A stretch of 64,000 nucleotides of DNA, from assembly GCF_031157375.1 (NCBI RefSeq), contig NZ_JAVIFV010000001.1, forward strand, positions 620,001 through 684,000, read 5' to 3'. Each line of letters begins with the position of its first letter. Within the stretch, counting starts at the first letter, position 1. The notes beneath the pieces are model-generated. The model searched no databases. It had not been told where the DNA came from and saw only the letters and a list, made by a program, of their open reading frames with translations. This DNA comes from Sphingosinicella sp. LHD-64 (lineage in GTDB: Bacteria > Pseudomonadota > Alphaproteobacteria > Sphingomonadales > Sphingomonadaceae). This document shows, one piece after another, positions 1 through 64,000 of this stretch. The position numbers were made by a program, and so were the translations under genes.

Positions 1-1368
1 TGGGTGGGCGAGGATTCGCCGATCTCCAACACCAGCGGCTATCGCAACGACGTCGTCGCGGCGCTGCGGCGGCTTCGCGTCCCGGTCGTGCGCTGGCCGG
101 GCGGCTGCTTCGCCGACGAATATCATTGGCGCGACGGCATCGGCCCTCGAACCCAGCGTCCGGTGCGGGTCAACACCCATTGGGGCGGCGTCACCGAGAG
201 CAACCATTTCGGCACCCACGAATTCCTGAACTTCGCCGAGCTGATCGGCGCCGATGCCTATGTTTCCGGCAATCTCGGCAGCGGCACGCCGCAGGAGATG
301 GCCGAGTGGGTCGAATATATGACCTCCGGCAGCCAGTCGACGCTCGCCAACGAGCGCCGCCGCAATGGGCGGGACCGACCGTGGCGGGTGCGCTTCTTCG
401 GTTTCGGCAACGAGACCTGGGGCTGCGGCGGCAGCATGCGCGCTGACCATTCGGCCGACCTGCACCGCCGCTACCAGACCTTCGTGAAGGCCCCGCGCGA
501 GGCGCCGATCGTAAGGGTGGCGAGCGGCGCCAATTCGGACGACACCAACTTCACCGACGTGATGATGGAGCGCGCGCGGGGGCAGATGGATGCGCTCAGC
601 CTCCATTATTACACCATTCCCGACAGCTGGCAGAACAAGGGTCCGGCGACCGGCTTCGGCGAGGACAAATGGGCTTCGACGCTGCGCGCCGCGCGTCGAA
701 TCGACGATCTGATCACCCGCCACAAGGCGGTGATGGACCGGCACGATCCCGAGCGGCGGGTCGGCCTGTTCGTCGACGAATGGGGCGCCTGGTACGAACC
801 CGAGCCAGGCTCGACGCCGGGCTTCCTCTACCAGCAGAACACGCTGCGCGACGCCCATGTCGCGGCGCTCAGCCTCAACATCTTCCACCGTCACACCGAT
901 CGGGTGCGGATGACCAATATCGCCCAGATGGTGAACGTCCTCCAGGCGATGATCCTGACCGACGGGCCGCGGATGCTGCTGACGCCCACCTATCACGTCT
1001 TCGAGATGTACGTGCCGTTCCAGGGAGCGACCCCGCTCGCCGCCACCGTCGAGGCGCCGGAATACCGGTTCGGAGACATCAGCCTGCCGCGGGTGGATGT
1101 CTCGGCGGCGCGCGACACGTCGGGGCGGCTCCATCTCGCGCTGGTGAATCTCGATCCCAACCGGCCGGCGCGCGTCGTCACCAATGTCACCGGCATGACC
1201 GTGCGCGGCGCGCGCGGGCGGCTGCTGACCGGGCCGGCGCTCGACACGCACAATAGCTTCGACCAGCCGGACCGGATCCAGCCGGCGGCATATAGCGGCC
1301 GGGTGGAGGGCGGCCGGCTGGTGCTAGACCTGCCGGCCAAGTCGGTCGCCGTCGTCGCGGTCGAATAG
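1..1368 (+). CDS. Alpha-L-arabinofuranosidase, GH51 (5' end cut by window)
   Basis: The reading frame is open from the first base, so the N-terminus lies outside the window. The visible part is about 455 residues and covers most of the catalytic domain and the C-terminal beta domain. The early stretch RWPGGCFADEYHWRDGIGPR is typical of GH51. The acid/base Glu sits in GFGNETWG and the nucleophile Glu in FVDEWGAWY. GH51 enzymes remove terminal alpha-L-arabinofuranose from arabinan, arabinoxylan or arabinogalactan side chains. Eight bases separate it from the following GH127 gene on the same strand, so it probably belongs to one operon with the next two glycosidases. Whether a signal peptide is present cannot be seen. 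Confidence 0.93.
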   Translation, partial: WVGEDSPISNTSGYRNDVVAALRRLRVPVVRWPGGCFADEYHWRDGIGPRTQRPVRVNTHWGGVTESNHFGTHEFLNFAELIGADAYVSGNLGSGTPQEMAEWVEYMTSGSQSTLANERRRNGRDRPWRVRFFGFGNETWGCGGSMRADHSADLHRRYQTFVKAPREAPIVRVASGANSDDTNFTDVMMERARGQMDALSLHYYTIPDSWQNKGPATGFGEDKWASTLRAARRIDDLITRHKAVMDRHDPERRVGLFVDEWGAWYEPEPGSTPGFLYQQNTLRDAHVAALSLNIFHRHTDRVRMTNIAQMVNVLQAMILTDGPRMLLTPTYHVFEMYVPFQGATPLAATVEAPEYRFGDISLPRVDVSAARDTSGRLHLALVNLDPNRPARVVTNVTGMTVRGARGRLLTGPALDTHNSFDQPDRIQPAAYSGRVEGGRLVLDLPAKSVAVVAVE

Positions 1369-1376
1369 GCGTAGCG

Positions 1377-3710
1377 ATGCTCTCGCGCCGGTCGTTCCTG
1401 CTGTCCGCGAGCGCACTGGCGCTGGCCGGCCCCGCTTCTGCGGCAAGAGGCGAAGCACAGCGCGTGAAGGCTCGGCCCCTCCCCCTCTCCGCCGTCCGGC
1501 TCACACCATCCATCTATGCCGATGCGGTGGCGGCGAACCGGCGCTACCTGCTGTCGCTCGAGCCCGACCGGCTGCTGCACAACTTCCACGAGAGCGCCGG
1601 CCTGCCGGCCAAGGGCGCGCGCTATGGCGGATGGGAGGCGCGCGGTATCGCCGGCCACACGCTCGGCCACTATCTCTCCGCCTGCGCGCTGATGTTCGCC
1701 CAAACCGGCGATACCGAAATGCGGGAACGGGTGCACAACATCGTGGCCGAGCTGGCGCGCATCCAGGCGGCGCATGGCGACGGCTATATCGGCGGCACCA
1801 CGGTCGAGCGCGACGGCCAAGTCCTCGACGGCAAGATCGTCTTCGAGGAGATTCGCCGCGGCGAGATCCGCACCAGCGGCTTCGACATCAACGGCGGCTG
1901 GGTCCCGCTCTACACCTGGCACAAGGTCCATGCGGGTCTGATCGACGCCCACCGCCTCGCCGACGACCCTGGCGCGCTCCGCGTCATGCTCGGCATGGCC
2001 GACTATCTCGCCGCCATCCTCGAAGGGCTCGACGACGCGCAGCTGCAGAGGCTGCTCGCGGCCGAATATGGCGGCCTCAACGACAGTTATGCCGAGACCT
2101 ATGCGCGGACCGGCAACCGGCGCTACCTCGCTCTTGCCGAGCGCATCCGCGACCGTCGGGTGCTCGACCCGCTGACGCGAGGCCGCAACGTCCTGCCGGG
2201 CCTCCACGCCAATACCCAGATCCCGAAGATCATCGGTCTCGCCCGCCTCTATGAACTGACCGGCGAACCGCGGCACGCGGCGGCAGCACGCTTCTTCCAC
2301 CGGACGGTTGTGGAGGACCACAGCTACGTCATCGGCGGCAATTCGGAGCGCGAGCATTTCGGACCACCCCGCGTCCTCGCGCCCGCCATCACCGACCGGA
2401 CTTGCGAGGCGTGCAACACCTACAACATGCTGAAGCTCACCCGGCACCTCTATGCCTGGGAGCCGGATGCGTCGCTGTTCGACGATTACGAGCGCGCCCA
2501 TCTCAACCACATCCTCGCGCACCAACACCCGGAAACCGGCATGTTCGTCTATTTCACGCCACTGAGCGCGGGCGGTCGGCGGACCTATTCAACGCCGGAG
2601 GACAGCTTCTGGTGCTGCGTCGGCTCCGGCATGGAGAGCCACGCCAAGCATGGCGAGTCCATCTACTGGGAGGACGGTCGCACCCTCTATGTGAACCTCT
2701 TCATCCCCTCGATGCTCGACTGGCCGGGGCGCGGTCGATTCGAACTCGAGACTGCCTATCCCTTTTCCGAGCAAGTGACGCTGCGGGTGACCGAAGGCAC
2801 GGACGAGCCCTTGTCGATCGCGCTGCGCCTGCCGGGCTGGTGCGCAAGCCCCGTGGTGACGCTGAACGGCCGGCCGGCATCGTTCGAGCGCCGGCAGGGT
2901 TATGCCGTGCTCGCCCGCCGCTGGCAGGCCGGCGACAGCCTCCACCTCGACCTCCCGATGGCGCTTCGACCCGAGGCGACGCCCGACGATCCGCGCCTGC
3001 TCGCCTTCCTCTCCGGGCCGCTCGTCCTCGCCGCCGATCTCGGGCCGGCCGGCGCTCCGTTCGAGGCGCTGCCGCCGGCTTTGGTCTCGGCCGATGCCGC
3101 CCACGCGCTCCGACCGGTCGAGGGCGCGCCCCACGTCTTCCGGACCGCAGGCGCGGTTCCGCAGGAGCTCACCCTGCGTCCGTTCTTCAACCAATATGAC
3201 CGCCGCACCGCGGTCTACTTCCCGGTCTTCACCGGCGCGCAGTGGCAGGCCGAGGAAGCCGAATGGCGGGAGGCGCAGCGTGCGAGAGCGGCGCTCGAGG
3301 CGCGGACGGTGGACGTGATCCATCTGGGCGAAATGCAGCCCGAACGCGATCACGATTTCGCCGCCAATCATGCCGATCTCCTGAGCTGGGGCGGGCGCAG
3401 CGGGCGCCAAGCCTGGTGGGGCGACGGCAATTATATCGAGTTCACCCTGGCGGTGCGGCCCGGCCCGATGACGCTTTCCGCCCTCTATTGGGGCGAGGAG
3501 ACGAACAAGAATTTCGACATCCTGGTCGAGGGCATCCGCATTGCCAACGAGCGTCGTGCGGGCGCGCCGGTGGAGCGCTTCGTCTCGGCCGAATATCCGA
3601 TCCCCGAGGCGCTGACCCGCGGTCGGGACAGGGTGCGTGTGCGCTTCGAGACGCGGGGCAGCGACGCCCCGGTCTACGAATGCCGGATGCTGGAGGGAAC
3701 GAACGGATGA
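1377..3710 (+). CDS. Beta-L-arabinofuranosidase-like, GH127 (DUF1680 family)
   Basis: The 777-residue protein starts with a Tat-like signal (RRSFLLSASALALAGPASA), which suggests export to the periplasm. The (alpha/alpha)6-barrel family is recognised by TCEACNTYNMLK and SFWCCVGSGMESHAKHG. In characterised GH127 enzymes the cysteines of these motifs bind zinc and one of them is the nucleophile. GH127 members cleave beta-L-arabinofuranosides, and some relatives act on other sugars, so exact specificity is inferred. The C-terminal part (about residues 550-777) is beta-rich. It lies between GH51 and GH27 genes and overlaps the next start by 4 bases (ATGA). Confidence 0.9.
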   Translation: MLSRRSFLLSASALALAGPASAARGEAQRVKARPLPLSAVRLTPSIYADAVAANRRYLLSLEPDRLLHNFHESAGLPAKGARYGGWEARGIAGHTLGHYLSACALMFAQTGDTEMRERVHNIVAELARIQAAHGDGYIGGTTVERDGQVLDGKIVFEEIRRGEIRTSGFDINGGWVPLYTWHKVHAGLIDAHRLADDPGALRVMLGMADYLAAILEGLDDAQLQRLLAAEYGGLNDSYAETYARTGNRRYLALAERIRDRRVLDPLTRGRNVLPGLHANTQIPKIIGLARLYELTGEPRHAAAARFFHRTVVEDHSYVIGGNSEREHFGPPRVLAPAITDRTCEACNTYNMLKLTRHLYAWEPDASLFDDYERAHLNHILAHQHPETGMFVYFTPLSAGGRRTYSTPEDSFWCCVGSGMESHAKHGESIYWEDGRTLYVNLFIPSMLDWPGRGRFELETAYPFSEQVTLRVTEGTDEPLSIALRLPGWCASPVVTLNGRPASFERRQGYAVLARRWQAGDSLHLDLPMALRPEATPDDPRLLAFLSGPLVLAADLGPAGAPFEALPPALVSADAAHALRPVEGAPHVFRTAGAVPQELTLRPFFNQYDRRTAVYFPVFTGAQWQAEEAEWREAQRARAALEARTVDVIHLGEMQPERDHDFAANHADLLSWGGRSGRQAWWGDGNYIEFTLAVRPGPMTLSALYWGEETNKNFDILVEGIRIANERRAGAPVERFVSAEYPIPEALTRGRDRVRVRFETRGSDAPVYECRMLEGTNG

Positions 3711-5083
3711 TCCGCCTGACGAGGCGTGCCGCGATCGGCGCGCTGGCCTCTGCACCGCTCGCCGTGAAGGCGATGGCAACGCCGCACGATACAAGCTTCC
3801 GCGCACTCGCGCCGCGCCCGCCGATGGGATGGAACAGCTGGGATTGCTTCGCCACGACGATCAACGAGGCGCAGGCGCGCGCCAATGCGGCGGTGATGGC
3901 CGAGAAGCTGCTGCCGCATGGCTACGATGTCTTCACCATCGACATCCAGTGGTACGAATCCGGCGCCACCGGCTTCCAGTATCGCGTCGGCGCCGAACTG
4001 ACGATGGACGGCTGGGGCCGGCTGCTTCCGGCCGGGAACCGCTTTCCCTCGGCACGCGGCGGCCTGGGCTTCAAGCCGCTCGCCGACCATATCCATGCGC
4101 TCGGCCTCAGATTCGGCGTGCACCTGATGCGCGGCGTGCCGCGCGGGGCCGCCGACCGCAACCTGCCGATCCTGGGCACGCCTCACCGCTGCGGCGCGAT
4201 CGCTGACCGGGTGAACATCTGTCCCTGGAATCCCGACATGTACGGCATCGACATGTCGAAGCCGGGCGCCCAGGCTTATTATGACAGCGTCTTCCGTTTG
4301 CTTGCCGAATGGGGCGTCGATTTCGTGAAGGTCGACGACATCAGCCGCCCTTATCATCGCAACGAGCCCGAGATCGCAGCGGTGCGGCGGGCGATCGACG
4401 GTTCCGGCCGCCCGATGGTCCTCAGCCTCTCACCCGGCGAGACGCCGCTCAGCGCCGCCGCCCATGCCGGCACCCACGCGAACATGTGGCGGATCAGCGA
4501 CGATTTCTGGGACGAATGGCCGCTGCTGCTGTCGCAATTCCGGCGGCTGGCGAACTGGGCGCCGCACGTGCGCGCCGGTACCTGGCCCGATGCCGACATG
4601 CTGCCGCTCGGCCTGCTCGCCATGGGCGCGCGCCGCACCCGCTTCACTCCTGCCGAGCAGCGCACGATGATGACTCTCTGGTCGATCGCGCGCTCGCCGC
4701 TGATCATGGGCGGCGACCTGACCGCGCTCGACGATGCGGCCCTCGCCCTGCTCACCAACGACGAAGTGCTTGCGGTCAATCAGCACGGCACCGGCGGCCG
4801 CGAGCTGCGTCGGACCGGGACCGAGGCGATCTGGATCGCACGCGATTCCCGGACCGGCGATCCGTATGTCGCCCTGTTCAACCTCGGCGAGACCGAGGCA
4901 ATAGTTTCGGTTCGTCGAGATGCGCTCGGCGCGGTGGAAGGCGCACACGTCCGCGATCTGTGGGCCCAGCGCGATATCGGCCTGGCGGCAGACAGGATCG
5001 ATGTCACGCTCGCGCCGCATGGCGCTGCGTTCTATCGGCTGGGCAATGAGCGCGATGCTGTGGTCACTGTCCAGAACCCGTGA
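3707..5083 (+). CDS. Alpha-galactosidase-type glycosidase, GH27
   Basis: The protein is 458 residues, with an ATG at 3707 overlapping the stop of the GH127 gene. The N-terminus (MIRLTRRAAIGALASAPLAVKA) looks like a Tat or Sec signal. The mature protein opens with the GH27 hallmark PPMGWNSWDCF. The nucleophile Asp lies in DFVKVDDIS (about residue 210) and the acid/base Asp in the RISDDFWDEW segment. A C-terminal beta domain follows. GH27 enzymes are mostly alpha-galactosidases, with some beta-L-arabinopyranosidases, and the latter would suit this arabinose-directed operon. The KVDD motif differs from the common KYDxC form. The 3' end overlaps the convergent ammonia-lyase gene by 20 bases. Confidence 0.88.
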   Translation: MIRLTRRAAIGALASAPLAVKAMATPHDTSFRALAPRPPMGWNSWDCFATTINEAQARANAAVMAEKLLPHGYDVFTIDIQWYESGATGFQYRVGAELTMDGWGRLLPAGNRFPSARGGLGFKPLADHIHALGLRFGVHLMRGVPRGAADRNLPILGTPHRCGAIADRVNICPWNPDMYGIDMSKPGAQAYYDSVFRLLAEWGVDFVKVDDISRPYHRNEPEIAAVRRAIDGSGRPMVLSLSPGETPLSAAAHAGTHANMWRISDDFWDEWPLLLSQFRRLANWAPHVRAGTWPDADMLPLGLLAMGARRTRFTPAEQRTMMTLWSIARSPLIMGGDLTALDDAALALLTNDEVLAVNQHGTGGRELRRTGTEAIWIARDSRTGDPYVALFNLGETEAIVSVRRDALGAVEGAHVRDLWAQRDIGLAADRIDVTLAPHGAAFYRLGNERDAVVTVQNP

Positions 5084-6023
5084 GTATCTCGGCGAACAGG
5101 TGCGGATCGATATTGCCGCCGGAGACCACGACCACGCTGCCGTCCGGCACCTCGCCCGCCTTGCCGGCCAGCAGGGCCGCAAGGGCGACCGCGCCGCCGG
5201 GTTCGGCGACGATTCTGAGATGGCGGAAAGCGAAGGCCATGGCGGCGGCAACCTCGGCCTCGCTGACTGCGACGCCCCGCGCGCCGGCCTCATGCAGGGC
5301 GCCGAAGGTCAGCGGGGAGACGAGCGTGGTCTGCAGCGCGTCGCAGCGGGTCGGCGGCGCCGGCTGCTCGACCGGTACGATGTGGCCGAGCGCGAGCGAG
5401 CGGGTCATGTCGTCCCAGCCTTCGGGCTCGGCAATCAGGATGTCGCTGTCGGGCAACGCCAGCGCGATGCCGCCGGAAAGGCCGCCACCGCCGCACGGGA
5501 TGATGACCAGCGGCGGAGGACCCCCGAGCTGTTCCTCGATCTCGACGCCGATCGTCCCCTGCCCTTCGATCACGTCGACATCGTCGAATGACGGCACGAG
5601 CGTCGCGCCGCGCTCGGCGGCGAGTCGGGCGCCGATCTCTTCGCGGCTTTCGGTCGCGCGGTCGAAGAAGATGATCTCCGCGCCCGCTGCGCGAGTCGCC
5701 TCGACCTTCACGCCCGGCGCGTCGGCCGGCATCACGATCGTTGCGGTGATGCCCATGCGCTGCGCCGCGACGGCGATGCCCTGGGCGTGATTTCCCGAGG
5801 AAAAGGCGACGACGCCGCGGACGCGGGCGGCCTCGTCCAGCCGGCGCAGCCGATTGGTCGCGCCCCGCAACTTGAAGGCGCCGCTCTGCTGCAAACATTC
5901 CGGCTTTATCCAGATGCGGCGACCCTCCCAGTCGAGGGGAAGCAACGAGGTAATGGTCACCGCGCCGGCGATGCGGGCCGCCGCTTCTCGGACACCGTTC
6001 GTCGATGGCCTTCGATTCGTCAT
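5064..6023 (-). CDS. PLP-dependent threonine/serine ammonia-lyase family
   Basis: The 319-residue fold-type II PLP enzyme carries its Schiff-base Lys in SGAFKLRGATNR. The phosphate-binding glycine loop is PCGGGGLSGG, and FSSGNHAQGIA is the substrate loop of the threonine deaminase group. It has no C-terminal ACT domain, so it resembles the short catabolic threonine dehydratase, serine racemase or threo-3-hydroxyaspartate ammonia-lyase group rather than biosynthetic IlvA. These cannot be told apart by sight. The ATG at 6023 is preceded by an AGAGG ribosome site. It is convergent with the glycosidase operon and divergent from the decarboxylase gene. Confidence 0.85.
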   Translation of the reverse strand: MTNRRPSTNGVREAAARIAGAVTITSLLPLDWEGRRIWIKPECLQQSGAFKLRGATNRLRRLDEAARVRGVVAFSSGNHAQGIAVAAQRMGITATIVMPADAPGVKVEATRAAGAEIIFFDRATESREEIGARLAAERGATLVPSFDDVDVIEGQGTIGVEIEEQLGGPPPLVIIPCGGGGLSGGIALALPDSDILIAEPEGWDDMTRSLALGHIVPVEQPAPPTRCDALQTTLVSPLTFGALHEAGARGVAVSEAEVAAAMAFAFRHLRIVAEPGGAVALAALLAGKAGEVPDGSVVVVSGGNIDPHLFAEILTGSGQ

Positions 6024-6161
6024 TCAAACCTCTGGGAACAAGGGGGAAAATGCAGGTCTTTACATGGGGGTCCAACGCTCATATATCGCCCGTCCGCTGC
6101 CCCATGGGACTTCCAACCGCAAGGCAGCTCTTAGTCAACTACCCGTTGGAGGTCCCTTGAG

Positions 6162-7364
6162 TTGCACAAGCATCATAGCGCGCTGGGGCTAGCGACTGCC
6201 CTTCGGCCGGTCCAGCCGGTCACGCTCATTCGTCCGCACGCCGCCCGGCGCGCCGCCCGATTCTTCGTCGAGAAGTTTCCGGGCCGTTCGCTCTATGCCG
6301 TGAAGGCCAATCCCTCGCCCGACCTGCTCGAGGTCCTGGGGGACAGCGGCGTCACGCATTACGACGTGGCCTCGATCGCCGAGGTCAAGCTCGTCGCGGA
6401 GACGCTGCCGGAAGCGACGCTCTGCTTCATGCACCCGGTCAAGGCCGAGGAGGCGATCGCCGAAGCCTATCACGGCTACGGCGTGCGCACCTTCAGCCTC
6501 GACACCGAGGACGAGCTGGAGAAGATCGTCCGCGCGACCGCCACTGACGGCGTCGCGGCGAGCGACCTCAACCTGCTGGTGCGCATCCGCGTGTCCTCCG
6601 ATCATTCGAAGCTCAGCCTCGCGTCGAAGTTCGGCGCCGAGCCCGACGAGATGAGGGCCCTCCTGATGGCGACCCGCCAGGCGGCGGACGCGCTCGGCAT
6701 CTGCTTCCATGTCGGCAGCCAGGCGATGACACCGCGCGCCTATGCGGAGGCGATGGAGCGGGTGCGCGCGGCGATCGTCGCGGCGGCCGTCACGGTCGAC
6801 ATCGTCGATGTCGGCGGCGGCTTTCCGTCGACCTACCCGGGCATGGAGCCGCCACCGCTGGAGCTCTATTTCGAGACGATCCACCGGTCGTTCGAGGATC
6901 TGCCGATCTCCTATTCGGCGGAACTGTGGTGCGAGCCGGGCCGGGCGCTGTGCGCAGAATATGCGAGCCTGCTGGTCCGGGTGGAGAAGCGCCGTGGCGA
7001 CACGCTCTACATCAACGACGGCGCCTATGGCGCGCTGTTCGATGCGGCGCATGTCGGCTGGCGCTTCCCGGTGAAGCTGCTGCGCGAGCCTGAGTCCGAG
7101 ACGAAGGACATGGCGTTCAGCTTCTACGGGCCGACCTGCGACGATCTCGATCACATGGCCGGGCCGTTCCATCTGCCCGCCGACGTCGCTGCCGGCGACT
7201 ATATCGAGATCGGCATGCTCGGCGCCTATGGCTGCGCGATGCGGACCCAGTTCAACGGCTTCGGCGCGGACCTGAAGGTCGTCGCCGAGGACGAGCCGAT
7301 GGCGTCGCTCTACCTGGGCGAAGCTGAGGAACGGGCGGTTCCGTCGAACGTCGTAACGCTGTAA
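6162..7364 (+). CDS. Ornithine/lysine decarboxylase, family 2 (alanine-racemase fold)
   Basis: This 400-residue PLP enzyme is of the eukaryotic ornithine decarboxylase type. The PLP Lys is K48 in LYAVKAN, the glycine-rich phosphate loop is VGGGFPSTYPG, EPGR follows near the middle, and the catalytic Cys sits in GPTCDDLD. It should decarboxylate ornithine to putrescine, or lysine to cadaverine. I chose the TTG at 6162 because GGAGG lies 9 bases upstream and no better ATG exists before YAVKAN. The next gene on the strand is a deoxyhypusine-synthase-like enzyme, so the pair probably makes a longer polyamine. A palindromic repeat separates the two. Confidence 0.88.
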   Translation: MHKHHSALGLATALRPVQPVTLIRPHAARRAARFFVEKFPGRSLYAVKANPSPDLLEVLGDSGVTHYDVASIAEVKLVAETLPEATLCFMHPVKAEEAIAEAYHGYGVRTFSLDTEDELEKIVRATATDGVAASDLNLLVRIRVSSDHSKLSLASKFGAEPDEMRALLMATRQAADALGICFHVGSQAMTPRAYAEAMERVRAAIVAAAVTVDIVDVGGGFPSTYPGMEPPPLELYFETIHRSFEDLPISYSAELWCEPGRALCAEYASLLVRVEKRRGDTLYINDGAYGALFDAAHVGWRFPVKLLREPESETKDMAFSFYGPTCDDLDHMAGPFHLPADVAAGDYIEIGMLGAYGCAMRTQFNGFGADLKVVAEDEPMASLYLGEAEERAVPSNVVTL

Positions 7365-7373
7365 CCCCTTCAC

Positions 7374-7454
7374 GTCATTGCGAGCGTAGCGAAGCAATCC
7401 AGCGCGGCGCTGATGCCGGCTGGATTGCTTCGTCGCTGCGCTCCTCGCAATGAC
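7374..7454. repeat. Palindromic intergenic repeat, copy A
   Basis: The 81-bp element is bounded by GTCATTGCGAG and its inverse CTCGCAATGAC. Inside are a second inverted pair, GCAATCCAG and CTGGATTGC, and a variable centre. The whole would fold into one long hairpin. Copies B (29895) and C (51977) share these ends. This copy fills the gap between the decarboxylase and the next gene, and its right edge contains an ATG in frame with that gene that is probably not the start. Confidence 0.9.
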
Positions 7455-7473
7455 AATGCATGGAGATTCAAGA

Positions 7474-8526
7474 ATGACCGACGCCCCCGTGAACGACACC
7501 CGCAAGGCGGAGCTGCTGTCGACCGTGGTCGAGCATATCGACATCAAGAGCTTCGACGCGCGCCCCATCGTCGATGCGATGAAGAAGATGAGCTTCACCA
7601 GCCGCGATCTCGGCCGGGCGACGGAAATCTACAACCAGATGCTGGCCGATCCGGACTGCACGATCGTGCTGGTTATCGCCGGCTCCACGTCGGCCGGCGG
7701 CTGCATGGATCTCTACGCCGAGCTGATCCGCAACAACATGGTCGATTGCGTCGTCGCGACCGGCGCGACCATCGTCGACATGGATTTCTTCGAAGGGCTC
7801 GGCCACAAGCATTATCAGGCGCTTGAAGTGCCGGACGACGACACCCTGCGCTCGCTCTACATCGACCGCATCTATGACACCTATATCGACGAGGAAGCGC
7901 TCCAGCACGTCGATCACACGATCTTCGAGATCGCCGAGACGCTGGAGCCCCGGCCCTATTCGAGCCGTGCGTTCATCCGCGAGATGGGCAAGTATCTCGT
8001 CGCCAATGGCAAGAAGGACAACAGCCTCGTCAAGCTCGCCTACGAGCATGACGTGCCGATCTTCTGCCCGGCCTTCGTCGACTCGTCGGCGGGCTTCGGC
8101 CTCGTCAAGCATCAGGTCGACGCGGTGAAGGCCGGCAAGCCCTATCTGGTGCTCGATGCGATCGCCGACTTCCGCGAGCTGACCGACATCAAGATCAAGG
8201 CCGGCACCACCGGCCTGCTGATGATCGGCGGCGGCGTGCCGAAGAACTTCATCCAGGACACGGTCGTGTGCGCCGAAATCCTCGGCCACGACGATGTCGA
8301 GGTGCATAAGTACGCGGTGCAGATCACCGTTGCCGACGTGCGCGACGGCGCCTGCTCCTCCTCGACGCTGCAGGAGGCGGCGAGCTGGGGCAAGGTCAAC
8401 ACGGGCATCGAGCAGATGGTGTTCGCCGAAGCCGGCAGCGTGATGCCGCTCCTCGCCAGCGACGCCTATCATCGCGGCCACTGGAAGACCCGCGCCAAGC
8501 GCGCCTGGGCGAAGCTGTTCGCCTAG
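7474..8526 (+). CDS. Deoxyhypusine-synthase-like polyamine enzyme
   Basis: The 350-residue protein belongs to the deoxyhypusine synthase fold. The NAD site region has AGSTSAGG and ATGATIVD. The catalytic Lys is K307 in the conserved segment AASWGKVNTG, matching the SWGK motif of the eukaryotic enzyme. Bacteria lack eIF5A, and bacterial relatives are reported to build homospermidine or guanidino polyamines by aminobutyl transfer, so a polyamine role is inferred here. The start at 7474 has GGAG nine bases upstream, and the in-frame ATG at 7450 falls inside repeat A. It follows a family-2 decarboxylase that could supply its diamine substrate. Confidence 0.85.
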   Translation: MTDAPVNDTRKAELLSTVVEHIDIKSFDARPIVDAMKKMSFTSRDLGRATEIYNQMLADPDCTIVLVIAGSTSAGGCMDLYAELIRNNMVDCVVATGATIVDMDFFEGLGHKHYQALEVPDDDTLRSLYIDRIYDTYIDEEALQHVDHTIFEIAETLEPRPYSSRAFIREMGKYLVANGKKDNSLVKLAYEHDVPIFCPAFVDSSAGFGLVKHQVDAVKAGKPYLVLDAIADFRELTDIKIKAGTTGLLMIGGGVPKNFIQDTVVCAEILGHDDVEVHKYAVQITVADVRDGACSSSTLQEAASWGKVNTGIEQMVFAEAGSVMPLLASDAYHRGHWKTRAKRAWAKLFA

Positions 8527-8589
8527 GCCTTGTCGGGCCCGCCCGCTTTTGCGACTTATTGAGAATTGTTCGCGAATCGGGAGCCCATG

Positions 8590-8769
8590 ATGACCAAGCG
8601 CCGCAAGACCGTCCGCCGTTCCTTCCTCGCCGCCGTGGCCGGTGCCAGCGGGCTGGCGCTCGCCGCCTGCTCCGATTCCGGCCAGCAGGGCAGCAGCGAT
8701 CCGAGCGGGAACAACGGTGCATCGTCGCGTGAATCTGAATCGTCAGACAGCGACTCGGATTCCGGCTAG
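8590..8769 (+). CDS. Small lipoprotein, function unknown
   Basis: The 59-residue product has basic start residues with an RR pair, a hydrophobic stretch and the lipobox LALAAC. A short acidic and serine-rich tail of alternating Ser and Asp follows. The mature peptide would have only about 35 residues and no visible fold. GGGAG lies 6 bases before the ATG at 8590; an ATG directly before it (8587) is too close to that site. It sits 63 bases after the polyamine gene and may be cotranscribed. I do not recognise a function. Confidence 0.6.
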   Translation: MTKRRKTVRRSFLAAVAGASGLALAACSDSGQQGSSDPSGNNGASSRESESSDSDSDSG

Positions 8770-8876
8770 AGGATCCAGGCGACGGTCAACGTCGTGCGAT
8801 GGCGTTCCCGCGCTTTCCTGACCGCCTCGCTGTGCCTTTACGCGCTGACGATCCGCGCGGCGCTCGCCTTTTTCGG

Positions 8877-9866
8877 CTAGGCGATCCGCAGCGGCTTGAA
8901 CACCGTCTGCTCGGAGATCTGCGCGGCTTCGTCGATCTCCAGGTCGAAATGGACGGCGAGGGCGGCAAGGATGTCCGAGACGCTCGCCTCGGGGGTCGAG
9001 GCGGCCGCCGACACGCCCAGGCTGCGCGATTCCCGCAGCATCGTGAAGTCGAGTTCGGCCGGACCGGCGACGAACTGGACGGAGGGGCAGCCGGCGGCGC
9101 GCGCGACCTCGGCGAGGCGGCAGGCGTTGGAGGAGAAATGCGCGCCGGCGACGATCACCGCGTCGACCTCGGCCGCGATCGCCCGAAGCGCCGCCTGGCG
9201 GTTGGTGGTGGCATAGCAGATGTCGCTGCGCGGCGGCGCGGCGACGTCGCCGAAGCGCGCGGTCACCGCCGCGATGATGCCGGCCGCCTCGTCGACCGAA
9301 TAGGTGGTCTGGACGGCGTAGGCGATCGGCCGGTCCGCGGCGAAATCGAGCGCCGCCACTTCCGCGGCTGAACTGACGACAGTCGCCGCGCCGGCGGGGA
9401 GCTGGCCGAGCGTGCCGGCGATCTCGGGATGACCCCGATGGCCGATCAGGATGACATGGCGGCCCTCGCCGTGATGGCGCGCCACCTCGCGATGAACCTT
9501 GGCAACGAGCGGGCAGACCGCGTCGAACCAGGTCAGCGCACGGCCATCCGCCTCAGCGGCAACATGTCGGGGGATGCCGTGCGCCGACATGATCACGACG
9601 CTGCCGTCCGGGACTTCCTCCAGCTCCTCGACAAAGATGGCGCCCTTGGCCTCCAAGGCACGCACCACGGCGAGGTTGTGAACGATCGGGCGGCGGACAT
9701 AGACGGGAGCACCGTAGCGCTCCAACGCCGCCTCGACGCCGTCGATGGCGCGGCGAACGCCGGCGCAGAAGCCGCGTGGAGCAGCGAGGAGGACGCGCAG
9801 CTTCGGCCGCACGACGATGTCCTCGACGCGCGGCTGGACAGCCAGGGACTGGTGGTGCTGGTCCAT
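8877..9866 (-). CDS. ispH: 4-hydroxy-3-methylbut-2-enyl diphosphate reductase
   Basis: The 329-residue enzyme carries out the last step of the MEP pathway, giving IPP and DMAPP. The three iron-sulfur cysteines are visible in GFCAGV, DAVCPLV and ICYATTNRQ. The substrate-binding His/Glu are in GHRGHPEIAG, and the Ser/Asn are in HFSSNACRL and GVSAAASTPE. The usual SSNSxRL reads SSNACRL here, but the ligand residues remain. I chose the ATG at 9866 because a purine-rich GGGGGGAAG precedes it directly; an upstream in-frame ATG adds a basic, Cys-rich stretch unlike the family. Its place beside the carotenoid genes fits isoprenoid supply. Confidence 0.93.
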   Translation of the reverse strand: MDQHHQSLAVQPRVEDIVVRPKLRVLLAAPRGFCAGVRRAIDGVEAALERYGAPVYVRRPIVHNLAVVRALEAKGAIFVEELEEVPDGSVVIMSAHGIPRHVAAEADGRALTWFDAVCPLVAKVHREVARHHGEGRHVILIGHRGHPEIAGTLGQLPAGAATVVSSAAEVAALDFAADRPIAYAVQTTYSVDEAAGIIAAVTARFGDVAAPPRSDICYATTNRQAALRAIAAEVDAVIVAGAHFSSNACRLAEVARAAGCPSVQFVAGPAELDFTMLRESRSLGVSAAASTPEASVSDILAALAVHFDLEIDEAAQISEQTVFKPLRIA

Positions 9867-10007
9867 CTTCCCCCCTACGCATCTTATGCAGGCAAAGCGG
9901 GTGCAGGGAAAGATCGACAATGCCGGATCCCGGTGACGGGGATTTCAAGATCGCATTCCCAAATGAATGTGGTCGAAGCACCGGCGGGCTTGTGCGATGG
10001 TTGTGCG

Positions 10008-10448
10008 ATGGACCGCGTTCCGGAGCCGACAAATGATGCGCCTTATCCGCGTCCGGCCCGGTCGCGGATGACGCGGTGGGCGTGGTTCGGGGCGGGTTGG
10101 CTGTTCGTCGGGCTGGGCGTCGTCGGGGCGCTGCTGCCGCTGCTGCCGACCACGATCTTCATCATCCTTGCCGCCGGGTGCTTCGCGCGGTCGTCGCCGC
10201 GGCTGGAGGCCTGGCTGCTGGCGCATCGGCGCTTCGGGCCGAGCCTGCGGGCCTGGCGGGCCGAGGGTGCGATTCCGCGGCGCGGGAAGATCGCGGCCTG
10301 CATCGGGATCGCGATCGGTTACGGCCTCTTCTGGTGGAGCGTCCGGCCGAGCCTGATGGTGGACATCGCCGTCGCCGTCGCCCTTGCCACCTGTGCAGCG
10401 TTCATCCTCACCCGACCCGCACCGGCGGATGAGCGCCGAGGCTCCTAG
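10008..10448 (+). CDS. YbaN/DUF454 family inner-membrane protein
   Basis: The product is about 146 residues with a polar N-terminus and membrane segments at roughly residues 23-48 and 95-130. The stretch GLGVVGALLPLLPTTIF and the following AAGCFARSSPR are the signature of the DUF454 (YbaN) family, whose role is unknown. The start is uncertain: the ATG at 10008 has no strong ribosome site, and the ATG at 10068 just before the first membrane segment is an alternative. The gene overlaps the convergent DUF2141 gene by 4 bases. Confidence 0.8.
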   Translation: MDRVPEPTNDAPYPRPARSRMTRWAWFGAGWLFVGLGVVGALLPLLPTTIFIILAAGCFARSSPRLEAWLLAHRRFGPSLRAWRAEGAIPRRGKIAACIGIAIGYGLFWWSVRPSLMVDIAVAVALATCAAFILTRPAPADERRGS

Positions 10449-10867
10449 AGCAGATATTTCATCACCACCGTCTGCCGGGCGCGCCCCGCAATCTCGAAGC
10501 GGACGTCCTCGTAGCGGGGCGGGCCCATGCGGATGCGGGGGTTGCGGGAGAAGCCAAAGCCCTCGCGCGGGATCGCCATCATCCGGTCGAGCCGGCCGTT
10601 CGAGTTTTCGTCATGGATGACGGAAAGCGCATAAGTGCCGGGCGCCAGGCCGCCGAGATGGATGGCGGCGGCGCGGGCGGCGGGGAGCGAACGCTTCACC
10701 GCGGCAGGGTCGGCGTTGCAATCGGGAAAATGCGCGGGATTGCGCGTCAGGCAGAGGCGCACGATGCCGTTCGTGTTCCTCAATCCTTGGATGCTGAGAT
10801 TGAGCTCAGCCGGCGACGCCTGCGCGGTCAGCAGCGCGAACAGGACCGGTGCCAGCGCCGTCCGCAC
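10445..10867 (-). CDS. DUF2141 family exported protein
   Basis: The product is about 140 residues. From a GTG at 10867 it gives a signal peptide (ALAPVLFALLTAQASPAE) followed by a small beta domain. The DUF2141 signature is SVIHDENSNGRLDRM, then PREGFGFSRNP and MGPPRYED. The acidic DxNxNGxLD element looks like a calcium-type loop. The family is common in sphingomonads next to carotenoid or desaturase genes, but its role is unknown. The chosen start overlaps the end of the hydroxylase gene by 62 bases in another frame. A longer form starting at 10945 would lack a signal peptide. Confidence 0.78.
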   Translation of the reverse strand: MRTALAPVLFALLTAQASPAELNLSIQGLRNTNGIVRLCLTRNPAHFPDCNADPAAVKRSLPAARAAAIHLGGLAPGTYALSVIHDENSNGRLDRMMAIPREGFGFSRNPRIRMGPPRYEDVRFEIAGRARQTVVMKYLL

Positions 10868-11588
10868 GGCGGAACGTGCCCAGTCCCCTGTCGGTGCCGC
10901 AGAGACGATCCCAGAAACGGAAATAGAGCCCATAATTGCATCCATATTGCTGGTGGTGGCGCTGATGGTGGCTGGCGGTGATCAGCCAATCCCCTGCCCG
11001 GCCCTGGACGAGCCGGCGCGGGAACATCTCCCAGCCCATATGATTGGTGACGCCCATCACCGTCATCACGGTCAGCACCACGCCCAGCGCCGCGACATGG
11101 ATCGGGATGGCGAGGACGAGCGCGGGGATGACGACGGCGCCGGTCAGCGCCTCCCAGGGATGGAAGCTCATCGCCGCCCAGGCGGTCGGCGGGCGGCTGG
11201 CATGGTGGACGGCGTGAGCGATGCGGAACGGCGTCGGCCGGTGCATCCAGCGATGCGTCCAGTAGAACCAGGCGTCGTGAAGGAGGAGGTAGACGAGCAC
11301 CGATCCGGGCAGCCACCACAGCGGATACTCCGAGACGTTCGTGTAGACGCGGGTCCAGCCATGTTCCTGCCAGCCCCAGGCGAGCAGCCCGGCCGGGGCG
11401 CCGTAGATGAAGGCGCTGGCCAGCGACCAACCGATCTCGCGCCGGATCTGGGGATCGAGGCCGGCATAGAGTCCGGGAAATCGGGCCCGGGTCAGCAAGG
11501 CGAAGCCGCCGCTCACCGCGAGGTAACGCAGGCCGACAATGACAGTCATCGCCAGAATCGACGCGGAGATGGCGAGGAGCAGGCTCAC
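10806..11588 (-). CDS. Sterol desaturase/fatty acid hydroxylase family membrane protein
   Basis: The 260-residue di-iron membrane enzyme has several hydrophobic segments. The His clusters are HDAWFYWTHRWMH, HAVHHAS and SHHQRHHQQYG, as in the fatty acid hydroxylase superfamily. It is divergent from crtY, with a 58-base gap, so a carotenoid-ring hydroxylation is likely. A 2,2'-hydroxylase of CrtG type, leading from zeaxanthin to nostoxanthin, is one possibility. A lipid hydroxylase or desaturase is another. Its C-terminus runs past the last His cluster into the start of the DUF2141 gene, which may be cotranscribed. Confidence 0.82.
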   Translation of the reverse strand: MSLLLAISASILAMTVIVGLRYLAVSGGFALLTRARFPGLYAGLDPQIRREIGWSLASAFIYGAPAGLLAWGWQEHGWTRVYTNVSEYPLWWLPGSVLVYLLLHDAWFYWTHRWMHRPTPFRIAHAVHHASRPPTAWAAMSFHPWEALTGAVVIPALVLAIPIHVAALGVVLTVMTVMGVTNHMGWEMFPRRLVQGRAGDWLITASHHQRHHQQYGCNYGLYFRFWDRLCGTDRGLGTFRRADGAGTGPVRAADRAGVAG

Positions 11589-11646
11589 GACGCGCTCCTT
11601 ACAACAGCCGGTGGCGATGTGCGACCGGCCTCGTTAAGGAGGCCTC

Positions 11647-12735
11647 GTGTCGGGGCGGGAACCTCTTGTGATCGCGGGCGGCGGCCTCGCCGGGTGCCTC
11701 ACCGCGCTGGCGCTAGCGAAGCTCCGGCCTGAGGTGCCGTTCCTGCTGGTCGAGCAGGGCGAGACGTTCGGCGGCAACCATATCTGGTCCTTCTTCGATG
11801 CGGATGTGGCGACCGAGGACCGCTGGTTGGTCGAGCCGATGATCGCCAAAAGCTGGGACAGCTATGATGTGCGCTTCCCGGCGCGGGCGCGCACGCTTCC
11901 GACCCGCTACAACAGCACCCGATCCAACCTGCTCGGCCGCTTGGTGCGCGAGCGATTGCGGCCGGATCAGTACCGGCTGGGCGCGACGGCCGACCGAATC
12001 GACATCGACGCGCGGGGGGCGGCCAATCTCGATGCGCTCGACCTCGGCTGGCAGAAGTTCGTCGGGCGCGAATACCGGCTCGATCGCCCGCACGGCCTCG
12101 ATCGCCCGATCGTCATGGACGCTTGCGTCGATCAGGCGGACGGCTATCGCTTCGTCTACTGCCTGCCGTTCGCCGAGGATCGTCTCCTGATCGAGGATAC
12201 TTATTATTCCACCGATCCGGCACTGGACCGGGCGGAGATCGGCGCGCGCATCGAGGCCTATGCCGATTCGCGGGGCTGGCGCCCTGCCGCGCTCGAGAAG
12301 GAGGAGGCCGGCGTGCTACCGGTGGCGATGGGCGGTGATTTCGACGCCTTCTGGCCCGAAGGCGATTGGACGGCGCGGATCGGGCTGCGCGGCGCCTTCT
12401 TCCATCCGACGACAGGCTATTCCCTTCCCGATGCGGTGAGGATTGCACTGCTGATCGCGCGGCAGGGGGATTTCTCGAGTCTTCCGACGCTGCTCAGGGC
12501 CGAGGCGAAACGGCTGTGGACGGCGCGGGGCTTCTACCGGCTGCTCGACAAGATGCTGTTCCGCGCCGCGCCGCCCGCCGAGCGCTATCGGGTGCTTGAG
12601 CATTTCTACCGCCTGCCGCCGGACGTGGTGGAACGCTTCTATGCGGCGCAGTCGACGCTGGCGGACAAGGCACGGATTCTGTCCGGGAAGCCGCCGGTGC
12701 CGATCGGCCGCGCGCTGAAGGCGCTCGTCGCATGA
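11647..12735 (+). CDS. crtY: Lycopene beta-cyclase
   Basis: This 362-residue flavoprotein cyclises both ends of lycopene to beta-carotene. The N-terminal dinucleotide motif is IAGGGLAGCLTALAL. GGNHIWSFF, the LLIEDTYYS segment and FHPTTGYSLP are all typical of bacterial CrtY. It is shorter than relatives such as the Pantoea enzyme: between the YRLGATADR segment and DIDARGAAN about 17 residues are missing. The GTG start at 11647 has a purine-rich ribosome site just upstream. Its stop overlaps crtI by 4 bases, so the three crt genes form a tight operon. Confidence 0.94.
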   Translation: MSGREPLVIAGGGLAGCLTALALAKLRPEVPFLLVEQGETFGGNHIWSFFDADVATEDRWLVEPMIAKSWDSYDVRFPARARTLPTRYNSTRSNLLGRLVRERLRPDQYRLGATADRIDIDARGAANLDALDLGWQKFVGREYRLDRPHGLDRPIVMDACVDQADGYRFVYCLPFAEDRLLIEDTYYSTDPALDRAEIGARIEAYADSRGWRPAALEKEEAGVLPVAMGGDFDAFWPEGDWTARIGLRGAFFHPTTGYSLPDAVRIALLIARQGDFSSLPTLLRAEAKRLWTARGFYRLLDKMLFRAAPPAERYRVLEHFYRLPPDVVERFYAAQSTLADKARILSGKPPVPIGRALKALVA

Positions 12736-14213
12736 CGAAATCGGCCGCGATCATCGGCGCCGGCTTCGGCGGCCTCGCGCTCGCCATCCGGCTGCAATCG
12801 GCCGGCATCGCGACCACCGTGATCGAGGCGCGCGACAAGCCGGGCGGGCGGGCCTATTTCTGGGAGAAGGACGGCCACGTCTTCGATGCCGGGCCGACCG
12901 TCATCACCGATCCCGATTGCCTGAAGGAGCTGTGGGCGCTCGGCGGCGCCGACATCGCCGAGGACGTGGAGTTGGTGCCGGTCACCCCCTTCTACCGGCT
13001 GACCTGGCCCGACGGAACGGTGTTCGACTACACCAATGACGATACGCTGCTGGAGAAGCAGATTGCGGCGCTGCGGCCCGAGGATGTCGAGGGGTATCGC
13101 AAGTTCCTGGCCTATTCGGCGGGCGTCTTTCGCGAGGGCTACGAGAAGCTCGGCGCCGTGCCCTTCCTCGACTTTGCGTCGATGCTGAAGGCGGGGCCCA
13201 GCCTTATGCGCTACCAGGCGTGGCGTTCGGTCTATTCGATCGTCTCCGGCTATGTGAAGAACGAGAAGCTGCGCGAGGCCCTCTCCTTCCACACGCTGCT
13301 CGTCGGCGGCAACCCGATGACGACCAGCTCGATCTACGCGCTGATCCACAAGCTGGAACGCGATGGCGGGGTCTGGTTTGCCAGAGGCGGGACCAACGCG
13401 CTGATCCGCGGGATGGTGCGGCATTTCGAACGTATCGGGGGGACATTGAGGCTCGGCGATCCGGTCGCGGAGGTCATCACCGACGGAACCCGTGCCACCG
13501 GCGTACTGACGAAGAGCGGCTGGCACGCCCAGTTTGACGCGGTCGCCTCGAACGGCGACGTGGTCCACAGCTACGACCTCGTGAAGGGTCACAAGCGCGG
13601 CGCCGCCGCCGCACGCAAGCTGCGCCGCAAGCGTTTCTCGCCGTCCCTCTTCGTCGTGCATTTCGGGGTCAAAGGCACCTGTCCCGAGGTCCGTCACCAT
13701 TCGATCCTGTTCGGGCCGCGCTACAAGGGGCTGCTCGGCGACATCTACAGCCGCGGCCGGCTGGCGGACGATCCGTCGCTCTACATCCACCATCCCAGCC
13801 TGACCGATCCGGATATGGCGCCGCCTGGGCATTCGACCTTCTACGCGCTCGCACCGGTGCCGCACCTGGGCAAGCTCGATGTGGACTGGTCGGTCGAGGG
13901 TCCGCGCTATCGCGACCGCATTCTCGAACTGGTCGAGCAGCGGCTCGTGCCCGGCCTGCGTGCGAACCTGACCACGGTGTTCCACTATACGCCGCAGGAT
14001 TTCGCCCACGATCTCGGTGCGCATCTGGGCTCGGCGTTCAGCCTCGAGCCGTTGCTCACCCAGAGCGCCTGGTTCCGAGTGCACAATCGCGACGACGTGA
14101 TCCCCAACCTCTATTTCGTCGGGGCCGGAACCCATCCGGGCGCGGGCATTCCCGGCGTGGTCGGCAGCGCCAAGGCGACCGCGGGACTGATGATCGATGA
14201 CCTCCGCAGCTGA
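12732..14213 (+). CDS. crtI: Phytoene desaturase
   Basis: The 493-residue FAD enzyme converts phytoene to lycopene by successive desaturations at the membrane. It has the N-terminal motif AAIIGAGFGGLALAIRL and the C-terminal FAD signature FVGAGTHPGAGIPGVVGSAK. It overlaps both neighbours, crtY by 4 bases and crtB by 17 bases, which suggests translational coupling. Length and motifs are normal for the bacterial CrtI family. Confidence 0.96.
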   Translation: MTKSAAIIGAGFGGLALAIRLQSAGIATTVIEARDKPGGRAYFWEKDGHVFDAGPTVITDPDCLKELWALGGADIAEDVELVPVTPFYRLTWPDGTVFDYTNDDTLLEKQIAALRPEDVEGYRKFLAYSAGVFREGYEKLGAVPFLDFASMLKAGPSLMRYQAWRSVYSIVSGYVKNEKLREALSFHTLLVGGNPMTTSSIYALIHKLERDGGVWFARGGTNALIRGMVRHFERIGGTLRLGDPVAEVITDGTRATGVLTKSGWHAQFDAVASNGDVVHSYDLVKGHKRGAAAARKLRRKRFSPSLFVVHFGVKGTCPEVRHHSILFGPRYKGLLGDIYSRGRLADDPSLYIHHPSLTDPDMAPPGHSTFYALAPVPHLGKLDVDWSVEGPRYRDRILELVEQRLVPGLRANLTTVFHYTPQDFAHDLGAHLGSAFSLEPLLTQSAWFRVHNRDDVIPNLYFVGAGTHPGAGIPGVVGSAKATAGLMIDDLRS

Positions 14214-15102
14214 ACGAGCCTCGCTGGTCGCGGAAGCGGAGCGGATCATCCGCGAAGGTTCAAAGTCGTTCCGCTTCGCCAGCAATCTTTTCGATCAGCC
14301 GACCCGCGAGCGGGCATGGCTGCTCTACAGCTGGTGCCGCGCCTGCGATGATCTCGCCGATGGCCAGACGTTGGGGCATGGCGCCACCGCACCGGCCGAT
14401 CCCGGGCGCCGTATCGCCTTCATCCGCGAGACGACCGACCGGGCACTGGCCGGCGAGACGGTGGGGGTCGCGCCATTCGACGCGCTGCGGGTCGTCGCGG
14501 CGGAATGCGCGATCCCGCGGCGCTTCATGGAGGATCATCTTGCCGGCTTCGCGCTGGATGCCGAGGGCTGGCGGCCCGCGAGCGAGGACGATCTGCTGCG
14601 CTATTGCTACCATGTCGCCGGCGCGGTCGGCTGCATGATGGCCGTGCTGATGGGTGTCGCGCCGGACGATGAGGACACGCTCGACCGCGCCTGCGACCTC
14701 GGCCTCGCCTTCCAGCTCTCCAACATCGCCCGCGACATCGTCGAGGATCATGGCGTCGGTCGGATCTACATCCCCGCGGACTGGGGCCCCGTCGATCCGA
14801 CAGACCGCCGGAGCCTGGCCGCAATGGCCGAGCGGCTGGCCGGGCTGGTCGCCGCCTACGAGGCCTCGGCGCGGGTGGGCGCGGCGCGCCTGCCCTTCCG
14901 GGCGCGCTGGGCGGTGCTTTCGGCGGCCGCGATCTATGGCGGTATCGCCCTTAAGGTGGTCGCGCGCGGCACTCATGCCTGGGACAGCCGCACCGTCGTG
15001 CACAAGCCCGAGAAGCTGATGATGGTGATCAACGCGCTGGTCGAATGCGGCGACCGACCCACGCCGGTGGACCGCACCGGCCTCTGGACGCGGCCGCGCT
15101 AG
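14197..15102 (+). CDS. crtB: Phytoene synthase
   Basis: The 301-residue enzyme joins two geranylgeranyl diphosphates to phytoene, the first committed step of carotenoid synthesis. The two Asp-rich metal sites are RACDDLAD (about residues 47-54) and NIARDIVED (about 178-186). GSKSFRFA near the N-terminus is typical of the squalene/phytoene synthase group. Its start lies inside crtI, and its 3' end overlaps the convergent crtZ by 4 bases. Confidence 0.96.
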   Translation: MTSAAERASLVAEAERIIREGSKSFRFASNLFDQPTRERAWLLYSWCRACDDLADGQTLGHGATAPADPGRRIAFIRETTDRALAGETVGVAPFDALRVVAAECAIPRRFMEDHLAGFALDAEGWRPASEDDLLRYCYHVAGAVGCMMAVLMGVAPDDEDTLDRACDLGLAFQLSNIARDIVEDHGVGRIYIPADWGPVDPTDRRSLAAMAERLAGLVAAYEASARVGAARLPFRARWAVLSAAAIYGGIALKVVARGTHAWDSRTVVHKPEKLMMVINALVECGDRPTPVDRTGLWTRPR

Positions 15103-15599
15103 CGTCCGGCCGGCGCCCTGACCCCTGCCCGCTCGCGACGCTTCAATTCGGCCTTCAGCACCTCGGGCGGGGGGGCCCAGAGGAAACCGAAGCTCACCGT
15201 ACCCCGCTTCGTCTCGACCGCGTGATGAAGGCGGTGGGCCTGAACGATGCGCTTCATGTACGTCGAGCGCGGCACGTAGCGGTGATCGAGCCGCTTGTGC
15301 ACGATCACGTCGTGGAAACCGAAATAGATCGCGCCATAGGCGGCGATGCCGGCGCCGACCCAGATCGCCCAGCTGCCCCAGGCGAGATTCACGCCGCCGA
15401 AGATCAGCGTGATCGACGGGATGGCGAAGATCACCGCGTAGAGATCGTTCGCCTCCCAGTTGCCGGTGCGCGGGCGGTGATGGCTGGCGTGGAGGAACCA
15501 GCCCGGGCCGTGCATGACCCAGCGGTGTGCCGCATAAGCGACAGCCTCCATCGCGATCACTGTGCCAAGGAACAGCAGGGGGCCGGCGATCCAGCTCAT
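15099..15599 (-). CDS. crtZ: Beta-carotene 3,3'-hydroxylase
   Basis: The 166-residue di-iron membrane hydroxylase turns beta-carotene into zeaxanthin. The His clusters HRWVMHG, HASHH, HDVIVHKRLDHR and HRLHH follow the CrtZ order, with hydrophobic segments at the N-terminus and around residues 50-95. It is convergent with crtB. Together with crtYIB it completes a path from geranylgeranyl diphosphate to zeaxanthin in this window; the GGPP synthase is not here. Confidence 0.95.
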   Translation of the reverse strand: MSWIAGPLLFLGTVIAMEAVAYAAHRWVMHGPGWFLHASHHRPRTGNWEANDLYAVIFAIPSITLIFGGVNLAWGSWAIWVGAGIAAYGAIYFGFHDVIVHKRLDHRYVPRSTYMKRIVQAHRLHHAVETKRGTVSFGFLWAPPPEVLKAELKRRERAGVRAPAGR

Positions 15600-15679
15600 G
15601 CGCGGCTCTATACGCCTCGACAGGCGCCCATGCCTAGGTTTGCGTTTGCGCTATCATAGGGTATGCCGGTCCCTTCCTG

Positions 15680-17161
15680 GTGGGACGACGTACCTTGGCA
15701 CAGGAAGTCGAGCTCAAATTCGACATTGACCCGGAGGGCGGCGCGGCGATCCGTCGCGCCGGCCTGTTCGGACCCCGGAGGGTTCGGCCGAAGCGGCAGG
15801 ACAGTATCTATTACGACACGGCCGACGGGGCTTTGCGGCACGCCGGATTGTCGCTCCGGGTGCGACGGTCCGGACGCTGTTTCGTCCAGACGGTGAAGCG
15901 GGACGGCGGCAACCGCGCTGGCCTGTTCGTTCGGCAGGAATGGGAAAGCGAGGTGCCGAGCTTCACGCCCGATCTGTCGGTGCTTGACATGCTGCCGTTG
16001 CGGCAGGGGCTCGGCGCCGCGTCAAGCGAGAAGCTGGTCCCCCTTGTCCGTACGCGAGTCAGCCGCACGGCCTGGCAGGTGCGGCACAACGACAGCTGGA
16101 TCGAGGTGGCACTGGACGAAGGCTCGGTGACCAGCGGTCGGACCAGGGCGCCGGTCAGCGAGCTGGAGCTGGAACTGCTCAACGGCGTGCCCGACGCCGT
16201 GTTCGACCTGGCTGAGGAAATCGCCGCAACGGCGCCGCTCCGGCTCGGCGTGCTCAGCAAGATCGAGCGCGGCTATGCGCTTGCCGACGGCAAGCTTGGC
16301 GGGGCCGCGAAGGCGGAGCCGGTGGACCTCACGCCGTCGCTCAGCGCCGGCGATGCCTTCCTGGCGGTCACGCAGTCGTGCATCCGCCATTTCCGGTTGA
16401 ACGAAACGGCCCTGCTCGGCACGCGCAATGCCGAAGCGCTGCACCAGGCGCGAGTCGCGATCCGCCGGCTGCGCTCGGCCCTGTCACTGTTCCGGCCGAT
16501 GATCGAAGGCAGCGAACAACGGCATTTCAACGCGGAACTGCGCTGGCTCGGCCGCCAGCTCAGCGATGCGCGTAACCTCGACGTCCTGATCGGCCATGCC
16601 GAGCAGGACGCAGAACTCAGCTCAGCGCTCCGGTCGCTGCGCAAGGAAGCCTATGCCCACGTCGAGTCGACCTTTCGAGCGGAACGCGGGCGCGGACTGA
16701 TGCTGAAGTTCGTCGAGTGGCTGGAGCTTGGGTCGTGGCGGCAGGGCAGGCAGGCCGACCGCGACCTGGCAGCGCTCGCCGGCAAGCGACTTGGGCGGCA
16801 GTGGCGACGGATTGCGCGGGACGGCGAAGATGTGGCCGGTCTCGATGCCGAAGCACGGCACCGCCTGCGCATCCGGATCAAGAAACTGCGCTACGCGACC
16901 GAGTTCCTCGCCAGCCTCTATGCCGAAAAGCCGCGTTCGGGCCGGCGCGACGACTTCCTCGATGCACTCAAGATACTGCAGGAACGACTCGGCGACCTCA
17001 ACGACGCCTGGACGGCCGAGGCGCTGGCCGAGAGTCTCCCTGAACCCCTGCGCCCGGCCATCCGGAAGCTCCATCCCGTGCCGGATCAGCAGAAGGCGCT
17101 GCGATCAGCCGGGAACGCGTTGCACAAGGCGCACGCAGCCGCCGGTTTCTGGGCCGGGTAG
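15680..17161 (+). CDS. CYTH-CHAD domain protein (triphosphatase-like)
   Basis: The protein is 493 residues. The N-terminal CYTH domain (about 5-200) has the ExExK motif EVELKF and alternating charged strands, as in inorganic triphosphatases of the YgiF type. The C-terminal CHAD domain (about 215-485) is helical and has conserved His/Arg positions such as LHQARVAIRRLRSAL and HRLRIRIKKLRYATEF. CHAD proteins bind polyphosphate granules. The GTG at 15680 gives nine residues before the ExExK motif; a TTG at 15695 is possible. No clear ribosome site is seen. It is convergent with the phosphate-starvation cluster downstream, which may or may not be coincidence. Confidence 0.88.
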   Translation: MGRRTLAQEVELKFDIDPEGGAAIRRAGLFGPRRVRPKRQDSIYYDTADGALRHAGLSLRVRRSGRCFVQTVKRDGGNRAGLFVRQEWESEVPSFTPDLSVLDMLPLRQGLGAASSEKLVPLVRTRVSRTAWQVRHNDSWIEVALDEGSVTSGRTRAPVSELELELLNGVPDAVFDLAEEIAATAPLRLGVLSKIERGYALADGKLGGAAKAEPVDLTPSLSAGDAFLAVTQSCIRHFRLNETALLGTRNAEALHQARVAIRRLRSALSLFRPMIEGSEQRHFNAELRWLGRQLSDARNLDVLIGHAEQDAELSSALRSLRKEAYAHVESTFRAERGRGLMLKFVEWLELGSWRQGRQADRDLAALAGKRLGRQWRRIARDGEDVAGLDAEARHRLRIRIKKLRYATEFLASLYAEKPRSGRRDDFLDALKILQERLGDLNDAWTAEALAESLPEPLRPAIRKLHPVPDQQKALRSAGNALHKAHAAAGFWAG

Positions 17162-17197
17162 GCCGGGCGTCCGCCATCCAGCGGCCGCCCGGCCGGA

Positions 17198-19987
17198 TCA
17201 GAAGTTCATCGTCATGCCGAGGGAGAACGTCCGGCCGACGCGGTAGCTGTTGATGTCGATCCGGTTGTCGCCGAACTCCTGGAACTCCTCATAGTCCCGG
17301 CCGAAGATGTTGCGCGCCTCGAACTTCAGCTCGACCTCGCGGCCGAGGAAATTGACGCCCTCGCGCGCGACGAAATCGACCCGCAGGCCCGGCCGCTCGA
17401 TGATGTCGGGCTGGCGCACGCCGCTTGTGATCGGCCCGCGGTTGGTGACCCGGTCGCTCGCATAGTTGAACAGGAAGGTATATTGCGAGAGCCGGTCGGT
17501 GTCCTCGAGGCCGATCTGGATATTGACGAGATGCTCCGACTGGCCGGTCATCGGCGCACCGTCCTCGAACAGCAGATTGGCCGGCAGGCCGTTCTGGCAG
17601 GGGGCGACGCTGACGCCGGGCAGCGCGGTGCAGCGGTTGCTGACCTGAAGCTCCGACTGCGACCAGGTGTAGTTGCCGATCAGCAGGATCCGGCGGGTCG
17701 AGAACATGTCGCCGAGGTCCCGGAGCGGAATATAGGTCTGGAGCTCCGCCTCGACGCCGTACAGCTCCGCGCGCGGTGCATTGGCGAAGGTGGTGCGCAG
17801 CTGATCGCCGCCGGCGAGCGAGGCCACCGCCTCGATCGGATTGTCGATCCGCTTGTAGAAGCCGGCGAGGGTGATCCGCTCGTCACGGCGGAAATACCAT
17901 TCGTAGCGGCCTTCCATGTTGAACAGCTCGCTGTCGACCAGCAGCGGATTGCCGGTGAACTCGCGATCGGACTCGTAGTCCTGGTAGATCTGCTGCGCGA
18001 GCTCGCGGAACTGCGGGCGGGCGATCGTCTTGGAGACGTGGAACCGCAGCTGCATGTCCGGCCGGAAGTTCCAGGTGACCGTCCCCGCCGGCAGGAAATA
18101 GTCGTTGCTGAGGTTGGTCTGGGTGGCGAAGACCGGGTTGGTGCTGATCGGCAGAACCGACTGATCGGCCTGCTCGTAGCGAACGCCGACGGTGGCGCGC
18201 AGGCCATGTTCGTCGTCGCTGAACTCCGCCTGCGCATAGCCGCCGTGGATTTCCAGCTCGGCGTCATAGGCCGGCGCGCCTTCCGCGCCCGACACGTCGG
18301 TGAGCTCGATGCCCCAGGCGCGGATCGACTGCTGCGACAGAAGGAAATCCGGCCGCATTTGCGACGGGCCGATCGGCAGCGCGCCGCCGAACGGCCGGGT
18401 ATATTGGAACTGGAAGCGGAAGGCGTTGCGCTCGGTCAGCGTATAGGCATAGCCCGCCGACAGCGTCGTATCGATGATGTCGTTCGGGATGCGGTAGGAC
18501 AGATCCAGGCCGCCGCTCCAGAGATCCTCGGTCAGCTCGCTGAACGCGATATAGGCGTTCTGGCCGGCGGAGGAGAGGTTGTTAACATAGTCGTCGACAT
18601 CCCCGGTGCTCTTGGTCGTCGGATCGCCGTCACCGAGATAGACGTAGCTGAAGTCGCGCTCGTAGGGCGAATTGCGGCGGGTGTTCGCATAGGTGCCGCG
18701 CAGGTCGAGGCTGAAATCGCCGAACTGGAACTCGCCGACCAGCTGCGTGTCGATCAGCTGACGCTCGAACCAGTAGGTGTTCTGCTCGATGATCGACGGC
18801 GGCAGGTTCGGATCCTGTGGCGCGACGTTGACGTTGAAGCCCGCCGCGAGACGGCCCTGCTTCAGCGTGTCGCGGATGAACAGGTTGGTCCAGCGGATCG
18901 CATGCTCGTCGAACTCGATGCCGAGGCCGAACAGGCCGTTCACCAGCACGCGATTGTCGGTGATCACGCTGCGGAAGCTGGTCTGCACCGGATCGAGCTC
19001 GGCGTCCGCCGAGGTCTGCTGGAGAATGTCGCGGGTGCGCCACGTGCTGCTGTACGAGGCCGCGGCGATGAGGCCGATTCGGGTGCCGCCCAGATCGAAG
19101 GACGTGCCGCTCGACACCTCCGCCGAGAAATTGGCGGGGACGTCGTTGTTGCGACGAAGCAGCGTCGTTTCCGCGTTGACCAGGCCCGCGGCGAACTCGA
19201 TGCGCTGGGCGGAGGTCGTGGCGCCGTAGTTTCCCGACGAGATCGCGCTGCGAATCGCCGACGGGAAGGTCCGCGTGCCGTCGTCGAAGCCGAACCGGTC
19301 GAGGTCGCTGCCGAAATAGGTGTAGCCGAGCTGGCCGGTCGTCTCGGTATCGATGCTGCCGGACACGCCGATCTGCAGGAAGGGATCGCGCGGGATCGCG
19401 CGCGAGGTGAGATTGATCACGCCGCCGCCGAACTCGCCCGGATAGTTTACCGAATAGCTCTTCTGGACGAGCGAGCTGGCGATGACCGAGGTCGGGAAGA
19501 TGTCGAGCGGGACGACGCGCCGCAGCGGCTCGGGGCTGGGCAGCGGCGAGCCGTTGAGCAGCGCGAGCGAATAGCGATCGCCGAGACCGCGCACGTAGAC
19601 GAAGCCGCTGCCGACGACCGACAGGCCGGTGACGCGGGTGAGCGCGCCGGCGATGTCGCCCTCGCCCGTCCGGGCGATGTCCTCGCTCGACAGGAGCGAG
19701 ATCACCTGCGGCGTGCGCCGCATGATGTTGCCGCGCCGGGTGCCGGTGATGACGATGTCGGTTTCCTGCGTCGGCTCCATGCCCGGGACGGAGACCTCGA
19801 TCTCCGGCTCCTGTTCCTCGGGCGGCTGGGCCGTCGCGGCAGGATCCTGGGCCGTGGCCGCGCTGTCCGCGGGCGGCGCTTCGTTCTGAGCGGGACTGGG
19901 CTGGCCTGCGGCCTGCGCAAGGGCCGCCGAGGGCGCCACCAGGGCGGTCGAAACGAGCAGGCCGCCGGCGATGATCGACTTCTTCAT
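17198..19987 (-). CDS. TonB-dependent outer-membrane receptor
   Basis: The 929-residue receptor has a signal peptide ending SAALAQA and a Pro/Ala/Glu-rich linker (about 25-75). The TonB-box-like segment ETDIVITGTRR precedes a plug domain, which is followed by a 22-strand-type barrel ending in aromatic MTMNF. It lies 75 bases after the lipoprotein gene on the same strand, and the pair is probably cotranscribed. The substrate is unknown. The nearby phoB and PHO box suggest a role in gaining phosphorus compounds, but this is inference from position. Confidence 0.93.
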   Translation of the reverse strand: MKKSIIAGGLLVSTALVAPSAALAQAAGQPSPAQNEAPPADSAATAQDPAATAQPPEEQEPEIEVSVPGMEPTQETDIVITGTRRGNIMRRTPQVISLLSSEDIARTGEGDIAGALTRVTGLSVVGSGFVYVRGLGDRYSLALLNGSPLPSPEPLRRVVPLDIFPTSVIASSLVQKSYSVNYPGEFGGGVINLTSRAIPRDPFLQIGVSGSIDTETTGQLGYTYFGSDLDRFGFDDGTRTFPSAIRSAISSGNYGATTSAQRIEFAAGLVNAETTLLRRNNDVPANFSAEVSSGTSFDLGGTRIGLIAAASYSSTWRTRDILQQTSADAELDPVQTSFRSVITDNRVLVNGLFGLGIEFDEHAIRWTNLFIRDTLKQGRLAAGFNVNVAPQDPNLPPSIIEQNTYWFERQLIDTQLVGEFQFGDFSLDLRGTYANTRRNSPYERDFSYVYLGDGDPTTKSTGDVDDYVNNLSSAGQNAYIAFSELTEDLWSGGLDLSYRIPNDIIDTTLSAGYAYTLTERNAFRFQFQYTRPFGGALPIGPSQMRPDFLLSQQSIRAWGIELTDVSGAEGAPAYDAELEIHGGYAQAEFSDDEHGLRATVGVRYEQADQSVLPISTNPVFATQTNLSNDYFLPAGTVTWNFRPDMQLRFHVSKTIARPQFRELAQQIYQDYESDREFTGNPLLVDSELFNMEGRYEWYFRRDERITLAGFYKRIDNPIEAVASLAGGDQLRTTFANAPRAELYGVEAELQTYIPLRDLGDMFSTRRILLIGNYTWSQSELQVSNRCTALPGVSVAPCQNGLPANLLFEDGAPMTGQSEHLVNIQIGLEDTDRLSQYTFLFNYASDRVTNRGPITSGVRQPDIIERPGLRVDFVAREGVNFLGREVELKFEARNIFGRDYEEFQEFGDNRIDINSYRVGRTFSLGMTMNF

Positions 19988-20062
19988 GGAGGTTTCCCCC
20001 GAATCTCTACGACGAGGGGCGGCGACACATGGCCGCCGCCCCGGACAATCAGGTGGCGGCGA

Positions 20063-21640
20063 TCAGGTCGTCGGGATTGCGGTGCACGACCCGCTGGTGC
20101 CGCCGAAGCTCACGTAGCCCGAATTGCAGGTCCAGCCCTGCCAGTTGGCGGTGAGATCGGCGGTGTCCCGGACCGCGCCGATGAAGGTCACCGCGGTGAA
20201 CGCATTCGGCCCGGCGGCGCTGCCGAACGTGTCCGTGTTGAACGGCAGCGGATCGGTCGGGAGCACGGCCGCCTCGTTCGCGCCATTGACGATGGTCGCG
20301 GTGAGTGTGGGCGTGAAGGCGTTGTTGTTGTTGTTCGTGCCGGTCCCGAAGATCGTCGCGATCGTCGCGGCCGGAACATTGGCTTCGTCGCGGAAGGCGG
20401 TCGGGCAGGCCAACTGGACCGACCTGAACACCGGCGGGCCGAGATCCTGCAGCGCCGTATCGGCCGCGCGGGTGGTGGTGCCGCCGGTCTCGTCGATGTC
20501 GAGGCAGTTCTGGGTGCCGACCACGACGCTGTTGAGCAGCGCATAATCGGCGCCGCCGCGGATCAGGATGGTGTTGCCGCCCTGGACGGTGCTGCGCTTG
20601 ATGAAGGTGCCGTTCGAGATTCGGGCATAGGTCCGCGGCAGCGCGTCCTCATTGCCTTCCGAGTCGATCTCGAAGATCGAGTCGCCGTTGGAAGCGTCCC
20701 GCTGGACCGCCACGGCGAATTGGATGGTGCCGCGGTAACCGACGTCGAGGTCGATCGAGTCGTCGTCCGAACCGGTGACGGCGAGATACTTCACGTTCTG
20801 GCGGCCGCCGAAGAATTCGACGCCGTCGTCCGAGCTGTTGTGCACCTGGACGTGATCGATCGTGGTGTTGGAGCCGACGCCGCCGGTGGTCAGGCCCTGC
20901 AGCTCGTTGCCCGGCGCGATGACGACACCGGAATAGCGGATCTGGACATACTGCACCGTGCCGCTGTTGTCGGCCGCAACCGCGCCGCCGTAGCGCGAAC
21001 TCGTCGTGCCCTCGATCACGTTCTGGCAGTTGACAGAGCCACCGGGCGTGCCGGTGACGTCGCAATTGCTGATCGGTGCGCGGCCGAGCAGGATGACGCC
21101 GCCCCACAGGCCCTGGCTGGTGTCGGTGGCCGTGCCGGTCAGATTCGACGAGTGGGTGAAGATGATCGGGTTCGCCGCCGTGCCGATCGCGTTGAGGCGC
21201 GAGCCGCGGTTGACGACGAGATAGCTGGTGTTGCCGGTGCCGAACAGCACCGTGCCGGGCTGGATGGTGAGCGTGACGGCCTGGCCGCCGGCAGCGGCGC
21301 CGTCACCGCCGACATCGGTGCCGACATTGACCGGGTTGCTGATCTGATAGGCGACGCCCGGCAGGTTCTGGATCGTCGTGTCCGTAGTGAAGCGCGCCGG
21401 CAGCTCGCAGGCGCGGCGGGCGGTGCCGATGAGGCCGCGATCGGTGGTGCCGGCCGGGCAGCTCGCAGCCGGGGTCCCCGGCGGCGTGGGGGTGGGTGTC
21501 GGAGTCGGCGTGGGGGTCGGCGTCGGAGTCGGCGTCGGGATGACGATCACACCATCACCGGGCGAGGCCACGTCGTCGGCGCCACAGGCGGCGAGCGGGA
21601 TCAGGGTGGTGACGAGAAGAAGGGTGCGAATCTTGGACAT
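20063..21640 (-). CDS. Lipoprotein with Thr-Pro linker and beta-helix-like domain
   Basis: The 525-residue lipoprotein has the lipobox IPLAAC, then a linker of Pro-Thr repeats (about 35-54). A long domain follows, rich in Gly, Asn, Asp and Thr, with turn-like repeats such as LFGTGNTSYLVVNRGSRL that suggest a right-handed beta-helix. No enzyme motif is visible. It lies between a TonB receptor and a GspC-like gene, next to phoB. The arrangement recalls the secreted, phosphate-starvation lipoprotein ElpS of Caulobacter, which leaves the cell by type II secretion. Homology to ElpS itself was not tested. A family of similar outer-membrane lipoproteins paired with TonB receptors is the other option. 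Confidence 0.82.
   Translation of the reverse strand: MSKIRTLLLVTTLIPLAACGADDVASPGDGVIVIPTPTPTPTPTPTPTPTPTPPGTPAASCPAGTTDRGLIGTARRACELPARFTTDTTIQNLPGVAYQISNPVNVGTDVGGDGAAAGGQAVTLTIQPGTVLFGTGNTSYLVVNRGSRLNAIGTAANPIIFTHSSNLTGTATDTSQGLWGGVILLGRAPISNCDVTGTPGGSVNCQNVIEGTTSSRYGGAVAADNSGTVQYVQIRYSGVVIAPGNELQGLTTGGVGSNTTIDHVQVHNSSDDGVEFFGGRQNVKYLAVTGSDDDSIDLDVGYRGTIQFAVAVQRDASNGDSIFEIDSEGNEDALPRTYARISNGTFIKRSTVQGGNTILIRGGADYALLNSVVVGTQNCLDIDETGGTTTRAADTALQDLGPPVFRSVQLACPTAFRDEANVPAATIATIFGTGTNNNNNAFTPTLTATIVNGANEAAVLPTDPLPFNTDTFGSAAGPNAFTAVTFIGAVRDTADLTANWQGWTCNSGYVSFGGTSGSCTAIPTT
21483..21540. repeat. Imperfect hexamer repeat coding for (Thr-Pro)n
   Basis: Units such as GGCGTC, GGAGTC, GGCGTG and GGGGTC alternate along the plus strand. 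On the coding strand this reads as a Thr-Pro linker in the lipoprotein. Such tracts can change length by slippage in whole-codon steps, so linker length may differ among strains. Confidence 0.85.
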
Positions 21641-21828
21641 GGAAACCCCCTTGGTGGAAACAAAACAGGCGACTCACGGGAAACGAGCTGGCCTCGAAGG
21701 CGCAGCTAGGGGGCTAATGTGATGTTTATATTACATCTATCGAAGTAATAACTTCGCAATTTCTTTGACTTTTATTGGAAACCAATATGACTTACTTTTA
21801 AAGTCATTCAGAAACATAAATGTCACAA
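21641..21828. promoter_or_regulatory. AT-rich control region with four dyads, upstream of the lipoprotein
   Basis: This gap is far richer in A and T than its surroundings. It holds GATGT-n7-ACATC (21721-21737), CGAAGT-AATA-ACTTCG (21741-21756), ATTGG-AAA-CCAAT (21774-21786) and ATGACTT-n7-AAGTCAT (21787-21807). The motif TGACTT also recurs as a direct repeat 22 bases apart (21766 and 21788). It should contain the promoter of the lipoprotein/TonB receptor pair. The dyads could be regulator sites or the tail of the GspC-like transcript. No standard PHO box is seen here. Confidence 0.55.
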
Positions 21829-22542
21829 TCAGCGAGACTGGGCACCTTCGGCGGCAAGGCTCATCCGCTGGCCGCCGCGCTCGACCTCGAAGACGACCCG
21901 ATCCGAATTGGCGATCGTCCAGGCGAGATCCATCAGCCGTTCCTGATCGAACTCGCTGTCGTTGACGCGCAGGACCACGTCACCGGCGCGCAGGCCGGCA
22001 CGCTGGAGTACCGGCAGAGTCTGGCCGGCCTTGAGGGCATGGCTGGTGACCCGGGTACCGACGCGGCGCGGCTCGAAGGCGAGCAGATAGCGCTGGACAT
22101 CGGCGCGGACCGCGGCTTCGTCGACCGCGCCGGGCGCCGCGGACGGCGCTGCCGCCGGCGCCGTCGCCGTCACGCCGGTGAAATCGAGCCGGAACCCGCC
22201 GGCCGCCGATTTGAGCAGGGCATGATCGACCCGCACGGCCTCCAGTCGCAAGCCGGGCAGCACATCGCGGCCGAGGCGAATCAGCCGCTGACGGCCGTCG
22301 GCGCCACCGATGATCGCGCCGGCGCCGGTAACGCCGAACAGACGGAGCCCTTCGGGAGAGGAGACTGGCGCGAGGGGCGGAGCCGGAGCCGACGGGGGCG
22401 TGGGTACAGCAGCCGGGGCGGGCGGCGGTGGCGTGGGCGCAGGCGGCGGTTCGTCTCCGCCGGCCAGCAGCAGATAGGCCAGGACCAGCACAAGCAGCCC
22501 GGCAATCCCTCCAAGAATCAGGAGGCGTCGTTCAGCCGGCAT
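21829..22542 (-). CDS. GspC-like type II secretion protein
   Basis: The product is about 237 residues. A membrane anchor (about 10-28) is followed by a Pro/Ala-rich periplasmic linker. Next comes a small beta domain beginning EGLRLFGVTGAGAIIGG, like the HR domain of GspC, and then a C-terminal PDZ-like domain with LRAGDVVLRVND. GspC couples the inner-membrane platform to the secretin and takes part in substrate choice. The ATG at 22542 overlaps the phoB stop by 11 bases, so the two are cotranscribed. No other type II secretion genes are in the window, so this may be a dedicated adaptor using a system encoded elsewhere. Confidence 0.8.
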   Translation of the reverse strand: MPAERRLLILGGIAGLLVLVLAYLLLAGGDEPPPAPTPPPPAPAAVPTPPSAPAPPLAPVSSPEGLRLFGVTGAGAIIGGADGRQRLIRLGRDVLPGLRLEAVRVDHALLKSAAGGFRLDFTGVTATAPAAAPSAAPGAVDEAAVRADVQRYLLAFEPRRVGTRVTSHALKAGQTLPVLQRAGLRAGDVVLRVNDSEFDQERLMDLAWTIANSDRVVFEVERGGQRMSLAAEGAQSR

Positions 22543-23227
22543 CGTCGTCGAGCGCATAGCCGGCCGACCGCACCGTGCGGATCAGCTCCGGCCTGCCCTC
22601 GATATTGATCGCCTGCCTCAGGCGGCGGATATGGACGTCGACGGTGCGCGGCTCGATGTCGCGCTCGCGGCCCCAGACAGCGTCGAGCAGCCGCTCGCGC
22701 GAGAAGACGCGGGCCGGATGTTCGAGGAAGTGGCGCAGCAGCCGGAATTCGGTCGGCCCGAGCGCGATCGCACGACCGGCGCGGCGGACGCGGTGGCGCA
22801 CGAGGTCCATTTCGAGATCGCCGAGCCGGAGCTGATCGCCGGCGAGCGCCGGACGGACGCGGCGCAGCACGGCCCGGACCCGGGCGATCAGCTCGCGCGG
22901 GGAAAAGGGCTTGGTGACATAGTCGTCGGCGCCGGTCTCGAGGCCGCGGACCCGGTCCGCCTCCTCGCCGCGGCCGGTGAGCATGATGATCGGCACGTTG
23001 GCGGTGCCCGGCGACCGGCGCAGCCTGCGGCAGACCTCGATCCCGGAAATTCCCTCGATCATCCAGTCGAGCAGGATGATGTCCGGCGTGCTCTCGGTCG
23101 CGAGCGTCATCGCCTCGTCGCCGTCGGGCGTGTGATCGACCTCGAAATCCTCGCGCTGAAAATGCCATTGCAGGAGATCGGCGAGCGCGGGGTCGTCCTC
23201 GACCAGGAGGAGGCGCGGCTTCACCAC
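22532..23227 (-). CDS. phoB: Phosphate-regulon response regulator PhoB type
   Basis: The 231-residue OmpR/PhoB-class regulator has a receiver domain with phospho-acceptor D54 in ILLDWMIEG and the conserved Lys in YVTKPFSPREL. The C-terminal winged helix (about 130-228) contains LGPTEFRLLRHFLEHP and RTVDVHIRRLR, close to PhoB. No phoR, pst or phoU gene is nearby; instead it heads a transcript with the GspC-like gene. The PHO box about 120 bases upstream supports both the name and autoregulation. Confidence 0.88.
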   Translation of the reverse strand: MVKPRLLLVEDDPALADLLQWHFQREDFEVDHTPDGDEAMTLATESTPDIILLDWMIEGISGIEVCRRLRRSPGTANVPIIMLTGRGEEADRVRGLETGADDYVTKPFSPRELIARVRAVLRRVRPALAGDQLRLGDLEMDLVRHRVRRAGRAIALGPTEFRLLRHFLEHPARVFSRERLLDAVWGRERDIEPRTVDVHIRRLRQAINIEGRPELIRTVRSAGYALDDDAG

Positions 23228-23347
23228 GCCGGCCCGGTTGCGGACAAGGGCTGGCGGGCCTCCGACGACGCGATCACAAATCTGGCCACCTTCTCTCCTC
23301 CCGCGATTGGGTGCGCGGTCTGGCTAGCCCGATTTGAGGCAATATCC

Positions 23348-23376
23348 GTGACAGAAGAATGACAGTTCAATGACGG
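23348..23376 (-). promoter_or_regulatory. PHO box, three half-sites
   Basis: Read on the minus strand the site is CCGTCAT-TGAA-CTGTCAT-TCTT-CTGTCAC. That is three direct heptamers with an exact 11-base period, matching the PhoB consensus CTGTCAT-n4-CTGTCAT. It lies 121 bases upstream of phoB and 125 bases before the divergent monooxygenase gene, oriented toward phoB. It should activate phoB and the GspC-like gene under phosphate limitation. Confidence 0.85.
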
Positions 23377-23501
23377 CCGCGAAAACGGAGCGGCCGCCCC
23401 ACTCCTCGCAAATGGCCCCGCTTCGGACAGGCTTCGCGCAAATCGGCTTGACGTCGGCCGTTGCGGAGATAGTTTAGCCTTAAAGCATCTGGGAGGCGAA
23501 C

Positions 23502-25789
<2,288 letters not shown>

Positions 25790-25793
<4 letters not shown>

Positions 25794-26551
25794 GGCTCGC
25801 CGGACATCATGCGATCGTGACCGGCGGCGGCACCGGCATCGGCGCCGCCATCGCCCGCGCCCTGGCCGCCGAAGGCGCGAAGCTGACACTGGTCGGGCGC
25901 CGGCGCGACAAGCTGGAGGCGGTCGCGGGATCGCTTGGCGAGGCACTGATCGCGCCCGCCGACGTGACCGACCGCGCGGCCGTCGATGCCTGCTTCGACC
26001 TCGCCCGACAGACCCACGGGCCGATCACCATCCTCGTCAACAATGCCGGCGCCGTCGAGAACGCGCCCTTCGCGCGTGCCACCGCCGAAAGCTGGCGGGC
26101 GATGATGTCGGTCAACCTCGACGCGGTCTTCCACTGCTCCCAGGCAGCCTTCGGCGACATCTCCGCTGCGGCGAACGGACGGATCGTCACGATTGCCTCG
26201 ACCGCGGGTCTCAAGGGCTACAATTACAGCAGCGCCTATGTCGCGGCGAAGCACGGCGCCGTTGGCCTGATGCGCGCGCTGGCGGTCGAGCTCGCCGGCA
26301 CGCACGCGACCGCCAATGCCGTCTGCCCGGGCTTCACCGAGACGGAGATCATCACCGAGGCGGTCGCAGCCTTGCAGGGCCGGACCGGCCGCAGCGCGGC
26401 CGAGGTGCGGGCCCGCTTCGAAAGCTTCAATCCGCAGGGGCGGCTGGTCACGCCGGAGGAAGTGGCGTCCGCCGTCCTCTGGCTTTGTCTGCCGGAAAGC
26501 CGATCGATGAACGGCCAGGCGATCGCCGTGGCCGGGGGAGAAGTGATGTGA
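25790..26551 (+). CDS. Short-chain dehydrogenase/reductase
   Basis: The 253-residue classical SDR has the cofactor motif TGGGTGIG and NNAG. The catalytic Ser lies in IASTAGLKG, with Tyr/Lys in [10 protein letters not shown]. It overlaps both neighbours, with the ATG inside the monooxygenase stop and its own stop overlapping the MarR start. In this operon it probably oxidises a 3-hydroxyacyl-CoA or a ring-derived hydroxy intermediate after monooxygenation. This role is inferred from context. Confidence 0.88.
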
Positions 26552-27045
26552 AGCATGTCGTGCCCATTCCCGAGAAGCATGACGGCAAGCTCGGCGACCG
26601 GTCGAACACCCGTGTCTGGCTGCGCCTCCTGTCCTGCACCATGGCGATCGAGAAGGAGATCCAGCGCCGCTTCGCCGAACGGGGCATGACCCTGCCCCGC
26701 TTCGACGTGCTCGCCGCGCTCGATCGCTGCCCGGACGGCATGACGATGGGCGCGCTCTCGCAGGCGCTGCTCGTCACCAACGGCAACGTCACCCAGCTCG
26801 CCCAGAAGCTGAAGCGCGACGGGCTGATCGCGGTAACGCCCCTGCCCACGGACCGGCGGACCTCGATCGTGAAGCTGACCGACGAGGGGCGGCAGCAATT
26901 CCACAAGCTCGCCCGCGCCCACAACGACTGGATCGACCAGATGCTCGCCGGCCTCGACTTCACGCAGCGCGAGCGGCTCTATGTGGCGCTGGGCACGATG
27001 AAGATTTCGATCGCCCGCGCATCGCAAGGGAGGAAGGCGCGATGA
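26548..27045 (+). CDS. MarR family transcriptional regulator
   Basis: The 165-residue protein has the winged-helix core [22 protein letters not shown] and the wing [16 protein letters not shown], both characteristic of MarR. The GTG at 26548 sits inside the SDR stop region with GGGGGAG upstream. Because the gene is embedded in the aromatic-CoA operon, it most likely senses a pathway aryl-CoA and represses the operon, as BadR- and CouR-type regulators do. No clear operator was found in the 274-base region before the operon. Confidence 0.87.
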
Positions 27046-27851
27046 ACCCGGAAAGCTTCGCGCCCACCCATTTCAAATGGGACTACGCTGACGGCGTCGC
27101 AACGGTGACGCTGAATCGGCCGGAGCGGAAGAATCCGCTCACCTTCGAGTCCTATGCGGAGCTGCGCGATACCTTTCGCGCGCTGGTTTATGCCAAGGAC
27201 GTGAAGGCGGTGGTCGTCGCCGGCGCCGGCGGCAATTTCAGCTCGGGCGGCGACGTGCACGAGATCATCGGGCCGCTGACCGAAATGGCGATGCCCGAGC
27301 TGCTCGACTTCACCCGGATGACCGGCGACCTCGTCAAGGCGATGCGCGGCTGTCCGCAGCCGATCGTCGCGGCGTTGGACGGGGTGTGTGTCGGCGCGGG
27401 CGCGATCATGGCGATGGCCTCCGACCTGCGGATCGCGACGCCGGAAACGAAGACGGCCTTCCTCTTCACCCGCGTCGGCCTCGCCGGCTGCGATATGGGC
27501 GCCTGCGCGATCCTGCCACGGATCATCGGCCAGGGCCGCGCGTCGGAGCTGCTGTTCACCGGCCGGGTGATGACCGCCGAGGAAGGCGAGCGCTGGGGTT
27601 TCCACAACCGTCTGGTCGCCGCGGAAGACCTGCTCCCTGAGGCGCAGTCGCTGGCGCGCAGTCTTGCAACCGGCCCGACCTTCGCGCACGGCATCACCAA
27701 GACCCAGCTCAACACCGAATGGGCGGTGAGCCTGGAGACCGCGATCGAGATGGAGGCACAGGCGCAGGCAATCTGCATGGCGACCCAGGATTTCCGCCGC
27801 GCCTTCGAGGCGTTCGCGGCCAAGCAGATGCCGGAGTTCCAAGGTGACTGA
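27042..27851 (+). CDS. Enoyl-CoA hydratase/isomerase family
   Basis: The 269-residue crotonase-fold protein has the oxyanion motifs [15 protein letters not shown] and [18 protein letters not shown]. It would hydrate or open an unsaturated CoA ester made from the aromatic ring. It overlaps the MarR gene (ATGA). The stop is followed at once by the left 63-bp inverted repeat, where the run of overlapping genes is broken. Confidence 0.87.
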
Positions 27852-27914
27852 CCCCTCTCCCTTCAGGGGAGAGGGAGGGGCCCGCGATGCGCAGCATCGT
27901 GGGAGGGTGAGGGC
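27852..27914. repeat. 63-bp inverted repeat, left copy
   Basis: The sequence begins CCCCTCTCCC and ends GGGAGGGTGAGGGC. Internal hairpins form between CTCTCCCT and AGGGAGAG-like arms and around a variable centre (GATGCGCAGCATC). Without gaps it aligns base for base with the reverse complement of 28256-28318, apart from two mismatches in the outer hairpin and a different hairpin sequence in the middle. Its inner end supplies a ribosome site (GGGAGGGTGAGGG) directly before the DUF559 start. Confidence 0.88.
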
Positions 27915-28325
27915 ATGAAGCGTCCGCCTGGCAAGGAGATGCTCGCCCGCTCCCGTCGATTACGCCGCGAGATGACGCCGCAGGAAGAAATCCTCTGGCG
28001 TCATTTGCGCGGTCGCAGGTTCGAGGGCTTCAAATTTCGCCGGCAGATGTGGCTCGCCGGTTATGTTGCGGACTTCGCCTGCACGGAGGCAAGGCTGGTG
28101 ATGGAGGCCGACGGCAGCCAGCATATCAACGCAGCCGACTATGACGAAGAACGGGGAGCCGCCTTCACCCGCCTCGGGTGGCGAACGCTGCGATTCTGGA
28201 ACAATGAGATTGTGGAGGACTTGGAGGGAGTACTGATCGCGATCGGGGCCGCATTGCCCTCACCCTCCCGCCCGGCTTCGCCGGGTGGGCCCCTCCCTCT
28301 CCCCTCCAGGGAGAGGGGCAGATGA
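27915..28325 (+). CDS. DUF559 endonuclease-like protein
   Basis: The 136-residue protein is of the DUF559 family, which has a very-short-patch-repair/restriction-nuclease-like fold. Family marks are [38 protein letters not shown] and the acidic [10 protein letters not shown] (residues D and E/Q as possible metal ligands). [14 protein letters not shown] follows. The last 24 or so residues (Pro/Ser-rich) are encoded by the right inverted repeat, so they are probably not part of the fold. It does not fit the surrounding aromatic operon and looks like a passenger gene. The stop overlaps the next gene by 4 bases. Confidence 0.85.
28256..28318. repeat. 63-bp inverted repeat, right copy
   Basis: This is the reverse-complement partner of 27852-27914. 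It begins GCCCTCACCCTCCC and ends GGGAGAGGGG. Its centre is CCCGGCTTCGCCGGG, a perfect hairpin unlike the left centre. It lies inside the 3' end of the DUF559 reading frame. Its outer end gives the ribosome site for the acyl-CoA dehydrogenase ATG at 28322. Confidence 0.88.
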
Positions 28326-29488
28326 GCGACCGGACCTTCCTCGACTGGCCGTTCTTCGACGACCATCATCGCCGGCTGGCGGATGATCTGGAGACCTGGT
28401 GCGTCGCCAACCTCGCCGATGTCGATCACTCGGACACCGACGCCGCCTGCCGCGCGCTGGTCCGCGAGCTCGGCGACGGCGGCTGGCTACGCTACTGCGT
28501 GCCGGCCGCATGGGGCGGCGTGCACGAGACGCTGGACGTGCGCTCGCTGGCGCTGATCCGCGAGACGCTGGCGCGGCATGACGGGCTCGCCGACTTCGCC
28601 TTCGCCATGCAGGGGCTGGGATCGGGAGCGATCAGCCTGTTCGGCTCCGACGACCAGAAGCGGGACTATCTGCCGGCGGTCGCGCGCGGCGAGAAGATCG
28701 CGGCCTTCGCACTCACCGAGCCCGGCACCGGATCGGACGTCGCCAATCTCGCGACCGGCGCGGTGCAGGATCGGGAGGGTTATACGGTCGACGGCGCGAA
28801 GACCTATATCTCCAATGGCGGCATCGCCGATTTCTATGTGCTGTTCGCGCGTACGGGCGAGGCGCCCGGATCGAAGGGCATCTCCGCCTTCATCGTCGAT
28901 GCCGATGTGCCCGGTTTCGACGCCAGCGAGCGGATCGAGGTCATCGCCCCGCATCCGCTGGCGACGCTGCGCTTCGATCAGACTCCTCTGCCCCATTCTG
29001 CCCTGCTCGGGGAGCGGGGGCGGGGGTTCGCCCAGGCCATGGCGACGCTCGACGTGTTCCGCACCACCGTCGGCGCGGCAGCGCTCGGCTTCGCCCGCCG
29101 CGCGCTCGACGAAGCCACAGTGCGGGCGATGGCGCGCAAGCTGGGAACGGGAACGCTGGCCGACAACGCGATCGTCCAGTCGATGCTGGCCGAGATGGTG
29201 CTCGACGTCGATGCCTCGGCGCTGCTCATCTACCGCGCCGCCTGGCTGCGCGACGTGAAGGGCCAGCGCAACAGCCGCGAGGCGGCGCTCGCCAAGCTGC
29301 ATGCGACCGACAGCGCTCAAGCCGTGATCGACAAGGCAGTGCAGATTTTCGGCGGGCTCGGCGTCACCGTCGGCGTGCCGGTCGAGCGGCTCTACCGCGA
29401 AATCCGCGCGCTCAGGATCTATGAGGGAGCTTCGGAGGTGCAGAAGGTGGTGATCGCCCGCAACCATCTGGCGGAGTTCGCGCAATGA
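28322..29488 (+). CDS. Acyl-CoA dehydrogenase
   Basis: The 388-residue flavoenzyme has the signature stretches [11 protein letters not shown] and [12 protein letters not shown], and the C-terminal helix end [17 protein letters not shown]. In this operon it would introduce or remove a double bond in a ring-reduced or ring-opened CoA ester. It overlaps the DUF559 stop and, at its own end, the RidA start (ATGA). Confidence 0.9.
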
Positions 29489-29877
29489 GGGCGCTGCTGC
29501 CGCCCGGCTGGCCGCGGCCGAAGGGCTATGCCAACGGCATCTCCGCGCGAGGCCGCCTCATCGTCACCGCGGGCGTGGTGGGCTGGAACGCCGACGAGCA
29601 GTTCGAGCATGACGATCTCGCCGGTCAGTTCCGGCAGGCGCTGCTGAACATCCGCGCCATCCTCGCCGAGGACGGCGCCGGGCCCGAGCATATCGTGCGG
29701 ATGACCTGGTATGTGACCGGCATCCCGGAATATCGCGCCAGCCTCAAGGAGATCGGCGCCGCCTACAAGGAGCTGATCGGCAAGAACTTCCCGACGATGG
29801 CCGTGGTCGGGGTGACCGAACTGGTCGAGCCGATGGCGAAGATCGAGATCGAGACGATGGCGGTGGTGCCCGAATGA
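29485..29877 (+). CDS. RidA family enamine/imine deaminase
   Basis: The 130-residue protein belongs to the YjgF/YER057c/UK114 (RidA) family. It has [38 protein letters not shown] and the end segment [22 protein letters not shown]. RidA proteins hydrolyse reactive enamines and imines to ketones and ammonia. Here such a step would release the amino group of 2-aminobenzoyl-CoA after dearomatisation, which supports anthranilate over salicylate as substrate. It overlaps the acyl-CoA dehydrogenase by 4 bases. Confidence 0.88.
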
Positions 29878-29894
29878 TCGGATCGAGACACATC

Positions 29895-29976
29895 GTCATT
29901 GCGAGGAGCGTAGCGACGCGGCAATCCAGCGGGCCTCTGAAGCTACGCTGGATTGCTTCGCTTCGCTCGCAATGAC
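29895..29976. repeat. Palindromic intergenic repeat, copy B
   Basis: This 82-bp copy has the same ends as copies A and C (GTCATTGCGAG / CTCGCAATGAC) and the inner pair GCAATCCAGC / GCTGGATTGC. It separates RidA from the CoA-ligase gene, and the predicted hairpin could weaken read-through or stabilise the upstream mRNA. Confidence 0.9.
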
Positions 29977-29992
29977 GACTGGAGCGCTGCGC

Positions 29993-31576
29993 ATGACGAC
30001 AACCCACATGGACACCTTCATCCGCGATCGCTTGCCGTCCCCAGATGCGCAGCCCGAATTCCTCTTCGACCTACCCGAGCTTCAATATCCCGAGCGCCTC
30101 AACGCCGCTGTGGAACTGATCGACAGGGGCGACCCTGACGCGCTGGCGGTGCTGAATGACGCCGGCGCCTGGACCTACGGCCGGATGACGGACCTCTCCG
30201 ATCGCATTGCGCGCCTGCTGGTCGAGGAGGAGGGGCTGATCCCCGGCAACCGCGTATTCCTGCGCGGGCCGAACAACGCGATGCTGTTCGCCGCCTGGCT
30301 CGGCGTGCTCAAGGCTGGTGGGGTGGTCGTCGCGACCATGCCGCTGCTACGCCCGGGGGAGATCGCAACGATCCTGGAGCGGGCGCAGATCAGCCATGCC
30401 ATCGTCGATTCCCGTTTCCTCGCCGATTTCGAGGCGAGCGGCGGGGTCGGCTCGCTGCTGACCTATGACGGCGACAGCGGTACTGGCGAACTGGAACGAA
30501 GGCTCGAAACCGTCACGCCGGGCTTCACGTCGGTCGACACGCACCGCGACGACGTCGCCCTCGTCGCCTTCACCTCGGGCACGACCGGCAACCCCAAGGG
30601 CTGCGTCCACTATCATCGCGACATCCTCGCCTCGGCCGACAGCTTCGCCCGCTCCATCCTGAAGCCGCAGCCGGGCGACCGTTGGACCTGCTCGGCGCCG
30701 ATGGCCTTCACCTTCGGGCTCGGCATGATCCTGATCTTCCCCTGGCGGTTCGGCGGCACCGCGGTGACGATCGAGACGCCGGGGCCGAAGCCGCTGCTGG
30801 AGGCGATCGCCCGGCACAAGGTGACGACACTGGCGACCGCGCCGACCGCCTACAAGGCGATCCTCGGTATGGTCGGCGAGAGCGACATCTCGTCGCTGCG
30901 CACCTGCGTCTCGGCTGGCGAACATCTGCCGGCGGCGACCTGGCACGCCTGGCACGAAGCGACGGGCATCCGCATCGTCGACGGGATCGGCGCGACCGAG
31001 ATGATGCACATCTTCATCTCGGCATCGGGCGACGACATTCGCCCGGGCGCGACCGGCAAGGCCGTACCCGGCTATGTCGCGACCGTGCTGGACGAGGAGA
31101 ACCGGCCGATGGCGAGCGGCACCGGGCGCCTCGCGATCAAGGGCCCGACCGGCTGCCGCTATTTCGACGATCCGCGCCAGGCGAACTATGTGGTGGGCGC
31201 CTGGAACGTCACCGGCGACACCTATCGCAAGGACGAGGACGGCTACTTCTGGTACCTCGCCCGCTCCGACGACATGATCATCTCCTCGGGCTACAACATC
31301 GCCGCGCCCGAAGTGGAGAACGCGCTCTACTCCCACGCGGCGGTGCAGGAATGCGCGGTGATCGGCGCGCCGTGCCCCGAGCGCGGCCAGAAGGTGAAGG
31401 CGTTCGTCGTCCTCGCGCCCGGCTACGCGCCCGACGCCGGCACGGTCGCGCTGCTCCAGGACCATGTGAAGACCGAGATCGCGCCCTACAAATATCCGCG
31501 CGAGATCGCCTTCGTCGACGCGCTCCCCAAGACCGCGACCGGCAAGCTCCAGCGTTTCGCGCTCAGGGACCGCTAG
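29993..31576 (+). CDS. Aryl-CoA ligase (2-aminobenzoate- or benzoate-CoA ligase type)
   Basis: The product is about 527 residues and belongs to the adenylate-forming family. The P-loop-like motif is FTSGTTGNPKGCVHYH, later motifs are GIGATEMMH and YLARSDDMIISSGYNI, and the C-terminal Lys is in KTATGKLQRF. It activates the aromatic acid to its CoA thioester, the entry step of the pathway. The start at 29993 has GGAG eight bases upstream; an ATG at 29972 lies inside repeat B. It is probably still in the operon although 115 bases separate it from RidA. Confidence 0.88.
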   Translation: MTTTHMDTFIRDRLPSPDAQPEFLFDLPELQYPERLNAAVELIDRGDPDALAVLNDAGAWTYGRMTDLSDRIARLLVEEEGLIPGNRVFLRGPNNAMLFAAWLGVLKAGGVVVATMPLLRPGEIATILERAQISHAIVDSRFLADFEASGGVGSLLTYDGDSGTGELERRLETVTPGFTSVDTHRDDVALVAFTSGTTGNPKGCVHYHRDILASADSFARSILKPQPGDRWTCSAPMAFTFGLGMILIFPWRFGGTAVTIETPGPKPLLEAIARHKVTTLATAPTAYKAILGMVGESDISSLRTCVSAGEHLPAATWHAWHEATGIRIVDGIGATEMMHIFISASGDDIRPGATGKAVPGYVATVLDEENRPMASGTGRLAIKGPTGCRYFDDPRQANYVVGAWNVTGDTYRKDEDGYFWYLARSDDMIISSGYNIAAPEVENALYSHAAVQECAVIGAPCPERGQKVKAFVVLAPGYAPDAGTVALLQDHVKTEIAPYKYPREIAFVDALPKTATGKLQRFALRDR

Positions 31577-31577
31577 G

Positions 31578-31674
31578 CCCTACCCGTCATACCGGCGAAG
31601 GCCGGTATCCAGACCTTGGCCTCAAATATTGACGAGGACTGGACCCCGGCCTGCGCCGGGGTGACGATCCATGC
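31578..31674. repeat. Second intergenic repeat type (GGCCGG hairpins)
   Basis: This region after the ligase contains the hairpin TACCGGCGAAGGCCGGTA, a central ATTGACGAGG spacer and the hairpin ACCCCGGCCTGCGCCGGGGT ending GTGACG. It is unlike copies A-C. Sequences of this form are common between genes of sphingomonads. It lies between two convergent genes and may end transcription on both strands. Confidence 0.7.
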
Positions 31675-31684
31675 CGAGGGATCG

Positions 31685-32302
31685 TCAGGCGTCGATCGGG
31701 ATGTAGCCGGGCGTCGCCGCGACGCGGTCGAGCCAGGCCTGCACGTTCGGATAGTCGGCGAGTTGGAAGCCACCGCCTTCCGCAACATGGGTGTAGGCGT
31801 AGAGCGCGATGTCGGCGAGGCTGAGGCGGTCCCCGACGAGGAAGCTGTGCCGCGCCAGATGCTCGTCCATCAGCTTGAGCGCGGCCTCGCCGGCGGCGCG
31901 CTTGCCGGGGAACTGGTTGCGCTGCGCCTCGGTCCAGTTCGCCTCGCCGATCCAGCCGTACCAGAAACGGAGCGTCGCGACGTTGGGCTCGTGATTATAC
32001 TGTTCCCAGAACATCCAGCGCAGCATGTCGGCGCGATCAAGCCGGCCTTCGGGGATGAGCGGCGAACCTTCCGCAAGGTAGAAGCAGGCAGCGTTGCTCT
32101 CCGGGATGAAACGGTCGCCGACCTGCAGGACCGGGATCCGGCCATTGGCATTAACGTTGGCGAGGAAATCGCCCGTCCGCGTCTCGCCCTTCATGATGTC
32201 ATATTCACGCCGTTCGATCGCGAGGCCGAGCAAGGCCGCGGTCAGGCGGATCTTGTAGCAATTGCCCGACTGGGCATATTCGTGCAGCACCAAATTCGTC
32301 AC
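31685..32302 (-). CDS. Glutathione S-transferase family protein
   Basis: The 205-residue protein has a thioredoxin-like N-terminal domain (LHEYAQSGNCYKIRL, then GRIPVLQVGDRFIPES) and a helical C-terminal domain with DRLSLADIALYAYTHVAEGG. The PESNA segment is the usual glutathione gamma-glutamyl site. The GTG at 32302 has GAGGGACGC upstream. It is convergent with the CoA-ligase gene. The substrate is unknown. Confidence 0.87.
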   Translation of the reverse strand: MTNLVLHEYAQSGNCYKIRLTAALLGLAIERREYDIMKGETRTGDFLANVNANGRIPVLQVGDRFIPESNAACFYLAEGSPLIPEGRLDRADMLRWMFWEQYNHEPNVATLRFWYGWIGEANWTEAQRNQFPGKRAAGEAALKLMDEHLARHSFLVGDRLSLADIALYAYTHVAEGGGFQLADYPNVQAWLDRVAATPGYIPIDA

Positions 32303-32389
32303 GCGTCCCTCCCTTGCTGACGGCCCGCTCTTTTCCGGACTGCGCCCCGAACCGGAAACCAATTCGACGCGCGCGCTGATAAGCCCGGC

Positions 32390-33391
32390 TTATCGACCGA
32401 CCGTCAGGACGATCTTGCCGACATGATCGCCCGCCTCCATCCGCCGGTGCGCGTCGGCCGCCTCGGCCAGCGGGAAGGTCTTGTCGATCACCGGCTTCAG
32501 GCGGCCGTCCTCGACGAAGGGCCACACATTGCGCAGCAATTCTTCGGCGACCAGCGTCTTGAATTCGACGGAACGCGAACGGAGGAACGCGCCGGTGAGG
32601 ACGAGGCGGCGCTGCATCACCTTGACGATGTTGAGCTCGGCCTTTGCCCCGCGCTGGACAGCGATCGAGACGTGGCGCCCCTCCTCGGCAAGGCAATCGA
32701 GATTCCGCGGCAGATAGTCGCCGCCGACCATATCGAGGACGATGTCGACGCCGCTCCCGCCCGTCAGGCGATGCGCTTCGGCAACGAAATCCTGCGTCCG
32801 ATAGTTGATGGCATGTGCCGCGCCGAGCGCTTCCGCTCGCCGGCATTTTTCGTCGCTGCCGCAGGTGACGATGATCTTCAGGCCGAAGAGCCTGCCGAGC
32901 GCGATCGCCATGGTGCCGATCCCGCTCGTGCCGCCATGGACGAGCGCCGTTTCGCCGTCGCGGGCATAGGCGCGCTCGAAGAGGTTGGACCAGACGGTGA
33001 AGAGGGTTTCGGGGAGCGCCGCGGCCTCGATGAGGGTCAGAGCGTCGGGAACGGGCAGGCACTGGCCGACCGGCGCAAGTGCATATTCGGCATAGCCGCC
33101 GCCGGCAACGAGCGCGCAAACCAGCTCGCCGGCAGCCAAGTCGACGCCCTCGCCCACCGCCGCAATCTCGCCCGCCACCTCCAATCCCGGGATCGAGGGC
33201 GCGCCGGGCGGCGGTGGATAGGCGCCAAGGCGCTGGACGATGTCTGGCCGGTTCACGCCGGCGGCGACGACCTTGATCAGCACTTCGCCGGGGCCGGGCC
33301 GCGGCACCGGGCGGCGGACCAGCGCCAGCACTTCCGGGCCGCCGGGTCCGGCCGGGTCGATTGCATTCATCTCGTCCGGCAAGCGGGTCAT
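32390..33391 (-). CDS. NAD(P)H quinone oxidoreductase, PIG3/QOR type
   Basis: The 333-residue zinc-free MDR protein has the N-terminal GroES-like domain with GVNRPDIVQRLGAYPPPPG, then IPGLEVAGEI. The Rossmann nucleotide loop lies in VHGGTSGIGTMAI. These are marks of the PIG3 quinone oxidoreductase group. The ATG at 33391 is used. It is divergent from the DUF1192 gene and upstream of the GST gene on the same strand, 87 bases apart. Confidence 0.88.
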   Translation of the reverse strand: MTRLPDEMNAIDPAGPGGPEVLALVRRPVPRPGPGEVLIKVVAAGVNRPDIVQRLGAYPPPPGAPSIPGLEVAGEIAAVGEGVDLAAGELVCALVAGGGYAEYALAPVGQCLPVPDALTLIEAAALPETLFTVWSNLFERAYARDGETALVHGGTSGIGTMAIALGRLFGLKIIVTCGSDEKCRRAEALGAAHAINYRTQDFVAEAHRLTGGSGVDIVLDMVGGDYLPRNLDCLAEEGRHVSIAVQRGAKAELNIVKVMQRRLVLTGAFLRSRSVEFKTLVAEELLRNVWPFVEDGRLKPVIDKTFPLAEAADAHRRMEAGDHVGKIVLTVGR

Positions 33392-33464
33392 GTCGCGCCC
33401 GAATCAAAGGTGGAAAGGCCGCGGATTTATTGACTTGGGCGGCGCGCTGGTCAACGCTGGCGCC

Positions 33465-33665
33465 ATGGACCTCGACGAGCTTTTCCCGGACAAGCCCGAC
33501 GATCCGCTGACCCTGCTGACGAAGCAGGATCTCGATCCCTTCTCGGTGCACGAGCTGGAGGCACGGATCGCCATCCTCGAGGCGGAGATCGCCCGCGTGA
33601 AGGCCAAGCTGGCAAGCTCGGTTAACTTCCGCGCAAGTGCGGACGAGCTATTCAAGAAAACCTAG
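33465..33665 (+). CDS. DUF1192 small protein
   Basis: The 66-residue protein has an acidic N-terminus (MDLDELFPDKP) and DPFSVHELEARIAILEAEIARVKAKL, which is likely one amphipathic coiled-coil helix. This matches the short DUF1192 family of alphaproteobacteria. The role is unknown. It lies 127 bases before clpA on the same strand. Confidence 0.82.
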   Translation: MDLDELFPDKPDDPLTLLTKQDLDPFSVHELEARIAILEAEIARVKAKLASSVNFRASADELFKKT

Positions 33666-33792
33666 GGACAGGCGCAGCGGCAGCGAGTTTTCCCCAGTGA
33701 TTTCGCCCCGCGGCTTGATGAAGGGAAAGCGAAGCCCGACATTGGGGACAAGTGGCCCGCGGATTCGGCTGCGGGCCGGTCAGGAGTAACCC

Positions 33793-36117
33793 ATGCCGTC
33801 CTTTGCCCGCGAACTCGAGCAAACGCTCCACAACGCCCTCGCCGAGGCGAGCGGCCGCCGGCACGAATATGCGACCCTCGAGCATCTGCTGCTCGCCCTC
33901 ACCGAAGACGTCCATGCCGGGCGGGTGATGGAGGCGTGCGGCGTCAATCTCGGCGAATTGAAGGACCAGGTCCGCCACTATCTCGACAGCGAACTCGAGG
34001 CGCTCAAGGTCCAGGCCGACACCGACCCCTCCCCCACCAGCGGCTTCCAGCGCGTCGTCCAGCGCGCGATCCTCCACGTCCAGTCCTCCGGTCGCGACGA
34101 GGTGACCGGCGCCAACGTGCTGGTCGCTTTGTTCTCCGAGCGGGAAAGCTACGCGGTCTATTTCCTGCAGCAGCAGGACATGAGCCGCCTCGACGCGGTG
34201 ACCTACATCTCGCATGGCGTTGGCAAGGGCGAGACGCCCGCCCAGCCGGCCGAGACCAAGGGCGCCGAGGAGACGAAGCAGGAAGAAGGCAAGAAGAAGC
34301 CCGAATCGGCGCTCAAGCAGTTCACCGTCAATCTCAACGAGAAGGCGCAGGAGGGCCGCGTCGACCCACTGATCGGGCGGGGCCCGGAGGTCGACCGCAC
34401 CGTTCAGATCCTCTGCCGCCGCAGCAAGAACAACCCGCTCTATGTGGGCGATCCGGGGGTCGGCAAGACCGCGATCGCGGAAGGTCTCGCGCGCAAGATC
34501 GTCGAGGGCGACGTGCCGGACGTGCTGAAGCCCGCCGTCATCTACTCGCTCGACATGGGCGCGCTGCTCGCCGGCACCCGCTATCGCGGCGACTTCGAGG
34601 AGCGGCTGAAGGCGGTGGTGAACGAGCTGGAGAAGCTGCCCGACGCCATCCTGTTCATCGACGAGATCCACACCGTGATCGGCGCCGGCGCGACATCCGG
34701 CGGCGCGATGGACGCGTCGAACCTGCTCAAGCCCGCGCTGTCGGGCGGGACGATCCGGTGCATCGGCTCGACCACCTACAAGGAGTTCCGCAACCATTTC
34801 GAGAAGGACCGGGCGCTGCTCCGGCGCTTCCAGAAGATCGACGTCAACGAGCCGACCTTGGAGGACACGATCAAGATCCTCGCGGGCCTCCGCTCGGCCT
34901 TCGAGGAGCATCACAGCGTCAAGTACACGCCGGACGCGATCAAGGCGGCGGTCGAGCTCTCCGCGCGCTACATCAACGACCGCAAGCTGCCCGACAAGGC
35001 GATCGACGTGATCGACGAGGTCGGCGCCATGCAGATGCTGGTGCCGCCGTCGAAGCGCAAGAAGACGATCACGGTGAAGGAGATCGAGGCGGTCATCTCG
35101 ACCATGGCGCGCATCCCGGCCAAGAGCGTGTCGAGCGACGACAAGAAGGCGCTCGAGCATCTCGACAAGGACCTGAAGCGGGTAGTGTTCGGCCAGGACG
35201 ACGCAATCAGCCGGCTGGCTTCGGCGATCAAGCTCAGCCGTGCCGGCCTGCGCGATCCCGACAAGCCGATCGGTTCCTACCTCTTCTCCGGCCCGACCGG
35301 CGTCGGCAAGACCGAGGTGGCGCGCCAGCTCGCCTCGATCATGGGCATCCCGCTGCAGCGCTTCGACATGTCGGAATATATGGAGCGGCACAGCGTCAGC
35401 CGCCTGATCGGCGCCCCGCCGGGCTATGTCGGCTATGACCAGGGCGGCCTCCTGACCGACGCGGTCGACCAGCATCCGCACTCGGTGCTCCTCCTCGACG
35501 AGATCGAGAAGGCGCATCCGGACCTGTTCAACATCCTGCTCCAGATCATGGACAATGGCCGGCTCACCGACCATCACGGCAAGACGGTCGATTTCCGCAA
35601 CGTCATCCTGATCATGACCACCAATGCCGGTGCGCAGGACATGGCGAGCGAGGGGATCGGTTTCGGCAACATCTCCAAGGAAGATGCGAGCGACGAGGCG
35701 GTGAAGCGGATGTTCTCGCCGGAGTTCCGCAACCGCCTCGATGCGATCGTCCCGTTCGGCTACCTGCCGACCGAGGTCGTTGCGCGAGTGGTGGACAAGT
35801 TCATCCTGCAACTCGAGCTCCAGCTCGCCGACCGCAACGTCCACATCGAACTGGACGACGAGGCGCGCGAATGGCTGACCGCGCGCGGCTACGACAAGCT
35901 CTATGGTGCCCGGCCGATGGGCCGGCTGGTCCAGGAGAAGATCAAGCAGCCGCTCGCCGAGGAACTGCTCTTCGGCAAGCTGGTCCATGGCGGCGAGGTC
36001 AAAGTCCGGATCAAAGACAATGCCCCGTCGTTCGAGATCATCCCCGCCCCGCCCAAGGCTTCGAAGAAGAAGAGCAGGCCTGCCGGCAAGGCGAAGGAGC
36101 AGGATCAGCAGGCCTGA
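33793..36117 (+). CDS. clpA: ATP-dependent Clp protease ATP-binding subunit ClpA
   Basis: The 774-residue AAA+ unfoldase has an N-domain (1 to about 145) for adaptor binding and two ATPase modules. The Walker A loops are GDPGVGKTAIAEG and GPTGVGKTEVARQ, and the Walker B motifs are LFIDEIH and LLLDEIEKAHP. It feeds substrates to ClpP. A Lys-rich tail ends the protein. AGGAG precedes the ATG. The adaptor gene clpS, often directly upstream in this group, is not there; a DUF1192 gene occupies that place. A strong hairpin follows the stop. Confidence 0.95.
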   Translation: MPSFARELEQTLHNALAEASGRRHEYATLEHLLLALTEDVHAGRVMEACGVNLGELKDQVRHYLDSELEALKVQADTDPSPTSGFQRVVQRAILHVQSSGRDEVTGANVLVALFSERESYAVYFLQQQDMSRLDAVTYISHGVGKGETPAQPAETKGAEETKQEEGKKKPESALKQFTVNLNEKAQEGRVDPLIGRGPEVDRTVQILCRRSKNNPLYVGDPGVGKTAIAEGLARKIVEGDVPDVLKPAVIYSLDMGALLAGTRYRGDFEERLKAVVNELEKLPDAILFIDEIHTVIGAGATSGGAMDASNLLKPALSGGTIRCIGSTTYKEFRNHFEKDRALLRRFQKIDVNEPTLEDTIKILAGLRSAFEEHHSVKYTPDAIKAAVELSARYINDRKLPDKAIDVIDEVGAMQMLVPPSKRKKTITVKEIEAVISTMARIPAKSVSSDDKKALEHLDKDLKRVVFGQDDAISRLASAIKLSRAGLRDPDKPIGSYLFSGPTGVGKTEVARQLASIMGIPLQRFDMSEYMERHSVSRLIGAPPGYVGYDQGGLLTDAVDQHPHSVLLLDEIEKAHPDLFNILLQIMDNGRLTDHHGKTVDFRNVILIMTTNAGAQDMASEGIGFGNISKEDASDEAVKRMFSPEFRNRLDAIVPFGYLPTEVVARVVDKFILQLELQLADRNVHIELDDEAREWLTARGYDKLYGARPMGRLVQEKIKQPLAEELLFGKLVHGGEVKVRIKDNAPSFEIIPAPPKASKKKSRPAGKAKEQDQQA

Positions 36118-36125
36118 ACGGCCGA

Positions 36126-36160
36126 CGCCGTCGCCTGGTCCTCGGGATCCGGCGACGGCG
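36126..36160 (+). terminator. Hairpin after clpA
   Basis: CGCCGTCGCC and GGCGACGGCG form a perfect 10-bp stem around a 15-base loop, starting nine bases after the clpA stop. No T-run follows, so it may act as an mRNA-stabilising hairpin or a Rho-assisted terminator. Confidence 0.6.
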
Positions 36161-36221
36161 GCGACCTCATGGTGATGTCAATCGGCCCGCGCGCGCCGAT
36201 CGGATAGCGTATCTTCGACGA

Positions 36222-36881
36222 TCACGGCCGGTATCCCGCGATATGCCAGTTGAAATCGGCATGGCCGGCCGCCTGCCACAGCCGCATCCAGAGCGGCATG
36301 AGCAGTTCGGTCGCCCGCGCCGAGGTGATGTCGCCGACATCGATGATCCGGTCCGCGCTCCAGCCGAATTCCCGTTCCAGGAAGCCGGCCACCTCCGTCT
36401 TCGCATCCGGGTCATTTCCGGCAATGAACAGGTGATGCATGCCCGGCACGCGACCGGGATCGACCATCACCTGGCAGTTCAACGTGTTTAAGGCCTTGAC
36501 CACGCGCGCCCCGGGAAGGGCGGCCTGAACCTGCTCGCCCAGCGAATTGTCGACCCCGTATTTGAGGGACGGGAGAGCCGAGCCGGCCAGCGGGACGAGA
36601 GGATTGGACACGTCGATCACGATCTTGCCGGCAACCGCCTCCGCATCGATCACCTGAAGGGTTTCAAGCGCCCTCGCCCCATTGAGGCAGCTGAAGACCA
36701 TCTCGCCGAACCGGGCGGCTTCCGCGAATGCGCCAGCCCGACCGCCGCTCCTTTCCGCCCATCGCGTCACGCTTTCCGAGTTCGCCGAGCGCGATCCCAT
36801 CATGACCTCGTGACCCCGTTCCACGCATTTCCCGGCCAGGGCCTCACCGACCATACCCGTCCCAAGAATCCCGATCCGCAT
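36222..36881 (-). CDS. NADP-binding oxidoreductase (F420-dependent NADP reductase-like)
   Basis: The 219-residue protein begins with the dinucleotide motif MRIGILGTGMVGEALAG and GSRSANSES, the NADP-phosphate binding loop. It continues with VIDVSNPL and VKALNTLNCQVMVDP as in the FNO/NpdG-like group. In bacteria without F420 such proteins are thought to be NADPH-dependent reductases. A short dyad lies 24 bases upstream. The next gene upstream on the strand ends 69 bases away. Confidence 0.8.
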   Translation of the reverse strand: MRIGILGTGMVGEALAGKCVERGHEVMMGSRSANSESVTRWAERSGGRAGAFAEAARFGEMVFSCLNGARALETLQVIDAEAVAGKIVIDVSNPLVPLAGSALPSLKYGVDNSLGEQVQAALPGARVVKALNTLNCQVMVDPGRVPGMHHLFIAGNDPDAKTEVAGFLEREFGWSADRIIDVGDITSARATELLMPLWMRLWQAAGHADFNWHIAGYRP

Positions 36882-36904
36882 TCGCTTCCTCCAAAGGCAG
36901 CATG

Positions 36905-36921
36905 TAGTACTACTCGTACTA
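36905..36921 (-). promoter_or_regulatory. Operator-like dyad TAGTAC-n5-GTACTA
   Basis: A perfect 6-bp inverted repeat with a 5-base spacer (TACTC) lies in an AT-rich patch between the alpha/beta hydrolase stop and the oxidoreductase start. Its position fits the promoter of the oxidoreductase. Sites with GTAC arms are known for HxlR-family repressors, but no such gene is in the window. Confidence 0.5.
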
Positions 36922-36949
36922 TACGCTGTCTTTCATTGCGGAAGAATGT

Positions 36950-37921
36950 CTATTCGGCTGCTGCAACATCAGTCGCCGCGGCAAGATTGTCCCGGAAGAA
37001 GCGGACGACCTCGCGGTTGAAGGTCGCATGGAAGGCGGTGCGGTCGAAGCCCGGCCGCGACGTGCAGATTTCGGGCACCGCGCGCGCCAGCTCGGCCGAG
37101 CAGGGCTTGAGGAAGTCGAAGTGCCCTGCCCCCTGCACCAGATGATATTCGGGCGACGACAACCGTGCGCGCACCGGCTCGACATAATGCGGTGACGGCA
37201 GGATCTCGTCATGCTCTGCCTGCCAGAGCTGGACCGGAATGCGGATACCGGCCAGGCTTTCGGCGGTGAAGGAATAGCCGAGCGCCGGCGCGGCCGAGAC
37301 CACTGCCCTGATCCGTGCGTCGGGCCGCCAGCGCCATGTCTCGGGAGACGCGGTGGGATGCGCTGCGCGGAGGCGGCAGTCGGAGAAATCGTTGCGGTGG
37401 CGGCAATGGTCGATGACCGCGGCCGGATCGGGCCGGGCGCCGATGGCGGCCAATACCGTGAAACCACCGGACGAGAAGCCGAACGCGCCGATCCGGCGGG
37501 GATCGATATGGGCGCGTCCCCGCCAATCCTGAAGCAGATAGTCGATCAGTATGCTGAGCTGTCGCGGCCGGTTCGGCATGTCGGTCGCCAGGCTCTGGTC
37601 CAGATGGTTGTCGCCGCCATGGGTGAGCGCCGCCGCCACGAAGCCCGCTTCGGCGAGGGCGATCGCGGTATCCGAATGACCGCCGAAATGGCCGCCATTG
37701 CCGTGCGAAAGGACGACGAGCGGCAATCCCTCTCCGACGACCGGCGCCGGGTCGCCCGCAGCGGGCTGCATATGCGACGCGGCCGGATACCATATTCCGA
37801 CCTCGATCGACCCGCCCTGAGGGTCGGGAATTGTGAGCGTTTCAAAACCAACGCCCGCCCATGCCGGCTGGCCGACCAGCAGGCAGAGCGCCAGCAGGAC
37901 AGTGGAAATCCGGATCGCCAT
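36950..37921 (-). CDS. Secreted alpha/beta hydrolase (PAF acetylhydrolase/dienelactone hydrolase-like)
   Basis: The 323-residue protein has a signal peptide ending QPAWA. The fold marks are VLSHGNGGHFGGH (oxyanion region), the nucleophile elbow GFSSGG, the acidic WQAEHDEILP region and the terminal His in GAGHFDF. It resembles predicted dienelactone hydrolases and platelet-activating-factor acetylhydrolases. The substrate is unknown. It is divergent from the LytTR regulator gene across 142 bases, which may mean that the regulator controls it. Confidence 0.85.
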   Translation of the reverse strand: MAIRISTVLLALCLLVGQPAWAGVGFETLTIPDPQGGSIEVGIWYPAASHMQPAAGDPAPVVGEGLPLVVLSHGNGGHFGGHSDTAIALAEAGFVAAALTHGGDNHLDQSLATDMPNRPRQLSILIDYLLQDWRGRAHIDPRRIGAFGFSSGGFTVLAAIGARPDPAAVIDHCRHRNDFSDCRLRAAHPTASPETWRWRPDARIRAVVSAAPALGYSFTAESLAGIRIPVQLWQAEHDEILPSPHYVEPVRARLSSPEYHLVQGAGHFDFLKPCSAELARAVPEICTSRPGFDRTAFHATFNREVVRFFRDNLAAATDVAAAE

Positions 37922-38063
37922 ATATTCTCCCGATTTCGTGGTGAAACCGGGTGCTTCTGGCCTCGCCGGCGCCGGGCTTCACCGCCCTATTCGTGAACGG
38001 GCGAACGGGTTCGCCGGCAGGCGAACGGTTTTCGGGGACCGCCTCGCCCGCTATGACGTCGTC

Positions 38064-38849
38064 ATGTTCGCCACGACGATGCTGGGGCGCGATATACGAG
38101 GATGGGCAATCCGCCTCGCCATCTATGGCGCGCTTGGCGTCTTCATGGGCCTGGCCGGCCCGTTCGGAAGCTATTTCAACGATTCGGCGCCGACCCGCAT
38201 CGCCTATTGGACCGCCAGCACCCTGATGGGGTGCATCGGCTTCGACCTGCTGATCCGGTGGTCGCGGGCCCATGCGACGCGGAGGAGTTGGCCCACCTGG
38301 ATGTGGATGGCGGGAATCGTCCTGCTCGCCACGATCCCGCTTGCCCTCGCAACCCGCACCCTTGCGGTCGCCCTGTGGCCGTTCCTCGTCCGGATCGGCT
38401 GGATCGAATGGTACGGCCAGTCGCTGCTGATCAGCACCTTCTGCACCGTCACCTACGTCGTCCTCGGGCTGCATGCCACGCAGAACCCGCATCGCAACGA
38501 GGACGCCGGGCTGCCGCTCCACCTGCCGCTCAGGCTCGGACGCGACCTGATCTGCCTCCAGATGGAGGATCATTATGTGCGGGTGCACACCCGGCAGGGC
38601 TCCGATCTGGTGCTGATGCCGCTCGGCCAGGCGATCGCGCGGCTCGACGGGGTCGAGGGCATGCAGATCCACCGATCCTGGTGGGTGGCACGCCGCGCAG
38701 TGACGGCGGTGGTCGAAGACGGCCGCAACGTCCGCCTCAGGCTGATGAACGGAATCGAGGCGCCCGTCTCGCGGGCCAATGTGTCGCGCCTGCGCGCCGC
38801 CGGCTGGCTGCCGTCGCGCGACGAGATCGGCGGCCAGGCCGCGGCCTAA
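38064..38849 (+). CDS. Membrane-bound LytTR DNA-binding regulator
   Basis: The 261-residue protein has four predicted membrane helices in the first 140 residues and a C-terminal LytTR domain (about 155-255). The latter has LICLQMEDHYVRVHT, MQIHRSWWVARRAV and ISRANVSRL-like segments. Such anchored LytTR proteins sense an unknown signal in the membrane and bind promoter repeats. The ATG at 38064 is chosen because the membrane helices begin there; the upstream in-frame extension reads as non-coding. It is convergent with the gamma-glutamyltransferase gene (4-base overlap). Confidence 0.85.
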   Translation: MFATTMLGRDIRGWAIRLAIYGALGVFMGLAGPFGSYFNDSAPTRIAYWTASTLMGCIGFDLLIRWSRAHATRRSWPTWMWMAGIVLLATIPLALATRTLAVALWPFLVRIGWIEWYGQSLLISTFCTVTYVVLGLHATQNPHRNEDAGLPLHLPLRLGRDLICLQMEDHYVRVHTRQGSDLVLMPLGQAIARLDGVEGMQIHRSWWVARRAVTAVVEDGRNVRLRLMNGIEAPVSRANVSRLRAAGWLPSRDEIGGQAAA

Positions 38850-40654
38850 TAGGCCAGCGCGCAGCCATCGGCGCGCATCTCGCTGGCGCCGGCATAGACG
38901 CGCTGATCCCCACTCATGCGCTGCTCGATGCACTGGTAGCGGCCGAAGCCACCATCGCTCTCGCCGATCCGCCAGCCCAGGTCGACCAGCGCCTGCCGGG
39001 TGGCAGCCGGAACGCCGCTCTCCAGCCGCAGCACGCCGGTCGGCCCGAGATCGGGTGAATCCTCGCCCATGCGCTGCGACGACCCTTCATGGTGCCAGCG
39101 CGGGGAATCGCCAGCCGCCTGGATGTCGAGGCCGAAATCCACGCAGTTCATGACGATCTGCGACTGGCCCTGCGGCTGCATGTCGCCGCCCATCACGCCG
39201 AACGAGAGCCAGGGCCCGCCGTCCTTCGTCGCGAAGCCCGGGATGATCGTCTGGAAGGGCCGCTTGCCCGGCGCGTAGACATTGGGATGGCCGTCCTCGA
39301 GCGCGAAGAGCTGGCCGCGGTCCTGGAACATGAAGCCCAGGCCGTCCGCGACGAGGCCTGAGCCCATGCCGCGGAAGTTGGACTGGATCATCGAGACCAT
39401 CATCCCCCAGCGATCCGACGCGGTGAAATAGGTGGTGTCGCCACGGCTCGGCGCGGTGCCGGGCTGCACGCTCGGGTTGACTCGGTCCGGCCGGATCAGC
39501 CGGGCCCGCTCGGCGGCATAGTCCTTGGAGACCAGCCATTCGAACGGCACGCGCGAGAAGGCCGGGTCGGCGTAATAGCGGGCGCGGTCCTCGTAGGCGA
39601 GGCGCTTGGCCTCGGCGGCGATGTGGATCGCCCGCGCCGACTGGAAGCCGGCCGCGCGCATGTCGAACCGCTCGATCATGTTGAGCATCTGCAGCGTCGC
39701 GACGCCTTGCGTGTTGGCGCCGAGCGCGTGGACGGTGACGCCGCGATAATCGGTGGCGAACGGCTCGGACCATTCGGCACGATGGGCGGCAAGATCCGCG
39801 CGCGTCATCCAGCCGCCGATCCGGCGGAAATAGCGCTCGATCGTGTCGGCGATCGGCCCATCATAATAAGCGTCGCGGCCGCCCTCGGCGATCATCCGGT
39901 AGGTGCGGGCGAGATCGGGATTGCGGAAGACCTCGCCGACCCCCGGCCCCTCGCCCCAGACGGCGCGGGCATTGGCGGCCTCCTCCATCTCGCTCGCCCG
40001 GCGGGCGAAGTTCGCCATGGACCGGCGCATGTAGTGACTGATGATCTCCGGCACCGGTGCGCCCTCGCTGGCCAGCGCGATCGCCGGAGCGAACAGATCG
40101 CGCCAGGGCAGCCGGCCGTAACGCTGGTGCAGGGCCCACCAGCCGTCGACCGCCCCCGGCACCGAGACCGTGACCGCGCCATAAGGCGGCAGCACGCCGT
40201 TCCGGGCGCGGGACCGGACCGTTTCGAGGCTGAGGCCGCGCGGCGAGCGGCCGGAGCCGGCCAGGCCGACGACCTTGCGCCGCGCCGGGTCCCACAGCAT
40301 CGCATAGACGTCGCCGCCGATCCCGCAGGCCGTCGGCTCGAGGAAGCCGAGGCAGGCATTGATCGCGATCGCCGCGTCCACGGCCGAGCCGCCGGCCTTG
40401 AGGATCTCGATCCCCGCCTGCGTCGCCAGCGGGTGCGCCGTCCCGGCCGCGCCCGAACGCCCGTACACGGCCGAGCGCGAGGCGAAGCTGGCCCCGACCG
40501 GGCGATCCCCGGCGCGTAGGTCGGGGCGTGCATAGGTCTCCTCGCCCGCGGGCTGGAACCCGGGAATCGAAGTCGGCCGCGCCTGCGCTTCCGTCCGGAC
40601 GGCAAGGCCTGCTGCAGCAAACGGGGCGGCAGCGAGGAAGGTGCGGCGGCGCAT
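38846..40654 (-). CDS. ggt: Gamma-glutamyltransferase
   Basis: The 602-residue precursor begins with a Tat-like signal (MRRRTFLAAAPFAAAGLAV). In maturation it cleaves itself before the nucleophile Thr in SRGDTTYFTASD, giving large and small subunits. Other family marks are SGRSPRG, GGDVYAMLWDP and the later GVMGGDMQPQGQ. It acts in the periplasm on glutathione and gamma-glutamyl compounds. The GVMGGDMQPQGQ form is that of the YwrD/GGT-like subgroup, so preference for glutathione is not certain. Confidence 0.9.
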   Translation of the reverse strand: MRRRTFLAAAPFAAAGLAVRTEAQARPTSIPGFQPAGEETYARPDLRAGDRPVGASFASRSAVYGRSGAAGTAHPLATQAGIEILKAGGSAVDAAIAINACLGFLEPTACGIGGDVYAMLWDPARRKVVGLAGSGRSPRGLSLETVRSRARNGVLPPYGAVTVSVPGAVDGWWALHQRYGRLPWRDLFAPAIALASEGAPVPEIISHYMRRSMANFARRASEMEEAANARAVWGEGPGVGEVFRNPDLARTYRMIAEGGRDAYYDGPIADTIERYFRRIGGWMTRADLAAHRAEWSEPFATDYRGVTVHALGANTQGVATLQMLNMIERFDMRAAGFQSARAIHIAAEAKRLAYEDRARYYADPAFSRVPFEWLVSKDYAAERARLIRPDRVNPSVQPGTAPSRGDTTYFTASDRWGMMVSMIQSNFRGMGSGLVADGLGFMFQDRGQLFALEDGHPNVYAPGKRPFQTIIPGFATKDGGPWLSFGVMGGDMQPQGQSQIVMNCVDFGLDIQAAGDSPRWHHEGSSQRMGEDSPDLGPTGVLRLESGVPAATRQALVDLGWRIGESDGGFGRYQCIEQRMSGDQRVYAGASEMRADGCALAY

Positions 40655-40736
40655 GCGAATCTCCCCTGAATTCCGGTTTCGCCGAACCCTAAGCGGACGG
40701 GCCGGTTTGGCAACCTTGGGAGATGCGCCGCAGCGC

Positions 40737-41081
40737 TTACAGATCGCCGACCAGCTTCAGCAGCCGCCGCTCGATCGAGGCCAGCACCGGCCCGAGCTCA
40801 TGGCCGCGCTTCAGCACCTGCCCGGCCTCGCCGATCAGCGCCCACTGCCCCTGCCTGCCGCGCAGCGCCGGGCGCTTCTCGATGCGGTATTCGGGCCGCT
40901 CGGCGGCGCGGCGGAAGGCCCAGAAGCTTGCCGCATCGGGGCGGAACTCGATCGCATAGTCCTTCCACAGGCCGGCGGCGACCATGCGACCGTAGAGGTC
41001 CACGATCCGGTTCAATTCGAACCTGTCGAAACCCACCTGCGCTTTGGAGTCCGGTCCTGGAAACTGCAGGACCGTCCCCAT
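40737..41081 (-). CDS. DUF2794 family protein
   Basis: The 114-residue protein starts MGTVLQFPG and contains FDRFELNRIVDLYGRMVAAG, DYAIEFRPDAASFWAFRRA and PEYRIEKRPAL, the mark of the DUF2794 family of alphaproteobacteria. Its function is unknown. The ATG overlaps the cysE stop by one base, so the two are translationally coupled, as is often seen in this order. Confidence 0.85.
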   Translation of the reverse strand: MGTVLQFPGPDSKAQVGFDRFELNRIVDLYGRMVAAGLWKDYAIEFRPDAASFWAFRRAAERPEYRIEKRPALRGRQGQWALIGEAGQVLKRGHELGPVLASIERRLLKLVGDL

Positions 41082-41788
41082 CAGGCGCGGCCCTGCTCTT
41101 TGACGGGCAGCTCCCCGGCGGCGTGATCCCGCTCCTCGATGAGCTCGGCGAGGCGCTTGCGCAGCAACTCGATCTCGCACTGGAGGATCTCGAGCTTCTG
41201 CGTCGCCGGATCGAACGTCTCCGAGCAGGGCGTGCCATAGGGCAGGAAGCGCGCCCGGGCGCTCTCCTGCGCGTCGACCAGCGTCGAACGCGCCGGAATG
41301 CCGATCATGGTGGCCCCTTCGGGCACGTCCTTGGTGACGACGCTGTTGGCGCCGATCCGGGCGTGCGGGCCGACGATGATCGGCCCCAGAATCTGCGCGC
41401 CGGACCCGATGATGACGCCGTCCCGGATGGACGGATGGCGCTTGCCGGCGATGCCGTTGGTCGGGTTGGTGCCGCCCAGAGTCACCTGCTGGTAGATTGT
41501 GACGTCGTCGCCGATCGTCGCTGTCTCGCCGATCACGACGAAGCCGTGATCGATGAAGAAGTTCCGGCCGATCTCGGCGCCCGGATGGATGTCGATCGCG
41601 GTCAGCATCCGCGAGATGTGATTGACCAGCCGGGCGAGGAAGAAGAGCTCGCCGTTGAACAGCCAATGGGCGATTCGGTGGAAGCCGACCGCCCACACGC
41701 CGGGATAAAGCAGGATTTCCCACCGCGATCGCGGCGCCGGATCGCGCGCCTTGATCGAATCCAGATAGGCCAGGAGGCCGGAAGCCAT
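41081..41788 (-). CDS. cysE: Serine O-acetyltransferase
   Basis: The product is about 235 residues. A helical N-terminal part is followed by left-handed beta-helix hexapeptide repeats: IDIHPGAEIGRNFFIDHG, IGETATIGDDVTIYQQVTLGG and IRDGVIIGSGAQILG. A C-terminal coiled coil (LEILQCEIELLRKRLAEL) follows. It makes O-acetylserine for cysteine synthesis. The first ATG of the family start (MASGLLAYLDSIKARDPAP) is at 41788; a 15-residue extension to 41833 is possible. Confidence 0.93.
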   Translation of the reverse strand: MASGLLAYLDSIKARDPAPRSRWEILLYPGVWAVGFHRIAHWLFNGELFFLARLVNHISRMLTAIDIHPGAEIGRNFFIDHGFVVIGETATIGDDVTIYQQVTLGGTNPTNGIAGKRHPSIRDGVIIGSGAQILGPIIVGPHARIGANSVVTKDVPEGATMIGIPARSTLVDAQESARARFLPYGTPCSETFDPATQKLEILQCEIELLRKRLAELIEERDHAAGELPVKEQGRA

Positions 41789-42185
41789 GGCGTGCCCTTG
41801 TTCGTTGCAGCGCCAGAAATAGTCCGGCCGCACGCGGATTTCCAGTGCGCACGGCGCGATCGCACGGACGCGGCGATCACCACGCGACTGCTTGGAGGAC
41901 GCTCCTCTTTAAGCTATGCACATCATTGCGTTCTGAGTTGTCCGGGGAATGGGCCTGTTGCCCCTTTCGCGGACATGGCTGCACGAGGAATCGCACATTG
42001 ACCTTGCGCCCGGCCTTTGGGCTCCTGCTGTCCATGCACCGCCGGTGCGCGCCGATCTCTTCGGCGCATGTCGGCGCGCCTTTCCCACGCATCCAACCCG
42101 GCACAGAACCGCGTATCCGCCTTTTGCGGACCGGCGGCACCGAAAGGTCTGCCCGGCCCCCGGGGCATGTGGAAGGGGTGATTGC
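41789..42185. other. 397-base gap between divergent cysE and the Tat-exported repeat gene
   Basis: The gap should hold the promoters of cysE (minus) and of the repeat-protein gene (plus). A patch richer in A/T (CTTTAAGCTATGCACATC, near 41910) and a small GGGC-CTGTT-GCCC hairpin near 41950 are the only visible structures. Frames running through it look non-coding. GGAAGGGG shortly before 42186 is the ribosome site of the repeat gene. Confidence 0.5.
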
Positions 42186-42734
42186 ATGAAAACCACAAGA
42201 AAACTGACCCGCCGGTCCTTTCTGGGACGTGTGGCGGGGGGTGCGATCGCGGGGGGCGCGGCACTGACCATTCTCGGCGGACGTGCCGAGGCGTTCCAGG
42301 TGACCGACAATGATACCGGCCCGAATGCGGACCCGGTCGGCCGTGGGCGCGGCCGCTCCGGAATCACCGACAACGACACTGGTCCCAACGCCGATCCGGC
42401 GGGCAACGGCCGCGGCCGGCGCGGCGGGCGTTCGGGAATCACCGACAATGACACGGGTCCCAATGCCGATCCGGCCGGTGACGGCCGTGGCCGGCGCGGA
42501 CGCAGCGGCATCACCGACAACGACACCGGTCGCTATGCCGATCCCGCCGGCAATGGGCGCGGCGGCCGGCGCGGGCGCGGGCGGACCGGCCTGACCGACG
42601 GCGATTCCGGCGGCAACGCGGATCCGGCGGGCAATGGGCGCGGCCGGCGCGGCAATCGCTGCAGTGGCCTCACCGACAGCGACAGCGGCAGTTGGGCCGA
42701 TCCGGCGCGTTGCGGACGCGGTCGACACAATTAG
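42186..42734 (+). CDS. Tat-exported protein of six Asp/Arg-Gly repeats
   Basis: The 182-residue protein starts with a classic Tat signal (LTRRSFLGRVAGGAIAGGAA). The mature part is almost wholly six repeats beginning at residues 40, 61, 86, 110, 137 and 163. The unit is TDNDTGPNADPAGNGRGRRG followed by RSGI or RTGL. Each has an acidic D-x-D-x-G element, like a calcium loop, and then a basic Gly-Arg element. The first repeats are nearly identical and the last two more diverged, with single Cys at 159 and 176 that could pair. The use of Tat suggests folding or cofactor binding before export. I do not know a function. A terminator follows. Confidence 0.85.
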   Translation: MKTTRKLTRRSFLGRVAGGAIAGGAALTILGGRAEAFQVTDNDTGPNADPVGRGRGRSGITDNDTGPNADPAGNGRGRRGGRSGITDNDTGPNADPAGDGRGRRGRSGITDNDTGRYADPAGNGRGGRRGRGRTGLTDGDSGGNADPAGNGRGRRGNRCSGLTDSDSGSWADPARCGRGRHN

Positions 42735-42751
42735 AGGTTCTCAGGGAGGGG

Positions 42752-42783
42752 AGGGGAGGCACGAACCGCCCTCCCCTTTTTTC
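42752..42783 (+). terminator. Rho-independent terminator after the repeat protein
   Basis: GGGGAGG and CCTCCCC form a GC-rich stem around a short loop, followed directly by a run of six T. It begins 18 bases after the stop of the repeat-protein gene. Confidence 0.8.
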
Positions 42784-42898
42784 ATGCCCCGGCCGGGCCG
42801 GACCAGTCGTCTGGCGACTTTTGCACCGCAATAACATCGCCCTGCTCGATCAGTCTTACCGCTTTTAATCGTTTTTGACTTTCGCTCTCCGGTCGTAG

Positions 42899-45241
<2,343 letters not shown>

Positions 45242-45248
45242 CGATCTC

Positions 45249-45281
45249 GCCGGCGCGGGGCCGCCCCTTCCCCGCGCCGGC
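45249..45281 (+). terminator. Strong hairpin after katG
   Basis: GCCGGCGCGGGG and CCCCGCGCCGGC form a perfect 12-bp stem with a 9-base loop, starting 8 bases after the katG stop. Only TTCG follows, so the T-run is lacking. Confidence 0.7.
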
Positions 45282-45312
45282 TTCGACAATGTCCGAGGAG
45301 AGGACGGGGCCG

Positions 45313-45603
45313 ATGCAGATGTCCGACGTCGACACACTCGACGGCGCAAGGACCTGGTGGGTGCCGGCGGTGACCGCACCGATGCGCGACTGGGCGGGCA
45401 TGCCCGGCTGCCGGCGTGGTGCGCGCTTCCTGATCGACGAGGAGTCGCTCCGGCCGGCGCGCGACAATTATCCTCTGTTCGAGAACCGCATCGACTGCCT
45501 GCAATGGATCATGGCCCATCGCACCGCGCTGGTGCGGACCGCCCCCGATGCGAACGTCGCGCCGGTCAGCCTCGCCCATTGGCTGCTGGGGATCGAGGGA
45601 TGA
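45313..45603 (+). CDS. Small protein of unknown function
   Basis: The product is about 96 residues and includes RTWWVPAVTAPMRDWAGMPG and FENRIDCLQWIMAHRTALVR, with a helical, Trp-rich look and no signal or membrane segment. Starts at 45289 or 45319 are also possible. It overlaps the next small gene by 4 bases (ATGA), so the two are coupled. I do not recognise the family. Confidence 0.6.
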   Translation: MQMSDVDTLDGARTWWVPAVTAPMRDWAGMPGCRRGARFLIDEESLRPARDNYPLFENRIDCLQWIMAHRTALVRTAPDANVAPVSLAHWLLGIEG

Positions 45604-45806
45604 GCGGGACGGAGGACGTCGCTCGACTTATCCGCGCGCGGCGTGATGGCCTCTGCGACGCATGCATCGCGGCGGATCTCGCGTTGCCGACCCGCCGCGT
45701 CCATTGGGCTGCCGCGATGCTGGGCAAGGTGATCGGATTTCAGCGCATCCACCACCGCTGCTCGCGTTGCACGGAGATCAGATGGATGACCCGCCGGGCC
45801 GCCTGA
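45600..45806 (+). CDS. Small zinc-ribbon-like protein
   Basis: The 68-residue protein has two CxxC pairs, LCDACIAA and HRCSRC, about 35 residues apart. The His pair in FQRIHHRC lies near the second. A helix-turn-helix-like stretch (LALPTRRVHWAAAML) lies between them. It could bind zinc and possibly nucleic acid. It is coupled to the preceding gene. The function is unknown. Confidence 0.6.
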   Translation: MSGTEDVARLIRARRDGLCDACIAADLALPTRRVHWAAAMLGKVIGFQRIHHRCSRCTEIRWMTRRAA

Positions 45807-45914
45807 TCGTATCCACATTGACGCGCTCGGGTCGCGAGCGTTTACCCCGTCTTCAGACCCATGTGATTGTTCGCCGTTTCGTGCGAGAAACAGTGAGTGG
45901 GGAGTCGGCCGCTT

Positions 45915-46436
45915 ATGGCCACAGCAACCGGCATGGCTGGAGATGAGACGCCGCCGTTCGAGCGCATCGTCGCCGAACACGGCGCACTCATCACGCGCAT
46001 CGCCATGTCCTATGAAGCCGACCCCGCCCTGCGCGAAGACCTGGTCCAGCAGATCCTCCTCGCCGTCTGGCAGGCGCTGCCGAGCTTTCGCGCCGACGCC
46101 TCGCTGAAGACCTTCATCGCGCGGATCGCCCAGAATCGGGCTATTTCCTTTGTTGCCAAGCAAGTACGCCAGCTGCCGACTGCGGAAATTCCTGAAAAAC
46201 TCGAAGCCGGTGACCCAGATCCGGAACAAAGCGCAATTGACGCAAGCGAGCGGCGCGCGTTGATTGAAGCAACACGTCGCCTTCCAGTACCACAACGTGA
46301 AGTTATCGTTTTGGTTCTCGAAGGTTTCAGCTATGCGGAAATCGCCGAAATGTTGGGAATCGCGCCCAATGCTTTGGCGTTGAGGCTTTCACGGGCGAAG
46401 GCGGCGCTCAAATCTATGCTGGAGAGGGGGCGATGA
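45915..46436 (+). CDS. ECF-type RNA polymerase sigma factor
   Basis: The product is about 173 residues. Sigma region 2 contains ALREDLVQQILLAVWQALPSFR with TFIARIAQNRAISF. Region 4 contains LPVPQREVIVLVLEGFSYAEIAEMLGI-like helices and the recognition helix with RLSRAKAALKSML. Starts at 45897 or 45933 are possible. Its second half uses noticeably more A/T-rich codons than neighbouring genes. It overlaps the next gene by 4 bases, the usual form for a sigma/anti-sigma pair. Confidence 0.9.
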   Translation: MATATGMAGDETPPFERIVAEHGALITRIAMSYEADPALREDLVQQILLAVWQALPSFRADASLKTFIARIAQNRAISFVAKQVRQLPTAEIPEKLEAGDPDPEQSAIDASERRALIEATRRLPVPQREVIVLVLEGFSYAEIAEMLGIAPNALALRLSRAKAALKSMLERGR

Positions 46437-47053
46437 CAGATTTCGATCTCGAACGCCTCGGCGACATGTGGCGCCAGGATCCCGATCCGGCGGAGATCGA
46501 AAAGCTCCGCCGGACCGCCGACCGGGTCGCACGACATGCGCGACGCGCCCAGTTTGCCGATGCGGCATTCGCCATCCTCGTTTCGATCGTCGTGCTGATA
46601 CTCGCCATTTCCAATCCGAGGCCGGCGACCTTGCTGATCGGCGGCGCTGCCATCGCGCTGATGCTGGGAAGCAGCATTCGCCAACGCAAATTGCGTGCGC
46701 TCGAGCTAAAATCGCTCACAGGCACGGCCGAGCAGATGCTCGACCAATCCATCGCCCGCGCCCATGCGACGCTGAAACGGGTCCGTACGGGACTGCTCGG
46801 CGGCTTGCCGGGCGTGATCCTGGGCCTGGCCTTTGGCGCCGCCCTCGAGAGCGGCTCGGTCGACGGTATTCTCGCGGACATCGGGGAGAGGCTCGCGGGG
46901 CCGCATTCGGTGGCCGTCCATCTGGTGATCATCGTCGCCGCGCTTTACATCTATCTTTTCGTCATGATGCGGCGCAGCCGGCGCGAGCTCAAAAGCCTGA
47001 CCGTCTTGCGTGACGCGTATCGGCGAGAAGATGGAGAGCCCGCGTCCGACTGA
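46433..47053 (+). CDS. Membrane protein, likely partner of the sigma factor
   Basis: The 206-residue protein has a charged helical N-terminus (MTDFDLERLGDMWRQDPDP), two close membrane segments at about 42-60 and 64-78, an amphipathic middle and further hydrophobic helices at about 120-140 and 155-178. No HxxxCxxC zinc motif is present, so it is not a ZAS-type anti-sigma factor. Position and coupling suggest that it restrains or senses for the sigma factor. This is inference. Confidence 0.6.
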   Translation: MTDFDLERLGDMWRQDPDPAEIEKLRRTADRVARHARRAQFADAAFAILVSIVVLILAISNPRPATLLIGGAAIALMLGSSIRQRKLRALELKSLTGTAEQMLDQSIARAHATLKRVRTGLLGGLPGVILGLAFGAALESGSVDGILADIGERLAGPHSVAVHLVIIVAALYIYLFVMMRRSRRELKSLTVLRDAYRREDGEPASD

Positions 47054-47104
47054 TCAAATGGAATTCCGTTTAGCAAAGTATAAATCAATCGGTGCGACAA
47101 GCCA

Positions 47105-47129
47105 CCTCCCTAAAAGCTAAGATGGGAGG
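47105..47129 (+). promoter_or_regulatory. Hairpin that can cover the ribosome site of the peptide gene
   Basis: CCTCCC at 47105-47110 is the exact complement of the ribosome site GGGAGG at 47124-47129, with a 13-base loop. The ATG follows 5 bases after the site. Folding would hide the site, so translation of the peptide could be switched by temperature, a protein or a small RNA. Confidence 0.5.
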
Positions 47130-47134
47130 CAAAA

Positions 47135-47290
47135 ATGGCCAAAGAATTTGAAACGATCCGGTTCGAAGTGGAAGCTCTTCCGGAGCTCTGCACACAGGTG
47201 GCTGTCGCGGGCGCGGCAAAGCAGCAAGAGGTTGGCGGTGCGGCTTGTCTCGGCGTTGCAGCCGGCCTTGCCATCTACATAGCAGCTTGA
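47135..47290 (+). CDS. 51-residue peptide, possible precursor peptide
   Basis: The peptide begins MAKEFETIRFEVEALPELC, a charged, helix-prone and leader-like part. A GG pair at 34-35 and then a strongly hydrophobic, Ala-rich tail AACLGVAAGLAIYIAA complete it. Cys residues are at 19 and 38. GGGAGG stands 5 bases before the ATG, the best ribosome site in the neighbourhood. Codon use is less GC-rich than that of the flanking genes. The leader plus GG plus short tail resembles precursors of ribosomal peptides or bacteriocins, but the tail lacks Ser/Thr and acidic residues, so lanthipeptide or lasso chemistry is unlikely. A small membrane peptide is the alternative. Confidence 0.65.
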   Translation: MAKEFETIRFEVEALPELCTQVAVAGAAKQQEVGGAACLGVAAGLAIYIAA

Positions 47291-47298
47291 AGCAAATC

Positions 47299-47347
47299 TG
47301 CCGGCGGCACGTACGGAGGCGCTCTGCCCCCGTGGTGGTCGCCGGCA
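47299..47347 (+). terminator. Stem-loop between peptide gene and downstream genes
   Basis: TGCCGGCG and CGCCGGCA form a perfect 8-bp stem around a 33-base loop, 9 bases after the peptide stop. No T-run follows. It could be a partial terminator or processing site that keeps peptide mRNA more abundant than the downstream genes. Confidence 0.4.
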
Positions 47348-47371
47348 AGTCAAGGCCGGAGCGTCATACGC

Positions 47372-48385
47372 GTGACCAGTGAAGCCAATCGAACTGGAGC
47401 GCCCGCGCCCGCGGATCGCGCAAAGTCGCTGGCCTGGCTCGCAGACCGCGAAGCCCAGCGCCAGACGCAACAGACAGTCGACGCGTTCGCAACCGACTGG
47501 CGAAGCGGCGGTTTGCATCGACGTTTGGACGCGGCCTTCGCGACGGCGCCCGATCGGAGCGCGGAGGTGACCGCCGAGGCCGTCCGATCGCTACTTGAGG
47601 GTGATTGGTTGGATAGTTTGATCGTCGGTCTCGCCGACATGCTCAGGAGCGATCCGTTTGCGGAACCGCCCTTCCCCGCGATCTACAGCGACATCCATAA
47701 AGGACTCATGGTCTACGAGAGTCCGGACGTTTCGCTTGCGATCGGCGCCATCAACATCGCCCAGCTTGCCGCCAAGAAGAGCGCGCACCGCGGCGCAACC
47801 TCGATCGGCTTCACCGGCCGGATGTCGGTCCTCAAGTTCGTCGATGCGGGCGATGCGCTGCTGTCGTTCTGGGAAGCGCCGCCGATCGGCGCCGGCTTCT
47901 CCGCGACATCGGCCGGCCGCTGCGTCCGGACCGGCGAGCGCCGGCTGGCCGATGGCGACGTGCTCGTCGTCGACGGGCGCCGGCAGGCCTATGTGATCGA
48001 ACAGGCCCGCGCGAACATCCTGCTGCTTCAGGCGGAGATCGCGCGCGATCAGGCGCCGGTGGGCGTCGAATATGATTCCGGGAGCCTGTCCTATGTCGGC
48101 TGCAATGCGAATGACGACGGCGCATCGCGCATCCAGATGATGGCGACGTTGCTGCGCAAGCTCGATTGCAGCGCGGCCTTCCCCGTCATGGCCGCGCTTC
48201 TCGACCATCCGGACTTCTTCGTGCGCTGGCATGTGATGCGCGAGCTGATCGGCATCGATGCCCGCGCCGCGCTGCCTCACCTGCGCACCATGGCTGCACT
48301 CGACCCGCATGACGATGTTCGCGCGACGGCGGGCGCGACGCTGGCGCATCTCGAGCAGGTCGTCGGCGACCGGAAGGCCGCCTGA
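47372..48385 (+). CDS. Unknown protein with C-terminal HEAT-like helices (A)
   Basis: The 337-residue protein has a helical N-terminus and a beta-rich middle (about 110-220) with FTGRMSVLKFVDAGDALLSF and LADGDVLVVDGRRQAYVIEQ. The C-terminal helical hairpins (about 260-335) resemble HEAT repeats: VMAALLDHPDFFVRWHVMREL and LRTMAALDPHDDVRATAGA. The middle looks like a cupin-type barrel lacking the metal His cluster. The GTG at 47372 follows GGAG by ten bases. Its stop overlaps the next gene by 1 base. I do not recognise the family; it may bind or present the upstream peptide. Confidence 0.65.
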   Translation: MTSEANRTGAPAPADRAKSLAWLADREAQRQTQQTVDAFATDWRSGGLHRRLDAAFATAPDRSAEVTAEAVRSLLEGDWLDSLIVGLADMLRSDPFAEPPFPAIYSDIHKGLMVYESPDVSLAIGAINIAQLAAKKSAHRGATSIGFTGRMSVLKFVDAGDALLSFWEAPPIGAGFSATSAGRCVRTGERRLADGDVLVVDGRRQAYVIEQARANILLLQAEIARDQAPVGVEYDSGSLSYVGCNANDDGASRIQMMATLLRKLDCSAAFPVMAALLDHPDFFVRWHVMRELIGIDARAALPHLRTMAALDPHDDVRATAGATLAHLEQVVGDRKAA

Positions 48386-49305
48386 TGCCCCGGATCATCG
48401 ATTGCCCGGAAACGGCCCCTCTCGAGCTCGGCGATGTCATCGCCGCACTCAACGATCCGGCCTTCGATCCCGCTGACGAGGACAGCTTCGCGGCGGCCGG
48501 GGTGCTGCTCAAGGGGCTGGCTGCCAATCGACAGTTCCTCGCCGACATCGCGGTCGCCGAGCTCAAGGACCGCTGCGTGCGTCAGACCCGGGAGAACAAG
48601 TACAGCTCGCAGGTCATCATGCTGCACCGCGCCAGCGAGAAATATTTCATCCGCGCCAATTTCTGGCCGAGCCCGCGCGACAGCCTGTTCAAGGCCAGCG
48701 GCACCTCGCCCTTCTTCTACCACGTGCCGCACGACCACAATTTCTCGTTCCTGACCGTCGGCTATCTGGGACCGGGCTATTGGAGCGACTATTACGAATA
48801 TGACCGGGAGGGCGTGGTCGGCGTTCCCGGCGAGAAGGTGAACCTGCGCTTCGTCGAAAAGGCGAAGCTCGATCTGGGCAAGGTCATGCTCTACCGCGCC
48901 CATCGCGACGTGCACGACCAGCTCCCCGCCGACGAGATGTCGATCTCGATCAACATCATGGAGGCCTCGCCGCGCCAGCCGTTCCTCGACCAGTACCGCT
49001 TCGACGTGAAACGATGCGAGATCGCCGAGATCCTGAACCGGACGGCGACGGAAGCCCTGCTGGCGATCGCCGCCACCCAGACGGGCGGCAATGCCCGCGA
49101 CCTGGTCGAAAGCTTCGCGGCGCACCATCCGTCCGAGCGCATCCGGTTCGCCGCCCTGCGCGAGCTCGCTGCGGCCGCGCCCGGCGTCGATGAGGGTCTC
49201 GCCGTGCTGGATCGCGGCGCGGCCTCGCCGAGCCCTTTCATCGCGGCGATGAGCGTGCGGGAGATTGCCCGCGTCCAGGCCGGCCGCGGCTGGCTCGAGC
49301 GCTAG
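48385..49305 (+). CDS. Unknown cupin-like protein with C-terminal HEAT-like helices (B)
   Basis: The 306-residue protein has a beta-rich middle (about 75-195) with HVPHDHNFSFLTVGYLG (His 113, 116, 118) and MLYRAHRDVHDQLP (His 173, 177). The spacing is like the two metal motifs of cupin-fold oxygenases. Helical pairs at about 220-300, such as HPSERIRFAALREL, resemble HEAT repeats. It is coupled to protein A by a one-base overlap (TGATG). A metal-dependent modification of the 51-residue peptide or of another partner is a reasonable guess, not shown. The 3' end overlaps the convergent SGNH hydrolase by 4 bases. Confidence 0.65.
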   Translation: MPRIIDCPETAPLELGDVIAALNDPAFDPADEDSFAAAGVLLKGLAANRQFLADIAVAELKDRCVRQTRENKYSSQVIMLHRASEKYFIRANFWPSPRDSLFKASGTSPFFYHVPHDHNFSFLTVGYLGPGYWSDYYEYDREGVVGVPGEKVNLRFVEKAKLDLGKVMLYRAHRDVHDQLPADEMSISINIMEASPRQPFLDQYRFDVKRCEIAEILNRTATEALLAIAATQTGGNARDLVESFAAHHPSERIRFAALRELAAAAPGVDEGLAVLDRGAASPSPFIAAMSVREIARVQAGRGWLER

Positions 49306-50528
49306 CGGAACAGCTCCAGCGGCACCGCGTCGGCCATCGCCCGGTAACCGGCGATCGATGGGTGCAGTCCGTCCAGGTCATAGTCCGGCCGTATCCGGTC
49401 CGGCCGGTCCGGATCGCGCATCGCCGCATCGAAATCGATCACCGCGTCGAAATTGCCAGGCGTCCGGATCCAGGCGTTGATCGCCTGCCGGCTCGCCTCG
49501 GTCGGCGGGCCGGGATGATAATAATCGGACCCGGCGAACGGCAGGATCGTCGCGCCGATCACCCGGATGCCGCGCTCGCGCGCCCTTCGGACCATCTGGG
49601 CATAGGCGCCGACGACGCCCCGCACGAGCGCCTCGTGCTGCTCGGGCGTCGCCGGCGCGCCTCGGGTCAGCACGCCGAGATCGTTCACGCCTTCGAGGAT
49701 CACGAGGTAGCGCACGCCGGCCTGCGAGAGCACGTCGCGGTCGAAGCGGGCCAGCGCGCTGGGGCCGAGCCCGTCGCGCAGCATCCGGTTGCCGCTGATG
49801 CCATGGTTGAGCACCGACAGATGCCGCGTCTGCGGGGCGGCCTGGAGCCGCTGGGCGAGGAAATCCGGCCAGCGGTTGTTGGCCCCGCCGGTCACGCCAT
49901 AGCCGTCGGTGATCGAATCGCCGAACAGCACGATCGCCGCCTCCCGACCTCGCGCTTCGACGTCGATGCCGCCAAGCTGATACCAGTGGTCGATCTTCGC
50001 GGCGCCCGGCAGGTCGACCGCGTCGCTGTGCACGCCGCGCAGCAGCCAGGAGTCGATGCGCGAGCCCGGATGGCCGGTCTGCCGCGCCGGCGGCTCGGGC
50101 AGGTGCATCGTCACCGCGAGGCTGGTCAGCGCAGGCACGGCGAGGTCGACGGGATCGGAGAGATAGTCGGCACCCGCCGGGATCACGACCGTGCGATGGC
50201 CGGCAAAAGTCACCGCCCGCCCCGTCCCGGCGACGATCCGCGCGCCGCCGCCGTCGCTCAGGGCGACATGTACGTTGTCGACCGCCAGGGGTTCGGTTCC
50301 GAAGGCGTTGGACAGGCGGACCCGGATGCTCTCGCCGCCCAGCGTCAGGCGCACCACCTGGCGCAACGTCATGTCGCGCAGCTGGTCGTCGGGAAGCATG
50401 TTGTGCGGCTCGGGTATTTGCTGCGAGGTCGCCCAGCTCCCGACCCAGCGCTGCGCGGCGGCAGGCGTTGCACCGAGCGATGCCGCCAGCAGGACCGCCG
50501 TCAACCGTGACAACCACCAGCGCATCAT
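49302..50528 (-). CDS. Secreted SGNH/GDSL hydrolase
   Basis: The 408-residue protein has a signal peptide ending ATPAAAQ and a beta-sandwich-like N-terminal part (about 27-190). The SGNH domain has blocks LFGDSITDGYG (Ser), NHGISGNRML (Gly/Asn), EGVNDLG and LDGLHPS (Asp/His). Members of this layout are esterases acting on acylated sugars or polysaccharide esters. The substrate is unknown here. The gene is convergent with the HEAT-like gene. Confidence 0.9.
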   Translation of the reverse strand: MMRWWLSRLTAVLLAASLGATPAAAQRWVGSWATSQQIPEPHNMLPDDQLRDMTLRQVVRLTLGGESIRVRLSNAFGTEPLAVDNVHVALSDGGGARIVAGTGRAVTFAGHRTVVIPAGADYLSDPVDLAVPALTSLAVTMHLPEPPARQTGHPGSRIDSWLLRGVHSDAVDLPGAAKIDHWYQLGGIDVEARGREAAIVLFGDSITDGYGVTGGANNRWPDFLAQRLQAAPQTRHLSVLNHGISGNRMLRDGLGPSALARFDRDVLSQAGVRYLVILEGVNDLGVLTRGAPATPEQHEALVRGVVGAYAQMVRRARERGIRVIGATILPFAGSDYYHPGPPTEASRQAINAWIRTPGNFDAVIDFDAAMRDPDRPDRIRPDYDLDGLHPSIAGYRAMADAVPLELFR

Positions 50529-50606
50529 GCCTCCCCCGCCGAAGTTTCGTTAGCGCTAACATGAAACGTCGGCACGGCAATCGCAATAGGGTCGAACGAT
50601 GGCGGA

Positions 50607-51857
50607 TCAGGCCGCGATCGAGCTCGACCGGACCGTCTCCAATCCGCGCAGCCGCCGCTCCTCCTCGAACAGATAGTCGCGGGTCAGCGGCGCCGCGTCC
50701 CGCTTGCGGGTCAGCTGAAACTGGAAGACGACGTGGCCGTCATGGACGAAGGCGCTGCGCGAACCGGCGAGGTAGAAGAGCCACATCCGGTAGAAGCGCT
50801 CGTCGTAGAGCGAGACGATCTCGTCCCGTGCCGCGACGCTGCGATCGTACCAGTGTTCGAGCGTGCGGGCATAATGGAGGCGCAGCACCTCGAGGTCGGT
50901 GAGCCACAGCCAGGACTTCTCCACCGCCGGCATCACCTGGCTGAGCGACGGCACATAGCCGCCGGGGAAGATATATTTTGTGGTCCAGCCGTCGGTGGCG
51001 CCGGGCCCGTCGGCGCGACCGATCGTATGGAGCAGCATCACCCCCTCGGGCGTCAGCAGCTCGCGGCAATGGTCGAAGAAAGCGCCGTAATAGGGCGGCC
51101 CGACATGCTCGAACATGCCGACCGAGACGATCCGGTCGAATTGTCCCGCAACGTCGCGATAGTCGATCAGCTCGAACTTCACCCGGTCGGCGACACCCGC
51201 TTCCTCGGCCCGCCGGCGCGCAACCCTGAGCTGTTCCTCCGAGAGAGTGATGCCGAGCACGTCCACGTCGGCGACGCGGTTGAGATAGAGGGCGAGCCCG
51301 CCCCAACCGCAGCCGATGTCGAGCACCCGCTGGCCGCGCTCGAGCCGGAGCTTGGCGGCGATATGGGCCTTCTTGTCGAGCTGCGCCTGATCGAGCCCAA
51401 CGTCCGGCCCTGCGAAATAGGCGCAGCTATACTGCCGGTCGCGGTCGAGGAAGAGGTCGTAGAGCCGGCCGGACAGGTCGTAGTGATGGGCGACATTGCG
51501 CCTGGCGCGACGCCGCCAGTTCCAGGTGTCGAACCAGGCCGCGACGCCTTGATGGCGCTTGAGGATGCGCCGCGTCCGATTGTCGGCATCCCAGCGTCCG
51601 TTGTAGCCGACGAGATCGATGAAGTCGCGGACGTCGCCGTCCTCGACGACCAGTCGCCCGTCCATATAGGCCTCGCCCGCGCCGAGTGCGGGATCGCGCG
51701 CGATCCACCAGGGCGTCGCGCGCCCGAACAGGCGCACCGTCACCGGCCGAACGCCTTCGCGCGGCGCGCCGTAGCTGTGTGCCTTGCCGGACGGATCGAC
51801 GACCGTCAGCGGCCCGGTTTTCACGAGCGCGCGCAGCATCCGGTCAAGAAGGAACAT
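50607..51857 (-). CDS. cfa: Cyclopropane-fatty-acyl-phospholipid synthase
   Basis: The 416-residue SAM-dependent enzyme has an N-terminal lipid-binding part and a methyltransferase domain with VLDIGCGWGGLALYL. The later marks FEHVGPPYYGAFF, DGWTTKYIFPGGY and FYRMWLFYLAGS are typical of Cfa. It adds a methylene bridge to membrane unsaturated fatty acids, often in stationary phase or acid stress. Length is close to normal. The copy C repeat lies upstream of its start. Confidence 0.93.
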   Translation of the reverse strand: MFLLDRMLRALVKTGPLTVVDPSGKAHSYGAPREGVRPVTVRLFGRATPWWIARDPALGAGEAYMDGRLVVEDGDVRDFIDLVGYNGRWDADNRTRRILKRHQGVAAWFDTWNWRRRARRNVAHHYDLSGRLYDLFLDRDRQYSCAYFAGPDVGLDQAQLDKKAHIAAKLRLERGQRVLDIGCGWGGLALYLNRVADVDVLGITLSEEQLRVARRRAEEAGVADRVKFELIDYRDVAGQFDRIVSVGMFEHVGPPYYGAFFDHCRELLTPEGVMLLHTIGRADGPGATDGWTTKYIFPGGYVPSLSQVMPAVEKSWLWLTDLEVLRLHYARTLEHWYDRSVAARDEIVSLYDERFYRMWLFYLAGSRSAFVHDGHVVFQFQLTRKRDAAPLTRDYLFEEERRLRGLETVRSSSIAA

Positions 51858-51976
51858 CGCCCCTCCCTCGTCTCCACGGCATCAACCGATCCCTTCTGCC
51901 TCCATGACAGAAGCGTTTCAATCCGGCATCGGTTCCGGGTGGGAGGCCAGCGACGGTCGAACAACCGCGACCGGCT

Positions 51977-52051
51977 GTCATTGCGAGGAGTGGAGCGACG
52001 AAGCAATCCAGCGGAGGCAGCCCTGGATTGCTTCGCTTCGCTCGCAATGAC
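51977..52051. repeat. Palindromic intergenic repeat, copy C
   Basis: This 75-bp copy has the same ends (GTCATTGCGAG / CTCGCAATGAC) and inner pair (GCAATCCAG / CTGGATTGC) as copies A and B. It lies between cfa and the 3' end of the large nuclease gene, both on the minus strand. Confidence 0.9.
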
Positions 52052-52072
52052 GATCGGTGACTGTGAGAAAGC

Positions 52073-55000
52073 TCAGGCGAAGATCACGTCGGCGCTGGTC
52101 AGCAGCACCCCGGTCTGGATCGTGAAGTCGGCGGCGCCGTCACCGTCGACATCGCCGGCCAGATAGGAGGATCCGCCGGACGTGTAGGCGCGCAGCTGAC
52201 CCGCCGCGCCGCTGAACGCCGCGCCGCCGATCCAGGCGAAGCCGTCATGGCCGCCGCCCTCGATCGCGTCGAGGCCGCTGACGTCGACCTTGTCCTGGCC
52301 GCGGCGGAAATCGGCGATCCGGTCGTCGCCGCCGATCTCGCTGACGCGGAAGACGTCGTTGCCGTTGCCGCCGGTCAGCAGATCATCGCCGGCGCCGCCG
52401 TCGATCAGGTCGTTGCCATTGCCGCCGCTGAGCGTGTCGGCGCCCTCCCCGCCGAACAGCCAGTCATTGCCGTTGCCACCGTCGAGGACGTCGTTGCCGA
52501 GCCCGCCGAGCAGGATGTCGTCGTCATTGCCGCCGCTGATCCAGTCGTTGCCGCGCCCGCCGTCGATCACGTCGGCGCCGTTGCCGCCCGAAAGCGTATC
52601 GGCGTCGCCAAAGCCGTAGAGCACGTCGCTGCCATTTCCGCCCGACAAGGTGTCGGCGCCCGCCGTCCCGTCGATCTGGTCGTTGCCGTTGCCCCCATTG
52701 CGGGTCACGCCCGGGTCGCTGGCGCCCGAGACGGTGACCTCGACCGTCGCGGTATCGCTGCCGCCGCGGCCATCGCTGACCGTGTAGGCAAAGCGGTCGA
52801 CCAACGTCTCGCCGGCACCGAGCTCGTTGATGACCTCACCGTTCGCGACATAGCGCAACGTGCCGGTGGCCGGATCGAAGACGAGGCTGCCGAGCGTGCC
52901 GGTCGCGTCCACACCGACGATCGCCAGCGTGTCACCGGCATCCGGATCGCTGTCATTGCCGAGCAGCAGGCCCCAGAGGTTGTCGCTGGTGGCGTCCTCC
53001 GCCACCGCAATCGCATCGTCCCTCGCGACCGGCGCGGCATTCGGCGCCGGGATGAAGAAGCGGCCGAGGACGGGATCGTGATCGGTGGCGCGCGGCGTGC
53101 CGCTGGCCTGCTCGGCGTTGATGTGAACCGCGTCGAACTGGGCGCCGGAGGCCAGCCCGCCGGTCACGACGATATGGTCGAGCGCCTGCAGGTTGCCCTC
53201 GAACAGGTAGGAGTAGCGCTCCGCCTCCGGCAGCAGCCGGTGCAGGTCGGTCATCACCCCGCCCGCCTCGAGCGCGCCGATCGCGTCCTCGAACCAGAAG
53301 CCGTTGAAGTCGCCGAGCACGCCGAGTTTCAGCGACGGATCGGTCGCGAGCGCGTCGTTGACATAGGCGCGGACTGCATTGGCCTGGGCGGTGCGCTGGG
53401 CATCGCCCGCATCGGCCGGCGGCTGGGTCGAACCGAACAACGGATCGCTGCCGAGGCGCGAGGTGGAATGGACGTTGATCAGAGTCACCGTCTCGCCGTT
53501 GAAGGTGAAGTCGGCGACAAGCGGCCGGCGGCTGCCGTTGAACGCCGGCCCCTCGATCAGCTCGGCGCTGCCCTCGACATAGTCGACCCGGTCGGCATTG
53601 AAGAGGAAGCCATTGCGGATGTTGCCGCCCGGCTCGCCCCCGGTCGAGCCCGCGCTCGTCGGCGCGATCTCGACATAGACGTAATTGGGGCCGCCGAGCG
53701 CCGCGATCGCGTCGATCAGCAGCTGCGCGGTCTCGGTGCCCGACAGCGGATCGCTGCCGTTGAGTCCGTTGGCGTCCTGGACTTCCTGCAGGCCGATGAT
53801 GTCCGGCGCGGCAAGGCTGTAGACGATGTCGCTGGCGAGCAGGTTGAACTTGGCCGGGCCGTCGCCGGGATCGAGATTCTCGACATTGTAGCTGGCGACG
53901 GTGAGATGGTTCGCGTCGCCGGCCAGGTTGGTGGTCTCGCGCGAAACGGTCACGTCCTCGGTCACCGTCACCGGGCCGGTGACCAGCACCTCGTAGCTGT
54001 TGAAGCTGTAGGAGACGATGCCGGTCACGTCGGACAGCCGGTCGCCCTGGCTGTGCGCCGGATCATAGCCGGGGAACAGCGCCGGGGTCTGGTCGATCTG
54101 GATCCGCTCCGGGTTGAAGTCGCCGTCCGAGACGGTGATGCCGCCACGGTCGTTGACTCCGGAGGCGCCGGCACCGCCCGAGGCGACGACGAAGGTCTCG
54201 CCGAAGCTATTGGTCTCGGCGACGACCAGCGGCTGATCGATGGTGACCCGCATGCCTTCAAGCGATTCGTAGAAGTCGATGCCGTCGCTCGCCGGATCGT
54301 AGCTGGCGAAGCCGTCGTCATCGATCACCTGGCTCGGCGGCAGTACGCCGCCCGCGCCGATCACCGTCGCCGCCGGCAGCGCATTGCCGGTCGATTGCAG
54401 CGTCACCGCTGCCGCGGTCACCTGCGTCACGGTGAGGTTGGTGGTGTCGCCGCCCGGCAGGAACTCGGCGACTGTGCCGTTCACCGACACCGCGTCGCCG
54501 ATCAGCACGCCCGGCGCTGCGCCGGTGAAAACGAACAGGGCGTCGGACGTGCGGGCGTTGCCGTCGCCGGTCGCGTCCTGGAGGTAGAAGCCATTCGTGG
54601 CGACCGCAGTGACAATGCCCCCGGTGGTCACCACTTGGCCCTCATAGCCAGAGCGATGGCCCTCGCCCTGGATCTCGTAGGTCTTGAGGGTGATCGGGTC
54701 GTCGTTGACGATCGTGCCCGTCGCCGCGCCGTCGATGATGGCGATATTGCCCTGCGGATTCGCGAGCAGGAGGTTGAAGGTTTCGTTGCCCTCGCCGACC
54801 GTGTCGCCGGCGATGCCGATGACGATCTGCGCGCTGGTGTCGCCGACCGCGAAAATAACCGTGCCGGTCAGCGGCTGGCCCGGCGCAAGGTCGGCGACGT
54901 CGGCGCTGCCGTCGAGGTTGAGGACATAGTCGACGGCGGCGGCCTGGTCGGTACCGCCGGCGCGGCGCACGGTAAAGACGAGCTGCTGCACGCCGCCGTC

Positions 55001-56557
55001 GCCCTCGACGACGCTGGCATCGGCGACGCTGATCAGGCCGGTGCCGGTCGGGCTGATGAAGTCCTGGCCGGCATTGACCCCGCCGAAGCTGTCGTCGTTC
55101 GAGGCGATCCAGGTGAAGTCCTCGTAGCTCGCGCCGGTGCCGACGAGTTGCAGCGACGAGCCGATCGGGTCGCTGCCGCCCTGGGAGACGCCGATGTCCT
55201 GGCTGGTGAGGCCCGCGGCCGGGCCGTTGGCGGCGGTGATCGTCCCCTCGATCGACAGGAACTGGACGACATTGCCTTCGGGATCGACCAGCGCGAAGCC
55301 GTCGAACGCGCCGTTCTGGATGCCGTTGGCCGGATAGGAGAAGCTGATCGTCCCATAGCCGTCGTCCTGGTCGGGGACGATGCCGCTCAGGGCCCTGGTG
55401 TTGTAGCTTACGGCGGCGCCGGGATCGTTGCTGCCGTTGTAGAGCACGATCGTCCAGCCGGCGAGGTCGGTGCCGGCAGACGCGGCGATCTCGATCGCCT
55501 CGCCCGCATCGGTGCCGGCATTGTCGTAATGGATCTCGTTGATAAAGACGCCGCCGCCGGGCGTCGGCGGGGTGTCGTCGTTGAGGATCGTGCCGGTCGC
55601 CTCGGCGTCGCCGAGCACCGCGCCGCCGGTCGGCGCGGAGAGCGTGATCGTGAACGTCTCGTCCGGCTCGAAATCGGCGTCGTCGGCGATCTCGATGGCG
55701 ATCGTCCTTTCCGTCTCGCCGTCGGCGAAGGTGATGGTGCCCGTGAACGGCGGATCGCTCTCGATGTCGGACGCGTCGGCGCTGCCCGTAAAGTTGAGCG
55801 TCCAGGTCGCCGAAACCTCGCCGGTATCACCGCCGCTGCGGGTCACGGTGAAGGTGAGCGCGCCGGCATCGTCTTCCACAATGCTCGCATCCGCGATCGA
55901 CAGCACGCCGGGATCGCCGCCCGACAGAGGGTCGCTGCTGACCACAATGTCGTCGACGCCGACCCATTCGTCATTGCCGCCGGCATTGGTCGTCATGATC
56001 CGGATCTGCAGCGTCGCGGCATCGTTCGCGCCGGGCGGCAGGATCACGTCGAGCGCGGTCACCAGCGTCGCGCCCGGGCCGGTCACGTCGGCGAAATAGC
56101 CGCCGGGGACGTTGATCCACTCCGCGCCCTCGGCGGTGCGGTACTGGACGTTGACCTGCTGCACCGCGTCCTCGCCGGCGGTGGCGTCGATGTCGCGCAG
56201 GTTCGCCTGCAGGCGGATGTCGGAGCGGCCGCTCGCGTCCATGTAGAGGACGAGGCTGGGCGCATCGGCGGTGCCGGAGCCCTGCAGCGCGATCGTCGGA
56301 TTGGCGATCTGGAATTCGGCGATGCCGCCATTGTTGATCGTCGTGTTCGTCTGGTTGGCGATCACGTCGAGCGCGCCGAGCGCCGGCTGGGTGAGCGTGC
56401 GCGGATCGACATTGCTGGGCGATCCTGAATTGATGTCGCCGAGATAGCCCATGATGCTGGCGACGGCCGCCCATTGGTCATTGGCGGTGATCAGACCGGT
56501 GTCCGACCAGTCCTGCGCGAAATTGCCCGAAGCCAGCGAAAAATAGGCGTTGCTCAT
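52073..56557 (-). CDS. Large secreted nuclease with Calx-beta, LTD, EEP and RTX parts
   Basis: The protein is about 1494 residues and has no N-terminal signal. From the N-terminus there is a beta domain (to about 215), a Calx-beta domain (about 220-325), a lamin-tail domain (starting GGGVFINEIHYDNAGTD) and a second Calx-beta domain. An OB-like region follows. The endonuclease/exonuclease/phosphatase core has ASYNVENLDPGDG, IIGLQEVQD, GDFNGFWFED and the TDHDPVLGRF end. A cadherin-like domain and RTX calcium repeats (GGNGND, GGAGDD) complete it. The C-terminus, with the RTX array, fits type I secretion. It matches ExeM/NucH-type extracellular DNases. The ATG at 56557 has GGGGGGAAT upstream. Confidence 0.9.
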   Translation of the reverse strand: MSNAYFSLASGNFAQDWSDTGLITANDQWAAVASIMGYLGDINSGSPSNVDPRTLTQPALGALDVIANQTNTTINNGGIAEFQIANPTIALQGSGTADAPSLVLYMDASGRSDIRLQANLRDIDATAGEDAVQQVNVQYRTAEGAEWINVPGGYFADVTGPGATLVTALDVILPPGANDAATLQIRIMTTNAGGNDEWVGVDDIVVSSDPLSGGDPGVLSIADASIVEDDAGALTFTVTRSGGDTGEVSATWTLNFTGSADASDIESDPPFTGTITFADGETERTIAIEIADDADFEPDETFTITLSAPTGGAVLGDAEATGTILNDDTPPTPGGGVFINEIHYDNAGTDAGEAIEIAASAGTDLAGWTIVLYNGSNDPGAAVSYNTRALSGIVPDQDDGYGTISFSYPANGIQNGAFDGFALVDPEGNVVQFLSIEGTITAANGPAAGLTSQDIGVSQGGSDPIGSSLQLVGTGASYEDFTWIASNDDSFGGVNAGQDFISPTGTGLISVADASVVEGDGGVQQLVFTVRRAGGTDQAAAVDYVLNLDGSADVADLAPGQPLTGTVIFAVGDTSAQIVIGIAGDTVGEGNETFNLLLANPQGNIAIIDGAATGTIVNDDPITLKTYEIQGEGHRSGYEGQVVTTGGIVTAVATNGFYLQDATGDGNARTSDALFVFTGAAPGVLIGDAVSVNGTVAEFLPGGDTTNLTVTQVTAAAVTLQSTGNALPAATVIGAGGVLPPSQVIDDDGFASYDPASDGIDFYESLEGMRVTIDQPLVVAETNSFGETFVVASGGAGASGVNDRGGITVSDGDFNPERIQIDQTPALFPGYDPAHSQGDRLSDVTGIVSYSFNSYEVLVTGPVTVTEDVTVSRETTNLAGDANHLTVASYNVENLDPGDGPAKFNLLASDIVYSLAAPDIIGLQEVQDANGLNGSDPLSGTETAQLLIDAIAALGGPNYVYVEIAPTSAGSTGGEPGGNIRNGFLFNADRVDYVEGSAELIEGPAFNGSRRPLVADFTFNGETVTLINVHSTSRLGSDPLFGSTQPPADAGDAQRTAQANAVRAYVNDALATDPSLKLGVLGDFNGFWFEDAIGALEAGGVMTDLHRLLPEAERYSYLFEGNLQALDHIVVTGGLASGAQFDAVHINAEQASGTPRATDHDPVLGRFFIPAPNAAPVARDDAIAVAEDATSDNLWGLLLGNDSDPDAGDTLAIVGVDATGTLGSLVFDPATGTLRYVANGEVINELGAGETLVDRFAYTVSDGRGGSDTATVEVTVSGASDPGVTRNGGNGNDQIDGTAGADTLSGGNGSDVLYGFGDADTLSGGNGADVIDGGRGNDWISGGNDDDILLGGLGNDVLDGGNGNDWLFGGEGADTLSGGNGNDLIDGGAGDDLLTGGNGNDVFRVSEIGGDDRIADFRRGQDKVDVSGLDAIEGGGHDGFAWIGGAAFSGAAGQLRAYTSGGSSYLAGDVDGDGAADFTIQTGVLLTSADVIFA

Positions 56558-56878
56558 CGATTCCCCCCGATAGATCCGAAAATGCGAGGCCCGGCGGATG
56601 CCGGACATCGGGCCAGCATGCCGATTCGGCCGCCGCTGGGGAAGAGGCTTAGCGGGCCCGCATGACTGCCGGGCGATAGGAGGGTTACCGCGGCATTAAC
56701 GATTTGTGGCGCTTCGGCGACCTTCGTTCATCGTGCGAATCGCCCGGTTCGTCGCTGCGCGGCGGCTTCGACGACGACTCCGCGGCCTTCGCCGCGCGGC
56801 GCCTGCATCCCCCGCCGAAACGACTAGCGATCGCTTCCGAAGACGCGAGGCCGGGCCCCCGTCTCAGGGAGAAAAGGG
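56558..56878. other. 321-base gap, divergent nuclease and L,D-transpeptidase genes
   Basis: The gap holds the promoters of both flanking genes. An AT-richer patch with GCATTAACGATTTG near 56690-56705 is the best candidate for promoter elements. GGGAGAAAAGG directly before 56879 is the ribosome site of the transpeptidase. No gene or repeat of the families in this window was seen. Confidence 0.5.
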
Positions 56879-57532
56879 ATGAAGTTCGCAAAGTTATTGT
56901 CGTTGGGGACCGTTGCCGCGCTGCTGCTCGGCGCCGCGCCCGTTCAGTCGAGCGCCGCGGACGGAAGCGGCGACCGGTCCGTCCAGATGCATGCGCTGTC
57001 CGAGACACTGGGCGCCCCGGCCGCGGGGCTGCAGGACTTCGTCGAGACCGCGCAGCGGCCGGTGATCTTCGCCGACGGATCGGATCTCGATCCGGGCGAG
57101 TTCGCCTGGCGACCCGAGCTGGCGCCGAGCGGCGCGGTCGAGGTCGTCGTCTCGATCCCGCTCCAGCGCGCCTATGTGTATCGTAGCGGTACCCTGATCG
57201 GCGTCACCACCGTGTCCACCGGGCGTCCCGGGCACGCCACGCCGATCGGCCGCTTCGACATTCTCGAGAAGCGGCGCGAGCATTATTCCAACCTCTACAA
57301 CAACGCGCCGATGCCGTTCATGCAGCGGCTGACCTGGGACGGGATCGCACTCCATGCCGGCCAGATCCCCGGCCGCCCCGCCTCGCACGGCTGCATCCGC
57401 CTGCCGATGGCGTTCGCCCGGGAGCTGTTCCAGGTGACCCGGGTCGGTGCGACCGTGCACATCCTCGACGCATCGCCGACACCGGATGTCGCGCTGATCA
57501 TGGCCCGGGGAGAGCGGCTCGCGTCGCTCTGA
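56879..57532 (+). CDS. L,D-transpeptidase, YkuD domain
   Basis: The 217-residue exported protein has a signal peptide (to about residue 27). The YkuD domain (about 90-200) contains VSIPLQRAYVYRSG, STGRPGHATPIGRF and the active-site block ALHAGQIPG...SHGCIRLP with its catalytic Cys. Such enzymes form 3-3 cross-links in peptidoglycan or attach proteins to it. The gene stands alone between minus-strand genes. Confidence 0.92.
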   Translation: MKFAKLLSLGTVAALLLGAAPVQSSAADGSGDRSVQMHALSETLGAPAAGLQDFVETAQRPVIFADGSDLDPGEFAWRPELAPSGAVEVVVSIPLQRAYVYRSGTLIGVTTVSTGRPGHATPIGRFDILEKRREHYSNLYNNAPMPFMQRLTWDGIALHAGQIPGRPASHGCIRLPMAFARELFQVTRVGATVHILDASPTPDVALIMARGERLASL

Positions 57533-57544
57533 CGGCCACCGCCA

Positions 57545-58711
57545 TCAGGGCCTGCTGAAACGGCCGGCCAGTTCCACATGGGTCGACCAGCGGAACTGGC
57601 CGACCGGCCGTATCCAGTCGAGGCGGTAGCCGCCGTCCAACAACACCCTCGCATCGCGCGCGAAGGTGCTGGGATTGCAAGAGACGTAGGCGATCCGCGG
57701 CACGTCCGAAGCAGCCAGCAGCGGCACCTGCTCCTTCGCGCCGGCGCGTGGTGGATCGATGACGATGGCCTCAAAGCGGTTCAGCTCGGCCGTTTCGAGC
57801 GGGCGCCGGAAGAGGTCGCGATGGTCAACCAAGACTTGGCGTTGGGCGCGCGCAGCGGCCGATTTCAGTGCCAAGGCGGCATCGCGGGCGCCTTCGGCGG
57901 CATAGATGCGGCCATCTAGTGCAAGGGAGAAAGTGCCGAGGCCCGCAAAAAGATCAGCGACGGTCTGCGCATCTCCGATGGCTTGCCGCACGGCACCGAC
58001 CAGCGCCGCCTCCCCTTCCCGTGTCGCCTGGAGAAAGGCGCCGTGCGGGAGCGGGACGGGGATGTCGCCTAGCGTGATGGTGACGGGCTCCGGCTCCCAG
58101 AGGGTCTGGGGGCCATAGCCGTCGTCGATCGCCAGGCGGGCGAGACGATACCCGGCGGCGAAGGCGCCCATCATCTCGGTCGCCGCAAGGCCTTCGACGG
58201 TGACGCCTTCGAGCAGGACATCGACGCCCTGGTCCGCCAGGGTCAACACGATTTCGGCACGGCCGGGCAACAGGCGGCGCAGGGGCGCGACGAGCGCGAA
58301 CAGCTCGGGCCTCAGGATATGGCATTCGCGCATATCGACGATGCGATGGCTCTTCCCGGCATTGAAGCCGATCGCCCCGCCCGCCGCCTTGAGTGCGGCG
58401 CGGCGGCGGCTGCGCGGCGGCGAGAGGTGTGGATCGAGGATGTCGGGAACCGGCACGCCTTGTGCCACCAGCGCCGAGGCGACACGGTCCTTGAGGAATT
58501 CCGCATAAGCCGCATCGTCGACATGCTGGAGCTGGCAGCCGCCGCAGTCCGGAAAATGGCGGCAGGGCGGCGTTGCGTGGTGCGGGCCGGGACTCACCGC
58601 GCCGTCAGGGCTGATCAGGTCACCGGGCGCGGTCATCGGCATGAACCTGCCGTCCGCGGTCACCCCGTCCCCGCGCGCGGCGAGGCGGACGATTTCGGCG
58701 CCGCCGCTCAC
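57545..58711 (-). CDS. RNA m5U methyltransferase (RlmD/TrmA family)
   Basis: The 388-residue SAM-dependent RNA methyltransferase has an N-terminal Cys cluster CRHFPDCGGC for an iron-sulfur centre. The SAM motif is VADLFAGLGTFSLAL, then IDPPRAGAKEQ and the nucleophile Cys in VSCNPSTFARDA. It methylates uracil in rRNA or tRNA. The GTG at 58711 overlaps the nnr stop (GTGA), so the genes are coupled. The N-terminal TRAM-like part is short. Confidence 0.88.
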   Translation of the reverse strand: MSGGAEIVRLAARGDGVTADGRFMPMTAPGDLISPDGAVSPGPHHATPPCRHFPDCGGCQLQHVDDAAYAEFLKDRVASALVAQGVPVPDILDPHLSPPRSRRRAALKAAGGAIGFNAGKSHRIVDMRECHILRPELFALVAPLRRLLPGRAEIVLTLADQGVDVLLEGVTVEGLAATEMMGAFAAGYRLARLAIDDGYGPQTLWEPEPVTITLGDIPVPLPHGAFLQATREGEAALVGAVRQAIGDAQTVADLFAGLGTFSLALDGRIYAAEGARDAALALKSAAARAQRQVLVDHRDLFRRPLETAELNRFEAIVIDPPRAGAKEQVPLLAASDVPRIAYVSCNPSTFARDARVLLDGGYRLDWIRPVGQFRWSTHVELAGRFSRP

Positions 58712-60099
58712 AGGCAGTCGATCAGCGCGGCCGGCAGATGGGTAACGAGATCGTCGGCGATCAGCGCCGGACCGGCCAGCTCCGCCGCGCGGGCATGAAG
58801 CCAGACACCGGCGCAGGCCGCCTCGAACGCATCGCGTCCTGCGGCACGACATGCGGCGATGGTGCCGGCGAGAACATCGCCCGTGCCGGCGCTGGCCAGC
58901 CAGTGCGCCCCGACGGCGAGGATGGCGGCGCGGCCATCCGGCGCGGCGATGACCGTGTCCGGCCCCTTGTAGACGATGACGGCGCCGCTCGCGGACGCGG
59001 CGGCACGGGCACGCTCGACCTTGCTGCCTCCGGCGCCATCGGGGAAGAGATCGCCGAACTCCCCCTCGTGCGGGGTCAGGATCGCCGCCCGATCGAGATC
59101 CTTCAGGTCGCCGGCCCCGCGCTCGGCCACGAGCCGCAGCGCCCCGGCGTCGAGGACGAGCGGGTGGCCGGAGGCAAGCACGGCCTCGAGCAATTCCCTG
59201 CCTTCCGCGTCCGCGATCATGCCGGGGCCGAGCAGCAGCGCGCCGATCCGGCTGTCGTCGAGGCGGGCGAGCGGATCGCCCGGTGTCTGGATGATCGCGG
59301 CCGGAACGCCGGCGACGAAGGTCCGCGCCTGGAGCCGCACCGCGCCGGCACCGGCCTTCATCGCAGCGGCCGCCGCAAGTGCGCTGGCACCGGCCATGCC
59401 GCCGGCGATCACGGTGACGAGGCCGCGCGAGAATTTGTTAGCGTCGGGGCCGGGCGTCTCGAGGTGTGGGCGAACGATCTCGCTCAACCGGCTTTCCGCC
59501 GCGATGCCGATGTCGGCCACGACGATCCGGCCCATATGGCGGGCGGCGGGCTGCAAAAGGTGCGACGGCTTCAGGGTCTGGAAGGTGACGGTGAGATCAA
59601 AGTCCGGAACCGGCGAGAGGATGGCGCCGTCGTCGGTGGCGACGCCGCTCGGCAGGTCGATGGCAGCACGGATGCGCGCCTTTCCGGCAAGATCGCACAC
59701 TCGTTCCGACAGGGCGGAGTCGAGCGGACGTCCGAGGCCGGTCCCGAACAAGGCGTCGATCAGCAGTGGCGCAGATCTGGTGTCTGCAATGTCCTCCACC
59801 GGGCCATCCCAGCTAGCCCGGGCGGCCCGGGCCGCATCGCTTTTCGGCTCGCCGGTCGCGGCGACGCGGACCGGAACGCCGCGCGCCGCCAGCTCCCGGG
59901 CGACGACATAGCCGTCGCCGCCATTGTTGCCGGGCCCGCACAGGACGAGCGCCGGCGCCGGGCCGGCATAGCGCCAGATCGCTTCCGCGGCGCCGATCCC
60001 GGCGCGCTCCATCAGCGTTCCGACCGGCGTGCCGGCCGTGATCGCGGCCTCCTCGGCCGCGCGCATCTCGGCCGCCGTCAGGACGATGCGTCCGGTCAT
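58708..60099 (-). CDS. nnr: Bifunctional NAD(P)HX epimerase/dehydratase
   Basis: The 463-residue enzyme repairs hydrated NAD(P)H. The N-terminal epimerase part has VLCGPGNNGGDGYVVAREL. The C-terminal ADP/ATP-dependent dehydratase part has GGMAGASALAAAAAMKAGAG and ILTPHEGEFGDLF, with the nucleotide motif GTGDVLAGTIAA. The ATG at 60099 overlaps the upstream lipoprotein gene by 4 bases; the longer open frame upstream is that gene read in another frame. Confidence 0.93.
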   Translation of the reverse strand: MTGRIVLTAAEMRAAEEAAITAGTPVGTLMERAGIGAAEAIWRYAGPAPALVLCGPGNNGGDGYVVARELAARGVPVRVAATGEPKSDAARAARASWDGPVEDIADTRSAPLLIDALFGTGLGRPLDSALSERVCDLAGKARIRAAIDLPSGVATDDGAILSPVPDFDLTVTFQTLKPSHLLQPAARHMGRIVVADIGIAAESRLSEIVRPHLETPGPDANKFSRGLVTVIAGGMAGASALAAAAAMKAGAGAVRLQARTFVAGVPAAIIQTPGDPLARLDDSRIGALLLGPGMIADAEGRELLEAVLASGHPLVLDAGALRLVAERGAGDLKDLDRAAILTPHEGEFGDLFPDGAGGSKVERARAAASASGAVIVYKGPDTVIAAPDGRAAILAVGAHWLASAGTGDVLAGTIAACRAAGRDAFEAACAGVWLHARAAELAGPALIADDLVTHLPAALIDCL

Positions 60100-60446
60100 C
60101 TCGACTGGACCGTGGCCGGCAGGCGGAAAGCGTCGCCGCCGATCGCGACCTCGATCCGCCGATCGGAAAGCAAGGTGACCACCGCCCCTTCGGCGCCGTC
60201 CGCCGCCTCGACGCCGCGGCCGTCGCCGACGATCCGCAGGCGCCGGAAGCCGCCATCCGGCTTGCGCACCGTGAGATCGGCGCCATCGCGCTCGACCGTG
60301 CAGAAGCGCTCGAACTGCGCCGCGCCGCCGATCCGGCATTCGATCCGACCATCGTCTTCCACGGCGGCGGCGGTCTCGGAACTGCCGGCGGATTCCTGCA
60401 CGCCGCAGGCCGTCAAGGCGAGGAGAAGAACCGGGCTCATCCGCAT
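60096..60446 (-). CDS. Small lipoprotein, function unknown
   Basis: The 116-residue protein has the lipobox LALTACG and a mature beta-rich domain with RIECRIGGAAQFERFC and TVRKPDGGFRRLRIV. Mature residues include two Cys that may pair. It is coupled to nnr by ATGA overlap. Similar small proteins upstream of nnr occur in sphingomonads; the role is not known. Confidence 0.7.
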   Translation of the reverse strand: MRMSPVLLLALTACGVQESAGSSETAAAVEDDGRIECRIGGAAQFERFCTVERDGADLTVRKPDGGFRRLRIVGDGRGVEAADGAEGAVVTLLSDRRIEVAIGGDAFRLPATVQSR

Positions 60447-60459
60447 GCGCGCACCCCTA

Positions 60460-61173
60460 TCATGTCCGCCGCCGGGCTTCGAGCCGTCGCGCCAGCTCCG
60501 CCCCGCCGAGCAAAGCATCGAAGCGTTCGTCCTGTGCCGCATCCTCCCGTACGCCGCGCACGGCCAGGCGGATTGCATGCTTCAGCGTGGCAAGGCTGTC
60601 GTCCGCGTTGGCGAGGATCGAGGCGATCGTCCCCTCCGCCTCCTCGGCGGACACGACGCAATCGACCAGCCCGATCCGCCGCGCCTTGGCCGCATCGATG
60701 CTGCCGGCCGTGTAGAGCAGGCGCGCCGCCTGTCCGGGGCCGACGAGCTCGACCAGGCGGTGCACGTCCTCCTGCGGATAGGAGATGCCGATCTTCGCCG
60801 GCGTGATTGCGAATTGCGCGACCGCGGTGGCGAGTCTCAGGTCGCAAGCCATGGCGAGCGCGACCCCGGCGCCGTAGCAGGCGCCATCGACCCATGCGAT
60901 GGTCGGGATGGCAAGGCTCTGCAGCCGATCGAGTGCGCTGCGCATCGCCCGGCGGAAGCGCGCCGCCGCATCCGGCGCCATCGGAAAGTCGGCCAGGTCC
61001 GCGCCGGCGCAGAACGCGCCGCCCGCGCCGGCCACGACCAGCGTCCGGGCATCCTTCGCCTCATCGATCCGCGCCGCGAGCCTCTCCCACTCGACGGCCG
61101 GAATGGCGTTGCGCCGCGCGGGCCGGTCGAGGATCAGGCGGGCGAGTCCGTCGGCGATCTCGAGCTCGAACAT
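60460..61173 (-). CDS. Enoyl-CoA hydratase/isomerase family protein
   Basis: The 237-residue crotonase-fold protein starts MFELEIADGLARLILDRP. It has the oxyanion loops GAGGAFCAGADLADF and GACYGAGVALAMACDLRLA. The substrate is unknown. It lies 13 bases upstream of the lipoprotein gene, so it may lead a transcript with the lipoprotein, nnr and methyltransferase genes. Confidence 0.85.
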   Translation of the reverse strand: MFELEIADGLARLILDRPARRNAIPAVEWERLAARIDEAKDARTLVVAGAGGAFCAGADLADFPMAPDAAARFRRAMRSALDRLQSLAIPTIAWVDGACYGAGVALAMACDLRLATAVAQFAITPAKIGISYPQEDVHRLVELVGPGQAARLLYTAGSIDAAKARRIGLVDCVVSAEEAEGTIASILANADDSLATLKHAIRLAVRGVREDAAQDERFDALLGGAELARRLEARRRT

Positions 61174-61213
61174 CGCGGCCTTGTTGCCGCGCCGGCCGGG
61201 CTTTGTCGCGCAC

Positions 61214-61248
61214 AAAAAAGGCCGGGTCGCCGTGGGGGCGCCCCGGCC
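61214..61248 (-). terminator. Rho-independent terminator of the ispE transcript
   Basis: On the minus strand GGCCGGG and CCCGGCC form a stem, followed directly by a run of six T (AAAAAA at 61214-61219 on the plus strand). It lies downstream of ispE and upstream of the enoyl-CoA hydratase gene. Confidence 0.8.
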
Positions 61249-61423
61249 ATGAGGGGGCCGCGGCGCCCGTCCGGTGGAGGCGGGGACCGCGGGCGAATGT
61301 CGGCGCGGCAGAGCGCGCCTCGACTCGTTCCCACATCCCGAGCAAGGGCCGTGCCACGACGGAATCCTGCGGGACTTGATGGTTAACCGGCGTCTCCGGC
61401 TGTTCCGGACCGGGACTCGCGGG

Positions 61424-62230
61424 TCATCTGATACGAGTCGGCAGCATCCACCAGCCCTGCTGGCGATGCGCGATTTCCGCAGCGCACGCGTCGCGCAAGC
61501 CGGTGCAGTCGAACAGGCCGAAACAGGTCGCGCCCGATCCGGACATCCGGGCGACTCGAGCCTTCGACAATGCCTGCAACACCGCATCGATCTCGGGCAC
61601 GAGCATCCGTGCGGGCGGTTCGAGGTCGTTGCGGCCCTCTTCCCAGCCGGCAAGCGGGCCGCGGTCGATGCCGTCCCAGGCGCGGAAGACGGCGGCGGTG
61701 GAGACCGGAACCCGTGGATTGACGAGCAGGAGGGGCGTGCCGGCGAGGCCGCTGAGGTCGAGCGGCTCCAGGATATCGCCCCTGCCCCGCCCGAACATGG
61801 TGCGGCTGTGGAGGCAGGCCGGAACGTCGGCGCCAAGCTTCGCCGCGATCGTGTGAAGGGCGGCATCGTCGACGTCCAGCGTCCAGAAGCGGCGCAGGAG
61901 CCTGAGCGTCGTCGCCGCGTCGGCCGAGCCGCCGCCGATCCCCGAGGCGATCGGGAGGCGCTTGTCGAGCGTGATCGCAGCCCCGGTGCGGACGTCACAA
62001 TGCTCTGCCAGCGCGCGAGCGGCGCGGAGCACGAGATTGTCTCCCTCGCCGGCCAGCGCATCGGCGAAGGGACCGATGACCGTCAGCGAGAGGCTCTCGG
62101 CCGCCGCGACGCCGAGCGCGTCGCCCTCCTCGGCGAAGGCGAAAACCGTTTCGATGCGGTGATAGCCGTCCGGCTCCCGCGCACGGACGTGGAGAGCGAG
62201 ATTGACCTTGGCGTAGGCGGTTTCCTGCAC
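61424..62230 (-). CDS. ispE: 4-diphosphocytidyl-2-C-methyl-D-erythritol kinase
   Basis: The 268-residue GHMP kinase catalyses the fourth step of the MEP pathway. It has the N-terminal AYAKVNLALHV, the ATP loop LPIASGIGGGSADAA and the C-terminal ARMSGSGATCFGLF. With ispH at 8.9 kb it is the second MEP gene in the window. A GTG start at 62230 is used. It is 35 bases downstream of the TPR gene. Confidence 0.95.
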   Translation of the reverse strand: MQETAYAKVNLALHVRAREPDGYHRIETVFAFAEEGDALGVAAAESLSLTVIGPFADALAGEGDNLVLRAARALAEHCDVRTGAAITLDKRLPIASGIGGGSADAATTLRLLRRFWTLDVDDAALHTIAAKLGADVPACLHSRTMFGRGRGDILEPLDLSGLAGTPLLLVNPRVPVSTAAVFRAWDGIDRGPLAGWEEGRNDLEPPARMLVPEIDAVLQALSKARVARMSGSGATCFGLFDCTGLRDACAAEIAHRQQGWWMLPTRIR

Positions 62231-62265
62231 CGGCTAGCGGACTCCGGCGCCGGCCCCGGCGATGC

Positions 62266-63927
62266 TCACCGCGCCGCCAGTTCCGGCGTCATGCCCTGAG
62301 TGATCTTGGCGTCGAGACGGGTGGCGTCGTCGCCCTCGGCATAGACCCGGGCGGCGCGCCAGGCGTAGCGCGCCTCGGCCCGCCGACCGACGGTGTAATA
62401 GGCGTCGCCGAGATGCTCGTTGATCTCGGTATCGGCCGGGGCACCCTGCACCGCCTGCTCGAGCAGGGTGATCCCCTCGGCCCGCTCGCCCTTCAGGAAC
62501 AGCGCCCAGCCCAGCGAGTCGGTGATCGCTGCATTGTCCGGTGCGCGCCGATGCGCTTCGCGGATCAGCCGCTCGGCCTCCAGCATGTTCTCGCGCCGAG
62601 AGAGCTGGGCATAACCGAGATAGTTGAGCACCAGCGGCTGGTCCGGCGCGAGGCTGTAGGCGCGTTCGAGGGCGGCGCGCGCCTCCGGCCACTGCCCGGC
62701 CTCGTCATGGGCGCCGCCGCGCATCAGCCACAAAGTCCATTCGGGATAGTTGCTGGTCGCGTCGTCGCGAACCGCGATGGCGCGGGCGAACGCGCCGGCG
62801 GCGTCGGCCGGACGATCGAGCGACATCAGCACCTCGCCGAGGCGGACCTGATCGGCGGCACCGGCCGTCTGCAATGCCGCGGCGGCCTCGGCCTCCCGCA
62901 GCGCCTCGGTCTTGTCGTCGCCGTCGACGAGGAGGCGGATGCGCTGGTCGCGCGCCACCGCGGCGAACGGATCGCCCGCTGGCACATTGGCGAGCATGGC
63001 GATTGCGGCGTCGTGCCGATCCTGTCGCGCGGCGAGTTCGGCGGCGACCATCCAGGTCTCGCTGTTCTCTGGCGCCAGCCAGGTGGCGAGCCGCGCCAAC
63101 GTGGCCGAGACGGAGGCCAGCTCGTTGGAATTGAGATCGATCGACAGGCGGACGAGAAACTCGCCCATCCCGGCGGCCGGGGAGTCGATCGCGCCCGGCA
63201 GCTCCTGCCGCTGCGCGATACGCTCGCGGGCGATGCGGATCGAGGGCGCATCACCCTGCAGCAGGGTGAGCGCCGCCTCCCGGTCACGGCGGGCGATCGC
63301 GGCGGCGCCGGCGATGCGCAGGCGTGGCCCGCGGGGGCCCGCGCTCTGGGCGACCCGACCCAGTTCATCGACGCCTTCGCGGCGCCCTTGGGCCAGGAGG
63401 ATCAGCGGCCGATGCTCGGCGGCATAGCCGGCGGCCGGCCCCTCGGTGGCCCGGCCGAGCTCGGTGATCGGATCGCCGCGGCGGGATCCATAAGCGAGCC
63501 AGGCGCGCAGCACCGGCGTCGCGAAGGCGAACAGCCGGTCGCGCTCGATCGCGTCGATCTGGACCTGCGCCGCCCGCCAGTCGCGGTTGCGGAAGGCATC
63601 GCCGAGGAGGAGGAAACGCACGTCGGGGAGCAGCGCGCCCTTCGCCTCCAGAACCCGGGCGGCACGCAGCGCGAGCGGCCAGTCGCCCGCCGTGACGGCA
63701 TGGCCGAGCGCCTGGCCGGCGACCAGCTCGTTGTCCGGCGCCGCGGCGAGGGCGGCGGTGAAATCGGCGCTGGCCTGCTCGGTGGCGCCGGCCGAGGCGG
63801 CCGTGCGCGCCTGGGCGTAGGCGACGAGCGGCGAGCGGGACTCGACCCGCGCCTGCGCAGATGTGGCGGCGGTGAGGAGCGCGATGGCGAGCGCGGCGCG
63901 GGCACCCGGCTTACATATTGGGGTAAT
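62266..63927 (-). CDS. Exported TPR-repeat protein with no normal start codon
   Basis: The product is about 553 residues if translation begins near 63927. The N-terminal part reads as a signal peptide (KPGARAALAIALLTAATSAQA). The rest is a series of helical hairpins, with clear TPRs at the C-terminus such as PLVLNYLGYAQLSRRENM and AAITDSLGWALFLKGERAEG. No ATG, GTG or TTG precedes the signal peptide in this frame. An ATT at 63927 follows GGAGGAGG by 5 bases and is the best candidate; an ATA at 63918 is another. The first GTG (63621) would remove the signal and 100 residues. The gene overlaps the end of ETF-QO by 17 bases. Confidence 0.78.
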   Translation of the reverse strand: MTPICKPGARAALAIALLTAATSAQARVESRSPLVAYAQARTAASAGATEQASADFTAALAAAPDNELVAGQALGHAVTAGDWPLALRAARVLEAKGALLPDVRFLLLGDAFRNRDWRAAQVQIDAIERDRLFAFATPVLRAWLAYGSRRGDPITELGRATEGPAAGYAAEHRPLILLAQGRREGVDELGRVAQSAGPRGPRLRIAGAAAIARRDREAALTLLQGDAPSIRIARERIAQRQELPGAIDSPAAGMGEFLVRLSIDLNSNELASVSATLARLATWLAPENSETWMVAAELAARQDRHDAAIAMLANVPAGDPFAAVARDQRIRLLVDGDDKTEALREAEAAAALQTAGAADQVRLGEVLMSLDRPADAAGAFARAIAVRDDATSNYPEWTLWLMRGGAHDEAGQWPEARAALERAYSLAPDQPLVLNYLGYAQLSRRENMLEAERLIREAHRRAPDNAAITDSLGWALFLKGERAEGITLLEQAVQGAPADTEINEHLGDAYYTVGRRAEARYAWRAARVYAEGDDATRLDAKITQGMTPELAAR

Positions 63928-64000
63928 TGGGGCCTCCTCCGCCTTCGGGAACCACCCAGTTGATGTTCTGGGTCGGGTCCTTGATGTCGCATGTCTTGCA
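63911..64000 (-). CDS. ETF-ubiquinone oxidoreductase, C-terminal end only
   Basis: Only the last 29 codons lie in the window. They read CKTCDIKDPTQNINW followed by VVPEGGGGPNY and end at TAA. This is the ferredoxin-like [4Fe-4S] tail of the electron-transfer-flavoprotein:quinone oxidoreductase, which passes electrons from acyl-CoA dehydrogenases to ubiquinone. Its end overlaps the start of the TPR gene. Confidence 0.92.
   Translation of the reverse strand, partial: CKTCDIKDPTQNINWVVPEGGGGPNYPNM

Follow-up and report, generated by a model that had tools for sequence, protein, structure and literature searches.

A conserved peptide gene and a pair of cupin-fold proteins form the core of a candidate peptide-maturation system in sphingomonads

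Introduction

Cupin thiol dioxygenases comprise enzymes for cysteine, 3-mercaptopropionate and mercaptosuccinate and are represented in Pfam by CDO_I (PF05995). Cysteine dioxygenases (CDO) possess an outer-shell Ser-His-Tyr triad, and the classical cupin motif contains a glutamate after its HxH. Non-haem iron enzymes also operate in RiPP systems, for instance in those of the MNIO (DUF692) type, whose enzymes adopt a TIM-barrel fold. HEAT-repeat architectures are found in the phycobilisome lyase/NblB proteins, for which we know of no cupin domain. Short hydrophobic peptides are further linked to a characteristic set of membrane proteins: the Bacillus YknWXYZ system, which has a Yip1-MacA-MacB-FtsX make-up, protects against the unmodified peptide toxin SDP, as described in the accessible part of PMC4887032, and Yip1 proteins occur in leaderless and circular bacteriocin clusters, according to the accessible part of PMC11580447.

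The locus described here lies in a window of 64,000 nucleotides from Sphingosinicella sp. LHD-64 (contig NZ_JAVIFV010000001.1, positions 620,001 to 684,000 of the forward strand), to which all coordinates refer. It consists of a gene for a short peptide, P, which is followed by the genes of two proteins, A and B. It had been predicted from the nucleotide sequence that B modifies the peptide and that A binds it.

Organization and control elements of the locus

The peptide gene P (positions 47135 to 47290, plus strand) is supported by profile matches, co-occurrence and dN/dS. It encodes 51 amino acids, which include the residues VGGAAC in the variable hydrophobic second half, and is preceded by the ribosome-binding site GGGAGG (positions 47124 to 47129), so that both the peptide and its strong ribosome site were found as predicted. 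A (positions 47372 to 48385, plus strand) starts with GTG and encodes 337 amino acids; B (positions 48385 to 49305, plus strand) encodes 306 amino acids. Base 48385 is shared by the stop codon of A and the start codon of B, which confirms the proposed one-base overlap. The statement that no transporter adjoins the trio also holds for the open reading frames of the window up to position 54500.

Upstream of P lie the gene for an ECF sigma factor (positions 45897 to 46436, plus strand), which was recognised by family matches and is a possible regulator, and a gene for a membrane protein (positions 46433 to 47053, plus strand), which belongs to no family in Pfam and NCBIfam scans and stands at the place of an anti-sigma factor. 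These genes are followed by a promoter-like element, TTAGCAAAGTATAAA-N8-TGCGA (positions 47070 to 47097, plus strand). Elements of the type TTAGCRAAGTNTMAA-N6-9-TGCGA are present upstream of P in seven window-type loci, near matches included, and the strict form occurs a single time in the window's own genome. In the window, the trio is probably under the control of the neighbouring ECF sigma factor. A k-mer search revealed no promoter motif shared by all loci; the element above is common to seven window-type loci.

The ribosome-binding site of P is predicted to pair with CCUCCC (positions 47105 to 47110) in a hairpin spanning positions 47105 to 47129 of the plus strand (z -1.95; 9 of 200 shuffles were as good). 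Among 50 loci whose peptide starts MxLP-like, 29 have a strong 5' hairpin, which in 27 cases ends 13 to 23 bases before the start codon; for these two counts, 200 mononucleotide shuffles gave means of 12.6 and 2.4 and maxima of 21 and 9. The other 49 loci contain 16 strong hairpins, five of them ending within this range. No Rfam family matched the 5' hairpin stretches of the seven loci and the part of the window that were searched. Complementary arms resembling the hairpin at the ribosome site of P were also seen by eye in other loci. The stem-loop expected after P is indeed present between P and A (positions 47298 to 47349, plus strand); however, it is only mildly stronger than shuffled sequences (z -1.75; 14 of 200 as good). 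It lacks a T run, and no terminator was called there.

Conservation of the P-A-B unit

P, A and B are a conserved unit, of which the window's own genome encodes a second complete copy: a second B with 57% identity is accompanied by its own A and its own peptide of 44 amino acids, MKRKIDLAAIPELKTSVAIHGSVKQQEVGGPICLGIAISLFIAL. Among 60 related genomes, the window's own included, B is found in 18, at 24 places. A P profile gave 22 strong matches (E 2e-10 or better) in 17 of these genomes, all of which lie 991 to 1151 bases upstream of B; as the profile was built partly from the same 60 genomes, this recovery is expected and its added value is that not a single orphan P was seen. Three weaker matches (E 0.004 to 0.007) lie within frames of 259 to 669 amino acids in genomes lacking B and look like chance matches. 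P is missing at two places with B, at a contig edge (G024:C76) and in G014 (L129), where no peptide is visible by eye either. Across the phylum, B was detected in 15 of 398 genomes, 13 of the own family and two others.

Relatives of B are encoded at 288 places in a collection of named genomes, and the best 80 of these 288 loci were analysed. One of the 80 belongs to Tahibacter (Gammaproteobacteria), five carry only broad labels (L047, L061, L087, L095, L104) and the others bear the names of sphingomonad genera. A adjoins B in all of the best 80 loci, with A incomplete or fragmented in a few, and the profile detects a peptide in 73. The seven profile-negative loci comprise two contig edges (L035, L067), four loci with a peptide recognised by eye (L047, L070, L076, L094) and L063, in which none was recognised. 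An example of a peptide detected by eye is MTNIVPPLAIEDIPDLSDLISPFELSDGGALDISLMDVVIAIIDQP, which is encoded behind AGGAGG. Short peptides with a hydrophobic end, seen by eye only, also accompany the distant loci L105, L123, L125 and L126 and the second A of L075. When an iterated P profile was searched between 500 bases upstream and 120 bases downstream of the A start (E <= 0.01), a peptide was found at 115 of 133 copies of A, some of which are places counted twice because they are present in two collections, versus one of 133 stretches drawn at random from these loci. The search for co-occurrence among sphingomonads that had been proposed for the trio thus links all 22 strong P matches to B, and neither the 133 copies of A nor the 80 loci reveal a widespread occurrence of A and B without a peptide gene.

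The peptide family

P is under selection at the protein level, with a median dN/dS of 0.23 over 71 pairs, and the peptide frame is hence conserved as protein. In 72 pairs with at least 70% identity, 1370 third-position changes are opposed by 994 changes in first and second positions; the pairs of both analyses are non-independent. The profile controls, co-occurrence and dN/dS rule out that P is a chance frame.

In 86 distinct triads, the peptides are 41 to 60 amino acids long (median 51), and conservation is highest in the first half (G 97%, L 92%, P 87%, D 80%), which approximates [IL]-D-[LI]-x-x-[LI]-P-x-L-x-T-x-x-G-x-x-G-S. Column conservation in the second half does not exceed 60%, yet this half is hydrophobic throughout. 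None of its residues is kept in all peptides; cysteine occurs in 30 of the 86 and is absent from 56. The Gly-Gly pair pointed out in the original prediction is present in the P of the window, but it is not general, as the motif [EQT]V[GA]G was found in 25 of 99 distinct peptides. A Gly-Gly with cysteine like that of the window's P was found in two of the three peptides of L190 (TVGGVCV) and, in related form, in one peptide of Alteromonas (TVGAACF), so that a cysteine after Val-Gly-Gly or Val-Gly-Ala is common to window-type, Alteromonas and L190 peptides. In several loci, two or three different peptides precede a single A-B pair.

Peptide distances co-vary with those of A and B alike: in the 86 triads, the partial correlation was 0.29 for A given B and 0.35 for B given A (permutation p 0.001 each). 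A is therefore not singled out as the binder of P, and the idea that it is the sole co-varying partner of the peptide was dismissed.

Proteins A and B

Neither P nor B is named in the four family libraries that were scanned (Pfam, NCBIfam, PADLOC and PHROGs), the latter two of which contain defence and phage families; A obtained one weak PADLOC/PHROGs match to a family whose function is not known (E 0.006). These scans assign A and B to no unrelated known family, and no RRE is among their Pfam or NCBIfam matches.

The AlphaFold2 model of B has a mean pLDDT of 95.7. Its best Foldseek matches in the PDB are mercaptosuccinate dioxygenase (8vni, E 1.3e-7), a Pseudomonas thiol dioxygenase (4tlf) and cysteine dioxygenases, with TM-scores of about 0.6 by target and about 0.4 by query, as expected for a match of the cupin part only. 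Among 112 aligned sequences, from which exact duplicates were removed and in which the B of the window is possibly present twice, the residues H116, H118, D175, H177, Q179 and N190 are invariant. With a stricter spacing pattern, 108 of 110 sequences still agree, the exceptions being the distant L123 and L125. Q76 is nearly invariant (59 of 60) and aligns with what we take to be the substrate-binding glutamine of Gln-type thiol dioxygenases. The model and the invariant residues support the cupin-like metal-enzyme fold originally proposed for B; of the motifs read as HxxHxH and HxxxH, however, H116, H118 and H177 are invariant, whereas H113 is not and H173 is found in 51 of 60 sequences only.

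In a weak hhalign alignment of B with 13 CDO sequences (166 columns, P 0.0034, probability 9.5%), HDH aligns with HDH, D-x-H with D-x-H and S-x-N with S-x-H, which places the three invariant histidines of B in register with those of CDO. B does not have the Ser-His-Tyr triad; the corresponding residues are S188, N190 and a variable position 192 (M, L, V or I). Because the glutamate of the classical motif is absent after HxH, a 3-His metal site formed by H116, H118 and H177 is the likely reading, and B is a putative Fe(II) oxygenase. CDO_I (PF05995) matched none of 60 members of the B family at E 0.01. Given this, the weak profile score, the altered outer shell and the HEAT part, B was rejected as an ordinary cysteine dioxygenase.

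Both proteins had been proposed to end in HEAT-like helices. A matches Pfam HEAT_2 at its C-terminal end (E 2e-8; weak sub-threshold matches elsewhere), and the model of B shows C-terminal helices (residues 221 to 305) after the strands; however, HEAT_2 matched seven of 60 B relatives, and the B of the window is not among them. Shorter B relatives outside the own class are encoded by open frames of 239 to 254 amino acids in three genomes.

A, which is modelled with a pLDDT of 93.9, also has mercaptosuccinate dioxygenase as its best fold match (E 2.3e-7), and the profiles of A and B align over 146 columns (probability 92, E 6e-7). On the basis of model and profiles, A is a remote paralogue of B that has the same predicted fold and lacks the metal ligands, rather than a binder made of HEAT repeats only. 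This kinship had escaped the sequence-based prediction. A aligns only very weakly with CDO (probability 3.8%); in this alignment, x-F-[ST] of A stands opposite HDH, and the third histidine position is mostly L, F or Y, with histidine in four of 70 sequences. Alignment of two single CDO sequences with A and B by hhalign gave no match. A is also less conserved than B, with a mean column identity of 32% versus 53%. A ligand-free twin beside a catalytic twin is the natural reading of the pair, and A is a probable partner of B with which it may form a heteromer.

Genomic neighbourhoods

The best 80 of the 288 loci show three settings. In 13 of the 80, as in the window, the trio has an ECF sigma factor gene on its upstream side, and a relative of the membrane protein encoded at positions 46433 to 47053 is present in eight. 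In another 13 of the 80, a winged-helix OmpR-type gene follows directly downstream; the one that was scanned matches Trans_reg_C and not Response_reg. Loci with neither regulator are often found near genes for argininosuccinate lyase, a PLP decarboxylase and thioesterases. An AI-2E-family membrane protein gene on the opposite strand was seen in 24 of the 80 loci and was left uncounted.

Exporters are absent beside the copy in the window, but they accompany the trio in some other loci. In L029, L030, L036 and L054, P-A-B is followed by a gene that matches MarR below the threshold, by one or two additional peptides, a second A-B pair, an ABC exporter, an HlyD-type gene and MacB-type genes; each function was scanned in a single one of these four loci and transferred to the other three on the basis of clustering. 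In L026, L073 and L075, the trio is likewise followed by ABC or HlyD-type genes, and the ABC genes of L028, L037 and L039 were not counted as they lie on the opposite strand. Outside the Alphaproteobacteria, the Alteromonas stellipolaris plasmid locus L105 contains Yip1, HlyD_D23, a MacB-type ATPase, MacB_PCD/FtsX, two peptides, A, B, an ABC ATPase and a membrane permease (the last by eye). Tahibacter soli (L073) encodes P, A, B, an ABC ATPase (by eye), an ABC-2 permease, Yip1-like and HlyD-like proteins (both by eye), a further ABC ATPase and an FtsX-like permease (by eye). L190, from another class, has a Yip1-like protein (by eye), HlyD_D23, an ABC ATPase, MacB_PCD/FtsX, three peptides, A, B and an ABC ATPase, and the frame scanned after the latter gave no match. 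In L105, L073 and L190, the trio looks like a part of a cluster for peptide production, export and self-protection. Including the four loci with a second A-B pair, seven loci (L029, L030, L036, L054, L105, L073 and L190) contain such export-type clusters. A dedicated exporter is missing from most of the 80 loci and many of them lie among core genes, and in the distant L123 and L126 only unrelated genes were found among the neighbours scanned. No dedicated protease was recognised by Pfam, and no C39 peptidase is among the Pfam matches of the scanned exporters.

A model for peptide maturation and its alternatives

On balance, P, A and B probably constitute the core of an undescribed peptide-maturation system. 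It is a candidate for a new RiPP class, in which P would be oxidised by B with the assistance of A. The genes fit a RiPP arrangement, with a short precursor gene of conserved and variable part beside enzyme genes. P would be the precursor, whose conserved first half would serve as recognition part and dock on A and/or B. Using iron and O2, B would change residues in the hydrophobic half, and A would probably help to hold the peptide. After removal of the first half, the variable hydrophobic second half would be released as a short hydrophobic peptide, which may leave the cell via dedicated ABC systems in some lineages and, in others, may use general exporters or not be exported. This product may act as a signal or as a membrane-active toxin.

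The reaction itself is constrained by the peptides: since 56 of the 86 lack cysteine, one common thiol reaction is unable to explain all of them, and thiol oxidation was rejected as the general reaction. The strongest objections to a maturation system are that the peptides do not all have a modifiable residue in common and that exporters are missing from most sphingomonad loci. The location of many of the 80 loci among core genes, unlike typical antimicrobial clusters, and the weak sequence similarity of B to CDO also count against it.

For the two reasons named as strongest, the alternative that P is a small partner or ligand of a sensor formed by A and B retains some weight, although we regard it as unlikely. 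In such a complex, B would sense O2, a thiol or a metal, and an ECF sigma factor or OmpR-like regulator would be controlled, which agrees with the position of these genes beside 13 loci each, with the many loci without exporter among core genes, and with the fact that the first half of P is its most conserved part. The two or three dissimilar peptides per A-B pair and the export clusters, however, fit a precursor better, and a subunit would hardly vary so strongly in its second half. A further alternative, in which P acts unmodified as a hydrophobic toxin or signal peptide and the cupins of A and B, as a pair for immunity or as carriers, bind without catalysis, is improbable. The hydrophobic second half of P and the resemblance of the Yip1-MacA-MacB-FtsX clusters to YknWXYZ, with its protection against unmodified SDP in the accessible part of PMC4887032, are in line with this proposal, but the full invariance of the three histidines and of D175, Q179 and N190 speaks for catalysis, and a complete metal site is seldom retained in immunity proteins. 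Finally, the hairpin on the ribosome site of P and the stem-loop before A could suggest a regulatory leader frame whose translation controls A and B and whose product has no function, but this is strongly disfavoured by protein-level selection (dN/dS 0.23), a motif that is constant across genera and the extra peptide genes.

Returning to maturation by B and A, we are evenly divided on a more specific proposal: that paired thiol-dioxygenase-fold cupins with HEAT helices, one catalytic and one ligand-free, define a new RiPP class with O2 chemistry new for peptides, for which a small-molecule thiol oxygenase was recruited. The ancestral form may have acted on the cysteine after Val-Gly-Gly or Val-Gly-Ala, and later lineages may have moved to cysteine-free cores.

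Significance and comparison with known systems

An unannotated conserved peptide family lies beside a relative of B in 73 of the best 80 of 288 places. Should B be a peptide oxygenase, the peptides would form a large and so far unmined family, peptide maturation would gain a new fold, and the system would be a direct test case for the redirection of a small-molecule dioxygenase to a peptide with a dead twin as helper. Should the sensor proposal be true, it would also be new that a small protein is linked, throughout a bacterial order, with a cupin pair and with regulators of the ECF or OmpR-like type. No published account of such a peptide and cupin-pair system was found in the open-licence literature, which is weak evidence of absence, and the accessible parts of PMC11002830, PMC12710340 and PMC9716278 contain nothing on such a system.

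Among known systems, the phycobilisome lyase/NblB proteins are related to A by weak NCBIfam matches of its HEAT part (NblB in six of 70 members, best E 0.0003); however, the A of the window scores 16 bits, far below the cut-off of 300. A double-glycine-leader bacteriocin was rejected, as Gly-Gly occurs in only 25 of 99 distinct peptides and the scanned exporters have no C39 peptidase. YknWXYZ/SDP of Bacillus and the leaderless and circular bacteriocin clusters, as far as the accessible parts of the reports describe them, share with some trio loci a Yip1 and MacA/MacB/FtsX-type exporter beside a short hydrophobic peptide gene, but they lack the cupin pair, and most trio loci lack such an exporter. 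With the cupin thiol dioxygenases, B and A have the fold in common (top PDB entries 8vni and 4tlf), and in the weak profile alignment B has HDH and DxH in register. B differs from CDO in that S-x-N replaces S-x-H and that a variable M, L, V or I replaces the tyrosine of the triad, and further by its additional HEAT helices, its ligand-free twin A, its linked peptide gene and the lack of a Pfam match.

The original prediction had noted no known RiPP enzyme class at the locus, and LanM, YcaO, radical SAM and ATP-grasp enzymes are indeed absent from the Pfam matches of the trio and of the scanned neighbours. The overall arrangement resembles that of MNIO-type RiPPs, which also combine a short precursor with a conserved first and a variable second half, a putative iron enzyme, a partner protein and sometimes exporters; the predicted fold of B, however, is a cupin.

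Possible control elements upstream of the peptide gene

The gene of the candidate precursor peptide P is preceded by a GC-rich hairpin at loci whose peptide starts with MxLP (for instance L103, L085, L065 and L068, loci in other genomes encoding relatives of the cupin protein B). The hairpin varies in sequence, and its position is fixed at 13-23 bases 5' of the start codon, where it is present in 27 of the 50 MxLP-type loci compared to a shuffle mean of 2.4. It has the look of a conserved regulatory RNA element, and the loci searched gave no match to Rfam. In the window, the region 47070-47129 upstream of P shares a TTAGCAAAGTATAAA-type element with loci L003 to L008, and this element is followed by a predicted stem, which pairs the ribosome site with a C-rich arm upstream.

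Short B relatives and genomic settings

The B relatives of L181, L182, L183, L184 and L185 are short (open frames of 239-254 amino acids), and a relative of the cupin protein A adjoins some of them. These proteins may represent an ancestral form that lacks the full HEAT part. At L126, the genes for P, A and B (6706-11193) occupy an unusual core-gene position between yidC and a gene for an EngB-like GTPase. On the Alteromonas plasmid (L105), the neighbours of the trio include a member of the IcmW family (E 2.4e-12) as well as a single gene of about 14 kb on the opposite strand (features at 230-712 and 21345-24897).

Two further frames of the window were inspected by eye. The frame at 42186-42734 (forward strand) has a Tat-like signal followed by T-D-N-D-T-G-P-N-A-D-P-A-G-type repeats. 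The 1511-amino acid frame at 52073-56608 (reverse strand) combines Calx-beta-like, nuclease-like and RTX-like repeats and likely encodes a secreted nuclease.

Regulator genes near the trio

A winged-helix OmpR-type gene lies directly 3' of B in L094 (10904-11551), with equivalents in 13 of the best 80 of 288 stretches encoding a B relative. The single copy scanned matches Trans_reg_C and lacks a Response_reg match; its receiver is perhaps degenerate. At L190, histidine-kinase-like and LytTR-like response-regulator genes, recognized by eye (1271-3513, reverse strand), are divergent to the exporter-peptide cluster, an arrangement known from bacteriocin regulation.
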